NCBI GenBank assembly: GCA_026418675.1
Contig: JAOAAX010000003.1
Coordinates: 62,001-126,000, forward strand
Origin: Chthoniobacterales bacterium
GTDB lineage: Bacteria > Verrucomicrobiota > Verrucomicrobiia > Chthoniobacterales > DYNR01
Reading direction: 5' to 3'
DNA: 64,000 bases
In this document: piece after piece, positions 1-64,000 of the stretch
Layout of the letters: each line of letters starts with the position of its first letter
Numbering within the stretch: the first letter of the stretch is position 1
Position numbers and translations under genes: made by a program
Notes under the pieces: model-generated
Database searches by the model: none
What the model saw: only the letters and a program-made list of their open reading frames with translations
Told to the model about the DNA's origin: nothing

Positions 1-851
1 GGATATCAGTGGCAACTGCTTCAACAGTTGCGGTTTTCCATTTATTTACGCATGCGTTTTTTAAATGTCTTTTATTCTTGTGTGCTGGTTCTGTTATTGT
101 TGGAATGCATCATGAGCAGGATATTTGGAAGATGGGATCTCTAAAAAATAAAATGCCATTGACGTTTATCATGATGGGGATTGGAACTTTTGCTTTGGCA
201 GGTGTTCCTCCTTTTAGTGGTTATTTTAGTAAAGATTTAATTTTGGAATGGGCATGGATAAAAGGGACACCTGTTTTTTGGTTTGGTGCTATAACAATAG
301 CTCTTACAACTTTTTACATATTTCGTTTATTTTTTGTTGTTTTTTTGGGTCCACCGCGTTCTGACGAAGCGAAACATGCACAAGAATCTCCTAGAGTTAT
401 GCTCCTACCGATGTTGATATTGTCAATTTTGTCTTTGACTGTTGGGTGGCCATTTATTGGGCACTTTTTTATTCAGCCTGTGCATCCAGAACATGTTCCA
501 TTATTTTTGCGTTTCATTCTTATAGGTTTTTTGGCAGTTGGGGCACTTGTTGCTTATCTTCTATATGCTAAGGGACCTTTGAAAGATCCTATACAAGTTG
601 CAGTATTTGAAAATCGGTTTTACATAGATAATTTTTATGATTGGTTAGTGAAAGAAATACAGGGGCGATTTGCTGGGATTTGTGCTTTTGTTGATCGTTG
701 GGTTGTTGATGGGTTTGTAAAGATTGCCTCAGGATGTGTTTGGCTTTTCGGTTTTTGCTTGCGTATGTTGCAGGTTGGGAATATTCAAGCTTATGCTTTT
801 TATTTTGGAGCTGGGATTTTGTTAATTTTCTTTTTACTTTTGAGTAAATGA
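1..851 (+). CDS. nuoL: NADH-quinone oxidoreductase subunit L, C-terminal part (5' end outside window)
   Basis: This is the C-terminal part, about 280 residues, of the antiporter-like membrane subunit L of respiratory complex I, which moves protons while NADH is oxidised and quinone reduced. The frame is open from the first bases of the window (reading ISVATAS), so the GTG at position 9 is an internal valine codon and not a start. The typical NuoL stretch FHLFTHAFFK is followed by AGSVI and a GVPPFSGYFSKD motif, both family hallmarks, and by several hydrophobic helices up to the C-terminus. The full-length family is about 600-650 residues. The stop TGA overlaps the ATG of nuoM by four bases, so the two are translationally coupled. 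The identification is secure; only the start is missing. Confidence 0.95.
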   Translation, partial: ISVATASTVAVFHLFTHAFFKCLLFLCAGSVIVGMHHEQDIWKMGSLKNKMPLTFIMMGIGTFALAGVPPFSGYFSKDLILEWAWIKGTPVFWFGAITIALTTFYIFRLFFVVFLGPPRSDEAKHAQESPRVMLLPMLILSILSLTVGWPFIGHFFIQPVHPEHVPLFLRFILIGFLAVGALVAYLLYAKGPLKDPIQVAVFENRFYIDNFYDWLVKEIQGRFAGICAFVDRWVVDGFVKIASGCVWLFGFCLRMLQVGNIQAYAFYFGAGILLIFFLLLSK

Positions 852-2368
852 GCCCGTTGGTTTTTCTCATATTGCTATTAATATTAACATCAATTTTCTG
901 TTATTTAAGTCCGGCTTCTGCACGTAGAACAGCATTTATGGGTTCTGCTCTACAGTTGATTCTTTTTTTGAGTTTGTTGCTTATTTATCTGTTCCGAGTA
1001 GAAGATGGAGCGGAAGTATTTTATGGTTGGAAATGGGAGTTGTTGCCAGAGTTAGGAGTAGTGATGGGATTAGGGATGGATGGTTTTTCAGCAATCATGC
1101 TCCTTTTGGCGACATTGGTTACGTTTGCGGCAGTTTGGGCCACACCTGCTCCTGAGAGATCTGTAGGTTTTTACTATGGGAATTTGTTCCTCATAGCAGC
1201 AGGTGTTGTTGGTGCATTTGCTTCGACTGATCTCCTGTTTTTCTACCTTTTCCATGAGTTGGCATTGATACCTACTTTTTTAATGATTGGGATTTGGGGA
1301 ACAGGTGATAAACATCGGGTTGCGTGGAAAGTAACAATTTATCTTGCACTAGCAAGTTTTGTTTTGCTAATTGGAATTTTGGGACTTTATATTAATCTGC
1401 CGGAGATTTCCCGGACATTTGGAATGAGGGAGCTAGTTGATTTGGCGAACAGTGGAGTTTTACAAACTCCGGATTGGGTTTTTGTAATGCTGTTTTTGGG
1501 GTTTGGAGCGTTGGTTTCACTTTTTCCGTTTCATACATGGGCGCCTGGTGCGTATGCGTGCGCTCCTTCATCTGTAGCAATGCTGCATGCTGGGGTTTTG
1601 AAAAAGTTTGGGTTGTATGGTTTACTGCGGGTTGTTTTGCCAATTTTTCCGCATGAGATGCAAGAGTATGGGCATGTTCTTCTGATTTTAATATTAGGGA
1701 ATATTTTCTTTGTTGGATATGCGACAATGGCACAAAGGAGATTGGATTGGATGCTGGGCTATTCGAGTGTGATGCACATGGGGTATATCTTTTTAGGGAT
1801 TGCAAGTGCTATGGTCCCTTTTGCTGGAGGGGGAGGGAGTTATTATTTAAATCCTTTAAGTTTAGGTGGTGCGGGCATACTTATGTTTGCTCATGGGATT
1901 TCGATTGCGATACTTTTTGCGCTTAGTGGGCAGTTGCGAAGAAGGACAGCCACCTTAGAATTTTCAGAACTTGGGGGAATGGGTAAGACGATGCCCGCAT
2001 TTGGTTTGTTGATGGGGATGGGGACGTTTGCTTCCATTGGGCTTCCAGGCTTTGCTAATTTTTCTGGAGAGTTGCTTGTCTTTTTTGGTGCATTTGGAAG
2101 TGGAGGAGCTCAATTTTTAAATTTTTACCAAATTGCTACTGCGATTGCAGTTTGGGGAGTTGTTGTGAGTGCAATCTATGGTTTACGTGCTTATCGTTGG
2201 ACTTGCTTCGGTGAGACACCAGAAAGATGGGTTGGCTCTAATGAATTGGTCGATTTGAGAGGTCGAGAAAAATTTGCGATTTGGATATTAGTAGTTTTCT
2301 CACTTCTTGTTGGGTTCTGGCCTCAAGGATTTCTGAAACTATTGATTCCTGCATTACTTGCACAATGA
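848..2368 (+). CDS. nuoM: NADH-quinone oxidoreductase subunit M
   Basis: A 506-residue polytopic subunit of complex I and one of the three antiporter-like proton-pumping subunits. It is hydrophobic throughout. The LFFYLFHELALIPTFLMIG segment carries the glutamate of the NuoM family, and the FPFHTWAPGAYACAP segment and the following VLKKFGLYGLLR carry the conserved lysine region. Length agrees with the usual 490-510 residues. The ATG at 848 overlaps the nuoL stop (ATGA) and the stop overlaps the nuoN start in the same way. This fits the standard order L-M-N at the end of a nuo operon. Codons are rich in G and T on this strand, like the neighbouring nuo genes. Confidence 0.97.
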   Translation: MSPLVFLILLLILTSIFCYLSPASARRTAFMGSALQLILFLSLLLIYLFRVEDGAEVFYGWKWELLPELGVVMGLGMDGFSAIMLLLATLVTFAAVWATPAPERSVGFYYGNLFLIAAGVVGAFASTDLLFFYLFHELALIPTFLMIGIWGTGDKHRVAWKVTIYLALASFVLLIGILGLYINLPEISRTFGMRELVDLANSGVLQTPDWVFVMLFLGFGALVSLFPFHTWAPGAYACAPSSVAMLHAGVLKKFGLYGLLRVVLPIFPHEMQEYGHVLLILILGNIFFVGYATMAQRRLDWMLGYSSVMHMGYIFLGIASAMVPFAGGGGSYYLNPLSLGGAGILMFAHGISIAILFALSGQLRRRTATLEFSELGGMGKTMPAFGLLMGMGTFASIGLPGFANFSGELLVFFGAFGSGGAQFLNFYQIATAIAVWGVVVSAIYGLRAYRWTCFGETPERWVGSNELVDLRGREKFAIWILVVFSLLVGFWPQGFLKLLIPALLAQ

Positions 2369-3822
2369 ATCCGATTTTATTGGAAGCAGTCCTCGTTTGT
2401 TATGCTTTTCTTCTCCTTTTGGTTGAAGCATTTAACAGCAGGATGCCGCGTCGTTATTTTGGGTGGGCTGCTGTAGTTGGAACTACAGTTGTTTTTTTCA
2501 TGACTTTTTTTGTGGATTCTTCGAAGATGAATCCTGAAGCTGGGTATTACGGGTTCTATGCAGCCGACACATTGGCAATCCTCTTCAAGCGTTTTATTTT
2601 GCTAGTTAGTGTTTGTGTTTTAATAATGGCGATAGAGTTTGCTCCAGTTTTAGTTCGTTACTTGCCTGTAGAAAAACCGGATGCTGGGAGTGGGGAGATG
2701 TATTCTTTGGTATTGTTTGCATGTGCTGGGATGATGTGGATGGCATCGGCTCAAAATTTCGTGATGATTTTTGTCTCTGTGGAGCTTGTGACAATTACCT
2801 TTTATGTGATGGTTGCCATGATGAGAGGTAATCGAGCATCGCTTGAAGCAGGGATAAAGTTTTTAATTTTGGGAGCGATTGCGACTTCACTTAATGTATA
2901 TGGAATAGCATGGATATTTGGAACATTAGGGACAACTGAATTGCCAGAGATAGGGGCAATTTTGCAATCCATAGATTCAAGTTTGTTTCCGTCTTTGTTG
3001 TTTGGATTTGGTTTAATTTTTGCTGGGATAAGCTTTAAAGTAGCTGCATTTCCATTTCAGTTTTGGGTTCCGGATGTTTACCAGGGAGCTCCAACACCTG
3101 TGACAGCATTTCTTTCTGTTGGTTCCAAAGCTTCTGCGTTTGTTGTTTTGATGCGTGTTTTAGAAAGTATGTTAAGTAATTCTGAGCTAAGCTCCAAAAT
3201 TCTGTTTATGTTGTCGTTAGTTGCTGGCGTTACGATTTTAATGGGGAACCTTTCTGCGATTCCTCAAACGAATTTTAAGCGTCTTTTAGCGTATTCCAGT
3301 ATTGCGCATGCTGGTTATTTGCTGATGGGAGCAGCGAGTATTGTGTCAGGGAATTCTGGGCCGGCAATTGCTTATTATTTGATGGCTTATTTGATTTCGA
3401 ACATGTTAGCTTTTGGGGTATTGCTTGTTGTTGGTAAATCTACAGGTAGTGATGAGTTAGTTCATTTTAATGGGCTAGGAAAAAAATCTCCTTGGTTAGC
3501 TACAGCTCTTACCTTAGCAGTTCTAAGTTTAGCTGGTTTGCCATTTACAGTTGGTTTTTTTGGTAAGTTTTTTATTTTTTCCTCGGCTCTTCAGGCGCAG
3601 CAGTTTATATTAGTAGGAATTGGAATATTAGGAATCGGTTGTGGATTTTATTATTATCTTAAGGTGATACGGGCTATGTTTTGGTTGCCTGCGAGTAAAG
3701 AACAATCCATCTCTAGTCCGATTGAAATTTCTAAGCCTTATGCAGTTATGTTAATTTTACTATCAATATCACTAATTATTTTTGGAGTTTATCCTGAACC
3801 TATCTTCAATTTAATCCCTTAA
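2365..3822 (+). CDS. nuoN: NADH-quinone oxidoreductase subunit N
   Basis: A 485-residue membrane subunit of complex I, the third antiporter-like subunit. The reading frame is open further upstream, but I chose the ATG at 2365 because it gives the same 4-base ATGA overlap seen between nuoL and nuoM and begins with a normal hydrophobic helix (MNPILLEAVLVCYAF). Family motifs visible are FPFQFWVPDVYQGAPTPVTAF with the following SKASAF, and LAYSSIAHAGYLLMG. The length fits NuoN (about 480 residues). It is the last intact nuo gene here. Downstream the sequence becomes AT-rich and holds a gene remnant, so the operon probably ends at this gene. Confidence 0.96.
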   Translation: MNPILLEAVLVCYAFLLLLVEAFNSRMPRRYFGWAAVVGTTVVFFMTFFVDSSKMNPEAGYYGFYAADTLAILFKRFILLVSVCVLIMAIEFAPVLVRYLPVEKPDAGSGEMYSLVLFACAGMMWMASAQNFVMIFVSVELVTITFYVMVAMMRGNRASLEAGIKFLILGAIATSLNVYGIAWIFGTLGTTELPEIGAILQSIDSSLFPSLLFGFGLIFAGISFKVAAFPFQFWVPDVYQGAPTPVTAFLSVGSKASAFVVLMRVLESMLSNSELSSKILFMLSLVAGVTILMGNLSAIPQTNFKRLLAYSSIAHAGYLLMGAASIVSGNSGPAIAYYLMAYLISNMLAFGVLLVVGKSTGSDELVHFNGLGKKSPWLATALTLAVLSLAGLPFTVGFFGKFFIFSSALQAQQFILVGIGILGIGCGFYYYLKVIRAMFWLPASKEQSISSPIEISKPYAVMLILLSISLIIFGVYPEPIFNLIP

Positions 3823-3841
3823 ATATTTAATATATATAAAT

Positions 3842-4395
3842 AGATTTATAATCTTTTATATTTTATTTATTATTTTAAAAAAGACAGGCTTTACTCAAAA
3901 TCTTAGGGGTGTAAAAACAGAAAAGGGATACTTGGTTCTGGTTGTTGATGAGGAAAGCGCCAAAAGCTTTGGAACGTATTTGATTCCTAAGGAAGCGCAA
4001 ATTATCTCTGAAAAAAAAGCGTTGTTTTTTTTGGTAATACGATAGAGGTAATTTTTCCAAATGTAAGTGATTTTGTTAAATATCCGAAGAAATGGAGTGA
4101 TGAACAATTACTTGCCAGTTATTTTTTAATGAGACAACGTAAGTTGGCTGCAAGCACAAGAGATTCGGTGACAGTGTGTAATGAAAAAAGCTTTATGCTT
4201 AAGGGTGGAACCAAATATCGCTCAGCAACTTTTATATATTATAATCAGAAGGGATGTAAAATTGAGGAACAAGTTTATGGTCGTGTTCCGGGTGATAAAT
4301 TTATGGTAGTGATTATTCAGAAAAGCGAAGCTTCGACTTTTATTGCAGAAAAAAAACTAGCCCAACAAATTTTACAATCTTTTCGTTACTTGTAG
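3842..4395 (+). pseudogene. Frameshifted remnant of an unrecognised small protein gene
   Basis: Two plus-strand frames join into one protein-like stretch of about 180 residues. The first runs to about 4046 and contains TEKGYLVLVVDEESAKSFG and TYLIPKEAQII. The second picks up at a run of eight T at 4025-4032 and continues as GNTIEVIFPNVSDFVKYPKKW through to the TAG at 4393-4395. A one-base slip in that homopolymer would restore one frame. No in-frame ATG, GTG or TTG was found between the nuoN stop and the first part, so the 5' end also seems lost. I do not recognise the family. It could be a decaying gene or an uncorrected sequencing error in the T run. Only the last 88 codons have an ATG (4129) and might be expressed alone. 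Confidence 0.55.
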
Positions 4396-4405
4396 TTAAG
4401 TAACG
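4384..4405. terminator. Perfect 8-bp hairpin at the 3' end of the gene remnant
   Basis: CGTTACTT at 4384-4391 pairs perfectly with AAGTAACG at 4398-4405 around the 6-base loop GTAGTT, which includes the stop codon of the upstream remnant. No T-run follows on the plus strand, so this is not a canonical intrinsic terminator. It lies between a plus-strand end and the 3' end of the minus-strand gene, a usual place for one. Confidence 0.35.
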
Positions 4406-4465
4406 GAATCGTTAGTTGGGTAAGTTGGGATTAATTACAGATTTTGGACTAAGCCGTTGTTTATT

Positions 4466-4927
4466 TTAGGATGGTTTGAGTGATTTAAGGATTTGCAAAG
4501 TTTTTGGGTCTGGTTGTCCTTGAAAGAAGGTTTGAAGAGCGGTTTGGAGTAGAGAGGAATGTTGAGGAGAAGCAACTTGTAAGAAGAGGGTAAGGGATGA
4601 GCGAAGTTTCAAAGCATCAATATGGCCAAAAATATTTTCTATAGGCAAATGGGAGTGTTTCAGCAAAGCTTCTACACATTGTAGATATCGTTTACCGAGA
4701 ATTGGATGATTAAGAAACTCTTTGGCTTCCTCTAGGGAACGGATTGCAAACTTTTTTGACATTTCGCTAGAACCTAAGCCGTGGATTTGAGGAAAAATAA
4801 ACCACATCCAGTGAGTGGTTTTCCTGCCGTTGGAAATTTCTGCAAATGCGTGTTCAAATACATTGTTTTGTGCAATGAGGAAACGGTCGAGATGAGTTTT
4901 GTGAAACTCGTGAGGTAGCTCTGGCAT
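4466..4927 (-). CDS. DUF1810 family protein
   Basis: A 153-residue protein of the DUF1810 family, whose biochemical role is unknown. Visible family signatures are HLDRFLIAQ near the N-terminus, the strongly conserved GRKTTHWMWFIFPQI followed by HGLG, then SLEEAKEFLNHPILGKR and a C-terminal DALKLRSSLTLF segment. I chose the ATG at 4927. A longer frame from a TTG at 4987 would overlap the end of glgP by 34 bases, and family members usually begin close to the HLDRF motif. It lies 26 bases downstream of glgP on the same strand and may be cotranscribed, but I see nothing linking it to glycogen metabolism. Confidence 0.85.
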   Translation of the reverse strand: MPELPHEFHKTHLDRFLIAQNNVFEHAFAEISNGRKTTHWMWFIFPQIHGLGSSEMSKKFAIRSLEEAKEFLNHPILGKRYLQCVEALLKHSHLPIENIFGHIDALKLRSSLTLFLQVASPQHSSLLQTALQTFFQGQPDPKTLQILKSLKPS

Positions 4928-4953
4928 TGCAGTCTTAGCATTGCAGTCTATGA

Positions 4954-7413
4954 TTACATCGTCACTGGGACTGGTTCGACTTTCCAAATGTCTTTTGCAT
5001 ATTCACGTATGGTTCGGTCACTTGAAAATTTGCCCATCCGGGCTGTATTTAAAATTGCCATTTTTGCCCAGCGAGAGCGATCTAGGAAAGCCGCATCAAC
5101 TTTTTGTTGGGTGTCACTATAGGAGCGGAAATCAGCAAGAACTAGATAGGGATCGTGATAAACGAGATTGTCGCGAAGGGGGCGGAGAGTGCCTGGAGGA
5201 TCGTTAGGGGTAAAGTAGTTTGATCCGACCCAGTCAACGACGGCACGAAGTTCTTCATCGGATCGGTAAAAAGCTTCTGGGTTGTAGCCATTCCGGAGGA
5301 TAAGATTTACTTCCTCAACGGTTAGCCCGAAGATGAAGATATTTTCTGGACCGACTTCATCGCGGATTTCGACATTAGCACCATCAAGTGTGCCGATTGT
5401 TATAGCGCCGTTTAGGGCGAGTTTCATATTGCCGGTTCCCGAGGCTTCTTTGCCGGCGGTGCTGATTTGTTCGGAAAGGTCGGCAGCAGGGATAATTCGT
5501 TGGGCTAGGGAGACCCTGTAGTTAGGCAGGAATGCGATTTTGATTTTATCTTCGATGCGTTTGTCTGCATTGATGCAAGCTGCAACAGAGTTGATGGCTT
5601 TGATAATTAGCTTAGCCATTTCGTAGCCTGGAGCAGCTTTAGCAGAGAAAATAAATACACGAGGGACGATTTGGAGATTAGGATTTTGGAGCAGGCGACG
5701 ATAAAGTGCGAGGATATGCAAGAGGTTTAAATGTTGGCGCTTGTATTCGTGAAGACGCTTGATTTGGACGTCAAATAATGAGTTAGGATCAACGACAAGT
5801 CCGCATTCTTCCTTTATAATTTTTGCCAAATCAACTTTGTTGGCATGCTTCACGGCCATGAAGTCGTTTTGAAATTGAGGGTCGTCAGCCCATTGTTCCA
5901 GCGCGCGGAGACGTTCAAGGTCTTTGGGCCACGCATCGCCAATTTTAGAGGTGATTAGAGAACTAAGGCGTGGGTTGCAAGAAAGGAGCCAGCGGCGAGG
6001 AGTTATTCCGTTTGTTTTGTTGTTGATTTTGCCAGGATAAAGCTCATTGAATTCAGGGAAAAGTTGTGTTTTGAGGAGTCGAGTATGTAACTCAGCTACT
6101 CCATTAACAGACATGCTGCCTACTACAGCTAAATGAGCCATGCGAACCATTTTAGGGTCGCCTTCTTCGATGAGAGAGAGCTTTCGAATTTTGTCAATAT
6201 CACCTGGCCATTTTTGAGCGACTTGTTTAAGAAAACGGTCATTAATATCATAGATGATTTGCAAGTGTCGCGGGAGGACTTTATTCATTAACCCTACGCT
6301 CCACTTTTCCAATGCCTCAGGGAGGAGCGTATGGTTGGTGTAAGCGAAGGTTCTAGTAGTGATGTCCCAGGCTTGATCCCATGGCAAACGATATTCATCC
6401 ACAAAAATTCGCATGAGTTCTGCAATTGCGATAGAGGGGTGTGTGTCATTGAGTTGAATAACAACTTTTTCTGGGAAAGCGTCCCAAGAACGGTTATTTT
6501 TATGGAAGCGACGGATTATGTCTTTGAGGGAACAAGCTACAAAGAAGTATTGTTGGACGAGGCGCAGTTCTTTGCCGCTTTCAGTTGCATCGTTAGGATA
6601 AAGGACTTTTGAAATTGTTTCGCTTGCGTTTTTTTCACGGACAGCTTCCTCGTAACCACCACGGTTAAAAGCTTGGAAATCAAAATCATGGGATGCGCGT
6701 GATTCCCATAAACGAAGGAAATTGGTCGTGTTTGTTTGGTATCCACCGATTAGGATGTCGTAAGGAATTCCAACAATTTTTTTTGTGTTAACCCACCGTG
6801 GGACGGAATTTCCGCGGTCATCGAAGACTTGTTCAACGTGTCCGTATAGTTGAACTTCGGTTGTATATTCCGGACGAACAATTTCCCATGGAGTTCCATA
6901 AGTCATCCAAGCATCGGGTAACTCCACTTGATAACCGTTGTGAAATTCCTGTTTGAAGAGGCCATATTGGTAGTGAATACCATAGCCAATAGCTGGGATG
7001 TCGAGAGTTGCCATTGAATCGAGGAAACAAGCGGCAAGGCGACCGAGACCGCCGTTTCCGAGCCCCATATCATATTCTTCATTTCGCAATTCTTCGATAT
7101 CGAGCCCTAATTCTTCTAGAGCTTGTTCAACTTCTTTGAGGACGCCAGCGCTGTAAAAATTATTCATAAATAAGCGCCCCATTAGAAATTCCAGCGAGAG
7201 ATAATAAACACGACGCACATTTTGGAGAGTATGAACGGTTTGAGTAGCAATCATCCGTTCTACAAGGATGCTATGAACTGCTTTGCTTGTTGCAATCCAC
7301 CAATCTCGCTTAGTAGCGGAAGCTGAGTCCCTTGCCAGTGCGATTTTTAATTGGCTCAAAATCAGAGCCATTAAACCTTCTTTGGATTTGTCGAGTGGTG
7401 GGGCATCTTTCAT
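4954..7413 (-). CDS. glgP: Glycogen/starch phosphorylase
   Basis: An 819-residue enzyme that releases glucose 1-phosphate from glycogen or maltodextrin by phosphorolysis, using pyridoxal phosphate. The PLP-lysine motif [15 protein letters not shown] lies near residue 660 and is followed by the usual [13 protein letters not shown]-terminal family motifs include [26 protein letters not shown] and [10 protein letters not shown]. The length is normal (about 800-840) and the gene looks intact. The ATG at 7413 is preceded on the minus strand by AAGGTAAG about 12 bases upstream, a weak ribosome-binding site. It reads toward the DUF1810 gene. No other glycogen gene is in the window, so local context gives little about its regulation. 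Confidence 0.97.
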
Positions 7414-7663
7414 ACTGAAAAAAGCTTACCTTTTGGTTTTTTTTTCGCGAGAGAAAAGATTTAATTAAGTTTTATTAAGCAAAAGGAGTATAAAAAGGAG
7501 CTGGCAGTAGTTTCTGTAAATTAGGGAAAATTTCAGTAGGAATTCGATGTTGTTGTTTCTTTGGTGAGTTTTTCGTTTCGCTTTTATTAAAATAAGACTT
7601 TATTATACATAATACTAAAAGATTAATTTAATAAATATTATTATGGATATTAAAATAAAAAAA

Positions 7664-8854
7664 CTAAGTTATCGAGGGTAATCCGAGGATTTTGCGAGCT
7701 GTATTTGTTTTTTTGATAGCATGATCCAAATTATATCCGAGAATGGTGAAGTGTCCCATTTTGCGTCCAGTCCTTGGTTGATCTTTCCCATACAAGTGGA
7801 GCTTAAGACAAGGTTCATTAAGAAGTTCTATCCAGTTTGGACTTTTTTCCTGATGCCAAAAATCTCCTAGTAAGTTGACCATAACAGCAGGTCGGAATTG
7901 TTCGACAGACCCTGGAGGAAGATTGCAAATAGCGCGGATGTGTTGTTCAAACTGACTGCAGAAACAAGCGTCGAATGTAAAATGGCCGCTGTTGTGGGGT
8001 CTTGGAGCAAGCTCGTTGACAAGTAATTTTCCGGAAGGTTCGAGAAACATTTCAACAGTCAACAAGCCAACTACGCGGAGATGATGAGCAATTTCTATGG
8101 CTAGATTTTCGGCTTTTTGAGCGATTTCTGGGGAGAAACGACCAGGGGAGATTGAAGTATCTAGGATATGGTTGCGATGCAAATTTTCGATTGCACCAAA
8201 TGCAACCGTTCGTCCGTCCTGCCAACGAGCACATATCACAGATAATTCGGCTGAAAAATCAATCCATCTCTCCAAAATACCTTTTTTCCCGCCCATTTTT
8301 TTCCAAGCCTCGACTGCATCGAATTCTTTTTCCAAACGAACTTGACCTTTTCCATCATATCCAAATTCAGAACTTTTGAGGCAGGCAGGAAAAGGGAAAT
8401 CGTTTGCAGCAATGGATAATTCTGTCACGTTATTGAGGATTAGAAAATCTGCGCAGGGGAATCCATTGGACTTGAGAAAATTTTTTTCTTTTTCTCTATT
8501 TTGAGCTATTGCGAGGACGTCAGGTGATGGCGAAACTCGAACTCCTTTTTCAACTAGGTCACAAAGTGGTCGGGTTGAAATGTTTTCGAATTCATAAGTG
8601 ATGACATGACAACCCTGTGCGAATTTTTGGATTAGTTCTAGATCATCGAAATGTCCAATATAGGCTTCATCAGCGACTTGTGCTGCTGGAGCGTTTCTTT
8701 GAGGGTCAAAAATACGAACGTAGTAGCCTAATTTTTTTGCCTCGATTGCCAACATGCGACCAAGTTGGCCGCCGCCGATGATTCCGATAGTTGCTGGAGG
8801 GGGAATGGACAAGGTTGTATTGGGAGTTTTCGGAATGATTTGATTTGGATTCAT
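7664..8854 (-). CDS. purK: N5-carboxyaminoimidazole ribonucleotide synthase
   Basis: A 396-residue ATP-grasp enzyme of de novo purine synthesis that carboxylates aminoimidazole ribonucleotide with bicarbonate and ATP. The N-terminal nucleotide-binding motif IGIIGGGQLGRMLA (from about residue 24) is diagnostic for PurK, as are VITYEFENI, SSEFGYDGKGQ and the ATP-grasp end NELAPRPHNSGH. The family is usually 350-400 residues. About 20 extra residues precede the first beta strand; a TTG inside that extension would give a more typical N-terminus. The start codon is only 13 bases from the divergent ATG of the acyltransferase fusion, so its promoter must overlap that gene. No purE is nearby. Confidence 0.95.
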   Translation of the reverse strand: MNPNQIIPKTPNTTLSIPPPATIGIIGGGQLGRMLAIEAKKLGYYVRIFDPQRNAPAAQVADEAYIGHFDDLELIQKFAQGCHVITYEFENISTRPLCDLVEKGVRVSPSPDVLAIAQNREKEKNFLKSNGFPCADFLILNNVTELSIAANDFPFPACLKSSEFGYDGKGQVRLEKEFDAVEAWKKMGGKKGILERWIDFSAELSVICARWQDGRTVAFGAIENLHRNHILDTSISPGRFSPEIAQKAENLAIEIAHHLRVVGLLTVEMFLEPSGKLLVNELAPRPHNSGHFTFDACFCSQFEQHIRAICNLPPGSVEQFRPAVMVNLLGDFWHQEKSPNWIELLNEPCLKLHLYGKDQPRTGRKMGHFTILGYNLDHAIKKTNTARKILGLPSIT

Positions 8855-8867
8855 TTCACTAAAGAGA

Positions 8868-10775
8868 ATGGAAAGATTGATTTATTGGATAGCATTGGTG
8901 TTGGTTAAAGTTTTGCAGATTTTGCCTGCAAGAGTTTGTGATCAGGTAGGGCAGGCTGTTGGCCTTTTGGCTTGGTGTATTATGCCTGGTTATCGTGGAT
9001 TGGTTTGTCGAAATATGGAAGTTGCTTATGGAGAGCATAAAACCAGGAAGGAGATCAACAAGCTTTGCTTGGAACATTTTAGAGCTTTAGGGGCAAATCT
9101 AGCCGGAGCAGCGCATTTTTTTGGAGCAAAGGAGCAAGAGATACGATCTCATACACAACTGGAAGGCATTAATTTTTTGCTTGAAGCGCATAGGAAAGGG
9201 CGAGGAGTTGTTCTAGCTATTAGCCATATTGGGAATTGGGAAATGTTTGCACAGGCGTGTTTTTATGTTCCTCAAGTAAGGTTCGGAACAATCTATCAGC
9301 GAATCCATAATCGTTACCTTGACAACTGGTTAACTAGGATAAGGCAGAAAAGAGGGGTGAGGACCTTCGAACGCCGAAGCGGGCTTAATGAAGCGGTAAA
9401 ATTTTTAAAAAGTGGGGGTGTTTTGGGGGTGTTAGTGGATCAGCATGCTGGAGACTCTGGATTATGGACTCCATTTTTTGGGAAACTTGCTTCTACATCC
9501 CCCTTAGCAGCTGTTCTAGCCACGCGGACTGGGGCTTCGGTTGTTCCTGTGGCAGTATTTCGCTCAGGGTGTGCATTTTGGCGGATTTGTGTGTGGCCAG
9601 AAATTCCGGCAAATTGTTCTGTTGAGGAATTAACAGCTAGAATAAATAGAGTTTTGGAAGAGCAGATTTTGGTCTCTCCTAGGGATTGGTTTTGGGTTCA
9701 CAATCGGTGGAAGCTGCCACGGCCCCACTTCCTCCTGGCAAATGTTAAGCGGGGTATTTACTATTCTCCTTCAAAAAATTTTGAGAAATTGCAGAAACTA
9801 AGGATTTTGATACGGACGAGCAACTGGCTTGGGGATGCTGTGATGAATGTGCCTGCAGTGCGGGCAATTCGAATGGGGCGTCCGGATTTGCACATTACAA
9901 TTTTATCTCCCGAAAAACTTGTTGAATTTTGGAAAGAAATTCAGGCGGGTGATGAGGTGTTGGGAATTCCTCAAAGTTGGGGAGCCTTAAGGACTGGAAT
10001 TTACTTGAGAAGATATAAATACGATGTAGCTATCGTTTTCCCGAATTCATTTAGGACAGGGCTGGAAGTTTTTCTTGCGGGAATACCTAGGAGAGTTGGT
10101 TACCGTGGTTATTGGCGTTCTTGGTTCCTTAATCAAATTGTTCGTGAGAGGAAGGTGGAGGCTAGTTGTCGTCCCGAGCATCATTGTATGCGGTATTTAG
10201 AATTGGCCAAGCAACTTGGAGCACCCGAATTCCCGCTAGAGAGTTTAGTTCCAGAAAGTGTAAAAATAAGTGAGCTGTGGCTTGGGGTTTGTCCGGGTGC
10301 AGAGTATGGGCCCGCAAAACGTTGGCCTTTAGAGCGGTTCCGAAAAACTATGGAAATTTTGACGACTGAAATTGGATGTAGATGGAAAGTTTTTGGTCTT
10401 GAGAAAGACCGTTTGCTTGGCGAGGAGCTTGCCAAAGGCTTCCCAGGTGTTGTTGAAAATCTTTGTGGCAAAACAAGTCTCCAAGAATTGATGAATCAAA
10501 TCCGAACTGTTTGTCTTCTTTTGACAAATGACACGGGGACAATGCATTTAGCATCCCTATTAGGGGTGCCGGTTGTTGCAATTTTTGGTTCGACTTCACC
10601 GGAATTAACTGGACCCATTGGTGGAAAATGTCGAATTTTGAGGAAGAGAGTTGAATGTTCTCCGTGTTTTCGACGGGAGTGTCCGCTAGATTTTCGTTGT
10701 ATGACATCCCTTCACCCAGAGGAAGTAGCTATAGCAGTAAAAGAAATGATAAGTAGTTGTTCTGTTTTGGCTTGA
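8868..10775 (+). CDS. Fusion of LpxL-type lipid A acyltransferase and GT9 heptosyltransferase
   Basis: A 635-residue two-domain protein. Residues 1 to about 290 are an LpxL/HtrB-type acyltransferase: an N-terminal hydrophobic helix, an HX4E motif in SHIGNWEMF at about residue 120, a GVLVDQHAG segment and the end motif WFWVHNRWK. From about residue 310 a glycosyltransferase family 9 domain begins with RILIRTSNWLGDAVMN and carries the WaaF-like TNDTGTMHLASLLGVPVVAIFG and a cysteine-containing CSPCFRRECP. In most bacteria late lipid A acylation and inner-core heptose transfer are done by separate proteins, so this one may couple two steps at the inner-membrane face. There is no frameshift at the joint. 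The ATG is set by the N-terminal helix; no clear ribosome-binding site fits in the 13-base divergent gap. Confidence 0.92.
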   Translation: MERLIYWIALVLVKVLQILPARVCDQVGQAVGLLAWCIMPGYRGLVCRNMEVAYGEHKTRKEINKLCLEHFRALGANLAGAAHFFGAKEQEIRSHTQLEGINFLLEAHRKGRGVVLAISHIGNWEMFAQACFYVPQVRFGTIYQRIHNRYLDNWLTRIRQKRGVRTFERRSGLNEAVKFLKSGGVLGVLVDQHAGDSGLWTPFFGKLASTSPLAAVLATRTGASVVPVAVFRSGCAFWRICVWPEIPANCSVEELTARINRVLEEQILVSPRDWFWVHNRWKLPRPHFLLANVKRGIYYSPSKNFEKLQKLRILIRTSNWLGDAVMNVPAVRAIRMGRPDLHITILSPEKLVEFWKEIQAGDEVLGIPQSWGALRTGIYLRRYKYDVAIVFPNSFRTGLEVFLAGIPRRVGYRGYWRSWFLNQIVRERKVEASCRPEHHCMRYLELAKQLGAPEFPLESLVPESVKISELWLGVCPGAEYGPAKRWPLERFRKTMEILTTEIGCRWKVFGLEKDRLLGEELAKGFPGVVENLCGKTSLQELMNQIRTVCLLLTNDTGTMHLASLLGVPVVAIFGSTSPELTGPIGGKCRILRKRVECSPCFRRECPLDFRCMTSLHPEEVAIAVKEMISSCSVLA

Positions 10776-10880
10776 AGTTAATTTAGGATTTAGAAATTGA
10801 CGGTTCTATTAAAAGTTACAATATAAGAGAAAAAATATTAAGCGCTAACTGCTGGCCAAACTAGAAACCGGGATCCAATT

Positions 10881-11699
10881 ATGTCAGAACCGAAAAAAGA
10901 AACTGTCCGCATAGTTCTACCACCCAAAAAGGATAACAAGCCTGTTGTGGCCAATCCTCGAGAGACGGTAATGCTAAATTTACCACCTCGCCCCAAGTCG
11001 CCAACTCCACCGGGAGCTAAACCAGCAGTTCCGCAAGCGGCAAGTGCTCCTCCAACTCCTCCTCCCTCTGTTTCTGTTCCTGCTCCTCCAAAGCCGCCAG
11101 CTCCTCCCCCTGCTCCCCCTTCTCCTCCTGCTCCATCATCAGGTGTAACTTTAACTAAACCACCAGGAGTTCCACTTCCTCCATCGCCTCCTGTTCCGCC
11201 GAGTGCGAGTGTGCCCAAACCACCAAGTGTTCCTCCCCCTCCTCCGGGAATGCCCAAACCACCAGTGTCTCCTTCTGCACCGGTAACTGGTTCTGTGCCG
11301 TCACCACCGCCAGCTTCTGCAGAGTTGCCTAAGTCATCGGGAGCACCACCTGTTGCTCCCGCTCCTTCTACCCCTAAACCACCAGTAGCTCCACAACCTC
11401 CATCTGGCATTGCTCCACTACCTTTAAAGCCCGAGCCTAAAAAGGAGACTGCAAAGTTGCCTGAAGCTCCAGTGCCATCATCTGGTTTGCCACAGGCTTC
11501 TGTAAGTGCGCCAAAACCTCCCACTCCTCCTTCTGGGCTAAAGTCTTCTCCTCCACCAACTACTCCAGCAAAGGGGGCGGCTACAACTTCAACAGGTTTG
11601 CCTCTTGTTGCTCAAGTGGATAGCCCTGCGATGCCATTAATTGCCATGCTTATCTCTTTGGTGGCATTTGCAATTCAGCTTTGGATTTATATGACGTAA
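10881..11699 (+). CDS. Proline-rich protein with C-terminal membrane anchor
   Basis: A 272-residue low-complexity protein with no recognised catalytic domain. A short basic head with VRIVLPPKK and PRETVMLNLPP is followed by about 200 residues dominated by proline, alanine, serine and valine, with repeated PKPP and PPSP units. It ends in one hydrophobic segment (PLIAMLISLVAFAIQLWIY) of about 20 residues, typical of a tail anchor. The proline tract is probably extended and could span a compartment or bind partners. The other strand is also open here, as expected from the GC-biased repeats, and I rejected it. The next gene, trxA, begins 55 bases downstream and may be in the same transcript. Function is not known. 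Confidence 0.8.
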   Translation: MSEPKKETVRIVLPPKKDNKPVVANPRETVMLNLPPRPKSPTPPGAKPAVPQAASAPPTPPPSVSVPAPPKPPAPPPAPPSPPAPSSGVTLTKPPGVPLPPSPPVPPSASVPKPPSVPPPPPGMPKPPVSPSAPVTGSVPSPPPASAELPKSSGAPPVAPAPSTPKPPVAPQPPSGIAPLPLKPEPKKETAKLPEAPVPSSGLPQASVSAPKPPTPPSGLKSSPPPTTPAKGAATTSTGLPLVAQVDSPAMPLIAMLISLVAFAIQLWIYMT

Positions 11700-11754
11700 T
11701 TTTATTAAGTTAAAAGCAAAATATTGTTTAAAGTACAAGTTAATCTAGAAATTT

Positions 11755-12087
11755 ATGTCAACTGGTAATGTTCTCGAGGTAACGGAATCGGAATTTGCTG
11801 ATATAGTCCTGCAATCTTCAATTCCGGTTTTAGTGGATTTTTGGGCTCCATGGTGTGGGCCATGCCGTCAAATTGCTCCATTGATTGAAGATATAGCTAA
11901 ACAATATGAAGGGAAACTGAGGGTTGTGAAAGTAAACGTTGATGTTTCACCTAAATTGGCAACAGAATATGGAATTAATGCAATCCCTGCTTTGTTTATT
12001 TTCAAGGGGGGAGAAGTTCATTCCAAGTCGGTTGGTTTGGGATCGCGTGCAGAGTTAGTTCGCCGAATAGAAGCCACATTCGGGTGA
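11755..12087 (+). CDS. trxA: Thioredoxin
   Basis: A 110-residue cytosolic thioredoxin that reduces protein disulfides. The redox motif WCGPC spans residues 33-37 inside VLVDFWAPWCGPCRQIAP, followed by the buried VNVDVSP strand and the cis-proline loop NAIPALFIFKGG. Length and all catalytic positions match the family. There is no signal peptide. It sits 15 bases upstream of the carA start on the same strand, so it may be cotranscribed with carA, although the two have no obvious functional link. Confidence 0.97.
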   Translation: MSTGNVLEVTESEFADIVLQSSIPVLVDFWAPWCGPCRQIAPLIEDIAKQYEGKLRVVKVNVDVSPKLATEYGINAIPALFIFKGGEVHSKSVGLGSRAELVRRIEATFG

Positions 12088-12102
12088 GATGTTTTTGGTT
12101 TT

Positions 12103-13335
12103 GTGGTAAAGGAAAGCACTTTTGATTTAGAAGAAAGTCCGGCAATTCTTGCGCTGGAAGATGGGAGGGTTTTCGAAGGAATATCTTTTGGGGCGAAGGG
12201 GACGGCGACAGGCGAGGTTTGTTTTAATACTTCGATGACTGGCTATCAGGAAATTCTCACTGACCCTTCTTATCGTGGGCAAATAGTTACAATGACGTAT
12301 CCTGAAATTGGGAATTATGGTGTTAACAGCATTGACGAAGAATGTGATTGCCCACAGGTTCGCGGGTTTGTAATTGCTGAGCTTAGTCCTATTGTTAGTA
12401 GTTGGCGTGCAACGGAATCCCTTGATTCGTATTTGCGTCGGCACTCAATACCGGGTATTCGTGGAGTGGATACACGTGCATTGACTAAACATCTGCGAAA
12501 ATCCGGAGCTATGCGTGGTTGCATTACAAGTGATTTTTTGGATAAGAAAATGGCAATACAAATTGCCCAGGAATGCCCACCTATGGAAGGTGCTGATTTT
12601 GTGCGTGATGTTACTCCTGCTTGTGCTACTGACTGGGATTTTGATTCTTTAGCTAGTAGAAAATGGCTTCAAAAAAAGTATTTTTTTGACAAAGAAGTCC
12701 AATTTGATGAAGTAGGAAATTGCTTTGAACCTTTGTCACCAGTTCTCTTTTTTGTTGTTGTTTTGGACTTTGGAGTTAAGAGAAACATTCTGCGATTATT
12801 GAGACAAAACGGGTGTAAGGTTAGACGAGTTCCATCAACAACAAGTGCCGAGGAAATATTATCTCTTAACCCTGATGGAGTTTTGCTGTCGAATGGACCT
12901 GGCGATCCTGCTGCATTAACCTATGCGCACAAGACTATTCGCGAATTAGTTGGCAAAGTCCCAATTTTTGGTATTTGTCTTGGTCATCAGCTCCTTGCAC
13001 TTGCACTTGGTGGGCGGACATTCAAGTTAAAATTTGGCCATCGGGGGGCAAATCATCCTATTCTAGATACAACGACAAAAAAAATTGCTATTACTTCTCA
13101 GAATCATGGGTTTGCTGTTGATCCAAACTCTCTTCCTCCTGAACTAGAGATTACTCATTGGAATTTAAACGACCATACTGTTGCTGGCTTGCAGCATCGC
13201 AAGTTTGCTGCTTTTAGCGTCCAATATCATCCAGAAGCATCACCAGGCCCTCACGATTCCGAGGATTTGTTCCGTCGGTTTATTGAATCGGTTCGGCAGG
13301 AAAAAAAAAGCAAAGGACGTAAATTTTATGGCTAA
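12103..13335 (+). CDS. carA: Carbamoyl-phosphate synthase small (glutaminase) subunit
   Basis: A 410-residue amidotransferase that hydrolyses glutamine and passes ammonia to the large subunit to make carbamoyl phosphate for arginine and pyrimidines. The N-terminal CarA domain has ALEDGRVFEG and MTGYQEILTDPSYRGQ. The class I glutaminase domain carries the nucleophile cysteine in GICLGHQLLALALGG (about residue 293) and the His-Glu pair in YHPEASPGP (about residue 375). I chose the GTG at 12103 because no in-frame ATG precedes the conserved ALEDG motif and GGGTGAG lies about 11 bases upstream. A hydrophobic VLFFVVVLDFG replaces the usual short strand before the glutaminase domain. No carB is in the window. 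The end overlaps the FHA gene by eight bases. Confidence 0.95.
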   Translation: MVKESTFDLEESPAILALEDGRVFEGISFGAKGTATGEVCFNTSMTGYQEILTDPSYRGQIVTMTYPEIGNYGVNSIDEECDCPQVRGFVIAELSPIVSSWRATESLDSYLRRHSIPGIRGVDTRALTKHLRKSGAMRGCITSDFLDKKMAIQIAQECPPMEGADFVRDVTPACATDWDFDSLASRKWLQKKYFFDKEVQFDEVGNCFEPLSPVLFFVVVLDFGVKRNILRLLRQNGCKVRRVPSTTSAEEILSLNPDGVLLSNGPGDPAALTYAHKTIRELVGKVPIFGICLGHQLLALALGGRTFKLKFGHRGANHPILDTTTKKIAITSQNHGFAVDPNSLPPELEITHWNLNDHTVAGLQHRKFAAFSVQYHPEASPGPHDSEDLFRRFIESVRQEKKSKGRKFYG

Positions 13336-13852
13336 GCTCACTATTATTTTACCGGACGGCAATAGTTTATCTCAGGAGCTAAATGAAGAAAAAACAACAA
13401 TTGGCCGTCTTGCAGACAATGATATCCAAATTGAGGATAGTTCAGTTTCGAGTCATCACGCTGAGATACTAATGAGCGGATCTAGTGTTCTACTTCGGGA
13501 CTTAAATTCTACAAATGGCACGACTGTAAATGACAATCCTATTTCTGAATGTATTTTAAGCGATGGTGATAAGATTCGTTTTGGGAATGTGAGTGTTATT
13601 TTCTCAAGCGATGAGAAAGAGGATAAGGGAGTTGCTACTGCTGATTCTGCTTTGATCGAACTTGTGCCTGGAAATTTTTCTATTAGACCAATAGATTTTG
13701 TTTCTACATCTCCCTTTCCAAAAATTGGAGAAAAGAAGAACACATTGCGCACAGCAGCTTTAATCGTTGCGGCAGTTTCTTTGATTCTTTCTGCAATTTC
13801 GATTATTTGCACATTTACAATTTTGAGCTTACCAGAGTTTCCAGTCCCTTAG
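13328..13852 (+). CDS. FHA-domain protein with C-terminal membrane segment
   Basis: A 174-residue protein with one forkhead-associated domain (about residues 3-95), a module that binds phosphothreonine peptides. Key positions are present: the GR of TTIGRLADN, the SSVSSHHAEI segment and the NSTNGT turn. A linker of about 40 residues follows, then a single hydrophobic helix near residues 138-163 (AALIVAAVSLILSAISIIC) and a short tail. The FHA domain would therefore sit in the cytoplasm on a C-terminal anchor. I chose the ATG at 13328, which overlaps the carA end by eight bases; the frame is open upstream inside carA, but only from here does it look like an FHA domain. No Ser/Thr kinase gene is in the window, so its partner is unknown. 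Confidence 0.88.
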   Translation: MAKLTIILPDGNSLSQELNEEKTTIGRLADNDIQIEDSSVSSHHAEILMSGSSVLLRDLNSTNGTTVNDNPISECILSDGDKIRFGNVSVIFSSDEKEDKGVATADSALIELVPGNFSIRPIDFVSTSPFPKIGEKKNTLRTAALIVAAVSLILSAISIICTFTILSLPEFPVP

Positions 13853-13884
13853 TTGAAGTAAAGGCTAGCTAAATTAGAAAATTC

Positions 13885-14673
13885 GTGTTAGCAAAACGTG
13901 TTATTCCTTGCTTGGATGTTAATAGGGGACGGGTTGTAAAGGGGGTTAACTTTGTGGATTTGGTTGATGCTGGGGATCCTGTCGAATGCGCTAAAAAGTA
14001 TAATTCCCAAGGTGCTGATGAGCTTGTTTTTTTGGATATAACTGCTTCTAGCGATAACCGTGAAATAATGTTGGACGTAGTAGAGCGGACTGCTTCTGAA
14101 TGTTTTATGCCGCTAACTGTTGGAGGGGGGATTCGAAGCATTGAAGATTTTCGAAGAATGCTATTAGCTGGTGCTGATAAAGTAAGCATAAATACTGCAG
14201 CTATCTACAGGCCTGAACTGATTCAAGAAGCATCAAAAGCTTTTGGCTCGCAGTGTGTTGTTTTGGCTGTGGATGCTAAACGTGATAAATCAATAGGGTG
14301 GCGCGTTTATTCTCATGGTGGTAAAAGACCAACGGAATTATCCGCAATTGAATGGATCATTCGAGGCGTTGAACTGGGTGCAGGTGAGATTTTACTAACA
14401 AGTATGGATGCTGATGGGACACTAAACGGATACGATTTAGATTTAGTTCGCGCTGCAAGTGAGGCAGTTGAAGTGCCAATAATTGCAAGTGGCGGAGCAG
14501 GAAAGTTGGAACATCTAGTTGAAGTTTTACTAGAAGGTAAAGCTGATGCAGTTCTAGCAGCATCAATTTTTCATTTCGGAACTTATTCTGTTAGCCAAGT
14601 TAAAGAGTATTTAGCGTCTTACGGCATACCAGTTCGTTATTGTGAGAGATTCTCCCTTTCTTCTTGCACTTGA
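13885..14673 (+). CDS. hisF: Imidazole glycerol phosphate synthase, cyclase subunit
   Basis: A 262-residue (beta/alpha)8-barrel enzyme of histidine synthesis. It cyclises PRFAR with ammonia from HisH to imidazole glycerol phosphate and AICAR. The N-terminal motif [10 protein letters not shown] holds catalytic Asp11. [15 protein letters not shown] holds the second catalytic aspartate near residue 130, and [10 protein letters not shown] and IIASGGAGK are phosphate-binding loops. The start is a GTG at 13885, set by the invariant [11 protein letters not shown]; there is no ATG nearby. The last ~10 residues (after VRYCERF) are slightly longer than usual. HisH and other his genes are absent, so the pathway is dispersed in this genome. 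Confidence 0.96.
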
Positions 14674-14693
14674 AAGTTAAGAGGACGACTGGG

Positions 14694-15236
14694 TTAAAAG
14701 GAGATATGTTTATCTAAAATGTAGACTCGTGTGCCAACACCAATTGAATCGAAGAGATTAATAATATCCCTTGAGGCCATTCTTATACAACCGAAGCTTG
14801 ATGGATTTCCAAGAAGTTTTTCTTGGGGAGTGCCGTGGATATAGATGAAACGATTAAAGCTATTTTGGTTTTGTGGTTCTAAACCTTCAAGCCAAAGAAT
14901 GCGGGTTACAATTGGATCACGGCCTGGTGCGTTTGGTGGAAGAATTTCACCAGTTGGTTGGCGCGATTTAAGAACTGCTCCAATAGGAAGTCCATCTCCA
15001 ATTTTTTTGCGGATTCGAAGTTGACCAAGAGGTGTTGCATAACTGCCTGGTTGATCGCCAAGCCCAAACTTAGATGTAGATATCTTGTATTCAGCAATTG
15101 GTTTTCTATCACGTGTGAGGATTAGTTTTTGTTCAGGAACACTAATCCAGATTTCGTGGCGCCAATCGCCAACGCATGATGAAAGTAAACAAAATAATAA
15201 CATGAAAAGTGAACGATTTGTTTTTTGGGAGAACAT
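14694..15236 (-). CDS. L,D-transpeptidase (YkuD) family lipoprotein with altered active-site motif
   Basis: A 180-residue YkuD-fold protein. Members make or remodel L,D-crosslinks in peptidoglycan or attach proteins to it. From the ATG at 15236 the N-terminus is a short lipoprotein signal with lipobox LLSSC (Cys21). A TTG five codons upstream is possible but less likely. The catalytic region has YIHGTPQ and then SFGCIRM with the nucleophile cysteine. The family motif is usually SHGC, so the histidine next to the cysteine is Phe here while the first His, Gly, Cys and Arg are kept. It converges with hisF, with 20 bases between the stops. Whether it is active or reduced in function cannot be judged from sequence alone. 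Confidence 0.88.
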   Translation of the reverse strand: MFSQKTNRSLFMLLFCLLSSCVGDWRHEIWISVPEQKLILTRDRKPIAEYKISTSKFGLGDQPGSYATPLGQLRIRKKIGDGLPIGAVLKSRQPTGEILPPNAPGRDPIVTRILWLEGLEPQNQNSFNRFIYIHGTPQEKLLGNPSSFGCIRMASRDIINLFDSIGVGTRVYILDKHISF

Positions 15237-15814
15237 ACTCAAATGAGGCAAAATGATTATTGGAAGAAGAAATAGATCTTAGTTATTTGCTAGGAGTTTA
15301 TTATCAGTGACTTAAAATAAAAAATGGTTTGATGCAATTCTAATGCAGAAAAATATAGTTCGGCTTTTGGTGGTTTTGAAGGATTGTGATTAAAAAAAAC
15401 GAATTTTTATACAAATGGATAAAATTTAGCTTATTTCGTTGCAAAAAGTTTTGCTTATTTAGCGACTTTGGTTAACCGAAAAAAATTTACTTCTTTTGAA
15501 AAGAGTAAAAAAAACTTTAGAAATACTTTTTGGATATTTATATCTTTTATATAACTTTAGTTGTAGAAATCAGATGAGATTTATAAAATTTGAGTTGTAA
15601 AAAAGACTTAAAAAATGCTTTAAAAATTAATGTTTTTGCCGAAGATAATGGCGAAATTATTTTGCACGTTATGGTTGGGCTTTACAAGTGTTCCTAACCA
15701 TTTGCGGTAGCTTTATCCTGTCATTAACTACATCTCTTTTAAGGAAAAAATATTTTTGATTTATTGTGCTAATACAATTAAAAACATAAAAATAAAGTAG
15801 ATAAAAAACATAAA
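15237..15814. other. Long AT-rich intergenic region before the sulfate transporter operon
   Basis: This 578-base stretch separates the divergent L,D-transpeptidase and sbp genes. I found no credible coding region. It contains a perfect GGTTAACC palindrome (15470-15477) and, nearer sbp, a more GC-rich patch with a strong hairpin listed separately. It probably holds promoters for both flanking genes. Confidence 0.6.
15671..15701 (+). promoter_or_regulatory. Hairpin in the leader of the sulfate-uptake operon
   Basis: ATGGTTGGG (15671-15679) pairs with CCTAACCAT (15693-15701) over nine positions with one G-U pair and a 13-base loop. It lies about 110 bases upstream of the sbp ATG, in a GC-richer patch inside very AT-rich DNA. 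The position would suit an operator or a leader RNA element. I do not recognise a known riboswitch class; the core of the SAM-I riboswitch is not visible. Confidence 0.35.
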
Positions 15815-16795
15815 ATGAAGTATATTTTTTGTTTTATAAGTTTAATTGTTTTTAGCCCGAGTCTTAATGCAATTGAACTGCTCAATGTTTCATATGATCC
15901 AACTCGGGAATTTTATTTAGAATATAACCAAGCTTTTTCAAAGTATTGGAAAGAAAAAACCGGGGAGGAAGTCATAATTAAACAATCACATGGTGGTTCA
16001 GGTCGTCAAGCACGAGCAGTAATTGATGGATTGGATGCGGATGTTGTTACTCTTGCTTTAGCTGCTGATATTGATGCGATTGCTCAAGCTGGGTTGTTGC
16101 CAGTTAATTGGCAAAGTCGTTTGCCAATGAATAGTTCCCCCTATCGTTCCACCATTGCTTTTCTAGTAAGGAAAGGAAATCCTAAAGGAATTCACGATTG
16201 GGGGGATCTCATAAAGCCTGGCATACAAGTTATAACACCAAACCCTAAAACCTCTGGCGTTGCTCGATGGAATTTTCTTGCAGCTTGGGGATGGGCCTTA
16301 AAAAATTACGGTGAAGATGATAAAAAGGCTTTGGATTTTGTCAAAAAACTTTACAGAAATGTTCCGGTTCTTGATAGTGGAGCAAGAGGTGCAACTACTA
16401 CATTTCAAGAGCGGAAAATTGGAGATGTTCTAATTAATTGGGAAAATGAATTGCTGCTAGCAATTAAACAATTTCCTGATGAATATGAGATCATAATTCC
16501 CTCTCTTAGCATTTTAGCAGAACCAGTGGTTGCGCTTGTTGACAAAAATGTTGATAGAAAAGGAACTCGGAGCGTTGCTCAAGCATATTTGGAGTATTTG
16601 TTTTCCGATGAGGGTCAAAGAATTGCAGCAAAGCATTTTTATCGTTCTAGCAACCCGGAAATCTTGGCAGAATTTAAAACGCGTTACCCCGAAATAAAAA
16701 CATTTACCATAGATGAGGTGTTTGGCGGATGGAGCAATGCGACCAAAAAGTTCTTCGATGAAGGAGCAATTTTTGATCAAATATATCTTAATTAA
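15815..16795 (+). CDS. sbp: Sulfate-binding periplasmic protein
   Basis: A 326-residue extracytoplasmic solute-binding protein of the sulfate/thiosulfate ABC importer. A signal peptide (MKYIFCFISLIVFSPSLNA) should be cut near residue 19. Family motifs are LNVSYDPTREFY, KQSHGGSGRQARAV, DADVVTLALAADIDAIA, NPKTSGVARWNFLAAWG, VLDSGARGATTTF and GDVLINWENE, which match Sbp/CysP rather than molybdate-binding proteins. Length is normal. It is the first gene of a four-gene importer operon; the next gene, cysT, follows within 30 bases. The long leader with a hairpin upstream may control the operon in response to sulfur supply. Confidence 0.95.
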   Translation: MKYIFCFISLIVFSPSLNAIELLNVSYDPTREFYLEYNQAFSKYWKEKTGEEVIIKQSHGGSGRQARAVIDGLDADVVTLALAADIDAIAQAGLLPVNWQSRLPMNSSPYRSTIAFLVRKGNPKGIHDWGDLIKPGIQVITPNPKTSGVARWNFLAAWGWALKNYGEDDKKALDFVKKLYRNVPVLDSGARGATTTFQERKIGDVLINWENELLLAIKQFPDEYEIIIPSLSILAEPVVALVDKNVDRKGTRSVAQAYLEYLFSDEGQRIAAKHFYRSSNPEILAEFKTRYPEIKTFTIDEVFGGWSNATKKFFDEGAIFDQIYLN

Positions 16796-16821
16796 CTACA
16801 GTTTTATACTTGATTCCAATA

Positions 16822-17655
16822 ATGTCTAATAAAAGACAAAGAATTCTTCCTGGTTTTCATTTAACGTTGGGAATTTGTTTAACATATTTAACATTATTAG
16901 TTTTTATACCATTATCAACTATTTTTATACGTTCTTCTGGATTAGGATGGGAATCTTTTTGGCGAGCGATAACAAGCCCCCAAGTAATAGCCTCATACAA
17001 AGTGACATTCGGTATTTCTTTCTTAGCATCTTTAACAAATGCATTCTTTGGCTTTATTGCTGCCTGGGTTTTAAGTCGTTATCGTTTTCCTGGTCATGGT
17101 TTTTTTGATTCAATTGTAGATTTACCATTTGCATTACCTACAGCAGTTGCGGGTATTTCTTTAACAGCATTGTATTCGCAAAATGGTTGGATAGGTCAGT
17201 TTTTATATCCATTAGGTATAAAAAGTGCATATTCATTAATTGGTATTTATATAGCTTTAACATTTGTTGGTTTCCCTTTTGTAGTCAGAACGTTACAGCC
17301 CGTAATTGAAGGATTAGATAGAGAAATCGAAGAAGCTGGGGCATCACTTGGTGCTTCACGTTGGAAAGTGTTTTGGAAAATTGTGTTTCCCTCATTACTA
17401 CCTGCATTGTTTACAGGATACGCTTTAGCTTTTGCAAGAGCAATTGGAGAATATGGATCAGTGATCTTTATTTCTGGCAATATGCCAATGCGAACTGAAA
17501 TTACCCCGTTAGTGATTGTAAAGTTTCTCGAAAATTATCAATACCAGCAAGCTACTGCTGTAGCTTGTGTGATGCTTGTAATCTCCTTTCTAATCCTTCT
17601 AATTATAAATGCATTACAGCATTGGTCAGTGTTGATCGGCCAAGCCAAAAATTAA
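16822..17655 (+). CDS. cysT: Sulfate ABC transporter permease CysT
   Basis: A 277-residue inner-membrane permease that pairs with CysW to form the sulfate channel. It has about six hydrophobic helices. The cytoplasmic coupling motif of binding-protein-dependent permeases is visible as EEAGASLGASRWKVFWKIVFP. Family stretches PLSTIFIRSSGLGWESFW and DLPFALPTAVAGI identify it as CysT/CysU. I prefer the ATG at 16822; a TTG four codons upstream is the only alternative. The gene lies between sbp and cysW, each separated by under 30 bases, so all three are probably cotranscribed. Confidence 0.94.
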   Translation: MSNKRQRILPGFHLTLGICLTYLTLLVFIPLSTIFIRSSGLGWESFWRAITSPQVIASYKVTFGISFLASLTNAFFGFIAAWVLSRYRFPGHGFFDSIVDLPFALPTAVAGISLTALYSQNGWIGQFLYPLGIKSAYSLIGIYIALTFVGFPFVVRTLQPVIEGLDREIEEAGASLGASRWKVFWKIVFPSLLPALFTGYALAFARAIGEYGSVIFISGNMPMRTEITPLVIVKFLENYQYQQATAVACVMLVISFLILLIINALQHWSVLIGQAKN

Positions 17656-17684
17656 AATATAGTTGATAAATTTATCAAAATTAA

Positions 17685-18551
17685 ATGGAAGGGAATACTC
17701 GGTTTCGCATATTTAGACCACCTAAAACTAATTCTGCTACTAATGAGCCAATTTATATTCGTTTTTTACTTATTTTAATTATGTTTATTTTTTTTATTTT
17801 ATTTTTATTAATGCCGCTTATTACAGTTTTTTATGAAGCTTTTAAGCATGGATTTTCAATGTATCTAAATGCTTTAAAAGATCCCTTTGCTTGTGATGCA
17901 ATCATTTTAACCTTAAGTATTGCTTCAATTTCAGTTCCTTTGAACTTAATTTTTGGTTTAGCAACTGCTTGGTTAATAACAAAATTTGATTTTTACGGTA
18001 AAAGTTTATTAGTAACTTTTCTTGATTTGCCTTTTGCTGTTTCTCCTGTTATAGCAGGATTATTGTTTGTTTTATTATTTAGTCCTACTCATGGATGGTT
18101 TTCTGATATTTTACGCTTTTTTGATATACGGTTGATATTTGCATTGCCTGGAATGGTTATTGCTACTACTTTTGTAACATTACCGTTTATAGCACGTGAA
18201 CTAATACCCGCGATGCAAGCTCGAGGTAATCAAGAAGAGTATGCTGCCATTACATTAGGAGCTAGCGGATGGAAGACTTTTTTTAATGTAACATTACCAA
18301 ATGTCAAAGGGGCTCTTTTTTATGGTATTGTTTTATGCAATGCTCGAGCTATGGGTGAGTTTGGTGCTGTTTCTGTTGTTTCTGGTAATATTAAAGGCAA
18401 AACAAGCACAATACCGCTTTACATCGAAACTCTTTACATGGAATATAAAACACAAGCCGCATTTGCTCTATCATCATTGCTTACTCTTCTAGCTTTATTT
18501 ACTTTGTTCATAAAAAAATGTATTGAGTTTAGTTACAAAAAGAGAATTTAA
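17685..18551 (+). CDS. cysW: Sulfate ABC transporter permease CysW
   Basis: A 288-residue permease partner of CysT. The first ~25 residues are hydrophilic and followed by about six membrane helices. Diagnostic segments are [33 protein letters not shown] and the coupling loop [42 protein letters not shown] near the C-terminus is typical of CysW. Length fits the family. The gene starts at an ATG 29 bases after cysT and ends 7 bases before the ATG of cysA. Third codon positions are strongly A/T. Confidence 0.94.
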
Positions 18552-18558
18552 ATTTTTA

Positions 18559-19617
18559 ATGAGCATCCAAGCTTATAATGTTTACAAGACCTTTGGAAGT
18601 TATAAAGCACTTAAGGGAGTAAATCTTGACATACCAGAAGGTAAGCTTGTTTCATTGTTAGGGCCTTCAGGATCCGGTAAAACAACTTTATTGAGAATTT
18701 TAGCAGGTTTAGAATTTCCTGATGAGAATAAAAATACTCAAATTATATTTCATGGTGAAGATGTTACATATATCCCTGCTGGTAAACGACGAATAGGCTT
18801 TGTTTTTCAACACTATGCTTTGTTTCGCAATATGACTGTTGCTGAGAATATTGCTTTTGGTTTATCTTGTAAACCTAAACGAGAACGCCCTTCATCCGAA
18901 GAAATTCGTTATAAGGTCAATCAGTTAATTGAACTCGTTCAGTTAGAAGGTTTAAATAACCGATATCCAAGTGAGCTTTCTGGAGGTCAACAACAGAGAG
19001 TTGCGCTCGCAAGGGCATTAGCTGTTAATCCTCGGGTGCTCTTACTTGACGAACCTTTTGGTGCTCTTGATGCAAAGGTTCGTAAAGAATTACGTCGGTG
19101 GTTAAGGAAGTTTCAAGAGGATATAAAAATTACAACAGTTTTTGTTACACATGATCAAGAAGAAGCTCTGGAATTGGCGGATGTAGTTATTATTTTGAAT
19201 AAGGGAGAAATTGTTCAAATAGGCTCACCACAGGAGGTTTATGATTCACCAGCTTCCCCTTTTGTGATCGAATTTCTAGGAAACGTTAATAAGTTAAAAG
19301 GTGGCTTAAATAATATACCTAATGTAATTAGAAATACAGGTATTCTTTATGTTCGTCCTCATGATGTAGATATTCAACTTCAAGTGGAGTCTGAAACGGA
19401 TTATGTTTTACCTGCTATAGTTCGTCATATTTTCTCAGCGGGGAATTATGGACGTGTTGCTTTGGAAAGCCTTCCTCAACGTGAACCTTTTGAAGCAGAA
19501 ATTTCACGAAATCGTCTGAGAGACTTGGACCTAAAACCAGGATTAAAAGTCTTTGTAGTTTTCCGTCATGTGAGATTATTTGAAAATGATTCAGTATATC
19601 GGGAGATAAAAATTTAA
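18559..19617 (+). CDS. cysA: Sulfate ABC transporter ATP-binding protein
   Basis: A 352-residue ATPase that powers the CysT-CysW channel. It has Walker [10 protein letters not shown], a Q-loop in VFQHYALF, signature [15 protein letters not shown], Walker [12 protein letters not shown] and H-loop THDQEEA. The C-terminal third is a TOBE-type domain ([10 protein letters not shown] and later residues) as in CysA and related importers. I chose the ATG at 18559, which follows cysW by 7 bases and places the ABC domain at the usual distance from the N-terminus. The frame is open further upstream inside cysW. It closes the importer operon; the next gene starts after an 83-base AT-rich gap. Confidence 0.94.
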
Positions 19618-19700
19618 TTAAAAATTTGGTTTCATTTACCGTGCGTTGATTTATAAGCGAATATTTTAAAAATTAAGTAAAATAATTTTTTAAAGACTCC

Positions 19701-21239
19701 ATGTCAAGGGTTAAAATAATCCCTTTCGATAGAGCAAAACAGCTTTTTTCTGAGTTACGCTCTCAAGGCAAAAAAATCGTCCAATGTCATGGAACTTTCG
19801 ACCTGATTCATCCGGGACATATTTATCATTTGGAAGAAGCTAAAGAGTTAGGGGATGTGCTTGTGGTGACTGTTACGGCTGAAAAATACGTGAACAAAGG
19901 ACCAGGTCGTCCTTATTTTAATGATTTTTTGCGTTCTAAAAGCTTGGCAGCTTTGGCGTGTGTGGATTATGTAGTTTTGGTTCCTTTTCCTGCGGCAAAG
20001 GAGGCGATTGAGTGTGTTCAACCGCATATTTATTGTAAGGGCAGGGAGTATGAAGACCCGGAGAATGACCCCAGTGGGAAGATTCAGGAGGATGTTGCTA
20101 CGGTAGAGGCTTTAGGGGGACAGGTGCGGTTTATTGGCAGTGTGGTTTTTAGTTCCTCTAAATTAATTAATCAGCATTTTGATGCGGTTCCAGAAGGGGT
20201 GAAACTTTTTTGCCAAAAGTTGGCGAGGAGCTGTTCACCAAAAGATTTTCGTAAGGAGGTAGAGAGTTTTGCAGACTTAAAGGTTTTGGTTTTGGGTGAT
20301 GTGATCTTTGACCGATACACGTATGTTACCGTACAGGGGTTAACTTCTAAGAATCGTATTCTTTCGACAAGGATGTTAGATGAGGAAACCCACTCTGGCG
20401 GAGCTCTAGCAGTGTATCGGCACGTAAGGCAGTTCACATCCCATGTGGATTTTTGTTCGATTGTTGGCAGTGACCGATGGACGCACGAAATGATAGAGGG
20501 GATCGTGCCGAAGGAAAATGACCTTACTCTGTATGAAGAAGGATTCACTACTATAATCAAACAACGCTTCATTGAAGATAGTGGTGCTGGGAAAGAATTG
20601 TTAAAGCTCTTTGCTGTGAATGTAATTGATTCTGAGCACCCTGGGCGTGAGGTTGCAGATAAGTTGTTAAAAATTTTAGAAAAGAACATAAAGAAGTATG
20701 ATTTAGTGATTGTGGCTGATTTTGGGCACGGAACAATGCTGGAACAGGTTCGACGATTTGTCGAAGCTAAGGCAGCTTTCATGTCATTGAATTGTCAAAC
20801 GAATTCTAATAATTATGGTTTTAATGTAATAAATCGGCAGTATCGTCGAACAGACGCTTTCTCATTGGATGAAAAAGAATTAATTCTAGCCTATGGCCGC
20901 AAACAGCTACGTCATCCGGAAGATTTGATGAATTTAAAGGTTCACTTTGGTGCTGAGACAGCTTGGTGCACAAGAGGAGCCGATGAATCGATAGGTATTA
21001 GAACTGGAGAGGAACCGGTGTTTTTAATGGCAATGGAAACACGGGTTGTAGATACAGTGGGAGCAGGAGATGCTTTTTTTTCGGTTGCTTCACTTTCTGC
21101 ATGCCGAGGACACTCTGCAGCATTAAGTACTTTTATAGGTCAATTGGCAGGTGCTCATGCTGTAAGGATCGTAGGAAATCGCGAACCAATATCTAAAGCT
21201 CGCTTACTTAAGAGTGGAATGACACTATTAAATTTGTAA
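19701..21239 (+). CDS. Bifunctional nucleotidyltransferase-PfkB sugar kinase (HldE-like, domains in reverse order)
   Basis: A 512-residue fusion. Residues 1 to about 170 form a cytidylyltransferase-like domain with HGTFDLIHPGHIYHLEEAK (HxGH near residue 36) and CKGREYEDPENDP. From about residue 193 (KVLVLGDVIFDRY) a PfkB-type sugar kinase follows, with the catalytic DTVGAGDAFF motif near residue 450. HldE of heptose synthesis has the same activities but with the kinase first. The enzyme probably phosphorylates a sugar or polyol phosphate and activates it as a nucleotide derivative; the sugar is not evident from sequence. It opens the glycan locus, 23 bases before an epimerase gene. Its base composition is closer to the resident genes than to the AT-rich genes after it. 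Confidence 0.88.
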   Translation: MSRVKIIPFDRAKQLFSELRSQGKKIVQCHGTFDLIHPGHIYHLEEAKELGDVLVVTVTAEKYVNKGPGRPYFNDFLRSKSLAALACVDYVVLVPFPAAKEAIECVQPHIYCKGREYEDPENDPSGKIQEDVATVEALGGQVRFIGSVVFSSSKLINQHFDAVPEGVKLFCQKLARSCSPKDFRKEVESFADLKVLVLGDVIFDRYTYVTVQGLTSKNRILSTRMLDEETHSGGALAVYRHVRQFTSHVDFCSIVGSDRWTHEMIEGIVPKENDLTLYEEGFTTIIKQRFIEDSGAGKELLKLFAVNVIDSEHPGREVADKLLKILEKNIKKYDLVIVADFGHGTMLEQVRRFVEAKAAFMSLNCQTNSNNYGFNVINRQYRRTDAFSLDEKELILAYGRKQLRHPEDLMNLKVHFGAETAWCTRGADESIGIRTGEEPVFLMAMETRVVDTVGAGDAFFSVASLSACRGHSAALSTFIGQLAGAHAVRIVGNREPISKARLLKSGMTLLNL

Positions 21240-21262
21240 GCCTTTAAGTTTTTCATACCATA

Positions 21263-22225
21263 ATGAAACATATATTAGTTACGGGTGGTTGTGGATATGT
21301 GGGGACACCCCTAACAAAAAGTCTTTTAGAGGCAGGATATTCAGTAACCGTTTACGATATTCAATGGTTCGGAAATTATTTAGAACATCATTCAAATTTA
21401 AAAGTTATAAAAGGTGATATTCGCGATGTTAATAAAATTCCAATGGATGGAATTGATGTAGTCATCCATCTTGCGAACATAGCAAATGATCCATGTTCAG
21501 AAATTGACTCCAAATTGAATTGGGAAGTAAATGTCTTAGCAACTCAGTTTCTAGTTGAAAGTGCAGTTTCTCATGGAGTTAAGCAATTTATTTACGCCAG
21601 TTCAGGAAGTGTTTATGGGATTAAAGAAGAACCTGAAGTAACCGAGGAACTAAGCCTAGTTCCGATTACTGATTATAATAAAACTAAAATGGTTAGTGAA
21701 AGAATTTTGCTGAGTTATGCCGATAAAATTTGTGTAAATATTATTCGTCCTGCAACAGTCTGCGGTTATTCACCGAGGATGAGACTCGATTTAACTGTCA
21801 ACCTACTTACTTTCTCTGCTTTGTATAAAGGAAAAATAACGGTTTTTGGTGGAAATCAGACTCGACCAAATATTCACATTCGAGATATGGTTAGGGTTTA
21901 TCATTTCTTTTTGGAAAACGGATTTAGCTTACCAGGCATATTTAATGCAGGATTTGAAAATTTAACAGTCCTTGAGATTGCAAAGATGGTGCAAAAATAT
22001 ATTCCTGCTGAAATCGAGATTCTTGATTCCAATGATCCTCGCTCCTATCGTCTGTCTTCGACAAAGCTACTTTCTGCAGGTTTTGAGCCGAAGTCAACGG
22101 TTGATGATGGCATTCAGGAAATAATTTATGTGTATCGCAAAGGAAATTTGAAGGATGAAAGAATTTATTATAATATAAAAACAATGGTTGATCTAGTTAA
22201 AAAAGGAGAAATAATCTTGGTATAA
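21263..22225 (+). CDS. NAD-dependent sugar epimerase/dehydratase
   Basis: A 320-residue extended short-chain dehydrogenase acting on nucleotide sugars. The Rossmann motif is TGGCGYVGTPL at residues 7-17, with the nucleotide-specific aspartate in VYDIQ. The active site shows YASSGSVYG and a YNKTK (YxxxK) motif. The NIHIRDMVRVYHFFL segment is typical of the substrate domain. The closest named families are UDP-glucose 4-epimerase and related NAD-dependent epimerases; I cannot tell epimerase from dehydratase. It is the first strongly AT-rich gene of the locus, and a 100-base AT-rich gap separates it from the next. Confidence 0.9.
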   Translation: MKHILVTGGCGYVGTPLTKSLLEAGYSVTVYDIQWFGNYLEHHSNLKVIKGDIRDVNKIPMDGIDVVIHLANIANDPCSEIDSKLNWEVNVLATQFLVESAVSHGVKQFIYASSGSVYGIKEEPEVTEELSLVPITDYNKTKMVSERILLSYADKICVNIIRPATVCGYSPRMRLDLTVNLLTFSALYKGKITVFGGNQTRPNIHIRDMVRVYHFFLENGFSLPGIFNAGFENLTVLEIAKMVQKYIPAEIEILDSNDPRSYRLSSTKLLSAGFEPKSTVDDGIQEIIYVYRKGNLKDERIYYNIKTMVDLVKKGEIILV

Positions 22226-22328
22226 ACGTAATGAGTTTAATTATTAATTACAAATCATAATAAAAGTAAGGAAATAAGAATAATTCAAAGTATTTTAATG
22301 TCACATTAATTATACATTAACCTTTTTG

Positions 22329-23360
22329 GTGAAAACAATAGCAGCAATTTTGGTAGAGAGCAAGAAACCACTTGTTATAGATGAGGTGGAAGTTCCAAAA
22401 TTACGTTTTGGGCAAGTTTTGGTTGATATCCAAGTAACAAGAATTTGTGGTTCACAGATTGGAGAAATTGATGCTGTAAAAGGGCCAGATCGTTTCTTGC
22501 CACATCTTCTTGGACATGAAGCAGGAGGAGTTGTTTTAGAGGTTGGACCAGAAGTTAATTATGTTCGGCCTGGTGACCGTGTGGTAGTTCATTGGAGAGT
22601 TGGAAATGGTTTAGAAGCCGGAGGAACAAGTTATCTTTGGAATGGCAAAAAGGTTAATGCTGGAAATGTCACAACTTTTCAGAAATTTTCAGTTGTTTCA
22701 GAAAATCGTGTAACTCGTGTTCCCGATGATACCAGTTTTGATTTATGTGCACTTTTGGCAGATACTATAACAACTGGTTTTGGGGTGATTAATAATGATG
22801 CGAAAGTGAAAATTGGTGAGAGTGTTGTAGTTGTAGGGTGTGGTGGTATTGGGTTGGGAGTTGTGCTTGGAGCTTCGTTAGCTGGAGCTTTTCCAATAAT
22901 TGCTGTTGACTTAGATGATAGTAAATTACAGGTGGCAAAACGATATGGAGCAAATTATGGAATTTCGTCTAAGGAAAAAGACTTTCTTTCCGCTTCAAAG
23001 GAAATTTTGGAAGGATTCGCCGATGTAGTAGTTGACTGCACAGGGAGACCAGAAATTTTAGAAAAAGCATTTGAACTAACATCTCCGCAAGGGCGATGTA
23101 TTGGCGTGGGAGTGATGCCCTTTGATCATAGGCTATGTATAAATACACTGCCATTGCATTTTGGTAAAATTCTAACTGGTTCTCATGGTGGATCTAGCAA
23201 GCCTGCCAAAGATATACCACGTTACCTAAAAATGATAAGAGCTGGAAAATTTGAAATTTCCGGTTTTGTTTCACATAAATTGCCTTTCGAGCAAATTAAT
23301 CAAGGAATTGAACTAATGAGAAAAGGAAAAGTTGTTCATTGTTTGCTTTATTTTAATTAG
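22329..23360 (+). CDS. Medium-chain zinc-type alcohol/polyol dehydrogenase
   Basis: A 343-residue medium-chain dehydrogenase/reductase. The catalytic-zinc region is recognisable (RICGSQIGEI, then GHEAGGVVLEVG), and the NAD site is VVVVGCGGIGLG. The third usual zinc-ligand position, Cys in class III enzymes (GCGVTTG), reads LADTITTG, giving Asp. The four-cysteine structural zinc lobe is missing: the segment after the GHE motif (HWRVGNGLEAGG onward) has none. Such variants exist among sugar and polyol dehydrogenases. The start is GTG at 22329 or the TTG directly before it. In this locus it probably oxidises or reduces a sugar or cyclitol precursor. Confidence 0.88.
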   Translation: MKTIAAILVESKKPLVIDEVEVPKLRFGQVLVDIQVTRICGSQIGEIDAVKGPDRFLPHLLGHEAGGVVLEVGPEVNYVRPGDRVVVHWRVGNGLEAGGTSYLWNGKKVNAGNVTTFQKFSVVSENRVTRVPDDTSFDLCALLADTITTGFGVINNDAKVKIGESVVVVGCGGIGLGVVLGASLAGAFPIIAVDLDDSKLQVAKRYGANYGISSKEKDFLSASKEILEGFADVVVDCTGRPEILEKAFELTSPQGRCIGVGVMPFDHRLCINTLPLHFGKILTGSHGGSSKPAKDIPRYLKMIRAGKFEISGFVSHKLPFEQINQGIELMRKGKVVHCLLYFN

Positions 23361-23422
23361 TTTAGAGCACAGGTATTAATTTCTTTTATTTATAAACCTT
23401 TTCATTGTTTGAGTGATAATAA

Positions 23423-24424
23423 ATGAACATATTGGTTGTTGGTAGTAATTCGTTTACGGGATCACATATGATAAATTATTTACTAAATGTAACAGACTTT
23501 AATGTATATGCTTTTTCCAGATCAAATGAGTATGATTCTTTATTTTTAGCATATCGGCATCAAAAAAAAGTAAATCTTAAGAGGTTCCATTTTTTCCAAG
23601 CTGATATCAATAAAGATTTGGAATTTATATGGAATAGAATTGAGGAGATTAAACCTCGCATTATTTTTTACTACGCAGCTCAAGGCGAAGTAAGGAATAG
23701 TTGGAAATGGCCAGAGGATTGGTGGTTAACGAATGCTCTAGGAATTGTTCGTTTTACAAATTTTTTAAAGAATTGTGATTTTTTGCAGAAATTCATAATG
23801 TGTTCAACACCTGAGGTTTATGGGAATACAAAAAGAAAAATTAAAGAATCGTTTAGTTTTGACCCCAGTACTCCATACGGAGCATCAAAACTCGCTGGTG
23901 ATTTACATTTAAGGTGTTTTTTTAAGAATTATGGTTTTCCCGTAATTTTTACTCGATCATCAAATGTTTATGGTAAACACCAACAGCTTTATAGGATTAT
24001 TCCAAAAACAATTATAAGTTTATTAAAAGGAATAAAAATAACTCTACATAATAATGGGAATACAACTCGTTCATTTGTTCATATTAGTGATGTATGTAAA
24101 GCTACATTACAAATAATTGAAAAAGGAAAAATAGGTGAAGTCTACCATATTGATAATTACTTGGATAAGCCAATAAAAATTAAGGAATTAGTAAGGAAAA
24201 TTTGTAACATCTTAGAAAAGGATTTTGAAAAATGTGTTGAATATTCTAATGAGAATTTTGGACAAGATCAAAGTTATAAGTTAGATTGTCAAAAAATACA
24301 AAATGAGATTGGCTGGTCTCCAAAAATTAGTTTGTTAGAAGGAATTAATGAAGTAGTTAATTGGATTAACTTTAATTGGGAAAATATTAAAGATTTAAGT
24401 ACCGAGTATGTTCACAAAAAATAA
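23423..24424 (+). CDS. NAD-dependent nucleotide-sugar epimerase/dehydratase
   Basis: A 333-residue extended short-chain dehydrogenase, the second in the locus. The Rossmann motif is VVGSNSFTGSHM near the N-terminus. The active site is CSTPEVYGNT with a Thr-Pro-Tyr-Gly-Ala-Ser-Lys (YxxxK) motif, close to GDP-mannose 4,6-dehydratase and dTDP-glucose 4,6-dehydratase. SFVHISDVCKATLQIIE is the usual domain boundary. It is very AT-rich. Its end overlaps the start of the next aminotransferase by 17 bases, so the pair probably acts in sequence: ketone formation, then transamination. Confidence 0.9.
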   Translation: MNILVVGSNSFTGSHMINYLLNVTDFNVYAFSRSNEYDSLFLAYRHQKKVNLKRFHFFQADINKDLEFIWNRIEEIKPRIIFYYAAQGEVRNSWKWPEDWWLTNALGIVRFTNFLKNCDFLQKFIMCSTPEVYGNTKRKIKESFSFDPSTPYGASKLAGDLHLRCFFKNYGFPVIFTRSSNVYGKHQQLYRIIPKTIISLLKGIKITLHNNGNTTRSFVHISDVCKATLQIIEKGKIGEVYHIDNYLDKPIKIKELVRKICNILEKDFEKCVEYSNENFGQDQSYKLDCQKIQNEIGWSPKISLLEGINEVVNWINFNWENIKDLSTEYVHKK

Positions 24425-25592
24425 TGTAAATTTTGATAAATATTTTTTAATTAAACAATATAATAATAATAAATTATTGGATATAAGTCATAATTATTTA
24501 CAACTTCAATTTAAAAATATTGATATAATATTAGATGAGATTAGAAACTTAGTAATTCGAGGTGATTTTACTTTAGGAGAGAAGGTTCATGAATTTGAAG
24601 ACAAGATTTGTAAAAGGGTTGGCTCAAAATTTTGTGTTGGTGTCGGTAGTGGAACTGATGCTATAACGCTTGGGTTGAAAGCATGTGGAGTTGGTTTCGG
24701 TGATGAAGTTATTACTACCCCTTATACATTTTTTGGAACAATTGGAGGAATATACAATTGTGGGGCTGAGCCTGTTTTTGCAGACGTGGGGACTGATTTC
24801 AATATTGACCCTGAGGAAATTGAAAAAAAGGTTACAACTAAAACCAAGGCTATCGTTCCAGTTCACTGGGCTGGTTTAATTTGTGAAATGGACAAAATAA
24901 AAAATATTGCAATTAAATATAATTTAAAAATTGTTGAAGATGCGTGTCATTGTATTGATGCTAGAAAAGATGGATTCCATGCTGGATTGTTTGGAGATGT
25001 TGGATGTTTTAGCCTGCACCCATTAAAAAACCTGAATGTATGGGGCGATGGTGGTTTTATCATTACAAATAATGAAGAAATTTATGAAAAGTTATTGCTT
25101 TTGAGAAATCATGGTCAAAAAAATAGAAATGAAATTGAAATAATTGGACATAATTCTAGACTTGATTCAATACAAGCAATAGTCGCAATTTATGTTATGG
25201 ACAACCTTTTAGATAATATTACAAAAAGAAGAATTGAAAATTCTAAATATTTAACAACCAAATTAACAAATTGTATTGATAGTGAAATTATTTCTTGCCC
25301 TGTTAGTGATGGTTCGAATAAACATGTATATCATTTATATTGCTTACGAATAAAAAAGAAACGAGATGAGTTGCTGAATTTTTTATTAAACAATAAAATT
25401 GATGCTAAAGTTCACTATCCGATACCAATGCATTTGCAAAAGCCATTTATAAAAAAATATAAATTAGGCGATTTCCCAATTGCTGAAATGCTCTGTAAAG
25501 AAGAGCTTTCTTTGCCAGTGCATGAATTCATAACAGAAGAACATCTCGATACTATTGTTGAGAAAATAAGGGTATTCTTTTCTTTACATTAA
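24408..25592 (+). CDS. DegT/DnrJ/EryC1-family PLP sugar aminotransferase (first of a pair)
   Basis: A 394-residue PLP enzyme that aminates a keto sugar nucleotide. Motifs are GSGTDAITLGLKACGVG (phosphate-binding side), TPYTFFGTIGGI, VEDACHCIDA with the PLP aspartate, and SLHPLKNLNVWGDGG with the Schiff-base lysine. The PVHWAGL segment replaces the usual PVHLYG of the family. An AT-rich N-terminal extension of about 20 residues comes before the domain; I kept the ATG at 24408. The stop shares one base with the ATG of the next aminotransferase (TAATG). Confidence 0.92.
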   Translation: MFTKNNVNFDKYFLIKQYNNNKLLDISHNYLQLQFKNIDIILDEIRNLVIRGDFTLGEKVHEFEDKICKRVGSKFCVGVGSGTDAITLGLKACGVGFGDEVITTPYTFFGTIGGIYNCGAEPVFADVGTDFNIDPEEIEKKVTTKTKAIVPVHWAGLICEMDKIKNIAIKYNLKIVEDACHCIDARKDGFHAGLFGDVGCFSLHPLKNLNVWGDGGFIITNNEEIYEKLLLLRNHGQKNRNEIEIIGHNSRLDSIQAIVAIYVMDNLLDNITKRRIENSKYLTTKLTNCIDSEIISCPVSDGSNKHVYHLYCLRIKKKRDELLNFLLNNKIDAKVHYPIPMHLQKPFIKKYKLGDFPIAEMLCKEELSLPVHEFITEEHLDTIVEKIRVFFSLH

Positions 25593-26704
25593 TGATTAAT
25601 ATTCCTTTTGTAGATTTGTCAAGACAGTATAAGAAATATCAACTTCAAATTAATAAAAAAATTCAGGAAGTTTTAAATAGTGGTAATTACATTTTGGGCC
25701 AGAATTTGAATTATTTTGAGCAGAACTTTTCTCATTATTGTGGTGTAAAATATTGTTTAGGTGTTGCGAGTGGATCTGATGCATTAACTCTATCTTTAAA
25801 GGCGATTGGAGTTAGTGAGGGAGATGAAGTTTTACTTCCTGCACAAAGTTTTATTGCTACTGCATGGACAGTTGTAAATTTAGGAGCTAAACCTGTCTTT
25901 GTTGATGTTGATAATGATAATAATATTGATATTAATGACTTAAATACAAAAGTAACGGAAAAAACAAAAGCTATCATACCAGTTCATTTATATGGTAAGG
26001 TTTCTAGAATAGAAGAAATAGTTAGCATAGCCAAGAAATTTAATTTACATGTAATAGAAGATTCTGCTCAAGCTGTTGGTTCTTTAAAATACGGTAAGAA
26101 AGCCGGTAGTTTTGGGGTATGTTCAGCCTTTAGCTTTCATCCTCTTAAAGTTTTACATGCTTATGGTGATGCAGGGGCTGTTCTTACAAATGATGAAAAT
26201 ATCTATGGTTTGATTTTAAAATTGCGTAATCATGGATTAATTAATAGAGATGAATGTGAAGTCTGGGGAATTAATTCAAGATTAGATGAAATTCAAGCTG
26301 CTATTTTAAATTTTAAACTTAATTTCTTAGAAGATATTATATTAAAAAATATTAAGATTGCTAACTTCTATATTCATAACTTGAGTGATATTAAAGAAAT
26401 AAAACTTCCTGTTTATGATCAGGGGAATGAAAGACCAAATTTCCATCGTTTTGTGATACAATGTGAAGAGAGAGACGGGCTAATCAAGTATTTGTTTAAT
26501 AATGGTATAGAAACTAAAATTCATTATCCAATTTTAATTCCTTTTCAAAAATGTTGTCAATATTTAAATTATAAACCAGGTGATTTTCCGAATGCTGAAA
26601 GACTTTCCAAACGAATATTATCTTTGCCTCTATTTCCTGAAATGAAGGATGAAGAAATTGAATATGTTGTAAAAGTAATAAGAAATTTCTATAATTATAA
26701 TTAA
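25592..26704 (+). CDS. DegT/DnrJ/EryC1-family PLP sugar aminotransferase (second of a pair)
   Basis: A 370-residue paralogue of the preceding enzyme with the same fold. It has NIPFVDLSRQYKKYQ at the N-terminus, ASGSDALTLSLKA, PVHLYGKVSRIEEI, IEDSAQAVGS and the lysine motif SFHPLKVLHAYGDAG. It keeps the usual PVHLYG, unlike its neighbour. Two tandem aminotransferases suggest two amination steps on one sugar, or two amino sugars, in the product. It is translationally coupled to the first copy (1-base overlap) and 4 bases from the transketolase-like gene. Confidence 0.92.
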   Translation: MINIPFVDLSRQYKKYQLQINKKIQEVLNSGNYILGQNLNYFEQNFSHYCGVKYCLGVASGSDALTLSLKAIGVSEGDEVLLPAQSFIATAWTVVNLGAKPVFVDVDNDNNIDINDLNTKVTEKTKAIIPVHLYGKVSRIEEIVSIAKKFNLHVIEDSAQAVGSLKYGKKAGSFGVCSAFSFHPLKVLHAYGDAGAVLTNDENIYGLILKLRNHGLINRDECEVWGINSRLDEIQAAILNFKLNFLEDIILKNIKIANFYIHNLSDIKEIKLPVYDQGNERPNFHRFVIQCEERDGLIKYLFNNGIETKIHYPILIPFQKCCQYLNYKPGDFPNAERLSKRILSLPLFPEMKDEEIEYVVKVIRNFYNYN

Positions 26705-26708
26705 TAAT

Positions 26709-27527
26709 ATGAATCTGTATGAATTGTCTAAAAATATAAAATTTAAAATAATTCAAATGTCATATAATGCTAAAACTCCCCATCTTTCTTCTGCAATCTC
26801 AAGTGTCGAGTTATTAGTTGCTGCATATTGGAATTTTTTGAGAATTAATCCTAAAAATTTTAATGATGATTTGAGAGATAGATTTATTTTTAGCAAAGGT
26901 CACGCAGCCCCTGCCCTTTATGTAGTTTTAGCAAAACGAGGCTTTTTTTCAGAAGATCTACTAGAAAGTTTTGGAAAACCAGGTGGAACTTTACCTGAGC
27001 AACCTGCCCCAAATTGTGTGCCAGGTGTTGAGTTAGCAACTGGGTCGTTGGGGCATGGTTTACCTGTGGGCTGCGGTCTGGCTTTGGCAGCAAAAATTAA
27101 AGGATTGGATTATTTTACAATGGTTTTAATGAGTGATGGTGAATGTAATGAGGGTTCGGTTTGGGAGGCTGCAATGTTTGCCGCTGCTAGGGAACTTAAT
27201 AATTTGATTGTAGTCATTGATTTTAATAAGTGGCAAGCAACTGGACGAAGTGAAGAGATTATGGCATTAAGTCCTCTGCGAGAAAAGTGGGAATCCTTTG
27301 GATGGAGAGCTTGTGAGGTTGATGGCCACAACATTGAGGCTATAACAGAGGCCATGCATAAAGCACGAGAATTATCCAACAAACCCTTTGCAATAATTGC
27401 CCATACCGTTAAAGGAAAGGGAATTTCCTTTATGGAAGACGATAACAATTGGCATTATAGGATACCAAATGCCGATGAGGTAGAAAAAGCTCGGCGTGAA
27501 TTATTCCAGGAGAACATATTTGTATGA
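26709..27527 (+). CDS. Transketolase-like protein, N-terminal (TPP pyrimidine-binding partner) subunit
   Basis: A 272-residue protein equal to the N-terminal third of transketolase, as found in two-subunit transketolases. It has SSVELLVAAYWNF, SKGHAAPALYVVLAKRG, the ELATGSLGHGLPVG segment and the TPP/Mg motif SDGECNEGSVWEAAMFAA followed by VVIDFN (the usual GDG is SDG). It ends near residue 272 and the partner gene begins at a 4-base ATGA overlap. Split transketolases occur in surface-sugar loci of several bacteria, where they are thought to supply or modify carbon skeletons by ketol transfer. I infer that role here. Confidence 0.92.
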   Translation: MNLYELSKNIKFKIIQMSYNAKTPHLSSAISSVELLVAAYWNFLRINPKNFNDDLRDRFIFSKGHAAPALYVVLAKRGFFSEDLLESFGKPGGTLPEQPAPNCVPGVELATGSLGHGLPVGCGLALAAKIKGLDYFTMVLMSDGECNEGSVWEAAMFAAARELNNLIVVIDFNKWQATGRSEEIMALSPLREKWESFGWRACEVDGHNIEAITEAMHKARELSNKPFAIIAHTVKGKGISFMEDDNNWHYRIPNADEVEKARRELFQENIFV

Positions 27528-28447
27528 GAAATGCTTTTGCAAAAGAAGTTACATTATTAGCGAATCAAGATGAAAATATAATTTTATTAAGTGGTGATAT
27601 TGGCAATAAACTTTTTGATGAACTACGGAACTCTCATCCTAATCGGTTTTATAACTGTGGTGTTGCGGAAGCTAATATGATTGGGGTAGCTGCTGGACTT
27701 GCTATGTGCGGATTTCGCCCCATTTGCTATACGATTGCTCCTTTTTTAACTTATAGGGTAATAGAACAAATACGAGTAGATTTATGTTATCATTTTTTAT
27801 CCGTTCTACTGGTGGGAACCGGTGCTGGTTTGGCTTATGCATCTTTGGGACCAACTCACCATTCATGTGAAGAGGTAGGTATGCTTCGCTTACTGCCGGA
27901 TATCAGGATTTTTGCACCGGCAGATTCAATAGAATTGCGGGCAATTTTGAGATATTGTATTAACAAAGCCGGACCTAAGTATATGAGAATTGGTAAGAAA
28001 GGAGAGCCTGATGTGCATACCAAAGAGATAAAAATTTTAGAGGAGCCTACATCATTTCTTTTGCGCCAGGGAAAAGACGTTGCAATTCTTGCTTGCGGTT
28101 CAATTTTATCGGAGTGTTTAAATTCTGCTGAGTTGTTAGAAAAAAAAGGTTTGCAAGCTGAAATATGGAGTTGTCCCTGCATAAAACCTTTGGATGAAAA
28201 ATTATTAGATAAAGTTTTTAAAACATTCTCTACCGTTGTTACAGTGGAAGAGCATTCTTACCTAGGCGGATTTGGAAGTGCTGTTGCAGAATGGTTATGT
28301 AAAATGAAGATTGAAAAACCTAAATTAATAACCATAGGGACACCTGACGAATTCTATCATGAAATTGCTGATCAACATTTAGCACGAAAAAATTTAGGAA
28401 TAGATGCTGAAAGCATTACGTCAAAAATATTAAAAAACCTAAATTAA
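27524..28447 (+). CDS. Transketolase-like protein, C-terminal subunit
   Basis: A 307-residue partner subunit with the pyrimidine-binding and C-terminal domains. CGVAEANMIGVAAGLAMCG carries the catalytic glutamate that activates TPP. THHSCEEVGMLRLLPDI and VEEHSYLGGFGSAVAEW are the usual landmarks of the second and third domains. Length matches the small subunits of the DXS/transketolase type. The ATG overlaps the stop of the N-terminal subunit. The two are clearly one enzyme. It is followed by 123 bases of AT-rich DNA, so transcription may restart before the HAD gene. Confidence 0.92.
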   Translation: MRNAFAKEVTLLANQDENIILLSGDIGNKLFDELRNSHPNRFYNCGVAEANMIGVAAGLAMCGFRPICYTIAPFLTYRVIEQIRVDLCYHFLSVLLVGTGAGLAYASLGPTHHSCEEVGMLRLLPDIRIFAPADSIELRAILRYCINKAGPKYMRIGKKGEPDVHTKEIKILEEPTSFLLRQGKDVAILACGSILSECLNSAELLEKKGLQAEIWSCPCIKPLDEKLLDKVFKTFSTVVTVEEHSYLGGFGSAVAEWLCKMKIEKPKLITIGTPDEFYHEIADQHLARKNLGIDAESITSKILKNLN

Positions 28448-28570
28448 AAATTTATTTTAATTAAAAGAATAAAAATTTTAAAAATTATTTTTTTGAATTT
28501 TACTTATTTATTAAAATATTTTTAATAAAAAGCAATCCTGGTAATAGATCATAAGCTTTTTTAAAAGCAG

Positions 28571-29161
28571 ATGATAATCGGTGTGGATTTAGATAACACT
28601 ATTATAAGTTTTGATTCAATTTTTTTCAAGGTGGCATATGAGGAAGGATTAATATCTAATGAAATTCCCAAGAAAAAAAATGTCGTAAGAGACGAATTAA
28701 GGCGTAGGGGATTAGAAAAAGAATGGATAAGATTACAGGGGATCGTTTATGGCAAGAGAATCATTGAAGCTGAAGTTTTTGAAGGTTTTGAGGAATTTTG
28801 TGAAGAGGCTTGCGGTAGAGGACATCGTCTTGTTATTATTAGCCACAAAACGCGATTTCCTTTTATAGGTGATAAAGTTGATTTACATCAATCAGCTCGA
28901 AATTGGATATGTGATAAGCTATTTTATAAAAAGGGCTTAATTCAATTATCTGATGTTTATTTTGAGCTTACAAAAGCAGAAAAAATAAATAGAATTTGTA
29001 ATGTCGGGTGTGAATTTTTTATTGATGATTTACCTGAAATTTTAGAGGATCAAGCTTTTCCGGTGAATATAAAAAAAATCCTTTTCGACTCTGAAAGAAG
29101 ATTTAAAAAAACATATGCTGTTGTTAACACCTGGAGTGAGGTTCTGCAATATATAAAATAA
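28571..29161 (+). CDS. HAD-superfamily phosphatase-like protein
   Basis: A 196-residue HAD hydrolase. The nucleophile motif is GVDLDNTIISFD at the N-terminus (two aspartates of DLDNT). The lysine/threonine region is VIISHKTRFPF, and FFIDDLPEIL carries the acidic pair of motif IV. The cap is a short helical insert. In glycan loci such proteins often remove a phosphate from a sugar phosphate, as GmhB does in heptose synthesis; this is a guess from context. The sequence is too generic for a substrate. It lies 133 bases upstream of the kinase-like gene. Confidence 0.8.
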   Translation: MIIGVDLDNTIISFDSIFFKVAYEEGLISNEIPKKKNVVRDELRRRGLEKEWIRLQGIVYGKRIIEAEVFEGFEEFCEEACGRGHRLVIISHKTRFPFIGDKVDLHQSARNWICDKLFYKKGLIQLSDVYFELTKAEKINRICNVGCEFFIDDLPEILEDQAFPVNIKKILFDSERRFKKTYAVVNTWSEVLQYIK

Positions 29162-29294
29162 CAACTAAATAAAAATTTAAATAATATAGATTTATAATAT
29201 GCTATGAAAGTTCTATTTTAAATTGTGATGCGTTATAAAGTTAATTTATAAAAATTATTTTTTGAACAAATAACACTGCGGTATTTAATATAAT

Positions 29295-30272
29295 TTGAAA
29301 AACGAAACCACAGATGATGACGTCAATGAAATTGCCAAATTTTTATTGGGATCAGATAACTATGAAATTTATCCGCTTCATTCCGGAGGAAATAACAGCA
29401 TATTTATTGCAAAAAGAGAAAAAATAAAGATAGTAATTAAAAAATACTTTCGTGATTTGAGAGATAAACGCGATCGTTATGATACGGAAAAAAAATTTTA
29501 TCTACTCGAACTAGAAAATACACCAAAAAGTCTTTTTTGGAATGATCAAAAAAAAATTGCTGCATTTGAATACATTGAAGGAAATATACCTAATGAGGTT
29601 ACCTCCGATGATATTCAAAACATTGTAAAATGGATATGTTATATTCAAAAAAAACGGGATTCTTTTGTGGCAAAAGAAATATCATTGGCTTCAGATGCAT
29701 GTTTGTCAATTCGTGATCACATATTTTCGCTTAAAAGAAGAATTGACAAACTACTGAATGGGAATTTAAAACACAAAGGTTTCATGGATTTTTTTCAAAA
29801 TGAGCTTTACCCGAAAGCTCAAAAAATTATTAATTTTGTAGAAAAAAGCTTTTCTAGCAAACTTGATTACAAAATAGTCGAAAATTATCAAATTTTGTCT
29901 CCTTCAGACTTTGGTTATCACAATATTCTTAAAGGCAAAGATAACAAGTTATGGTTTTTTGATTTTGAATATTCTGGGTGGGATGATCCCGCTAAGTTAA
30001 TTTGTGATTTTTTTTGTCAGCCGCAGGTTTCTGTCCCTTTAGGGTTTTCAGAGAATTTTATTAATGCCCTCGTTGAATTTACTGGGGATAAGGAAATTGC
30101 CAACCGTTTTGAAATTTTGTATCCTTTACATCAAGTTAAGTGGGCCTGTATTTTGTTAAACGAATTTTCGCATTCTGGAGCTGCAAGAAGGAAATTTGCT
30201 AAAAAAATTATAAATTTGGATAATCAATTGACTAAAGCAAAAAAATTGCTTTGTCAAATAAAAACATTTTAA
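29295..30272 (+). CDS. Aminoglycoside-phosphotransferase-fold small-molecule kinase
   Basis: A 325-residue protein of the APH/choline-kinase fold. The ATP-side loop is YPLHSGGNNSIFIAKR with IKIVIKKYF holding the lysine. LSPSDFGYHNILKGK is the catalytic Brenner-type motif (HxDxxxxN variant with Asp before Phe-Gly), and LWFFDFEYSGWDDPAKLICDF is the Mg-binding DxD region. Substrates of this fold include amino sugars, choline and hydroxyl groups on sugars. It starts at a TTG (29295); I saw no in-frame ATG giving a full fold. In this locus it may phosphorylate the sugar or a choline-like decoration. Confidence 0.82.
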   Translation: MKNETTDDDVNEIAKFLLGSDNYEIYPLHSGGNNSIFIAKREKIKIVIKKYFRDLRDKRDRYDTEKKFYLLELENTPKSLFWNDQKKIAAFEYIEGNIPNEVTSDDIQNIVKWICYIQKKRDSFVAKEISLASDACLSIRDHIFSLKRRIDKLLNGNLKHKGFMDFFQNELYPKAQKIINFVEKSFSSKLDYKIVENYQILSPSDFGYHNILKGKDNKLWFFDFEYSGWDDPAKLICDFFCQPQVSVPLGFSENFINALVEFTGDKEIANRFEILYPLHQVKWACILLNEFSHSGAARRKFAKKIINLDNQLTKAKKLLCQIKTF

Positions 30273-30302
30273 TTTCTATTTTTATTTTAATTTAAATTGA
30301 TT

Positions 30303-30968
30303 ATGGGTTGTTTAAAAAATTATATTACAAAATTACATCAATCAACAAAACGGGATTATCTCAAAAGAATGTGCGACTCCAAAGTTGAGTGCATGAAAAT
30401 TGCAAGGCAATATGGATATGACTATTGGGATGGAGATAGAAAATATGGCTATGGCGGATATTCTTATATTCCTGGTAGGTGGAAAAGTGTTGCTGAAAAT
30501 CTTATTAAAGATTACCAACTAGCAGATGGAATGAATATATTGGAAATTGGATGTGGTAAAGGTTTCTTATTGTATGAAATGCAATTATTAATGCCTTCTT
30601 TAAATCTTTATGGATTGGATATATCTGAATATGCCATTAAAAATGCACATCCTAAATTAAAAGCTACTTTTTTCGTAGGTAACGCTAATGATCTTCATAT
30701 TTTTAATGATAAAATGTTTAATTTAATAATTTCGATTAATACTTTACATAATTTACCATTACATGAAATTGAGAGATCACTTAATGAAATTGATAGGGTA
30801 GGGGATAAAGCATACATTGTGGTGGAAAGTTTTCGAAACGAACAGGAATTGTTCAATCTTCAATGTTGGGCTTTAACTGCAGAAAGTTTTTTTCGTCCGG
30901 AAACGTGGATTTATTTGTTTAATAAAAAAAGCATAAATATAGACTATGAATTTATATTTTTTGAATAA
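30303..30968 (+). CDS. Class I SAM-dependent methyltransferase
   Basis: A 221-residue Rossmann-fold methyltransferase. Motif I is NILEIGCGKGFLLYEM and motif II is LYGLDISEYAI. LIISINTLHNLPL is the usual motif IV stretch. The N-terminal about 75 residues are hydrophilic and rich in Tyr (DYWDGDRKYGYGGYSYIPGR), probably the substrate cap. I chose the ATG at 30303; a TTG lies two codons upstream. Placement among sugar genes suggests N- or O-methylation of the sugar. The substrate cannot be read from sequence. Confidence 0.85.
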   Translation: MGCLKNYITKLHQSTKRDYLKRMCDSKVECMKIARQYGYDYWDGDRKYGYGGYSYIPGRWKSVAENLIKDYQLADGMNILEIGCGKGFLLYEMQLLMPSLNLYGLDISEYAIKNAHPKLKATFFVGNANDLHIFNDKMFNLIISINTLHNLPLHEIERSLNEIDRVGDKAYIVVESFRNEQELFNLQCWALTAESFFRPETWIYLFNKKSINIDYEFIFFE

Positions 30969-30990
30969 AACTTAAATTAATAATTTTTAT

Positions 30991-31575
30991 ATGAAAATTG
31001 CATACTTAACAAATCAAAATGCAGATTTTAAATATTTAATACCTAATTTTATATCCTCACATAAAATTGAATGTGAAATTATTACTGAGAAAGTATCATT
31101 GGAAACACTTGTAAATTTGAAAATTGACTATATAATAAGTGATAGATTTAAATTTTTATTGACACCTGAAATTTGTAGATATTATGACGGGAGAGCTCTT
31201 AATTTACATGGTTCAATTTGCCCTAATTGTAGAGGCTATTATCCAATACTTTGGACAGTAATTGAAAAAAAGCCTATGGGTGGCACCATTTTTTATATTG
31301 ATGAAGGGATTGACACTGGTGATATATTACAACAATTTGAAATAGAATATACTGATAATGACACATTGAGAAGTTGCTGGATTAGAGTTCAGATGGGTAT
31401 GTATGAGGGATTGTTTAAGTATTGGAATGATTTTCTTAATTTAAAAGCTCCTAGAAAAAGGCAGGTTGGTTTTGGAACATTGCATTACAAAAAGGAATTT
31501 GAGAATGTCAAAGATTTACTAACAAATGGATGGGATACAAAGATAAAAGATATTTATAAATTACTAAACAAATAA
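30991..31575 (+). CDS. Formyltransferase of the methionyl-tRNA formyltransferase fold (sugar N-formylation)
   Basis: A 194-residue protein of the hydroxymethyl-/formyltransferase fold. The catalytic triad is present: Asn and His in LNLHGSICPN and Asp in DEGIDTGD, with the invariant GGTIFYID segment. It is shorter than methionyl-tRNA formyltransferase (about 310) and lacks its C-terminal OB domain. That suits the sugar N-formyltransferases of the Qui4N/Fuc3N type, which use N10-formyl-tetrahydrofolate. In this locus it would formylate the amino group put on by one of the DegT enzymes; that is inference. It ends in a KKRQV- and DLLTNGW-containing tail. Confidence 0.85.
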   Translation: MKIAYLTNQNADFKYLIPNFISSHKIECEIITEKVSLETLVNLKIDYIISDRFKFLLTPEICRYYDGRALNLHGSICPNCRGYYPILWTVIEKKPMGGTIFYIDEGIDTGDILQQFEIEYTDNDTLRSCWIRVQMGMYEGLFKYWNDFLNLKAPRKRQVGFGTLHYKKEFENVKDLLTNGWDTKIKDIYKLLNK

Positions 31576-32197
31576 AAAAGATAACAATCCTTTAAAAAAA
31601 CTATATTTATAGATAGTTTAATAAATAATATTCGATTTCTTTTGTTTAAATAAAAAATTTAAAGATTTAAAGTGGTGTGACTTAATTGAATAAATAAATT
31701 ACTCTGAAAAATCTACAAAAAAATTCACGTTTTTTAATCCATAAAAAATATAACGATGTTATATAACAAAAGATAATATGTTTAAGAAATGATTTATTAA
31801 TTCCCCACACAAGCAAATAGGAATTAGAGAATGATAATTTTAGTTTTCCTTGATACAATGAAAAAATGTTATTATAAAGAATTATGTTTCAAAAAAAAGA
31901 TTTTTTTTTGCGAAATTATTTCATACATCAATATGGCATTTAGCTGATTCTTTATCTATGGACGTAATTTTTTTGAAACTATTGATTGTCCATATCATCT
32001 AAAAAAGTAATTTTTTTGTAACTACTAATAGAATGTTATGATAAACCAAAAAATATGAATTTATCTTGCAAAATTGGTTTAAAAAAATAGTCAAATTTTT
32101 ATGTTTTCTATAATAGAATAAAAAGAATAAAAAAATAAAAAAATAAATTTTATAAATTGTGATTTATAAATTTATAAATTTATAAATTAATTCTTAT
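31576..32197. other. Very AT-rich gap inside the glycan locus
   Basis: About 620 bases with no credible coding frame, roughly one-fifth G+C by eye. It contains a near-identical 18-base direct repeat (31964-31981 and 32007-32024, 17 of 18 matching) around a 7-bp inverted repeat TATGGAC/GTCCATA (31957-31963, 31988-31994), and a run of palindromic units before the next gene. It marks a join between two parts of the sugar locus and may hold a promoter. Confidence 0.5.
32162..32188. repeat. Tandem 8-bp ATTTATAA repeat
   Basis: Three head-to-tail copies of ATTTATAA end just upstream of the ATG of the GT-B-like gene. The unit is nearly palindromic, so the whole tract could form hairpins or be a mutable spacer. 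No function is evident beyond its closeness to the start codon. Confidence 0.5.
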
Positions 32198-33211
32198 ATG
32201 CATTTAATTGATTATATCAGACATGTTAAAAAAAAAGATGAAATTCTCATTATTAGCCCTACAGCAATAGGTGAAGCTTTTGTTGTTGTTTTACTCTTGG
32301 AAGAAGTTTATAATAAATATAACAGAAATATTCATTTAATTTTACCGCCACATCAAACAGACATTTTAAAACTTATAAATGTTCCACGACAATATCTGTT
32401 TTGTGGAACATGCCATTATAAACTTATTGCATCTTTTTACAAGGATTATAAAATCTTGAATATCGATAATGGTGATAATATAGTAGTTGTATATCCTGAT
32501 TACTTTTTTAGTTATCCCTTTGATTTATTTAAGTCATTTATAGATAGTAATGGAATTTTTGGTTTAGATTATGTAAAATCTATTAAAAGAGTCTTGGGTT
32601 TAAATTTAAACTGTTTATTGACTAAACCAAAAAATAATTTAAATGATATTAGTTTAAAATATTTAGAAAAATTAAATTTAAAAAAAGGACAATATGTACT
32701 TTTTCAAGTAGGAAGTAATTCAAGAAAAGCTGTCCCTTATGAGATTTTTTTTAAAATTGCATTATATTTTTTTAATAAAGGATATGATATAATAATAAAT
32801 AGAGCAAATTCTTTATTTCAACCTAAAGAGAGATTTCCAATTGCGAAATATGAGACATCTTTCTCAATATATCATGCTAATTTGTTAGCGCTAAATGCAA
32901 GTTATGTTATATCTACTGGCTCAGGTATACTATGTTCTTTTATATATTTAAATAATCTTTCAACAATTGATACTAAATTAGTTCATATTGGAACCAATTA
33001 TAGAACATTAAGTCATATACCTCCTATTATATTTGAAAAAGTTTCTCCTTTTGTAAATCATAAAAATTGCATGCCTGAAATTATTACTAATAAAAAAAAT
33101 CTCTATGAATGGTATTTGCCACTTGAGTTAAATAAAGATGAAAGGGAAAAATTTATTAATGATGTTTTAACTTTTGATAAAAAATCTTTTTTTTACATGG
33201 GACCTGTTTAA
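32198..33211 (+). CDS. Unrecognised GT-B-like protein, possible GT9-related
   Basis: A 337-residue protein I cannot assign firmly. A Rossmann-like opening (DEILIISPTAIGEAFVVVLLLEE) resembles the first strand and helix of GT9-type glycosyltransferases, and a mid-protein GQYVLFQVGSNSRKAVPYE resembles the start of their second domain. Near the C-terminus, SIYHANLLALNASYVISTGSG is followed by ILCSFIYLNN, like the donor-binding region. No DXD motif is evident. The gene is AT-rich and lies between an intergenic repeat tract and the class III aminotransferase. A sugar-transfer role is inferred; a lipid-linked sugar modifier is an alternative. Confidence 0.65.
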   Translation: MHLIDYIRHVKKKDEILIISPTAIGEAFVVVLLLEEVYNKYNRNIHLILPPHQTDILKLINVPRQYLFCGTCHYKLIASFYKDYKILNIDNGDNIVVVYPDYFFSYPFDLFKSFIDSNGIFGLDYVKSIKRVLGLNLNCLLTKPKNNLNDISLKYLEKLNLKKGQYVLFQVGSNSRKAVPYEIFFKIALYFFNKGYDIIINRANSLFQPKERFPIAKYETSFSIYHANLLALNASYVISTGSGILCSFIYLNNLSTIDTKLVHIGTNYRTLSHIPPIIFEKVSPFVNHKNCMPEIITNKKNLYEWYLPLELNKDEREKFINDVLTFDKKSFFYMGPV

Positions 33212-33236
33212 TACTAAAATAGTATCAATATTGAAT

Positions 33237-34541
33237 ATGATTATGGATATAAACGATAAAATTTTAAGGACTTTTCCTAATTCTAAAAATGAGTTAATAA
33301 GGATAATTTTTGGAAAAAATGAAATGTTATATTTAAATGATAAAAATTATTATATTGACTTAACAGGTGGTGGCACAAGTTTCAATACTGTTGGTTATTC
33401 AAATCGTAGAATTATAAATAAGATGGTTAATAAAGCCCTACTAATTTCACATGCAGACTTTAAAACTACATTAGATGAAGATAGAGAAAAATTAGCTGAA
33501 TTACTTTTGAAGGATAACAAAATTTCCAATGAATTTGTTTATTTTGCTGGAAACTCTGGTGGCGAAGGTATTGAGGCAGCTATGAAATTAAGTTATCAAA
33601 CCCATTTAGAGCTTGGATACTCTAAAAGAAATATTTTTATTTCAAGAATGGAGTCATATCATGGATCATCAACTGATGCTATTGCTATTAGTGATAGAAA
33701 AAATTTATTAATATATAAAGATTTATTTCCTTGTAATCGCTATAAGATTTCAGATCATTATTTTATTAAGAATAGGCGAATTGGAGAAACTAAGGAAGAA
33801 TATACAAAAAGATGTCTTGATGAATTTGAAAAAAAAATATTAGAACTTGGTCCTGAAAAGGTTTGTGCTTTCATAGGGGAAACAATTATGGGTGGACTAC
33901 AAGGTTTTATAGAACCCTGTGATGGTTACTGGAAAGGTATTAGAGATATATGTGACAAATATGGCATACACTTAATTCTAGATGAAGTTATCTGTGGTTG
34001 TGGTGTTACAGGAAATTATTATTGTATTGAGTATGATGGTATTACACCAGACTTTTTAGTTATATCAAAGGGTCTAACAAGTGGTTATTTTCCTTTAAAT
34101 GCAGTATTGCTTACAAGGAAGACTTATGAAGCAATAAGTAATGGAAGTGGAAGAACCAATCATTCTACAACTTTTCAAGGACATTCAATTGGTTGTGCCG
34201 TAGCTTTGGAAGTTACAAAAATAGTTAAGAGGCATATTTTTTTAAAAAGGGTTCAAAAATTAGGGGATCTTGTTAGACAGAAAATAGAAAGTTATCTAAA
34301 AGGACACCCTAATTTTATAGCAGTTCATGGAAGGGGTTTAAGGATTTCAATAGAGTATTCTTTTAATAATATGATTAGTTTTGCTGATTATTTTAGGAAT
34401 TTAATGAAACAAAAATATAAAATCCTTTTAGACGTGAAATGGCATAGAATATTATTGAGTCCGCCTTTAACGATTTCTGAAGATAAACTTTTATCTAGTG
34501 TTGAAAAAATTTGTTTAGAGTTTTTAAATTACAAAGAATGA
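33237..34541 (+). CDS. Class III PLP aminotransferase
   Basis: A 434-residue PLP enzyme of the glutamate-1-semialdehyde/omega-amino aminotransferase class. It has FAGNSGGEGIEAAMKLSYQ, SYHGSSTDAIAI, the aspartate in LILDEVICGCG and the lysine motif VISKGLTSGYFPLNAV. I chose the ATG at 33237 because it follows the previous stop at 33211 and a normal N-terminus begins here; the frame is open further upstream inside the previous gene. Unlike the DegT enzymes it can aminate a terminal aldehyde or ketone of a small skeleton. It overlaps the next gene by four bases (ATGA). Role within the locus is inferred. Confidence 0.9.
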   Translation: MIMDINDKILRTFPNSKNELIRIIFGKNEMLYLNDKNYYIDLTGGGTSFNTVGYSNRRIINKMVNKALLISHADFKTTLDEDREKLAELLLKDNKISNEFVYFAGNSGGEGIEAAMKLSYQTHLELGYSKRNIFISRMESYHGSSTDAIAISDRKNLLIYKDLFPCNRYKISDHYFIKNRRIGETKEEYTKRCLDEFEKKILELGPEKVCAFIGETIMGGLQGFIEPCDGYWKGIRDICDKYGIHLILDEVICGCGVTGNYYCIEYDGITPDFLVISKGLTSGYFPLNAVLLTRKTYEAISNGSGRTNHSTTFQGHSIGCAVALEVTKIVKRHIFLKRVQKLGDLVRQKIESYLKGHPNFIAVHGRGLRISIEYSFNNMISFADYFRNLMKQKYKILLDVKWHRILLSPPLTISEDKLLSSVEKICLEFLNYKE

Positions 34542-34984
34542 AAGTTAGCAACATATTGCACATAGAGATGTTAAAAAATCAGGCAATAATTAATCTTACA
34601 AAAAGGTCAAGAATTTGTTATCATGAATCTTTAGAAGATTCAATTCATGAAATGCTGATATGCTTGAATAAAGATACTTATATAAAACCTCATCAACATA
34701 TAAATAAAATTGAATCGGGAATTTGTATTGATGGAAATGCTATTTTATATATTTTCGATGATTATGGAAAAGTAAAAGAAAAATATTATCTAAGTTCTAA
34801 TTTTGAAGAAAAATCAATATTCTATTATCGACTAGAAGATTCTATTTTTCATACAATTATTGTAGAAACAGATAATTTTATTTTTTTTGAAATCACACAA
34901 GGTCCTTATAAAAAAGAGGATACAAAATTTGCTTTATGGGCTCCCGATACACTTGAAGAATTAAAAAAACGGCTATTATCTTAA
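34538..34984 (+). CDS. WbuC-like cupin protein
   Basis: A 148-residue protein similar to the WbuC cupin-fold family found in O-antigen loci. The metal-site pattern is IKPHQHINKIESG with a later E/Q (FFEITQGPY), and RICYHESLEDSIHEML and ILYIFDDYG match the family layout. WbuC-type proteins are named from an E. coli O-antigen cluster, and their exact activity is not settled. I chose the ATG at 34538, which overlaps the aminotransferase stop (ATGA). The stop lies one base before the ATG of the giant glycosyltransferase, so coupling is likely. Confidence 0.78.
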   Translation: MKVSNILHIEMLKNQAIINLTKRSRICYHESLEDSIHEMLICLNKDTYIKPHQHINKIESGICIDGNAILYIFDDYGKVKEKYYLSSNFEEKSIFYYRLEDSIFHTIIVETDNFIFFEITQGPYKKEDTKFALWAPDTLEELKKRLLS

Positions 34985-34985
34985 T

Positions 34986-37900
34986 ATGTTAGGTGATAAT
35001 TCTTTAACAATTACCTTACTGACAACAAAGTTTTCTGATTACTTAATTGAATCAATAAAATCAACTATTATTGCAGCAAAAAATGCTGGTCTGACAAAAT
35101 TATATTTAATATTAAATGCAGGTGAGGCAAGTAATTATCTATTTAAGAAGATAAATAATGTATTAAAAATAAGTGATATCTTTTCTGTTGAAATACCTGA
35201 TAAAAATAAGATATTAAGAATTTATGAAGCATGGAACTATTGTCGTCAAATATGTAGAACGAAATATTTACATATCATGCATGATGATGATATTCTGAGT
35301 AAATATTTTTACACCGAGTTAATTTCTTTGTCGGAGAAATATAAAAATTTTGAAATATATGCAACTTCTAGAGCTGCAATTGGTTCAAAGAATTATGTTG
35401 TAATTCACCCTTATGGAAAATGGAATAAAGCCTGGGAAATATTTGCAATGTTTAATCCATTTGCCGCAAGTGAAGTAATTTTTGATTGTAACGCAATTCC
35501 CGATTTTCAAGAGGATTTGAATTATTGTGGAGATTGGAGAGCTTGGCTTACTGCTGCATTGAATGATAAAATTGCTACTACAAATGAAGTTTTGCATTTC
35601 TATAGATTTCATAAATCTAGTACTCGTGAGCAAAATCAAAGGCAATGCCGAGATATAAAAGAAATTTATGATACTTTAGTTTGGGTTAACAATACTATTC
35701 AGAAAGTTAAGGGATATTATTTTGATTTTTCAAGATATACTTCTGCGTTAGAAGAACCTTTTCGTGAAGCCGTAGCAAAAGCTGAAAAAGAAAAAGATTC
35801 ATTAATTGCAAATAAGTTATTTAATTTAATTCGATTACCCGGATTCCCTTTTCGGTTACAATTGCTTTGTTATGAGAAATTAACAAAATTAGCTTTAGAA
35901 ATTGATTATAAACCTGATGAATTATTTTTAAATACAACTAATACTAAGTATAATCCCCCTGATATAGTAATAAAAATTTCTGATGAAACATCTGTGTCGG
36001 ATTTAGATTGCTTGAGTTTGTTTAAAGAACTTCCGAGTAGTTTAAAAAAGAGAATTTTGTTTTATTCGGATGAACCTGGCTACGGAGGGGTAGGACATTA
36101 TGTAGACAGTTTGCTGAGGGGTGTAATTAAGCGAGGACATGAGGTGTGGAGTGCTCAACCAGAGTGGAAGAGTCCGATGTTGGATGCTCAGAGAGAATTA
36201 GGTGTTAAGCATATATGGACTGGTTTTAATCCTGTTGAAGAGTTCGGGCGCTCTCTTACTGATTTAGAAGATGCAAGACGGGTGATTAGCGAAGTTCAAC
36301 CCGATGTAATTTTTTTTGTTGACTGCTGCCCGATTTCCAATTTGGCCGCCAAGGAAGTTGCATTTCAAAGTGGAGTTCCTTTTGTATCCTCCTGCCATAT
36401 AGATGCTCCTTATTTGGCTGAAAGGTTTCAAAAATATTTGGCTGATGTTCATCGGCATTTTTTATATGCAACCGAGGCTATTACTGTTTCAGAAAGTGCA
36501 TTAATGACTTTGAGGAATCACTTTGGTCTGTCCCAATATAAAGGAAAGGTAATCTATAATGGCCGCCCTGAAAAGTATTTTGCTGATGTTGATCAGTCGT
36601 CCCGAGAAACTGTTTTAAAAGAGTTAAATTTACCGTCTGAGGCGGTTGTTTGTTTTACGGCTGCAAGGATAATACATGAAAAAGGATTTGATTTACAGAT
36701 TGAAGCGATTTCTGAATTAGCAAGGGGAGGCAATTTGGGTAATTTGCATTTTGTTTGGGCCGGAGAGGGTAATTTTCTTAAGGAACTGAAGGATATTGTT
36801 GTTAGTAAAGGGCTCCAGCAGCGTGTGAAGCTTCTAGGGTATAGGTGGGATTTAGTGAAGTGGTTGGAGGCATGTGATATTTTTGTTTTGCCTTCACGTT
36901 TGGAAGCAATGCCCTTGTGTGTAATGGAAGCGATGGCTAAAGGAAAACCAGTAGTCGCAAGTGCGGTTGCAGGGATTCCAGAGGAATTGGGAGAGGCAGG
37001 TATTCTCCTTCCTGATCCTAATAAAGACTCAAAAGCAACTGTGAAGGAGTTGGTGCGGGTTTTACCAGTTCTTGCTAATGATATACAGATGCGGCGGCAG
37101 CTAGGGCAAGCGGCCAGGTGTAGAGCATTAAAACTTTTTCGGGAGGAGGAAATGTGGCGGCAGACAATTCCTCTGATCGAAGAGGCTGCCAGTGAAGGAC
37201 CAAATTGGGTAGCTTGTAGGCGCTTTTGTGCATTAGCAAGAGTGGACCACAAGGTGAAGGAGATTCTTGTTGAGTATCGGAAAAAACTTGAAGTTGTACA
37301 AGAGATTCCGAAGGAATTGGAAATCCCTGAATTTGGAGAGGATGAGATTCAGGAGATTCGTAGTTTGATTGAGAGTTGGTCAAAAGATCCATCTAACCAA
37401 GAAATTGTAAATCAATTACGTGTCCTTAGGCAGAAAGTAGCCTCGTTCTTGGTAAATCAAAAGGATGAAATTGCTCCATTGTTGTTGCAAAAGAGCTTAG
37501 GGCAGATATACCGTCTAATATTGAAATCAGGCTTTGCTGAGGTTCCTGAAACGGAAGAGGAAAAAGGGGTGCGAAAATATCTAGCTGGTGGTTTCGATGA
37601 TCAAGGGAATTTCCATTTTCTTCGGCTTGCAGCTGCGATGTTGTTCGATTTGGCGCACCGTTATCCGGTGATGGGAGCATTAGAACTAATTCCTAATTGG
37701 TTCATAAAAGATTATCTGGAGTGGTTATTTACAGGTCCAAGTGTGCTTACTATGGAAAATGAGGCTGATAGGTATGTCCGACACCTAGAATCGAGTTTAG
37801 AAGAGGTGTTGTGGAGATTAGATAAGCCTGAAAGTCTTTCAATTGACCCTTTAGAGATTGGAAAATGTGTAACTTCAAAGTTAAACTTATTTTACGCCTA

Positions 37901-40900
37901 CCCAAGTAGGCATTCAAATCGAGAGTTAATGAAGCTTCGTGCTTTATTAATTGAAAAAACTCTTCAACTTGCTGGAGCGAAACTTGACGGGCCTCAAATT
38001 AGTTTTGAACCTCAAATAAAACCTCGTAAAGGGAATCGCTGGAGGATTGGTGTTTTAAATGCCCACTTTGGGCACCAAACTGAAACTTATGTTACTCTTC
38101 CTATTCTTCATTTACCTGAAGAACGGTTCGAAGTATTACTTTTTGCAGGGATGGCAAATCCAGATTCTGTAGAGCAATATTGTAAAAGACTGTCAGATAT
38201 TTTTGTCGTTTTGCCGGAAGGGATAAGCAACCAAGTAGAGATGATTCGACGAGCGGAATTAGATGCATTAATTATAGGAACGAATGTTACAGCAGTTACA
38301 AATTTTGTAAGTTTAATCGCGGCGCATCGCATGGCCCCCCTTCAAATTTTGTCACATTGTTCACCAACTACGAGTGGATTTCGCAACGTGGATGGTTTTC
38401 TTACTGGAGTACTGGCATGGGATCCAGACTGGAGTAAGAATGAATTTCATGAACGATTAATTGTTTTGGATGGACCTCCGGTTTGTTTAGATTATCAAGT
38501 AGAAGTTGGTAAGGGGAGTAATAGCTTATGCCGCAGCGAGTTGGGGCTATCAGATAATAAAATCTTGTTTTTTAATGCAGCTAGTTGCTTTAAGATTCCA
38601 ATGGATTTAATTCGTATATGGGCAAAACTTTTGCGTGAAGTCCCCGAAAGCCAATTAGCATTGATGCCATACAATCCAAATTGGTCACATAATTTTCCTG
38701 TTTGGAATTTTCAAAATACATTTAATCAAGTTCTTGAAGAGGAAGGTATAGAATCATCACGTGTAAAGTTTCTCAAGTCTGTTTATTCGAGGCAAGAATT
38801 GAAACCATATGTAGCATTAGCTGATATTTATTTGGATACATTTCCTTTTGTTGGTAGCATTTCCACTGTAGATCCTTTAGAGCTTGGTGTCCCTGTCGTA
38901 GCGTGTGACGGTATGACAACTCGCTCTAGATGTTCAGGTGCACAGATGCGAGCCTTGGGTTTGGGAGAATGGGTTGCTCGAGATGAAGAAGAATATTTTG
39001 AAATTGCTTTTGAATTAGCAAGGAATAAAGAACTCCGATTAAATCTATCTCAAAAAATTAAAAGTGCAATGGCAGCTCGGCCCAAATTTCTTGACCCTGA
39101 ATATTATGGGCAACAACTTGGTGAACTACTTGAAATACTCTTAACGAAAGGGTGGGATGCTTTGCCGAAACCGAGAGCTTATGAAGAGAGAAGAAAACCT
39201 AGAATTAGGAAAGGGTGGTGGAATTCTTTCAAAAGTGGTGAAGAGATAGAAAACAATGTCAAGAATTTTTGTGAGACGGTTGACAAATTTAACGAAATAA
39301 CAAAAAAAACAATGGCAGTTGAAATCGCTTTTGAGAAGGAAGAGACAAAACCGATTGCAGAAGCAACTGACAAAAAAGAATCTGAAGTTAAATATACAGA
39401 GTTACAGGGAGAATTTGTTGAAGAAAAATCCGTTGAGGAACTTTTGAAATTGGCACATGAAGCCTTGAAAGAATCACGTCTTATTCAAGCAGAAGATCTT
39501 GCAAGAATTGTTGTCCAGCGGGAGCCAGAAAATGCTGAAGCTTGGGCAATTCTTGGACAACTTGCTCGCGATAGTGGTGATTTAGAGTTTGCAGCTGATC
39601 TTTTTCAACAAGCTCATTTGCTTAAAACTGAAGAATATTCTTTTGCATTGGATTATGCTAAAACATTGCATATGCAACAAAAGCATAAAGAAGCAGTGGA
39701 TGCTTTCTCTCGCACTTTAAAGATTCGAAGCACATCTGAAGCTCATCTTGGATTAGCTATTTCTTTAGAGGCACTACAAAATTATTCAGAAGCTGAGAAG
39801 GAATTTGAATTGGCTATTAAGCTTGCTGAAACAGAAAACGAGAAACACAATGCGAGACTTTTATTTTCTCAATTCTTGTCGCAGCAGGGGAGAATGGATG
39901 AAGCAATTTCATACGCGCACGAAGCCTTAGATTATGAACCAAACTCTCTTGATTCCTATCTTTGCCTTGCAAGAATCTATCTAAAAGATCAAAAATTAAC
40001 TCAAGCTTTGCAAATACTTTCTCGGGCAGAAAAGAAATTTCCAAATTCTTTCGAACCTTTATACGAGCAAGCGATAATTTATCTATCACTTTCTCGAGCA
40101 GAAGAAGCAGTTGATATTTTACGCAGAGCTACAACAATCGAAACTCAAAATGGCATGCTATGGTTTCAATTGGGTTATGCGCTACAAGTTTTGGGAAGAA
40201 AAACAGAAGCATTAAAAGCTTATAACAAAGCTGAATTGTCAGGCTTAAAAACATTTGAGCTTTTTTTAAATTCTGGAGCGATTTTGAAAGAGAAGGAAAA
40301 TTACTTCGAAGCAGCCAGATGCTTTACGAAGGCTATTGAATTGAATCCAAATTCGAGTATCGCGCTTAACAATCTTGGCACTGTGTGTATTCACATGGGG
40401 ATGACAACAGAGGCAATAGAATGTTTTAACAAGGCTTTGGAACTCGATCCCAATCTTGAACATGCTCATTCAAATCTTGGTCAGTTGTTGCACTTGAGTG
40501 GGCGAGCAAAAGAAGCTTTACCTCATTATTATAAAGCTTTGGAAATTAATCCAAATTTGCCCGAAGCAATCCATTCGTATTTATTATGTACGTTATACCA
40601 AGAGGACTGGACTCCTGAAAAAATTTTTGAGGAACATCGAAAATATACTCAAAATCTCGGAGTTAATTCTAAAAAGCCAACGAATCGAAAACCTATAAAA
40701 CGTAAGACCCTTGCATCAAATGAACGGGTTCGCATTGCTTATGTTTCGCCTGATTTTTGCGGTCATCCAGTTTCTTACTTTGTAGAACCATTGTTGGCAA
40801 ATCATAATAAAAAAACATTCGAAGTTTTTGCACTATCGGATGTTCGAAAAAGTGATGAAATCACGGAGAGGCTCCGAAAACTTCCTGAGCATTGGCATGC

Positions 40901-41810
40901 TACTTCTCAGCTTAATGCAAGTGACTTTTTACAACTTTTAGATTCTTTAGAGATTGATATTTTAGTTGAACTTGCTGGTCATACAAGTCATAATCGTCTT
41001 CGGGATTTGTATTATCAACCAGTTCCAATACAAATTTCTTATCTTGGATATCCAGCAACAACGGCTTGTCCTGGCATTCAATTCCGAATAACGGATATGT
41101 GGGCAGACCCGCCAGGTGAAACCGAGCACCTTTATACAGAGCGTCTTATAAGACTTTCTCGATGTGCATGGTGTTATACACCTCATCCTGCTTCTCCCAG
41201 CATAAATCGAACTCCACCACATGTTCGGAATGGATATATTACATTTGGCTGTTTCAATAACCTAGCTAAAATCAATCCACCATTGCTAGAGTGTTGGTTA
41301 AAAATTCTGCAGGCAGTTCCAGAATCGCATCTTTTTTTGAAGTCAAAGCACTTAGCTGACGAGGGGGTGAAAAAGTTCTATTTGGACTGGTTTACGTCCA
41401 AAGGCATATCTGATAAACGAATAAGGTTACTAAAATTTGAGCAAAAGACTGCTGATCATTTAAATCGTTATAACGAAGTTGATATAGCTTTAGATACATT
41501 TCCATATCAAGGAACAACTACAACTATTGAATCGTTGTGGATGGGTGTTCCTGTGGTGTCTCAATTTGGCTCAGAACATCGAAGCAGAGTTTCAGTAAGT
41601 CTTTTGAATGCAATTGGCCATACAGAGCTTCTAGCATCCAATCCCGACGAATACATTTCAAAGGTTATTGAGCTTGCTAATGACCCTTCTCAAATTCAAA
41701 ATTACCGTTCAACACTTCGTTCATGTCTTATTAATTCTCAGTTGGTTGATCGTCAAAGTTTCATTAATGCATTAGAAAAGGAATACTTAAATTTACTGGA
41801 ACAAAATTAA
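34986..41810 (+). CDS. Giant multidomain glycosyltransferase: GT2, GT4, GT41-like, TPR, GT41
   Basis: One uninterrupted frame of 2274 residues. Residues 1 to about 240 are a GT2-like domain (MHDDD near 98, CGDWRAWLTAAL). From about 354 a GT4 domain begins (FYSDEPGYGGVGHYVDSLLR) with the E-x7-E region PSRLEAMPLCVMEAMAKG near 636-655. A helical linker follows. Around 1015-1400 lies a divergent GT41-like domain (IGVLNAHFGHQ, FNAASCFKIP, LDTFPFVG) that lacks the GHT histidine. TPR repeats (about 1480-1870) lead into a standard GT41/SPINDLY domain (RIAYVSPDFCGHPVSYF, ELAGHT, LGYPATT, FNNLAKI, DTFPYQGTTTT) to the end. Composition changes from AT-rich to resident-like near nucleotide 36040, between the GT2 and GT4 parts. 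It could build a multi-sugar chain and transfer it, perhaps to protein. Confidence 0.92.
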   Translation: MLGDNSLTITLLTTKFSDYLIESIKSTIIAAKNAGLTKLYLILNAGEASNYLFKKINNVLKISDIFSVEIPDKNKILRIYEAWNYCRQICRTKYLHIMHDDDILSKYFYTELISLSEKYKNFEIYATSRAAIGSKNYVVIHPYGKWNKAWEIFAMFNPFAASEVIFDCNAIPDFQEDLNYCGDWRAWLTAALNDKIATTNEVLHFYRFHKSSTREQNQRQCRDIKEIYDTLVWVNNTIQKVKGYYFDFSRYTSALEEPFREAVAKAEKEKDSLIANKLFNLIRLPGFPFRLQLLCYEKLTKLALEIDYKPDELFLNTTNTKYNPPDIVIKISDETSVSDLDCLSLFKELPSSLKKRILFYSDEPGYGGVGHYVDSLLRGVIKRGHEVWSAQPEWKSPMLDAQRELGVKHIWTGFNPVEEFGRSLTDLEDARRVISEVQPDVIFFVDCCPISNLAAKEVAFQSGVPFVSSCHIDAPYLAERFQKYLADVHRHFLYATEAITVSESALMTLRNHFGLSQYKGKVIYNGRPEKYFADVDQSSRETVLKELNLPSEAVVCFTAARIIHEKGFDLQIEAISELARGGNLGNLHFVWAGEGNFLKELKDIVVSKGLQQRVKLLGYRWDLVKWLEACDIFVLPSRLEAMPLCVMEAMAKGKPVVASAVAGIPEELGEAGILLPDPNKDSKATVKELVRVLPVLANDIQMRRQLGQAARCRALKLFREEEMWRQTIPLIEEAASEGPNWVACRRFCALARVDHKVKEILVEYRKKLEVVQEIPKELEIPEFGEDEIQEIRSLIESWSKDPSNQEIVNQLRVLRQKVASFLVNQKDEIAPLLLQKSLGQIYRLILKSGFAEVPETEEEKGVRKYLAGGFDDQGNFHFLRLAAAMLFDLAHRYPVMGALELIPNWFIKDYLEWLFTGPSVLTMENEADRYVRHLESSLEEVLWRLDKPESLSIDPLEIGKCVTSKLNLFYAYPSRHSNRELMKLRALLIEKTLQLAGAKLDGPQISFEPQIKPRKGNRWRIGVLNAHFGHQTETYVTLPILHLPEERFEVLLFAGMANPDSVEQYCKRLSDIFVVLPEGISNQVEMIRRAELDALIIGTNVTAVTNFVSLIAAHRMAPLQILSHCSPTTSGFRNVDGFLTGVLAWDPDWSKNEFHERLIVLDGPPVCLDYQVEVGKGSNSLCRSELGLSDNKILFFNAASCFKIPMDLIRIWAKLLREVPESQLALMPYNPNWSHNFPVWNFQNTFNQVLEEEGIESSRVKFLKSVYSRQELKPYVALADIYLDTFPFVGSISTVDPLELGVPVVACDGMTTRSRCSGAQMRALGLGEWVARDEEEYFEIAFELARNKELRLNLSQKIKSAMAARPKFLDPEYYGQQLGELLEILLTKGWDALPKPRAYEERRKPRIRKGWWNSFKSGEEIENNVKNFCETVDKFNEITKKTMAVEIAFEKEETKPIAEATDKKESEVKYTELQGEFVEEKSVEELLKLAHEALKESRLIQAEDLARIVVQREPENAEAWAILGQLARDSGDLEFAADLFQQAHLLKTEEYSFALDYAKTLHMQQKHKEAVDAFSRTLKIRSTSEAHLGLAISLEALQNYSEAEKEFELAIKLAETENEKHNARLLFSQFLSQQGRMDEAISYAHEALDYEPNSLDSYLCLARIYLKDQKLTQALQILSRAEKKFPNSFEPLYEQAIIYLSLSRAEEAVDILRRATTIETQNGMLWFQLGYALQVLGRKTEALKAYNKAELSGLKTFELFLNSGAILKEKENYFEAARCFTKAIELNPNSSIALNNLGTVCIHMGMTTEAIECFNKALELDPNLEHAHSNLGQLLHLSGRAKEALPHYYKALEINPNLPEAIHSYLLCTLYQEDWTPEKIFEEHRKYTQNLGVNSKKPTNRKPIKRKTLASNERVRIAYVSPDFCGHPVSYFVEPLLANHNKKTFEVFALSDVRKSDEITERLRKLPEHWHATSQLNASDFLQLLDSLEIDILVELAGHTSHNRLRDLYYQPVPIQISYLGYPATTACPGIQFRITDMWADPPGETEHLYTERLIRLSRCAWCYTPHPASPSINRTPPHVRNGYITFGCFNNLAKINPPLLECWLKILQAVPESHLFLKSKHLADEGVKKFYLDWFTSKGISDKRIRLLKFEQKTADHLNRYNEVDIALDTFPYQGTTTTIESLWMGVPVVSQFGSEHRSRVSVSLLNAIGHTELLASNPDEYISKVIELANDPSQIQNYRSTLRSCLINSQLVDRQSFINALEKEYLNLLEQN

Positions 41811-41863
41811 TGAGATTAAGTAGCTTTTTATTTTTTCTGTTTCCAGAAAATACAATTAAATAA

Positions 41864-44146
41864 TTGAACAGAGAAGAATCTGAACTGGTTTTTGCAGAGG
41901 AGTTATTAGAAAAGGGCAAATTTCAAGAAGCTGAGCAGAAACTAAGCACTTTTCTAAAGAGCAACCCGAATTGTGCTCACGGTTGGTATTTGTTAGGAAG
42001 AATCGCTACAGAAAACGGGCAGTTCGAAGCTGCAACAGATTTTTTAAGCCTTGCTACTCAACTCGAACCATCTAATGCAAATTACTACTATGCTCTTGCT
42101 CAAAACTTTTTTTGCTATGATCAATATCAACATGCTCTTTTGGCTTTAGATCGTGTTTTTTCATATGAACCATTCCACGTTGCAGGTAAACTTCTTCAAG
42201 CAAAAATATATCATAATCTGAAACAACCTCTGCGCGCTGAAAAAAACTATCAGAATTTACTTAAAATCAACATTACTTCCTACGAACAAGTTCGTGCTCT
42301 TGAGGAGTATGCTAATTTTTTATGCGCTTTAAATCAGCACCAGAAAGCTATTGATATTCTCAAAAAATATCTAAAAAATTTAAACTGTAATCAAGGATAT
42401 TTCAAACTTGTCTTAATCCTTTCACATCTACTAATTACAAATCAACAACTTGAAAAAGCTTATCATTATTGTAAGCTTGCTATTGAACTTGATCCAAGCA
42501 GTGCGATAGCACTTTATAACTATGCTTATGTAATTCACCATCTTGGCCGTTACCAAGAAGCTCTTCCAATATATGAAAGGGCAGAAAAAGCAGGATATCA
42601 TCATTCCGAGCTTTATTTAAATTTAGGGGTAATTCATAAGCTCAACAATAATTATCAGACGGCTATTGAATATTTTTACCGTGCTCTTCAGAAAAACCCG
42701 AATTCATTATCGGCAATCAACAACCTTGGTGCAGTTTGCAACGAAATCGGATTTGCTTCTGAAGCAATTGAATGCTATGAGCAGGCTATCAAAATAAATC
42801 CGAATCGAGCTGGCCCATACAATAATCTTGGTTCTATTCTTAAAGACACTGGTCGTGCTACGGAGGCAATACCTTATTATAAAAAAGCCCTTGAGCTTGA
42901 ACCGAACAACGTAGAGTTTATCAATAACTATCTTTTCTCTACTCTCTATTTGAACATTAATTCAGAAAAGATTTTTGCTGAGCACAAATCTCTTGCACCA
43001 CGCATATCTAAACAAGTTAAGAAGCTTTCTCCTATTCGAGTTCCTTCAAAGAAGAAGCTACCAATACGGATCGCCTACCTTTCACCAGATTTCCGTGCTC
43101 ACCCAGTTGCGGCATTTCTTGAAGCACTGCTTAAGTATCATAACAGATCACAATTTCAGGTCTATGCTTATTGCGCTGCTCCATGTTCTGATAAAGTTAC
43201 CAATCATCTTCGTCAATTTCCAGACATCTGGCGGGATGTTTCTCAGTTGAAGGCGATTGAAACGGCTCGGCTAATTCATCGGGATCAAATTCATATTTTA
43301 ATTGAACTTGCTGGCCACACTGCGCATTCTCAGCTACCTGTCCTTGCTCATAGGCCTGCACCAATTCAAATATCTTACTTAGGCTATCCAGCAACAACGG
43401 GACTTCCTGAAACCGACTTCAAGATTACTGACAATCTTACTGATCCCTCTCCAACTGCTGATCAATTCTATACTGAGCGCCTACTACGACTGCCTTGTCC
43501 ACAATGGTGTTTTACTCCTCCCTTCGATTCTCCTCTTCCCTTAATTCATCCACCTGCCCTTTCCAAACATTTTATAACTTTTGCTTCGTTTAACAACCTC
43601 GCAAAAATCAATCTACCTCTTGTCGAAATATGGTCCAAAATTCTTCTTGCTATCCCCAATTCTAAACTTTTTCTGAAATATCGCACAATTATAGACAAAA
43701 ATGTCCAGAATTGGTTGCTCAATCAATTCTCGAATTTTAATATTTCTCCGGACCGTTTGATTCTTTCAGGGTTTACACCTAGTAAAAAAGATCACCTTGA
43801 AACTTACAATCGAGTTGATATAGCTCTTGATACTTTTCCTTACAACGGAACAACAACAACATTGGAAGCTCTTTGGATGGGAGTTCCTGTTATTACGCTT
43901 GCAGGTTCTGACCATCGTTCGCGCGTAGGACTAAGTATGCTTTCTTCGCTTCAACTTAATGACCTTATTGCCTATTCTCCAGAGGAATACATTCGAAAAG
44001 CTATTAATCTTGCCAGTGATCTTTCTCTCTTAAGTTCTTTCAAATCTTCACTTCGCAACACGCTACTAAAATCTACCCTTCTAAACCCGAAGGAATTTAT
44101 TGTTCATTTCGAAGAACTCCTTCTTTCGTTACTCCCAGAGTCATAA
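41864..44146 (+). CDS. TPR-GT41 (SPINDLY/OGT-like) glycosyltransferase
   Basis: A 760-residue relative of the last third of the preceding giant protein. Residues 1 to about 375 are tandem TPRs (AEELLEKGKFQEAEQKL, later NLGSILKDTGRATEAIPYYKKALEL). From about 400 a GT41 domain follows with RIAYLSPDFRAHPVAAFLEAL, ELAGHTAHSQL (catalytic-type histidine present), LGYPATT, FNNLAKI and DTFPYNGTTTT. GT41 enzymes move GlcNAc or another sugar to Ser/Thr or Asn, usually in the cytoplasm. No signal peptide is seen. The start is a TTG at 41864; I saw no better start. It follows the giant gene by 53 bases and probably arose by duplication of its end. Confidence 0.93.
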   Translation: MNREESELVFAEELLEKGKFQEAEQKLSTFLKSNPNCAHGWYLLGRIATENGQFEAATDFLSLATQLEPSNANYYYALAQNFFCYDQYQHALLALDRVFSYEPFHVAGKLLQAKIYHNLKQPLRAEKNYQNLLKINITSYEQVRALEEYANFLCALNQHQKAIDILKKYLKNLNCNQGYFKLVLILSHLLITNQQLEKAYHYCKLAIELDPSSAIALYNYAYVIHHLGRYQEALPIYERAEKAGYHHSELYLNLGVIHKLNNNYQTAIEYFYRALQKNPNSLSAINNLGAVCNEIGFASEAIECYEQAIKINPNRAGPYNNLGSILKDTGRATEAIPYYKKALELEPNNVEFINNYLFSTLYLNINSEKIFAEHKSLAPRISKQVKKLSPIRVPSKKKLPIRIAYLSPDFRAHPVAAFLEALLKYHNRSQFQVYAYCAAPCSDKVTNHLRQFPDIWRDVSQLKAIETARLIHRDQIHILIELAGHTAHSQLPVLAHRPAPIQISYLGYPATTGLPETDFKITDNLTDPSPTADQFYTERLLRLPCPQWCFTPPFDSPLPLIHPPALSKHFITFASFNNLAKINLPLVEIWSKILLAIPNSKLFLKYRTIIDKNVQNWLLNQFSNFNISPDRLILSGFTPSKKDHLETYNRVDIALDTFPYNGTTTTLEALWMGVPVITLAGSDHRSRVGLSMLSSLQLNDLIAYSPEEYIRKAINLASDLSLLSSFKSSLRNTLLKSTLLNPKEFIVHFEELLLSLLPES

Positions 44147-44300
44147 ATTAGTTCATCAAAGTTCTTTTTAAAAATTTTTAAGCCCGATTTATCTGCTATA
44201 ACTTTTGCATATGATATAACCCTTATTTCCAATAATTTTTCAACAGACTTATCAGTATTGTTTTTTTACGTTCATTAGTTATTTTTTATTGAGTCATTAA

Positions 44301-45458
44301 ATGGCAATGAACTCAAATAACCAGCAAAATTTTCCGCCTACAAATGATACTTCTCTTCTCGGGAAGCGTGCCCTCGTTGTTGACGATGACCCACAATTCC
44401 TTAAATTCCTCGTCAATCTTCTCGATCACAATGGGATTTTCTCCATTGCTGCCTCAAATGGTCATGAAGCATTGACTGCCTTATCTTCAAATCCTGTTGA
44501 TTTTATCCTTAGTGATGTTCAAATGCCGGAAATGGACGGTTATGAATTTCTTTCTGCTGTGCGCTCCAATCCCCGTTACCAGCTTCTTCCCTTTATCCTT
44601 CTCACAGGCAAACCCGCTTACACTGGTCTTCAACTAGGCATCCGTCGTGGTGCAGATGGTTACCTCCCCAAACCATTTGATGAGCAGACTCTTCTCGATA
44701 CAGTTCGAGGTTGTCTTGCAAGAGTTCAAACAATTGCTGCTCAAGCAAATTCAAAACTCAACGAACTACGTGCTAACCTCCTTACGATGCTTCCTCACGA
44801 GCTTCATACTCCCTTGAATGGCATCTTTGGTGTAGCTGACCTTCTAGAAATGGGCGATGCTACGCCAGAGGAACTCGCTGATTGCGCACAAATTCTCCGT
44901 TCATCCGGCGAGCGCATGCTCCGCCTTTCAACTAATTTTCTACTTTGTGCAGAACTCCAACTACAAGAAAACCACCCCGAGAAGACTACCCTCCTATTTG
45001 GTTCCCAACCCAACTCTGATACGTCCTCCATCCCTCCGATTCTCGAGAAACGTGCCACTTCCTGGTCCAGATTAAGCGATCTTACGCATAACATACCCTA
45101 TGCTCAGCTTGCTATTCCAACTCCAGCCCTAATAAAAATTGTTGACGAGCTGACCGACAATGCGTTTAAATTTTCAGCACCAGGCCAAAAAGTCGAAGTA
45201 ATCGGTTCCTTACAAAACAACTACTTTCACCTCCAATTTATTGACCATGGGCATACCGGAACACGCGCTCAGACACTTTCAACGCGAGGTATCTTTGTTC
45301 AATTTAATCGCAACAAACTCGAGCAGCAAGGTGCAGGACTCGGCATCTATCTCGCTGAAAAGCTCCTTAACCTATACAATGGTGCCATTTCCTTTTCTGA
45401 TACTCCAAACGGTGGAATCACTGCTAATGTTCTAATACCACTTTCCTATCCAAGTTGA
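44301..45458 (+). CDS. Response-regulator/histidine kinase hybrid
   Basis: A 385-residue signalling protein with an N-terminal receiver, then a kinase. The receiver (about 20-145) has VVDDDPQ, the phosphoacceptor aspartate in LSDVQMPEMDGYEF near residue 71, and the LPKPFDE lysine. The HisKA box is MLPHELHTPLNG and the HATPase has DELTDNAFKFS and GAGLGIYLAEKLL. The usual DxGxG glycine pair is altered to DHGHTG. It has no membrane helix, so it is a cytoplasmic relay. It lies 9 bases before a second kinase-like protein and then a REC-HD-GYP gene, which suggests one pathway. Confidence 0.88.
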   Translation: MAMNSNNQQNFPPTNDTSLLGKRALVVDDDPQFLKFLVNLLDHNGIFSIAASNGHEALTALSSNPVDFILSDVQMPEMDGYEFLSAVRSNPRYQLLPFILLTGKPAYTGLQLGIRRGADGYLPKPFDEQTLLDTVRGCLARVQTIAAQANSKLNELRANLLTMLPHELHTPLNGIFGVADLLEMGDATPEELADCAQILRSSGERMLRLSTNFLLCAELQLQENHPEKTTLLFGSQPNSDTSSIPPILEKRATSWSRLSDLTHNIPYAQLAIPTPALIKIVDELTDNAFKFSAPGQKVEVIGSLQNNYFHLQFIDHGHTGTRAQTLSTRGIFVQFNRNKLEQQGAGLGIYLAEKLLNLYNGAISFSDTPNGGITANVLIPLSYPS

Positions 45459-45467
45459 AATTTAACG

Positions 45468-46271
45468 ATGAATTCTCTCTCTCTCCCACCAGATCAATTC
45501 TGGTTCTACCGTGTCCTCATGGAATGGACTCTTGGGATACTCCACCGTGTTAACAACGAACTAACAGGTGCGCTATTTCTTATCGAACAAATTCAAGAAA
45601 ATTTTACATCTTCTGAATTGACTCCTCTTGATTCCCAAAACCTTTTGTCCTCTTTATCAACTTCAATACAAAAAATTCACCACCTCATTTCTGAGGCTGC
45701 TGCTCTCCACACACCTCCTTCCCAGCAAATCTCAGACCCCATAACTCCCCATCTTGCCGTCCGAGAAGCTTCTTCCATTGCTCGCCTCCTCTTACCAAAA
45801 TCTATTAAAATTCTCGAGCCAACATCCCTACCAGAATCAAATTCCTGTCTTTTTACTTCAATTGGCGAATTCCGATTACTTGCCGCCGCTGCAGCTCTGA
45901 TTCTTCACCCTATTTCATTCCGTTCTAAAGGTTCTTTTTCCATCCACTTCTCAACTCACCCCAATACTACAAATTTCCTACCCCAAAACTTCCAAAAACC
46001 CCTTTTCAACTATCAACATATCAACAATTGGCTTATCTCATTTCAGCTTCAGCTTGAACCAACTACAAATTCCCCTATTAAGGAAAACCCTTCAAGTGCA
46101 AGTGACCAATTCTCTCTTCCCTCCAATTCTCCCAATGCTGCTTTCCAGGCTATCCACTCTCGAATATCATCGATTGGTGGCGCTGCCGAATTCCACCCTC
46201 CTTATTTTATTTCCTATCGCCTTCCTTCATACAGCTCATACAACATCCCTACTTCCAAAGCTTCCACCTAA
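45468..46271 (+). CDS. Degenerate histidine-kinase-like protein
   Basis: A 267-residue protein of uncertain role. An N-terminal helix pair with ILHRVNNELTGALFLIEQI resembles the HisKA H-box seen in kinases with an H-x-x-N-N pattern. The rest resembles a weak ATPase fold: a SSIARLLLPKSIK helix and FTSIGEFRLLAAAAALI at the N-box place. However, I cannot find the nucleotide-binding glycine motifs. It may be a phosphotransfer or dimer partner rather than an active kinase. It sits between the REC-histidine kinase and the REC-HD-GYP genes, with 9 and 5 bases on either side, so it is almost certainly cotranscribed. Confidence 0.7.
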   Translation: MNSLSLPPDQFWFYRVLMEWTLGILHRVNNELTGALFLIEQIQENFTSSELTPLDSQNLLSSLSTSIQKIHHLISEAAALHTPPSQQISDPITPHLAVREASSIARLLLPKSIKILEPTSLPESNSCLFTSIGEFRLLAAAAALILHPISFRSKGSFSIHFSTHPNTTNFLPQNFQKPLFNYQHINNWLISFQLQLEPTTNSPIKENPSSASDQFSLPSNSPNAAFQAIHSRISSIGGAAEFHPPYFISYRLPSYSSYNIPTSKAST

Positions 46272-46276
46272 TCATC

Positions 46277-47551
46277 ATGAGCCATACTTCTCACTTCGTT
46301 CTTGTTGTTGATGATGAACCTGTAATTCTCAATGTCCTCCGTGATCTCGTTTCTAGGGCAGGTTCCTCTCCACTTCTCGCTCAAACTTCCTTGGAAGCTC
46401 TCCAACTTGCTCAAAACCACCCTCTTGCTGCAGTTGTTGTGGATTATCTCATGCCCGAAACTCCTGCTCCAGACCTCCTTCGTCAAATCGCAACCATTCA
46501 TCCTGATGCTTCCCGAATTGTCATGACGGGCATGCCAAGCCTTGACTACGTGCTCCGTGCCGTTAATGAAGGTGAAATTTACCGCTTTGTTACCAAGCCT
46601 TGGGTCAGCTCTGAAATGCTCGCCATTCTTAAAAGTGCTATCCAGCGTTTCGAGCTTATTCAGGCTAACCGTCAACTTCGTGAGGAGAGCATAGCTCTCA
46701 ACAGCCGCCTTGCTGCAGCTAATACTCTACTCGACAAAAAAGTTCGTGAACTGGAAATTAAAAGCCGTCAACTTGACGAATCCCGCGCTGCTCTCGAAAA
46801 CAGTTACCATCGCACACTTGAGCTTTGCCGCCGCATTCTCAATACTTTTAACCCTCTTCTAGCAGCTCAGGCACGACTTGCGCACGAAATCTGCGAATCC
46901 CTTGTTGCTCAAGGCCAATTCACCCAAGAAGAGCGCAAAGCCCTTTTCGTAAGTTCACGCATTTATGACATAGGTCTTACGGGAATTCCACCTTCCACTC
47001 TTCTCGCCCTCCAATCCGAGAATTCCAACACCGACGAATCATCCAAAAAAATCTATAGAGAGCATACTATTTACGGACAAGAACTCGCTTACTTTATTGA
47101 CGCCTCCCCTCTCGTTGCTGCGGCTATACGCTCCCACCACGAACGTCCCGACGGAACTGGTTTCCCAGATGGGTTACGCTCAAATGAGATCCCGTGGATT
47201 GCTCGCTGCCTTGCTGTTGTGGCAACTTACGTAACCAAAGCCTCAACAGGACTTCCTCACGAGCAGATCCTCGAACAGCTTCTACTGGGTTCTGGTTCTG
47301 CTTTCGACCCCAAAGCCCTTCAGCTCTTCATTGCCTGCGTCCAGAAATTGCCTGAAGTAGAAAAAACCTCGGTCCGGCAGGTCCGTATCGAAGACCTCCA
47401 GCCCGGAATGCTTCTCGCGTCAGACCTTACTACCCCATCCGGCCTAGTCCTTTATTCCAAAGGGCAGCGTCTTGATGAGCAGATTATCTCCCGCCTACGC
47501 AAAGAATTCCGCTCCCAGCTCTTCAATGGCAAGCTCGAAGTTGTTGCTTGA
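46277..47551 (+). CDS. Response regulator with HD-GYP-like domain (HD pair altered)
   Basis: A 424-residue regulator. The N-terminal receiver has VVDDEPVILNVL, phosphoacceptor aspartate in VVVDYLMPE and the FVTKPW lysine, followed by a coiled coil (about 130-180). The C-terminal domain resembles HD-GYP cyclic-di-GMP phosphodiesterases: HHERPDGTGFPDGL is the GYP-type loop, and REHTIYGQELA fits the next histidine. The expected HD of HDIGK reads IYDIGLTGIP, so a metal-ligand histidine is replaced by tyrosine. That may abolish hydrolysis and leave a binding or signalling function. A further C-terminal part (about 360-424) starts at VRIEDLQPGMLLASDL. It is the last gene of the signalling group. 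Confidence 0.86.
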   Translation: MSHTSHFVLVVDDEPVILNVLRDLVSRAGSSPLLAQTSLEALQLAQNHPLAAVVVDYLMPETPAPDLLRQIATIHPDASRIVMTGMPSLDYVLRAVNEGEIYRFVTKPWVSSEMLAILKSAIQRFELIQANRQLREESIALNSRLAAANTLLDKKVRELEIKSRQLDESRAALENSYHRTLELCRRILNTFNPLLAAQARLAHEICESLVAQGQFTQEERKALFVSSRIYDIGLTGIPPSTLLALQSENSNTDESSKKIYREHTIYGQELAYFIDASPLVAAAIRSHHERPDGTGFPDGLRSNEIPWIARCLAVVATYVTKASTGLPHEQILEQLLLGSGSAFDPKALQLFIACVQKLPEVEKTSVRQVRIEDLQPGMLLASDLTTPSGLVLYSKGQRLDEQIISRLRKEFRSQLFNGKLEVVA

Positions 47552-47642
47552 TACAGTTCACACCCCTCCAATTCCTCCAACAATTTAATCAACCTCTCTC
47601 TCCCTTATTGATTCTCCTCCTTTTTTCGCTTATCCTTATTTC

Positions 47643-50600
47643 TTGATGAAAACTACTGTAATTATTCCCCTCATATTATCCCTAACTGCTATCATCTCCC
47701 TCTTCTCTGCTAATACCTACTCGCAATCCCCTGCCGCGCGTCAGGCCTACGATGCAGCCAGCGACCTCTACTACTCTGGCAACTACGATGGTGCCCTCAA
47801 GGCCTACGAGCAGATCCTTAAAGATTTCCCAACTGATATTCTTGTCCCTTTCGTTACTGTTCAAACAGGTTTTGCCAATTTCTTCCTTGGGAATTTCGAT
47901 AAGTCTATCCAAATTCTTGAAAAAGCCTCAACTGACCCTACCACGCCCAAAGACCTTCTTCCTTCCATTGCAGCATTCCTCCCCCAGGTTTATGCATCCA
48001 AGGCAGCTGCCCTCCAACCAAACGATCCCAAACGCAAAGAAGCCTTCCTTTTAGCAATCCAAAAATATACCGACTATATCCAAAAATATCCCAACGAACC
48101 TCAAGTTGAATCCGCTCGCTACGGGCGTGCCCTTTGCAAATACCAAATTCTTGACATCCCTGGTGTCGTCTCTGACCTCGAAGAAAACCTTAAACAATTT
48201 CCGAACAGCCCAACCATAGCCGACTCCCAAAATCTCCTTGCTATAGCTCTCGCTTCCCTTGCAGGGGAAGAACTCAACAAAGGAGATTCTGCTGACCGCC
48301 AAAAGGTTACTGCTTTTTTGAACCGCGCAAAAGAACTTCTCCGCGAAATCATCGCAAAAAAAACCAATCTCGTCCTCGTCAACGACGCACGCTTCCAACT
48401 AGCTGAGATCCTCTTTGCAGAGGCTACTTTCGCTCCAGATGACCAAAAACCTAAGCTCTACCAGCAAGCAATGGAAGCTTACCGTTCTGTCGTTCCCGCT
48501 TCCGAAATGATTGCCCTCCAAGAAGAAATACTCGCACGCTTCCCTGAGCGTCGCAAAAGGATCCTTACCAACAAAGTTGCCCTCGCCGCTCTCGACCGCG
48601 AAATTGACCGCGAACAACGCCGCCTTGGTGAGCTCAAAGCAAAGCCCGACATCGTTGCCACGGCTCGTATGAAACTCGGTGAAATCTACTTCAACATGGG
48701 CGACCTTAACCGTGCTCGTGTAATCCTCCGCCACATCATGCCTTTCCTCACAAAGGACGACGATAAGCTTCGCGCACAATACTTCCTTACCCTCACCTAT
48801 ATCCTCCAAAACAAAGCTGATGAAGCAGTCCAAAATTACGAAATTTTCCAGAAACAATACAAGGGAGCTCCCATTGCCCAAAATCTTCCACTCGCCATGG
48901 GAAATCTTTTCCTCGCCCATCCAGATCCCAAAATTCGCAATCCGCAAAAAGCTATCCAGTATTTCGATGAGTCACTCCAAATTTACCCACAGGGATCCAT
49001 GGCAAGTCTTACCGTTGTTACAAAAGCTACTGCCCAGCTCTCCCTTGGCCAAATCAAAGAAGCTGAAGCCACCTTCATGAAATTTCTCGAGGGTAAACCA
49101 ACTCGCCAGGAGGCACTTATTGCCCTCTCCGGCCTCGGCAACATTTTCGTCCAAACCAAGCAGTGGGACAAAGCTATAGAAACTTACAAAAAGATTGCTA
49201 CTGAATACCCCGATACGCCTCAGGCTACCGAAGCAAATTACTGGATCGCCATTTGCACCCAGCAAAAAGGCGACAACCAAAATGCCATCCCTCTACTTAA
49301 GGAATTTGCAGAGAAACATAATGATTCTCCTCTACTTCCCAACATCCTCTATTCAATCGCTACCGCTCAGCTTGCTCTCCAGGACCGCGCTTCCGCTATT
49401 CAGACACTCACTCAGCTTGCAGATAAATTCCCAGAAAGCCCACCTGCTCCCGTTACCTATTTCATGCGGGCTCAACTCCTTGCGCAAGAGGGCAAGCTCG
49501 AAGATGCCAACGCACTCATCCGCCAATTCATGGAAAAATACCCGCGCAGCGAACGCATTTTCGGTGCATACGATTGGCTTGCCCAGCAAGCTTATCGTTC
49601 TGCTCAATGGGAGCAGGCCATCAAGTATTACGAGGACTTTGTCCAAAATTATCCCAAAGACCCAAACGCTCCTATCGCACTCCTTCGAGTTGCAGAATAC
49701 TCCAAACAGTGGGCCGAGTCCCTTGGCCGTTATGCCGCACTTCCGACAAACGAACAATCTATTTGGCAGGAGCGTATGAAACGTTCCCTAGAGGCTGCTA
49801 GCAAATTCGTTGACACATACCCCGAAAGCGAACTCCTCCCAACGGCTATCCAAGCATTTGTTGCTGCTCACGAAGCTCTCGTCAACGCAGAGATCCAACC
49901 CCAAAGCCAAATGGAAATTGACATCAAAACAAAAGCTGCTGCTACTCAAAACCCCGCTGTCCGCAGCAAAATCCTCTTCGGTCTTGCTTCTTTCCTTGCT
50001 AAACGTGAGCCTCCCCGCGCTCTCAAAACCATGGACGAAGCCTTCGACAAATCCATTTCTTACCTCCCTTCCGATTTAGACACTTATGCAACCGCTCTCC
50101 TCGAAGCTAATAGAATCTCTGACGCAAAATCCGTCTTCGAAAAAATGGCAGCAGATTATCCAGTCCCTGCCGGAACAGATCCCGCTAACGCCCCACCTCT
50201 CGTCCAGCACGCGCAAGCCAATTCTCTCTTCGGCCTCGGCCGTATTGCCCAAATCGAGGGCAACTCAGCCGCGGCAGCAGAAAAATTTGAACAGCTCAAA
50301 AAGCTTTATCCATGGTCACCCAAAATCCTCGAAGCTGAGCTCGGTATCGCTCAAGCCCAAGTCGAGGCGGGTAAGTTTGAAGAACCCCTTGCACGTCTCC
50401 CTGCCATCATCCGCGCTCCCAATGCAAACACCGATGTCCGCGCAAAAGCTATGCTCCTCGGCGGCTTAGCAATGGAGAAAAAAATGGCTGCTGCAACCGA
50501 TGAAAAAGCTCGCAACGACGCCCTAGGCGCTGCAATTGACTATTACATCAAAATTGACCAATTCTATGCAGGTGTTCCCAATACCGCCGCAGAGGGACTC

Positions 50601-50771
50601 TGGAGAGGTGCTCAGCTCCTCGAAAAACAGGCCGCCGCTGCTGCCGACCCAGAATTCAAAAAACGCCAGCTCAATAATGCCCGTCGCGCCTACCAGGACC
50701 TAATTAAAAAATACCCAGCTTCCCAGTTTGTTCAACAAGCCCAAGAGCGGCTAAACGCCCTCGGTCAGTAG
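47643..50771 (+). CDS. Large exported TPR-repeat protein
   Basis: A 1042-residue protein. A signal peptide (MMKTTVIIPLILSLTAIISLFSA, cut near residue 27) precedes tandem tetratricopeptide repeats to the end, for example YYSGNYDGALKAYEQILKDFP, IQKYTDYIQKYPNEPQVESARY and YRSAQWEQAIKYYEDFVQNYP. The repeats are of the YbgF/BamD-like type that place one helix pair per ~35-40 residues. There is no catalytic domain. Such proteins usually scaffold envelope or export complexes. The start could also be the next ATG (47646). It ends 31 bases before an intrinsic terminator, and its codons are strongly C-ending. Confidence 0.88.
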   Translation: MMKTTVIIPLILSLTAIISLFSANTYSQSPAARQAYDAASDLYYSGNYDGALKAYEQILKDFPTDILVPFVTVQTGFANFFLGNFDKSIQILEKASTDPTTPKDLLPSIAAFLPQVYASKAAALQPNDPKRKEAFLLAIQKYTDYIQKYPNEPQVESARYGRALCKYQILDIPGVVSDLEENLKQFPNSPTIADSQNLLAIALASLAGEELNKGDSADRQKVTAFLNRAKELLREIIAKKTNLVLVNDARFQLAEILFAEATFAPDDQKPKLYQQAMEAYRSVVPASEMIALQEEILARFPERRKRILTNKVALAALDREIDREQRRLGELKAKPDIVATARMKLGEIYFNMGDLNRARVILRHIMPFLTKDDDKLRAQYFLTLTYILQNKADEAVQNYEIFQKQYKGAPIAQNLPLAMGNLFLAHPDPKIRNPQKAIQYFDESLQIYPQGSMASLTVVTKATAQLSLGQIKEAEATFMKFLEGKPTRQEALIALSGLGNIFVQTKQWDKAIETYKKIATEYPDTPQATEANYWIAICTQQKGDNQNAIPLLKEFAEKHNDSPLLPNILYSIATAQLALQDRASAIQTLTQLADKFPESPPAPVTYFMRAQLLAQEGKLEDANALIRQFMEKYPRSERIFGAYDWLAQQAYRSAQWEQAIKYYEDFVQNYPKDPNAPIALLRVAEYSKQWAESLGRYAALPTNEQSIWQERMKRSLEAASKFVDTYPESELLPTAIQAFVAAHEALVNAEIQPQSQMEIDIKTKAAATQNPAVRSKILFGLASFLAKREPPRALKTMDEAFDKSISYLPSDLDTYATALLEANRISDAKSVFEKMAADYPVPAGTDPANAPPLVQHAQANSLFGLGRIAQIEGNSAAAAEKFEQLKKLYPWSPKILEAELGIAQAQVEAGKFEEPLARLPAIIRAPNANTDVRAKAMLLGGLAMEKKMAAATDEKARNDALGAAIDYYIKIDQFYAGVPNTAAEGLWRGAQLLEKQAAAAADPEFKKRQLNNARRAYQDLIKKYPASQFVQQAQERLNALGQ

Positions 50772-50801
50772 CGCCGCTCACCCCCAACCTGTTCCCTTCA
50801 G

Positions 50802-50837
50802 AAAAGCCCCATCTCCTCCCAACATGGGGCTTTTTTG
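50802..50837 (+). terminator. Rho-independent terminator after the TPR gene
   Basis: AAAAGCCCCAT (50802-50812) pairs with ATGGGGCTTTT (50824-50834) in an 11-bp perfect stem with an 11-base loop, and the T-run continues just beyond. This is the clearest intrinsic terminator in the window and closes the plus-strand TPR transcript before the minus-strand ArnT-like gene. Confidence 0.85.
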
Positions 50838-50983
50838 TTTATTTTGAAAATCTTTTTTTTTCTAAACTTTAAAAAAAGACAAAAATATCAATAATAAAAA
50901 ATATTTCTTACTCCCAAAGATCACTTTTTTAAATTCACAAAATCAAAAACAGACATAATCTTTCCCATAAAATTTATGGTTAT

Positions 50984-52618
50984 TCATTCGCCCTTCTTTT
51001 CAGCGAAAGTATTTGCTGGAAAAAGAATGCCGAATGCCGTCTGAATTCCATTGAGCGAGAATCCATGGGTTTTGAGAAACTCCTCAAATATCATTTTGTT
51101 CTGATTAAACAACGGCTCTGCTACAACTACAGCTCCTAAAGATTCATGTGGTTGAAGGTTAGCAAGAGATTCTGCAAGTTGTGGACCAGGAAATGGGATT
51201 TTGTAAAAGTTTGGAAAAGCAATACCTTTCCGATCACAATAGTAGAGCGAGTTTGAATTCCAATCATTCCCGACCACTAGTAAAGTTCTTTCTTTGGGCA
51301 CAAACTTTTGAACAGGCTCTGTCCATACTTCCGCTAGCTGACTCCGCGTAGGCAGTGCGTCCAAGATTGGTTTATAAATTGCGTTCCAGTTAACAAACCC
51401 AAAACTAACTGCAACAAAACCAATTCCCGCTGCAATCCAATTCCCCCATTCTTCTACCCCCTCTTCGATAGCCGAAAAAGCCACTCCCATCCCCAACAAC
51501 AAACACGCTCCATTCGCAATCCAGTAATAACTATGCTGAAAGTAGAGATTTGTAAAAATTAGCGGTCCGGCTAGGAACGCTATCACAAAGGCTCCCATTT
51601 GCAAAGCCCGATAAGGATACAAAGCCCCGGCAAAGATAATAACCAAGGGCAAGAAAAAGGCTCCCAAGAAGGGAACTTTCACCAAAACACCTTCTATTGC
51701 ATGCTGAAAAATAACTTCCCATGTTTTTATATTCAGCTTCTGCTCAAGAGTTCCATAGTTCCATGCCCGCTGATTTTCAGAATTAAGCGTGATAAGCTCT
51801 CGAGCGAACGGATTAGCCTGCTTCACCGCATCCGACCACGCCACCCAATACTTAGCGGCGAAAAAACCTAATGTTACTGCCACTATTGCCCCACAAGCCC
51901 AATACCAATTTTCTCGACGGTAAACATCAGCTCTTATTAGCAACAAGAGGAAAGTTACTCCAACAGCGAGCCCCCATGTTGGAGCCTTACATAGGGCCCC
52001 TAATATTCCAACCACACCGGCCGCTATAAGCAGCGAATAACTCCGCTTTTCAAAACCCCAAAGGGCCAACGCAACCATCGTTAGTGCTAAAAACACTGCC
52101 GTTGTTTCTATTAAAAAGGCTCGTCCCCAGAACAAATATACTGGACTGCTCAACATCAGCGCACCAACCAACATGCAGGCAGACTGGCTTATACCTAACC
52201 ACCGTCCAATTGCCCAAGCTGGCACTAGAGAAAATAACCACGCAAAAGCAGAAACTAGCCGCCCTACTTTGTCCAACCTGGCTAGATCACTGGCTTCAGC
52301 TCCCAAAAGCCGGTGCAGCATTGCTACAACCCATTGATAAATCGGAACTTCCATAGGAATTTCCCACGGCTTCCCCAAAACCGGCGTTATGTAATTCCAG
52401 AACTTGGAGGCATCTTCAGCAAGATACCGAGCGGTTATAGCCGTTTGGGTTTGCCGAAAGGAATGGGGGCCCAAAAGCGGCTTATCCAGTTGATAAAATA
52501 ATACCCACGCCCAGCCTACCAAGGCTAGGGCTAGGATTGAAGCACTCAGCCATTTTGTTTTGTCGGAAGAAAATGGTGCTTTCTTGTCTTCGATTCCTGT
52601 AATTTCGCTTTGCTCCAT
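50984..52618 (-). CDS. ArnT/PMT-family integral membrane glycosyltransferase
   Basis: A 544-residue polytopic protein of the GT-C fold. It begins with a hydrophilic N-terminus, then many hydrophobic helices (for example WLSASILALALVGWAWVLFY and LIAAGVVGILGALC). The first periplasmic loop has LGPHSFRQTQTAITAR, like the Asp/Glu- and Arg-Gln-containing loop of the ArnT, PMT and GT39 families, which use lipid-phosphate-linked sugars. A C-terminal soluble part starts near residue 420. The substrate is unknown. The gene is on the minus strand while its plus-strand neighbours point away from it. Confidence 0.85.
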   Translation of the reverse strand: MEQSEITGIEDKKAPFSSDKTKWLSASILALALVGWAWVLFYQLDKPLLGPHSFRQTQTAITARYLAEDASKFWNYITPVLGKPWEIPMEVPIYQWVVAMLHRLLGAEASDLARLDKVGRLVSAFAWLFSLVPAWAIGRWLGISQSACMLVGALMLSSPVYLFWGRAFLIETTAVFLALTMVALALWGFEKRSYSLLIAAGVVGILGALCKAPTWGLAVGVTFLLLLIRADVYRRENWYWACGAIVAVTLGFFAAKYWVAWSDAVKQANPFARELITLNSENQRAWNYGTLEQKLNIKTWEVIFQHAIEGVLVKVPFLGAFFLPLVIIFAGALYPYRALQMGAFVIAFLAGPLIFTNLYFQHSYYWIANGACLLLGMGVAFSAIEEGVEEWGNWIAAGIGFVAVSFGFVNWNAIYKPILDALPTRSQLAEVWTEPVQKFVPKERTLLVVGNDWNSNSLYYCDRKGIAFPNFYKIPFPGPQLAESLANLQPHESLGAVVVAEPLFNQNKMIFEEFLKTHGFSLNGIQTAFGILFPANTFAEKKGE

Positions 52619-52717
52619 GACTCTTCATAAAAAAACTTTTCTAGAAATTGCGAACCCAAAATTAGTGAAATTAATGAATTTATAACATTTGAGGTAATAG
52701 ATTTTGTTATCTATAAA

Positions 52718-53626
52718 ATGAATTCAACTCAACGAAAGTTTTTTCTTTTCTCCGAGCCCAGCGCGGGAAATTCCTTTAATAAAAATTCAGAGAAAAACCT
52801 GCCTTCTTTTTTTTGGTTATTTGATACTATTATCCTCTTTACATTGGGTTTTCTTTTCCTTGCCTACTACAGTTCCGGTAGGATTTCTAATTACCTCCAT
52901 CCTTTTTTCCACATTCCAGTGCTGGTGGGCGGATGCGTATTAGTTTTTTTGGCAGCAAACCGTGCCTTTACGAAAAACAAGAACTTTTGCAATTGTAACA
53001 GTTGTTCCGTTCTTTTCGGCCAGTCTTCAGTTCCTGCTTTAATCACAAGATTTCTTCTCATTGCTTTGCCCATTTCTGCTTCCTTTTTTTCGAACAGTGA
53101 ATTCGGTCAAACTGCGCTGCTTAATCGAGGGGTTGCCTTGGATTATCAGGAAATTTTTCCATTTGCTGGGTTTGATAATGATCCTGGCAATTTCGCATGG
53201 TCAGCGGATCCCGGTATGGACCCAACAACATACCTTGCGAAAACCCCCGAAGGCCGTATCCGTGCCGAAACTATAGACCTTGTCCTCGCGTCCAATGAAC
53301 CTGACCTACGCAAAGACTTTGAAGATAAAGAAGTCGAAATTCTTGGCCAATACTTGCCACCCGAAAAAAAACTCGATGAAGAAGTCACAAACTCAGACTT
53401 TCTCCTTGTCCGGGTTTTTATGCTCTGCTGTGCAGCAGATGCTAGGCCAATAGGCGTATCTGTTCGCGGGAAAATACCTCAATCCGTGCAGCCTTCAGAC
53501 TGGGTTTTAGTGCGTGGGTTTGCGCGTTTTTTACGGAAAAAACAAACTTTTTCTCCTCTAGTTGAAGCAACTGAAATCTTGCCTACTGCACCACCGCAAC
53601 AGCGAAATCTGTTCCATAATAATTAA
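52718..53626 (+). CDS. DUF1980/TIGR03943-family membrane protein
   Basis: A 302-residue protein with two or three N-terminal helices (FWLFDTIILFTLGFLFLAYY, FFHIPVLVGGCVLVFLAA and ITRFLLIALPISA) and a long soluble C-terminal part. LLVRVFMLCCAADARPIGVSV matches the conserved CCAADARP region of the DUF1980/YcgQ/TIGR03943 family, usually paired with a permease. No such permease is adjacent here. Cysteines also occur in a CNCNSC cluster in the loop near residue 90, which could bind metal. The ATG at 52718 is 99 bases from the divergent ArnT-like gene. Function is not known. Confidence 0.78.
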   Translation: MNSTQRKFFLFSEPSAGNSFNKNSEKNLPSFFWLFDTIILFTLGFLFLAYYSSGRISNYLHPFFHIPVLVGGCVLVFLAANRAFTKNKNFCNCNSCSVLFGQSSVPALITRFLLIALPISASFFSNSEFGQTALLNRGVALDYQEIFPFAGFDNDPGNFAWSADPGMDPTTYLAKTPEGRIRAETIDLVLASNEPDLRKDFEDKEVEILGQYLPPEKKLDEEVTNSDFLLVRVFMLCCAADARPIGVSVRGKIPQSVQPSDWVLVRGFARFLRKKQTFSPLVEATEILPTAPPQQRNLFHNN

Positions 53627-53750
53627 TGACATTTGCTTTCCGCTCACCGCTTTTCTGCTGATTTACTCTTGTTTTCCTTCAAATGCTCCAATTTTCCTTC
53701 TTACCTTCTAAAAATGGCTTCTGCGGCCTGAAAATTTTGCACACTTAACC

Positions 53751-54362
53751 TTGAGCCAAATCCTCCCAAAAACTAACCCCTCTTCGGTAGCAGAATCTTC
53801 CTCCTGGGGACGCGCAGCAATTTTCCTCGCCATTGTCCTTGGCGTTTCATTGGTATGGGCTCAGTTGCAAAGCCTCTCTCATCCCCAAAGAAAAACCTTA
53901 CCCAACCTGGGAAAAGCACCGTCTTTTATCCAAACATACCAACATGATGGTTTCCTGCTCGTGGCTTTGCCGTTTAGCAATGGATCCAACTTGAGCCCTA
54001 TATCTATTTCCACCCTCCGAACACTTGCCAACGAGTTGGACAAAATTAATGATCCTTATGTCAAAATTTTGATTTTTTCAGATAATACCCTTACTTCCTA
54101 TGCACAAACTTTTCTGAACTTAGACCGCTTCCTCCTCTTGGAAGCGGAAAAGGCTTCTTCTTTTTCCCCTCTTAGCTCAGAGCCAAACTTGAATTCTGAT
54201 GATGAAATTTTAATTGTGGACAGCGAAGGATGGATTCGCTTCCGAGCTTCTGCCCAAGCGTCCGACATTGTGTCGCGAACTCTTGCTGCTTTGGGAGCCC
54301 TCGTTCGGGAAAAGTCTCTTTCTGCTTCCTCCCTTAAAACCTTTGCTTCTCCAGATAAATGA
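53751..54362 (+). CDS. Membrane-anchored thioredoxin-like (SCO1-like?) protein without cysteines
   Basis: A 203-residue protein with one N-terminal helix (AAIFLAIVLGVSLVWAQL) and an exported domain. EILIVDSEGWIRFRASAQ looks like the strand-turn of SCO1/thioredoxin folds, and VKILIFSDNTLTS resembles the strand before it. No cysteine is present, so it cannot be a redox or copper-binding thiol protein. The assignment is weak. It starts at a TTG (53751), the only start near the helix, and its stop overlaps the ATG of the SulP gene (ATGA). It could instead be an unrelated accessory protein of that permease. Confidence 0.6.
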   Translation: MSQILPKTNPSSVAESSSWGRAAIFLAIVLGVSLVWAQLQSLSHPQRKTLPNLGKAPSFIQTYQHDGFLLVALPFSNGSNLSPISISTLRTLANELDKINDPYVKILIFSDNTLTSYAQTFLNLDRFLLLEAEKASSFSPLSSEPNLNSDDEILIVDSEGWIRFRASAQASDIVSRTLAALGALVREKSLSASSLKTFASPDK

Positions 54363-56191
54363 AGTTCCCCCTTACGGCAGTTCCTTTTCGATTTAGACAC
54401 CGCTGGCTAGAGCTGCTTGTCCGTAAATTTCCAACTCTTCCGGTTGATCTTTTTCCAATCCGTCACGAGTTCCGCAGCTACAGTTTTTCAGATCTTCGCG
54501 CGGATGCAAAAGCTGGCCTGAATGTTGCTCTCCTTGAATTTCCACAAGGCATGGCCTATGCAATGCTGGCCGGCCTTCCCATCCATTACGGGATTCTTTG
54601 CTCAGCGGTTTCTTCCATGGTTGCTCCTTTTTTTTCCCGCTGCCCGGCTCTCGTTCTTGGCCCCACCAACGCGAGTGCTGTCATGATCCTCAGCGCAATT
54701 CTCTCTGCTCCGCATAATCTTAGTCCCCTCCATACAGTTTCTATTTTGGTTTTTATTGTCGGATTTATACTTATCTTGGGCGCCTTTTTACGTCTTGCGT
54801 CACTCTTAAAATTTGTCTCCCGAAGTGTGATTATCGGCTATCTTACTGGGGCTGCTCTGTTAATTATAGCTAATCAAATCCATTATGTCCTTGGCACATC
54901 CATCCAATCCTCAGCAACTCTTTGGGATGTTTTAAAGCGAACCTTTCAGACGATTCCACAGACAAACGCAGCCTCAATCCTTGTCGCTCTTTCAACCATT
55001 CTCGCAATTCTTGCGATCCGTAAACTTTCAAAAGCACTACCCGATGCTGCACTCGGTATCCTTTTTGGATCAATCATTGCCGCAATCTTTGCTTCCTTCG
55101 GTTGGAAAACCGCGATGTGTGATCCCATCTCTCCATCTGATTTCCGATTCAATTCCCCTCAACTCAATCCGGACACTCTTTTTGCGTTAATAGGGCCCGC
55201 TTTTGCTCTCGCATTTCTCTGTGCCATGGAAGTTAACGTCATGGCTAAAACTGTTTCCACCGCTTCTTCTCTCGGAAATCCCTCATTCAACCCAAACCAG
55301 GAAATGTTCGCGCTCGGCATTGCCAATCTTGCCTGTTCCTTTTTTCCTGCACAAGCAGCCTCGGGTTCACTCACTCGCACTATGCTCAATCTCCAAAGTG
55401 GCGCGAAAACAAAAATTTCTGGCTTAATTTCCGGATTAATGTGTCTCTTAATTGCTGTTTTTTTTGGTTCAATAACCTCTTGCATTCCGAAGGCTTCCGT
55501 CGCTGCTCTCATCATTCTTGTTGCTATTTCCCTTGTTGATCGCAGACGCATCCGTATTGCGCTCATGTCAACAAGGTCGGATGCTTTAGTCGTTTGCGTA
55601 ACTTTTTTTGCCGCTCTCTTCACTCCCCTTGATTTTACCATTTTCCTTGGCGTTGCAGTTTCCTTGGCAATTTTCCTTCATCAGGTCAGCTCTCCCCAGT
55701 TGGTCGAGTATGGATTCAACGAAGAGGGAAACCTTGCCGAAAATCTGCAAAAAAGAAACGATCCCCACATTGCCATCATTCACGTTGAAGGGGAGCTATT
55801 CTTTGGGGCTGCTGATTTTTTTCGAGAGGAACTCCGCAAGGTGGCCGCCGAACCCGAACTCCGTGCCATTATCTTGCGCATGCGCAACGCCCATCATCTC
55901 GATGCCACAAGCCTGCTTGCGCTAGAAGAACTCATCCTCGAAATGCGAAAATTAGATAAATATCTCCTTATAAGCGGAGCTTCGAGGGAAGTTTATCGCA
56001 TCCTTCGTGATACAGGTGTCCTTGATACGCTGGGACGCGACAATTTCTTTATGCGTTCTCCCAGTAATCCAAACCTGGCAACTCGCAAGGCCCTTATCCG
56101 TGCTCAAACCTTAATCGGCGAGGAAAAATTAGAAATCCGCATTTATCACGATCCCAATTTTGGTAAGAGGAAAAGCGTTAAAGGAAATTAA
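54359..56191 (+). CDS. SulP-family anion permease with STAS domain
   Basis: A 610-residue SLC26/SulP-type transporter. It has about 12-14 hydrophobic helices, and DAKAGLNVALLEFPQGMAYAMLAGLP matches the family signature at the first helices. ALVLGPTNASAVMI and AFLCAMEVNVMAKTV are further family regions. A C-terminal cytoplasmic STAS domain (about 460-570) has IAIIHVEGELFFGAADFF and IILRMRNAHHLDATS. Substrates of the family include sulfate, bicarbonate and oxalate; sequence alone does not settle it. The ATG overlaps the stop of the preceding small protein. The sulfate ABC importer about 35 kb upstream is a separate system. Confidence 0.92.
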   Translation: MKFPLTAVPFRFRHRWLELLVRKFPTLPVDLFPIRHEFRSYSFSDLRADAKAGLNVALLEFPQGMAYAMLAGLPIHYGILCSAVSSMVAPFFSRCPALVLGPTNASAVMILSAILSAPHNLSPLHTVSILVFIVGFILILGAFLRLASLLKFVSRSVIIGYLTGAALLIIANQIHYVLGTSIQSSATLWDVLKRTFQTIPQTNAASILVALSTILAILAIRKLSKALPDAALGILFGSIIAAIFASFGWKTAMCDPISPSDFRFNSPQLNPDTLFALIGPAFALAFLCAMEVNVMAKTVSTASSLGNPSFNPNQEMFALGIANLACSFFPAQAASGSLTRTMLNLQSGAKTKISGLISGLMCLLIAVFFGSITSCIPKASVAALIILVAISLVDRRRIRIALMSTRSDALVVCVTFFAALFTPLDFTIFLGVAVSLAIFLHQVSSPQLVEYGFNEEGNLAENLQKRNDPHIAIIHVEGELFFGAADFFREELRKVAAEPELRAIILRMRNAHHLDATSLLALEELILEMRKLDKYLLISGASREVYRILRDTGVLDTLGRDNFFMRSPSNPNLATRKALIRAQTLIGEEKLEIRIYHDPNFGKRKSVKGN

Positions 56192-56285
56192 ATATTGTAG
56201 ATAATTTTATCTTATTTTTAACCTTCTCCTATCAAATTATTATGTCTCTCGACTATAATCACTCTTTTCAAAAAAAATAACGTCT

Positions 56286-58307
56286 ATGTCTTCAATTGAT
56301 TCATTACATCCATTGTCTTCTCATCAGCGTCAGGTTCATCTCGATTTTCATACTTCGCCATGGATTCCGGACGTAGCAGCTGATTTTGACGCTAAAGAAT
56401 TTGCAGAGATCTTACAAAAGGCACACGTAAATAGCGTAACAATTTTTGCCAAATGCCACCACGGCTATACATATTTTCCATCCAAAGTTTGCGATCCACA
56501 TCCTCAGTTAACTCCCTGTGGGCGTGACCTTTTGGGTGAGCAAATCGAAGCTTTGCATCGTGCAGGCATCCGGTGTCCCATCTACATCACAGTTGGGTGG
56601 GATGCCTTGCTTACTCGACGCCATCCGGAATGGCGTGCTATGTTCAAAAATGGTCTCTTTGGAGATTGGAATACTGGCCATCCTGGGCAATGGAATTTTG
56701 TAAATTGGATTCATCCCGATGTCATTGCCCACATCGAGGCTCTAACCAGAGAAATCCTCGATCGCTATAAAGAGGACGTAGATGGCTTTTTCTATGATAT
56801 CGTCTTCTTTGCCAAGGGTGCTTGCTGGTCTCCGGAGTCGTGCAAATTTCGTGAGAAATTTAACCTGTGGGATGACTCGCCGGCGGGTTTTGAAAAATTC
56901 CAGGTTACCGCCCAGATGTTTTTTGCAGAGCATTTCACAAGAATAATTCACTCTATCCGCCCGCAAGCCACCGTTTTTTACAACACTCCAAATGATTCTT
57001 TTTTCCTGAAGGGATATGGCTCAAGGCCACGCCTAGAATTTATGACCCACATGGAAATTGAGTCGCTTCCCTCCGGCTTCTGGGGGTATTGGCATTTTCC
57101 GCGTCTTGCTCGTTCCTGTAGCCACTGGGGGAAACCGTGGCTAGGAATGACTGGCCGCTTCCAGACCCTTTGGGGAGATTTTGGCGGAATTAAGCCTCAG
57201 CCTGCACTCGAATATGAATGTTTCCGCGCTCAAGCGATGGGAGGGGCTAATTCTATCGGCGACCAGCTTCCGCCGAGGGGTAAGCTCGATCCTGCAGCCT
57301 ACCATCTCATTGGTGAAGTTTATGCCCAGATAGAAGCAGCCGAGCCTTTCTACAAAGGTTCTGTTCCAATTCCTCAGGTTGGAATTACTACAAGCGGTCG
57401 TCCGGGCCTTGATGCCGATGAAACTGCGAAAAGTGACGAAGGAGCGATTCAAATGTGTGAAGAAGCCCACTACGACTGTGCATTGCTTGACGAAACCGAC
57501 GACCTTTCCCCCTATGACCTAATCATTCTCGGTGATACCACAACACCAACTCCTTATTTTATAGAGAAACTTCGCGAGTATTATGAACAAGGTGGAAAGT
57601 TATTGATCTCCTACAAAGGCGGGTGCGATGCCGATGGCAACTGGATCCTCGATTTCCTCCCTATTCGTGTAGTCGGAGAGTTAAAAGAATTTCCAGCTTA
57701 TTGGCGAACACGGCCGGAATTCTCCGCCGATCTTGCCAGAGGCGATCGGGTCTTTTATCAGCAGGGGCTAAAGGTCGAAGCCGAGGGGTGTGAAATCCTT
57801 GTTGAACGCGTCCTTCCCTATTTCAAACGCGATGCAGTCCGCTACTGCTCCCATCTCCAAACTCCTCCTCGCCCCGATTCCAGTGGGCAGCCGGTGGTCG
57901 TAAAAGGAGATAGATTTATCTATTTTTCTGATCCGATTTTTCGCGAATATCGCCAAAGCGGTAACATTTGTGCTCGAGATGCTTGGAGACGTGCGATGGA
58001 GCTTCTTATAGGGCCACCTCCTTTTGGGGCGGGTTTGGCTAGCACAATTCAACTTTATCCTCGCAGGCGTGGAGAGGATTTAATTCTCACTCTTCTCCAT
58101 TACATTCCCATACGCAAATGCCTAAATATAGACATGATTGAGGAGCGAACATCTTTTGGGGGCCAGCGGTTGCGTTTACCTGAGAAAGCGGAATTTGTCC
58201 GGATATATCAAGGTGAGGAGCTGGAGCGTGCGGCTGACGGTTCCTTTCTCCTTCCTGCAAATGCTGCTGGCCGTCTCCTCCTCGAGGTGCCGGGATTTTT
58301 CTCATAA
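56286..58307 (+). CDS. Hypothetical glycosyl hydrolase of GHL6/alpha-L-fucosidase-like type
   Basis: A 673-residue (beta/alpha)8-barrel protein. Start region HLDFHTSPWIPDVAADFDAKEF and VNSVTIFAKCHHGYTYFPSK match hypothetical glycosyl hydrolase 6 (PF14871)-like proteins. DRYKEDVDGFFYDIVFFAK is a likely acidic-residue strand. A C-terminal part from about 360 (ETAKSDEGAIQMCEEAHYDC, YDLIILGDTTTPTPYFIEKL) resembles a beta-galactosidase trimerisation or flavodoxin-like domain. No signal peptide is visible, so it may be cytoplasmic and act on imported oligosaccharides. It is 12 bases before the esterase gene, so they may be one operon. Confidence 0.82.
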   Translation: MSSIDSLHPLSSHQRQVHLDFHTSPWIPDVAADFDAKEFAEILQKAHVNSVTIFAKCHHGYTYFPSKVCDPHPQLTPCGRDLLGEQIEALHRAGIRCPIYITVGWDALLTRRHPEWRAMFKNGLFGDWNTGHPGQWNFVNWIHPDVIAHIEALTREILDRYKEDVDGFFYDIVFFAKGACWSPESCKFREKFNLWDDSPAGFEKFQVTAQMFFAEHFTRIIHSIRPQATVFYNTPNDSFFLKGYGSRPRLEFMTHMEIESLPSGFWGYWHFPRLARSCSHWGKPWLGMTGRFQTLWGDFGGIKPQPALEYECFRAQAMGGANSIGDQLPPRGKLDPAAYHLIGEVYAQIEAAEPFYKGSVPIPQVGITTSGRPGLDADETAKSDEGAIQMCEEAHYDCALLDETDDLSPYDLIILGDTTTPTPYFIEKLREYYEQGGKLLISYKGGCDADGNWILDFLPIRVVGELKEFPAYWRTRPEFSADLARGDRVFYQQGLKVEAEGCEILVERVLPYFKRDAVRYCSHLQTPPRPDSSGQPVVVKGDRFIYFSDPIFREYRQSGNICARDAWRRAMELLIGPPPFGAGLASTIQLYPRRRGEDLILTLLHYIPIRKCLNIDMIEERTSFGGQRLRLPEKAEFVRIYQGEELERAADGSFLLPANAAGRLLLEVPGFFS

Positions 58308-58319
58308 TTTGGCATTTCA

Positions 58320-60338
58320 ATGCCGATTGCGGCCCAGTTATTTCTACCTTACGCTCTTTTTTTATTACTTTTCTTATCAAGTTCTCATTCTGTTATGAGC
58401 AGTATGGATATACCGAAGATTTCTAAGAAGGAGATAAATGGAGATTTGAGTTCCTGGGTATCCCAAGCGTGGCAAGCGTTGTGTCTGTTACCTGATACAC
58501 CGAGACCGCCGGCTGATTCTGGCGCTAGGCTTTTTATTGCATGGGATGAGGTTGGTTTGATTTTCGGTGTGCAGGTTTTTGATAAAACACCTTCGGAGTC
58601 TTTTTTGGCTTCTGGTGCTTATGAAAATGATTCTGTTGAGTTTTTCATTGCTCCGTCTGCAACCCGGGCGGAGTCCCTCCAGGCTGTTTTGAGTCCTGGT
58701 AATGAGCCCGGTCGAAAACCGCGCCTCTATCTCTACGATAATCGCCCAGATGCTCTAAAAAATTTGCCTGCTCGCTTGGAGTATGCGGTTGTTTTAAATG
58801 AGACCGGCTATAATGTTGAAGCGCGTTTTCCTTGGGAATGTCTGGGTATAAACCCAAAGGTTGGCGATGAAGTTGCGGCGAGGGTTTTCGTTAACGACCA
58901 CGACGGTGTGGGGCGCAAGATTCGCTTTTCTTTAATCCCACAAAAATCTCCTTTTTATCGTTTGCATTTAACGGAGAGGCCTAACCGTCCGATTCATGCT
59001 TTAGCTTGGGCATCTTTTGATCCGGCTGTAGCTGAATTCACTCTTAACTGTCTTGCTTCACCTTCTCTGAGTGGAGCGGAAGTAAAATGGCTAGGGAGCT
59101 CCTTCCCTTCCCTAACTTTGAATGCAGGTTCCTATGCTGCCTGGTTATCGGTTGGACTTTCTTCAGCCAGCGAGGTTCCTGATTCCCTTACCTTGCCCGA
59201 TGGGCTAGAGATTCCTGTTGTTAATAATCTGGAGAAAATTAGGGAGAATCTCTTGCTGGATGGGTTGTTCCCGCAGCGTTGTCAATTTCAGCGACGCCAG
59301 GACGCCAGTTTTGCTGGGTTTGGATTTCCGGTGCATGTTTTTAGTGGGCCGACTCCTCCGGCCCCACAATTTGCTGAACCTCGAAAAGTGGAGCGTTTGC
59401 TGGAAGGACAACCTGAGGTTTCCCTGCAATGGTTTGACAGCGAGGGGAATCCGATTCCATTTCCCCAACAACCTGGTTTGCTTGGTTGCCTGGCTGAGAT
59501 CCGCACACCTGCTGGCAAAAGTTATCGTAAGCGGTTTTTGCTCTATCGTTTGCCGAATGGTGCTCAGACTCCTCCCGGGGGAGACGATGAATACATTGCC
59601 CAAGTTTTAGGTTTTAATTTAGCCGGTGCCGATGCAACGAAAAGCCATGCAAACCGCGTGGCCAATCTCTGGTGGCACAAAGCATTGAAAAAGCTTTTGG
59701 CTTTTCAAAGGCAAAATGGAAGCCATGTTGAGAGTCTTGCTACCTATCCCTATGGGGTGCGTTTTCCGAAGAACTACAGCCATGATCGCCGCTATCCGCT
59801 CCTTCTTTATCTTCATGGTTCTGGATTTTCGACAACATCGGCAGAGAAGGAATTCTTTACGGCATTTTCCGATGCACTTGATTATTTCCCTGGGATTGTA
59901 GTTTACCCGCGCAGTGCGGGAAGCTGGAGCGCACCTGCCGTGTTGGAATTGCTCGATTTGTTGATAAGCAAGTATCCAATTGACGCGGAGCGCGTTTCGA
60001 TTGTTGGCTTCAGTATGGGCGGTATCGGAGCGTGGGAAGTTCTTCTGACGGCTCCCTCGCGTTTTGCTTGTGCTGCAATCATTGCTGGGCGCGGTGGCAG
60101 TCCTACAGATGCTTGGCGTCTTAAAAATATTCCCATTCTAGTTGTTAACGGAACTGATGATCCCACCACGACGGTTCAAGAGGCAGAAATCATGGTTCAG
60201 GCTATTCAGCAAGCTGGTGGAAATTTGGTTGAGAAAATGTGGATTGAGGGTTCTGCTCACCATGATTCGATGTTCCGTGCTCTTTCAAATCCTGGTCTCT
60301 ATCGCTGGATTGCAGAAAAAATTACCTCAAAGAAATAA
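58320..60338 (+). CDS. Exported CBM9-like plus alpha/beta-hydrolase esterase
   Basis: A 672-residue exported protein. A signal peptide (LFLPYALFLLLFLSSSHS) is followed by a CBM9/DOMON-like domain (about 30-210) with ARLFIAWDEVGLIFGVQVFD and YNVEARFPWECLG. A linker leads to an alpha/beta-hydrolase (about 480-672): YPLLLYLHGSGFS, the nucleophile serine in GFSMGGIGAW near residue 563, Asp in NGTDD, and His in GSAHHDSM. Such pairs resemble feruloyl or acetyl-xylan esterases that bind plant polysaccharide. The ATG at 58320 is 13 bases after the hydrolase. Substrate is inferred. Confidence 0.85.
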   Translation: MPIAAQLFLPYALFLLLFLSSSHSVMSSMDIPKISKKEINGDLSSWVSQAWQALCLLPDTPRPPADSGARLFIAWDEVGLIFGVQVFDKTPSESFLASGAYENDSVEFFIAPSATRAESLQAVLSPGNEPGRKPRLYLYDNRPDALKNLPARLEYAVVLNETGYNVEARFPWECLGINPKVGDEVAARVFVNDHDGVGRKIRFSLIPQKSPFYRLHLTERPNRPIHALAWASFDPAVAEFTLNCLASPSLSGAEVKWLGSSFPSLTLNAGSYAAWLSVGLSSASEVPDSLTLPDGLEIPVVNNLEKIRENLLLDGLFPQRCQFQRRQDASFAGFGFPVHVFSGPTPPAPQFAEPRKVERLLEGQPEVSLQWFDSEGNPIPFPQQPGLLGCLAEIRTPAGKSYRKRFLLYRLPNGAQTPPGGDDEYIAQVLGFNLAGADATKSHANRVANLWWHKALKKLLAFQRQNGSHVESLATYPYGVRFPKNYSHDRRYPLLLYLHGSGFSTTSAEKEFFTAFSDALDYFPGIVVYPRSAGSWSAPAVLELLDLLISKYPIDAERVSIVGFSMGGIGAWEVLLTAPSRFACAAIIAGRGGSPTDAWRLKNIPILVVNGTDDPTTTVQEAEIMVQAIQQAGGNLVEKMWIEGSAHHDSMFRALSNPGLYRWIAEKITSKK

Positions 60339-60366
60339 AAAGAAATAAATAAAGACTAATTTATCG

Positions 60367-62565
60367 TTAATTTTCGCCAGTGCGTTCCTTAAGAGCAAGC
60401 TGGATTTTTTCTATAACGATTTGTTCGGTGAGTAATTCTGGAAAAGTGACGACGGCGGAAGTATTTCCGCGCGGATAGAAAACATAAAAAGGCACTCCGG
60501 CTCGCCCGAGGCGGGCAAGGGCATCCCTTATTTCTGTATTGGGAAGGGTCCAATCGGCTTTCATTGGAACAATGGAATGTTCCTGTAGGAGTTTTCGGAC
60601 GGTCGGCGTTTCCAAAGCAGTTCTCTCATTAAATTTGCACGTGATGCACCATTCTGCTGTGAAATTGACAAACACGGAACGGCTCAAGGAGAGCATCTCT
60701 TGCAGCTTCGCTTCTGTGTAAGGGACCCAAGGTATTTTCGACCATTCAGTAAGATTTTGTGGCTTACTATCCTGAATTAGCTGATGGTTCGAAGTGGAAA
60801 TTTGACTTTTTGCAAATTTTGCTGTCGAGACCCAATAAATTGCAGCTAAGCAGGCAAGGATAACGGCTAAGGAAACCCTTCGGGAAACTAGCGAGGAGGT
60901 CGGCGTGAAGAATTTCCCATAAAGCCAGCACGGGACCGCTAATAAGAGAAGCGTGCATAGTGTCCAAATAATTCCGTTTGTTCCTTTTTGGACACCCAGA
61001 ACTGAAAGTAACCAAAGGAGAGTTGCAGCCATTGGGAAACCAAGCGTTTGTTTGAGGGTTTCCATCCAGGGGCCTGGCTTCGGCAGAAGGTTTAGCCATC
61101 CGGGGTTAAGGGCAAGGAGGAGGTAAGGGATTGCCATGCCAGCAGCAACGGCTGTAAAGGTGCTAAAGATGACAAGGGCGGATTGACTAAAGGCAAAGCC
61201 AATAGCGATGCCGAGAAGAGGTGCCGTGCATGGAGTTGCAAGTAAGGTTGCAAAAAGCCCATGAAGGAACGAGCCAGCGAGTCCCTCACTCTGGGCGGCA
61301 GAACTCAATTGGCTGCTTGTTCTGGCAGGGAGTGAAAATTCAAAAACCCCAAACAAGTTAAGGGAAAAGATGAAGACTACGATGCAAAGGAAGTAAATGA
61401 ACCAGGGGTTTTGGAACTGGAAGGCCCAAGCAACTTGCGCTCCACCTGCTCGCAAGGCGACTACAACAGCCGCAAGTCCAACAAACCAGGCAAAAATTCC
61501 GGCACAAAATGCGAGACCATGAGCAAAAATCTTTTTGGGACTATCACCTGCTTGTCGAAGAAAAGAAAAAATTTTTAGGGAGATGACAGGGAGAACGCAG
61601 GGCATAAGGTTCAAAAGGAATCCTCCAAGGAATCCCAAGCCAAGCGCTGTTAGAAGATTGATGGAATGGAATACGGGAACGCTTTTTGAAACTTCTGGAT
61701 TATCGAGTCCTTTTTTCTGAAAATCTGCTGCCGGCGTTTTTGTTGGGGAGGAAATCTCAACTCCGTAGAAGTTTTTCGTATCGGTGCTTTGCCACGCAAG
61801 CACTCCTGAAATTTTCCCTTCAGCAGGAATAAAGAGAGAGGTTTGCTGATTTTCGACTTTGGCTGGGGAAGGTTGTTCGACGTTGGGAGGGATGGAATGC
61901 TCGTAAGGGAAGAAAGTTACCTCCTGTGCCCACTGCGGGAGACCTTGAATGTGAAGTGTCCAGCCCTTGTCTTTTTCTTGCCATTGAAGTTGAACATTTG
62001 CTGGCAGAGGTTTGGGAAGTGTGGCTTCTACGGATTGGAAAATTTCGGAGTTCAGTTGGGTTGATTTTTCTGCGACAGGCAAAGTCAGGTCCAGTTCTGC
62101 TTCACCTGGTAGGCAAAGCGCCTCGCAAACCAACCAACGAACTTTTGCTTTTAGGCTTGCCTCTGAGCCCTGGAATTGGGAAGCAACTTCGATGCGAAAA
62201 GGGAAAAAAACCTGATTTTTGTATCCATAAACGATCAAATTTCCGGGTTCAGCGAGGCGTTTTGGGATTGGCCACTGGATTTGGTTTGCTGAGAAGCCCT
62301 CTGGTAATTCCCACTCGATGCTCGTAGCAAGGCCAGCATCGCCAGGATTCCGCCAGTAAACATGCCATCCGTCGGCAATTTCCAACAAGATTCCGATGGT
62401 AAAGGGTTGCCCGGGGACTACAGCGTTCTGAGCCGGAACAAGGGATGCGCGCACAAGTTCTCGACCTTCGTAAACTTGGCAAAGACTGTTGAATGAGGTA
62501 GCCAATAAGATAAGTGCGACGTAGATGAAGCAGTAGATAAAGCTGGGATGTTTGGCATAATTCAT
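60367..62565 (-). CDS. dsbD: Thiol:disulfide interchange protein DsbD
   Basis: A 732-residue inner-membrane protein that carries electrons from cytoplasmic thioredoxin to periplasmic thiol partners. The N-terminal periplasmic domain has VRWLVCEALCLPGEAELDL with its two cysteines. The membrane part holds LNLMPCVLPVISLKIFSF and ATPCTAPLLGIAIGF, the two core cysteine motifs. The C-terminal thioredoxin-like domain has FVNFTAEWCITCKFNE near residue 640. All six redox cysteines are present. The N-terminus has a membrane segment. Convergent with the esterase on the other strand, 28 bases apart. Confidence 0.94.
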   Translation of the reverse strand: MNYAKHPSFIYCFIYVALILLATSFNSLCQVYEGRELVRASLVPAQNAVVPGQPFTIGILLEIADGWHVYWRNPGDAGLATSIEWELPEGFSANQIQWPIPKRLAEPGNLIVYGYKNQVFFPFRIEVASQFQGSEASLKAKVRWLVCEALCLPGEAELDLTLPVAEKSTQLNSEIFQSVEATLPKPLPANVQLQWQEKDKGWTLHIQGLPQWAQEVTFFPYEHSIPPNVEQPSPAKVENQQTSLFIPAEGKISGVLAWQSTDTKNFYGVEISSPTKTPAADFQKKGLDNPEVSKSVPVFHSINLLTALGLGFLGGFLLNLMPCVLPVISLKIFSFLRQAGDSPKKIFAHGLAFCAGIFAWFVGLAAVVVALRAGGAQVAWAFQFQNPWFIYFLCIVVFIFSLNLFGVFEFSLPARTSSQLSSAAQSEGLAGSFLHGLFATLLATPCTAPLLGIAIGFAFSQSALVIFSTFTAVAAGMAIPYLLLALNPGWLNLLPKPGPWMETLKQTLGFPMAATLLWLLSVLGVQKGTNGIIWTLCTLLLLAVPCWLYGKFFTPTSSLVSRRVSLAVILACLAAIYWVSTAKFAKSQISTSNHQLIQDSKPQNLTEWSKIPWVPYTEAKLQEMLSLSRSVFVNFTAEWCITCKFNERTALETPTVRKLLQEHSIVPMKADWTLPNTEIRDALARLGRAGVPFYVFYPRGNTSAVVTFPELLTEQIVIEKIQLALKERTGEN

Positions 62566-62645
62566 GATTTTTTTGTCGGATTTTTTGTTTTTGCCCTGAG
62601 AATAAACTTACGGAAAGGGTGGGGTATTTCCAATGCAGTTGGGTG

Positions 62646-63722
62646 CTATTTTTTTACGAGACCGCGGATGCGGATGTCGTTGCCAAAGAATGCGTATTCG
62701 ATCTGCTCGAGCTGAATTGCATCTTTGCTGGAGCCAACGCCGATACCGCGGCTAAAAGGGACAGGACCACCAATCAGAGTAGGGGCAATATAAATGACAA
62801 ATTCGTCAACTAACTTTGAGTCTATTGCCTGGCCTGCGACGATTGCGCCACCTTCAATTAAAAGACTTACAACACCTAAATTTGCGATTTTCTGAAGGAG
62901 TGACGGGAAGTTGGGGGCAGTGAGGATGTGAGTTCTGTTGCAAAAGGGGTCGTTGAAAACGTGGCAATCCGAGGGGAGGTTTTTGGGGTCTTTGGTCCAG
63001 ATGAGGCGGAGGGGCTGGGGACGTTGTTTTGCGGCAGGTATACCGCGGATGGTGAGGTAGGGGTTGTCTTTTCGGAGTGTTTCTGCGCCAATCAGGATTG
63101 CGTCAACTTCGGCCCGTATGCGCATGGCATCTTTGCGGGAGGCAGCAGAGGAGATGATTTTCTGCGGAGGTTTTGGAGCAATCCTTCCATCGAGGCTCAT
63201 TGCTGTTTTGAGGATGACCCAGGGTATTCCTTCCGTGATGAATTTTTTCCATGGTCGGAGAAGTTTTGTAGTTTTTTCCTCGAGGATACCAGAAGTAGTT
63301 TGGATGCCAGCTGCTTCGAGGATTTGTTTGGCACGGCCAGCATGTTTGGGGTTTGGGTCGTCCATGGACCAAACGACACGCGCGAAGCCTGCGCGGATGA
63401 TGGCGTCGGTGCAAGGGGGGGTTCTGCCATGGGTGGAGCAAGGCTCGAGGGTTACGTAGAGGGTCGCGCCTTTCGCTGAGAGGCTTGGGGGGAGTGCGCG
63501 AAGTGCTTCAATTTCTGCATGTGGTTGGCCTGCGGCCTTGTGCCAGCCGGAGGAGAGTTTTTTGTTGTTGCGGACAATGACTGCACCGACTGGGGGGTTG
63601 GGGCTTGTTGTGCCGATTCCTCGCCGAGCAAGTTCCAAGGCAACTTGCATCCATTTTTCGTCGTTGGTGAGGACGTTGGGAGTGGGTGTTTGTGGGTGTG
63701 GAGGAGTTGAGGGTGTTGCCAT
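62646..63722 (-). CDS. ribD: Bifunctional riboflavin biosynthesis protein RibD
   Basis: A 358-residue bifunctional enzyme of riboflavin synthesis: deaminase then reductase. The deaminase zinc site is HAEIEALRAL and TLEPCSTHGRTPPC. The reductase begins near residue 155 (WVILKTAMSLDGRIA) and has EVDAILIGAETLRKDNPYLT and VVSLLIEGGAIVAG. I chose the ATG at 63722 because an upstream extension of 36 residues is not needed for the domain and would overlap the divergent coaX; the N-terminus here keeps about 20 low-complexity Pro/Thr residues. It lies 80 bases from dsbD on the same strand. Confidence 0.94.
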   Translation of the reverse strand: MATPSTPPHPQTPTPNVLTNDEKWMQVALELARRGIGTTSPNPPVGAVIVRNNKKLSSGWHKAAGQPHAEIEALRALPPSLSAKGATLYVTLEPCSTHGRTPPCTDAIIRAGFARVVWSMDDPNPKHAGRAKQILEAAGIQTTSGILEEKTTKLLRPWKKFITEGIPWVILKTAMSLDGRIAPKPPQKIISSAASRKDAMRIRAEVDAILIGAETLRKDNPYLTIRGIPAAKQRPQPLRLIWTKDPKNLPSDCHVFNDPFCNRTHILTAPNFPSLLQKIANLGVVSLLIEGGAIVAGQAIDSKLVDEFVIYIAPTLIGGPVPFSRGIGVGSSKDAIQLEQIEYAFFGNDIRIRGLVKK

Positions 63723-63765
63723 GAAATCGTGTGGATGTTTTAAGAATTCTAACGAAGATTGGGAT

Positions 63766-64000
63766 ATGCGGTTTTGGCTAATTGATGTCGGCAATACGTT
63801 TACGAAGATTGCGGAGGTTGCGGAAGTCAATCAAAGGGATAAAGCAAGGAAAGGGGGAATTGGGAAGGTTGAGCGCATCCCAACGAGTGTTTTTGGGGTT
63901 TCAGCTATGGAACGGGTTGTGAGGCGAAAGGCGGGAGACGTGTGCGTGTTCTGTAGCGTTGTTCCTTGGGCAAGAGAGTGTATTGAGCAATTTTTTGGGA
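63766..64000 (+). CDS. coaX: Type III pantothenate kinase, N-terminal part (3' end outside window)
   Basis: The first 78 residues of CoaX, which phosphorylates pantothenate in coenzyme A synthesis. MRFWLIDVGNTFTKIAEV carries the family's DxGNT phosphate loop, and FGVSAMERVV and VFCSVVPWARECI follow as in the family. The frame runs off the end of the window without a stop. The ATG at 63766 is preferred; an in-frame ATG at 63721 would add 15 residues and overlap the ribD start on the other strand. Divergent from ribD, so both promoters lie in a short shared region. Confidence 0.85.
   Translation, partial: MRFWLIDVGNTFTKIAEVAEVNQRDKARKGGIGKVERIPTSVFGVSAMERVVRRKAGDVCVFCSVVPWARECIEQFFG

Follow-up and report, generated by a model that had tools for sequence, protein, structure and literature searches.

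A verrucomicrobial protein with four glycosyltransferase-like modules in one chain and its possible role in flagellin glycosylation

Background

In most cases bacteria build the glycans of their proteins with a set of separate enzymes, and often a lipid serves as carrier. Where flagellin is glycosylated independently of an OTase, the process has been reviewed as one in which glycosyltransferases transfer monosaccharides one after another (PMC3958885). In Caulobacter crescentus the TPR part of FlmG, a soluble protein of 596 aa in which a TPR part is followed by a single GT-B glycosyltransferase, binds flagellin, and FlmG, which needs pseudaminic acid, suffices for flagellin modification (PMC7591256). 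HMW1C and the related NGT are likewise soluble and work with no lipid carrier; they carry a non-TPR helical domain before the GT41 fold, and HMW1C forms both protein-sugar and sugar-sugar bonds (PMC3983070). Several glycosyltransferase domains in one chain, serving one protein glycan, are known from A111/114R of Chlorovirus PBCV-1 (PMC7826918), and in Pseudomonas syringae a flagellin trisaccharide is made by the dedicated genes Fgt1, Fgt2 and VioT (PMC3927599). Flagellin glycosyltransferases, GT41 enzymes and multi-domain glycosyltransferases are thus already known kinds; their combination in one chain, with exchange of the front together with a sugar cassette, did not turn up in searches of open-licence PMC text.

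Here we follow up an earlier note on a 64,000-nucleotide stretch of a Chthoniobacterales genome (the window), in which one gene was read as joining four glycosyltransferase modules. The encoded protein resembles FlmG in ending with a TPR part and a GT41 glycosyltransferase, and related TPR-GT41 genes adjoin flagellin genes in other genomes, but it differs in having four GT-like modules and in belonging to a genome with no NeuB match. Its first GT41 part (GT41a) is predicted to have a helical layout like that of HMW1C and NGT, yet GT41a is nearer SPINDLY in sequence, is fused to other glycosyltransferases and is associated with flagellin rather than with a two-partner adhesin. The tail keeps the counterparts of SPY H495, N661, K665, H728, Y744 and T748 as these residues are given in the SPINDLY/OGT literature (PMC9715652), while having Pro in place of S496 and being fused to three other GT-like modules. 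Compared by description, A111/114R has three domains of about 300 aa that serve a viral capsid N-glycan, with no TPR-GT41 tail described in the portion of that source used here (PMC7826918), and Fgt1, Fgt2 and VioT are separate genes (PMC3927599).

Results

One open frame with four glycosyltransferase-like parts

The gene at 34986-41810 (+) is a single uninterrupted ATG frame of 2274 codons, and the identical locus was recovered whole, with no inner stops, in the genome assembly (G000, contig C64; 2.34 Mb, 94% complete, the gene's contig measuring 155 kb), so that the one long frame proposed in the earlier note holds. From N- to C-terminus the modules are GT2-like (about 1-345), GT4 (355-735), helical plus divergent GT41 (736-1430) and TPR plus SPINDLY-like GT41 (1487-2274), laid out as follows.

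34986..36047, + strand: GT2-like front module, aa 1-354, with D101, D102 and D183 (hhalign to a GT2 profile; GC 28.4%)
36048..37190, + strand: GT4 module, aa 355-735, with R561, K566, E640 and E648 (Pfam; residue conservation)
37191..38225, + strand: helical domain preceding the first GT41, aa 736-1080 (no Pfam family; confident helical model)
38226..39275, + strand: divergent GT41 (GT41a), aa 1081-1430, with K1203 and D1296 (PF13844; conservation)
39444..40607, + strand: TPR repeats, aa 1487-1874 (Pfam)
40680..41807, + strand: SPINDLY-like GT41 (GT41b), aa 1899-2274, with H1927, K2095, Y2174 and T2178 (phmmer)
41864..44146, + strand: second TPR-GT41 gene, 760 aa (46% identity to the tail, E 3.5e-151)

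Pfam cut-offs are passed by the GT4 part and by both GT41 parts. In the GT4 module, residues 366-711 match PF13692 (E 3.9e-32) and PF13439 (2.6e-17), and R561, K566, E640 and E648, which we take to be the GT4 motif (E-x7-E with R and K upstream) and to play its usual role, are invariant over eight sequences; the Pfam match is accompanied by the E-x7-E spacing with the upstream R and K.

The helical domain has no assigned Pfam family, but its model is confident and helical, and it is included in alignments to HMW1C/NGT, which the helical-GT41a model spans over 517-546 residues; some OGT rows, 2xgm_B among them (model 48-656), cover the helical part too. An HMW1C-like layout is accordingly predicted, from the model, for the first GT41 part. 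Alone, GT41a reaches 79.4 bits against PF13844 (cut-off 25), which bears out the earlier reading of a divergent GT41, and it is closer in sequence to SPINDLY (1.7e-26) than to NGT (1.6e-4). K1203, which aligns with the active-site lysine SPY K665, and D1296 have invariant counterparts over 18 sequences; the positions of SPY N661 and T748 are replaced, and the His equivalent to SPY H495 is retained in GT41a of 2 of the 18.

In the tail, Pfam finds the FlmG-type layout of a TPR part and a GT-B/GT41 part. GT41b matches SPINDLY at 4.4e-85 (phmmer), K2095 aligns with SPY K665, and the whole protein scores 236 bits against PF13844 (cut-off 25), its best stretch, 2082-2261, lying in the tail. A third TPR-GT41 gene of 661 aa stands elsewhere in the genome, on contig C109 (L099:9175-11157).

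The front module is more remote from known families. For residues 1-345, Pfam gave no family at E<=1, a comparison with 1937 candidates about 190-600 aa long gave no relative at E<=1e-3, and no PDB sequence was hit at E<=10; AlphaFold modelled the module poorly, with a mean pLDDT of 49.7 and no confident fold. When the same residues were compared by hhalign with a profile made from six GT2 modules of relatives, the window sequence being left out, the probability was 94.4% (E 9.2e-8), where other proteins of the window, two of them run as controls, reached 0.1% and 0.3%; D101, D102 and D183 are invariant across seven aligned modules. Because the match is to a remote profile and to no Pfam family, we call the module GT2-like. 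At the level of sequence, then, the presence of all four GT-like parts in one chain is confirmed, for GT4 and both GT41 parts by Pfam and for the GT2-like part on the weaker evidence of profile comparison; from these assignments we infer an enzyme activity for each module.

A sugar-gene neighbourhood in an AT-rich block

The genes chosen from 19701 to 44146 share a single strand, with gaps of at most 622 bp, and Pfam and NCBIfam matches upstream agree with the earlier suggestion of sugar-activating genes beside the long gene.

19701..21239, + strand: HldE-like nucleotidyltransferase and PfkB-type kinase (Pfam; NCBIfam below equivalog cut-off)
21263-22225, + strand: sugar epimerase-like gene (NCBIfam below equivalog cut-off)
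22326-23360, + strand: Zn alcohol dehydrogenase-like gene (NCBIfam below equivalog cut-off)
23423-24424, + strand: sugar dehydratase-like gene (NCBIfam below equivalog cut-off)
24408..26704, + strand: two sugar aminotransferase-like genes (NCBIfam PseC-type matches below cut-off)
26709..28447, + strand: transketolase as two genes (NCBIfam)
28350..36050, no strand: AT-rich block (GC 26.6%) with sugar genes and the GT2-like module (three-segment fit of 15-48 kb)
28571-29161, + strand: HAD-like gene (Pfam, below cut-off)
29295-30272, + strand: choline-kinase-like gene (Pfam, below cut-off)
30297-30968, + strand: methyltransferase (Pfam)
30991-31575, + strand: formyltransferase (Pfam)
33174 onwards, + strand: class III aminotransferase-like gene (NCBIfam; 33174..34984 together with the cupin)
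34511-34984, + strand: WbuC-family cupin (NCBIfam, above its cut-off)

Midway through the sugar cluster there are 622 bp of very AT-rich DNA with no called gene (31576-32197), followed within the AT-rich block by a 337-aa frame of 24% GC (32198-33211) to which Pfam assigns no family at E<=1. NeuB (PF03102) has no match in the 94% complete genome, the model being positive in 9 of 14 control genomes, and the sugar of the glycan is therefore probably one other than pseudaminic acid.

A family with variable fronts

A search among long proteins gave 17 other proteins and a profile search 24, a total of 41 relatives. The helical-GT41a core is present in 28 of them, 11 of these with a fused TPR-GT41 tail, and frames of 1539-3085 aa remain open in 16 other core-bearing proteins. 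What precedes the core varies, with GT2, GT4, GT11, LicD and methyltransferase domains all found. The earlier note knew of no named family with this architecture; the order GT2, GT4, core and tail occurs, some members having extra modules in front, in five of the 41 (P0002-P0006), and since the architecture recurs we regard the protein as a member of a family and not as a one-off.

Other arrangements are found among the relatives. The core is fused to methyltransferase domains in P0021, P0022 and P0030, and in P0025 GT4 follows the core instead of preceding it. An Arthrospira gene (L018:6893-14644) encodes GT4, methyltransferase, GT2, GT4 and helical-GT41a modules and, at its C-terminal end, two further partial copies of the helical domain; this genome has no flagellin match, so that another acceptor is likely there. 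Stand-alone helical-GT41a genes of 842-898 aa, with no flagellin match, occur at five loci labelled Desulfobacterota (L022, L023, L025, L026, L028). At L017:8063-14225 the architecture of L012 is split over two overlapping frames, whether by an error in the sequence or because the gene is broken.

Evidence for exchange of the front

Pairs of relatives with nearly identical rear parts have unrelated fronts. P0012 and P0013 share 99% identity in GT41a and 97% over 807 tail residues, but upstream of the helical domain the likeness of their fronts is no better than chance (27% over 103 residues, score 32), that of P0012 having two GT2 matches and that of P0013 no Pfam match. Their helical domains are distant relatives; in 20-residue blocks counted from the start of that domain, identity is 20% at 151 and 191 and 65-70% at 171 and 211, and it stays at 90-100% from 231 onward. 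P0005 and P0014, 93% identical in GT41a and 92% in the tail, also have unrelated fronts, with a more gradual border, and P0002 and P0005 are common from GT4 onward, identity dropping from 90% to 20% just before GT4.

Composition gives a second line of evidence. GC in the window steps from 28.1% to 39.4% at 36066, at the GT2/GT4 border, where the AT-rich block ends (LLR 25.7, with 500 block shuffles giving no more than 10.8); third codon positions alone place the step at aa 336 (LLR 12.7, with 300 shuffles reaching 10.2 at the highest). This step coincides with the border just before GT4 that separates P0002 from P0005, and the GT2-like part of the window gene bears the mark of a recent swap. 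Steps within the helical domain were found at aa 1280 in L009, aa 764 in L012 and aa 763 in L017, making with the window gene four of seven genes tested, whereas L013, L014 and L018 show no step beyond chance. Metagenome chimeras could be a source of protein pairs with nearly identical cores, a reading weakened by frames that are open across the joins and by the 155 kb length of the window's contig. We propose tentatively, at somewhat less than an even chance, that the chain is an assembly line for flagellin glycans in which in-gene recombination at two recurring borders swaps the front modules along with a sugar cassette, the tie to flagellin being kept by the TPR-GT41 tail.

Association with flagellin genes

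In one sample of 387 genomes of the phylum, 46 have flagellin. Counting the core only where the match starts before model position 60, every one of the 10 core genomes has flagellin, compared with 36 of the remaining 377 (Fisher 2.2e-10), counts that overstate independence because 9 of the 10 come from one family; a genome whose match starts at model position 123 (G138), left out of the core count, also has flagellin. Matches at E<=1e-35 occur in 28 genomes, 26 of them with flagellin, and with the Pfam GT41 model, as an independent marker, flagellin is present in 25 of the 31 genomes that have GT41 and in 21 of the 356 that have none (Fisher 2.5e-21), so that six GT41 genomes lack it.

We consider gene position stronger evidence than these genome counts. 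Among the matches listed, a flagellin gene lies 5-22 kb from the core gene in 6 of the 10 core genomes and 385 kb away in one, and the remaining three, the window's included, have no flagellin on the core contig. Flagellin genes adjoin TPR-GT41 genes in three genomes of the same order (G006, G045 and G053); G012 and G051 have TPR-GT41 and no flagellin match. Of 25 public loci we retained 22 as core loci, leaving out a TPR-GT41 fragment (L019), a locus with only a GT4-like match (L033) and one whose helical domain is not convincing (L030, where flagellin is again encoded close to the GT41). Seven of the 22 hold a flagellin gene (L012, L013, L014, L016, L020, L021 and L027, the last from a betaproteobacterium), and in all seven a TPR-GT41 is fused or nearby. 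Core or GT41 loci led to 21 genomes, of which 14 have flagellin and seven do not, Arthrospira and Desulfonema among them, so the helical-GT41a core is not specific to flagellin. TPR-GT41 was seen in the stretch at 10 of 13 core loci from flagellin genomes and at none of seven from flagellin-free genomes, the absences being soft because stretch lengths differ.

The window's own genome has two clear flagellins, on contigs other than the gene's, with up to 50% Ser/Thr in 40-residue windows in mid-chain, and a flagellin of this genome is encoded at L097:8460-9341; a third, weaker match looks, from its neighbours, like a hook-associated protein.

Discussion

The reading we favour, at slightly better than even probability, is that the gene encodes a soluble synthase of a flagellin glycan and that in-gene recombination replaces the front modules of this synthase. 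If the protein works as FlmG does, in which flagellin is bound by the TPR part, the TPR-GT41 tail would dock flagellin and prime it with one sugar, which the GT41-like, GT4 and GT2-like modules would then extend, an order suggested by the analogy. Donors would likely come from the upstream genes (HldE-like, epimerase- and dehydratase-like, aminotransferase-like, formyl- and methyltransferase), and glycosylation may take place in the cytoplasm before export. Occasionally the front would be replaced by recombination just before GT4 or within the helical domain, a new first module arriving with its own sugar genes and the tail that handles flagellin being left unchanged. The earlier note had expected a protein acceptor, which the flagellin genes adjoining relatives support, making flagellin the probable acceptor in this genome; it had also made the TPR-GT41 end the final hand-over step, for which we found no support, the FlmG analogy favouring docking and priming instead.

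Since HMW1C can make both kinds of bond, the main rival keeps flagellin as acceptor and lets the helical-GT41a part prime, GT4 and GT2 extending and the tail adding a separate sugar or only docking. We hold this to be unlikely, though it deserves real weight: the affinity of GT41a to SPINDLY over NGT and the reach of the OGT row 2xgm_B across the helical part both detract from the likeness to HMW1C, and a TPR-GT41 accompanies all seven core loci near flagellin genes. Slightly less probable is that the acceptor is another surface protein or a polysaccharide and that the flagellin association reflects only motile, sugar-rich lineages. The separate contigs of gene and flagellins in this genome, the seven flagellin-free genomes of 21 and the lack of a called flagellar gene among those examined in 19.7-44 kb would fit such an acceptor, but lineage alone does not give close flagellin linkage of the kind seen, among the matches listed, in 6 of 10 genomes and at 7 of 22 loci, the betaproteobacterium included.

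The chain might also be decayed, with at least one module an inactive relic, as the two donor-contact side chains lost in GT41a, the divergence of the GT2-like part and the split frame of the relative at L017 might suggest. We think this very improbable given the invariance of the K1203 and D1296 counterparts over 18 sequences and of the GT4 residues R, K, E and E over eight, and the long frames still open in the 16 other core proteins.

If the flagellin-synthase reading is true, docking, priming and extension would be united in one soluble chain and a protein glycan would be programmable by the choice of modules. The pair P0012 and P0013 offers a natural experiment, having a common core and different fronts, and their glycans should differ in a predictable part. 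A front swapped as a unit would explain fast diversification of flagellar glycans, and motile bacteria would be able to re-coat their flagella in one step, in a manner comparable to module swapping in polyketides.
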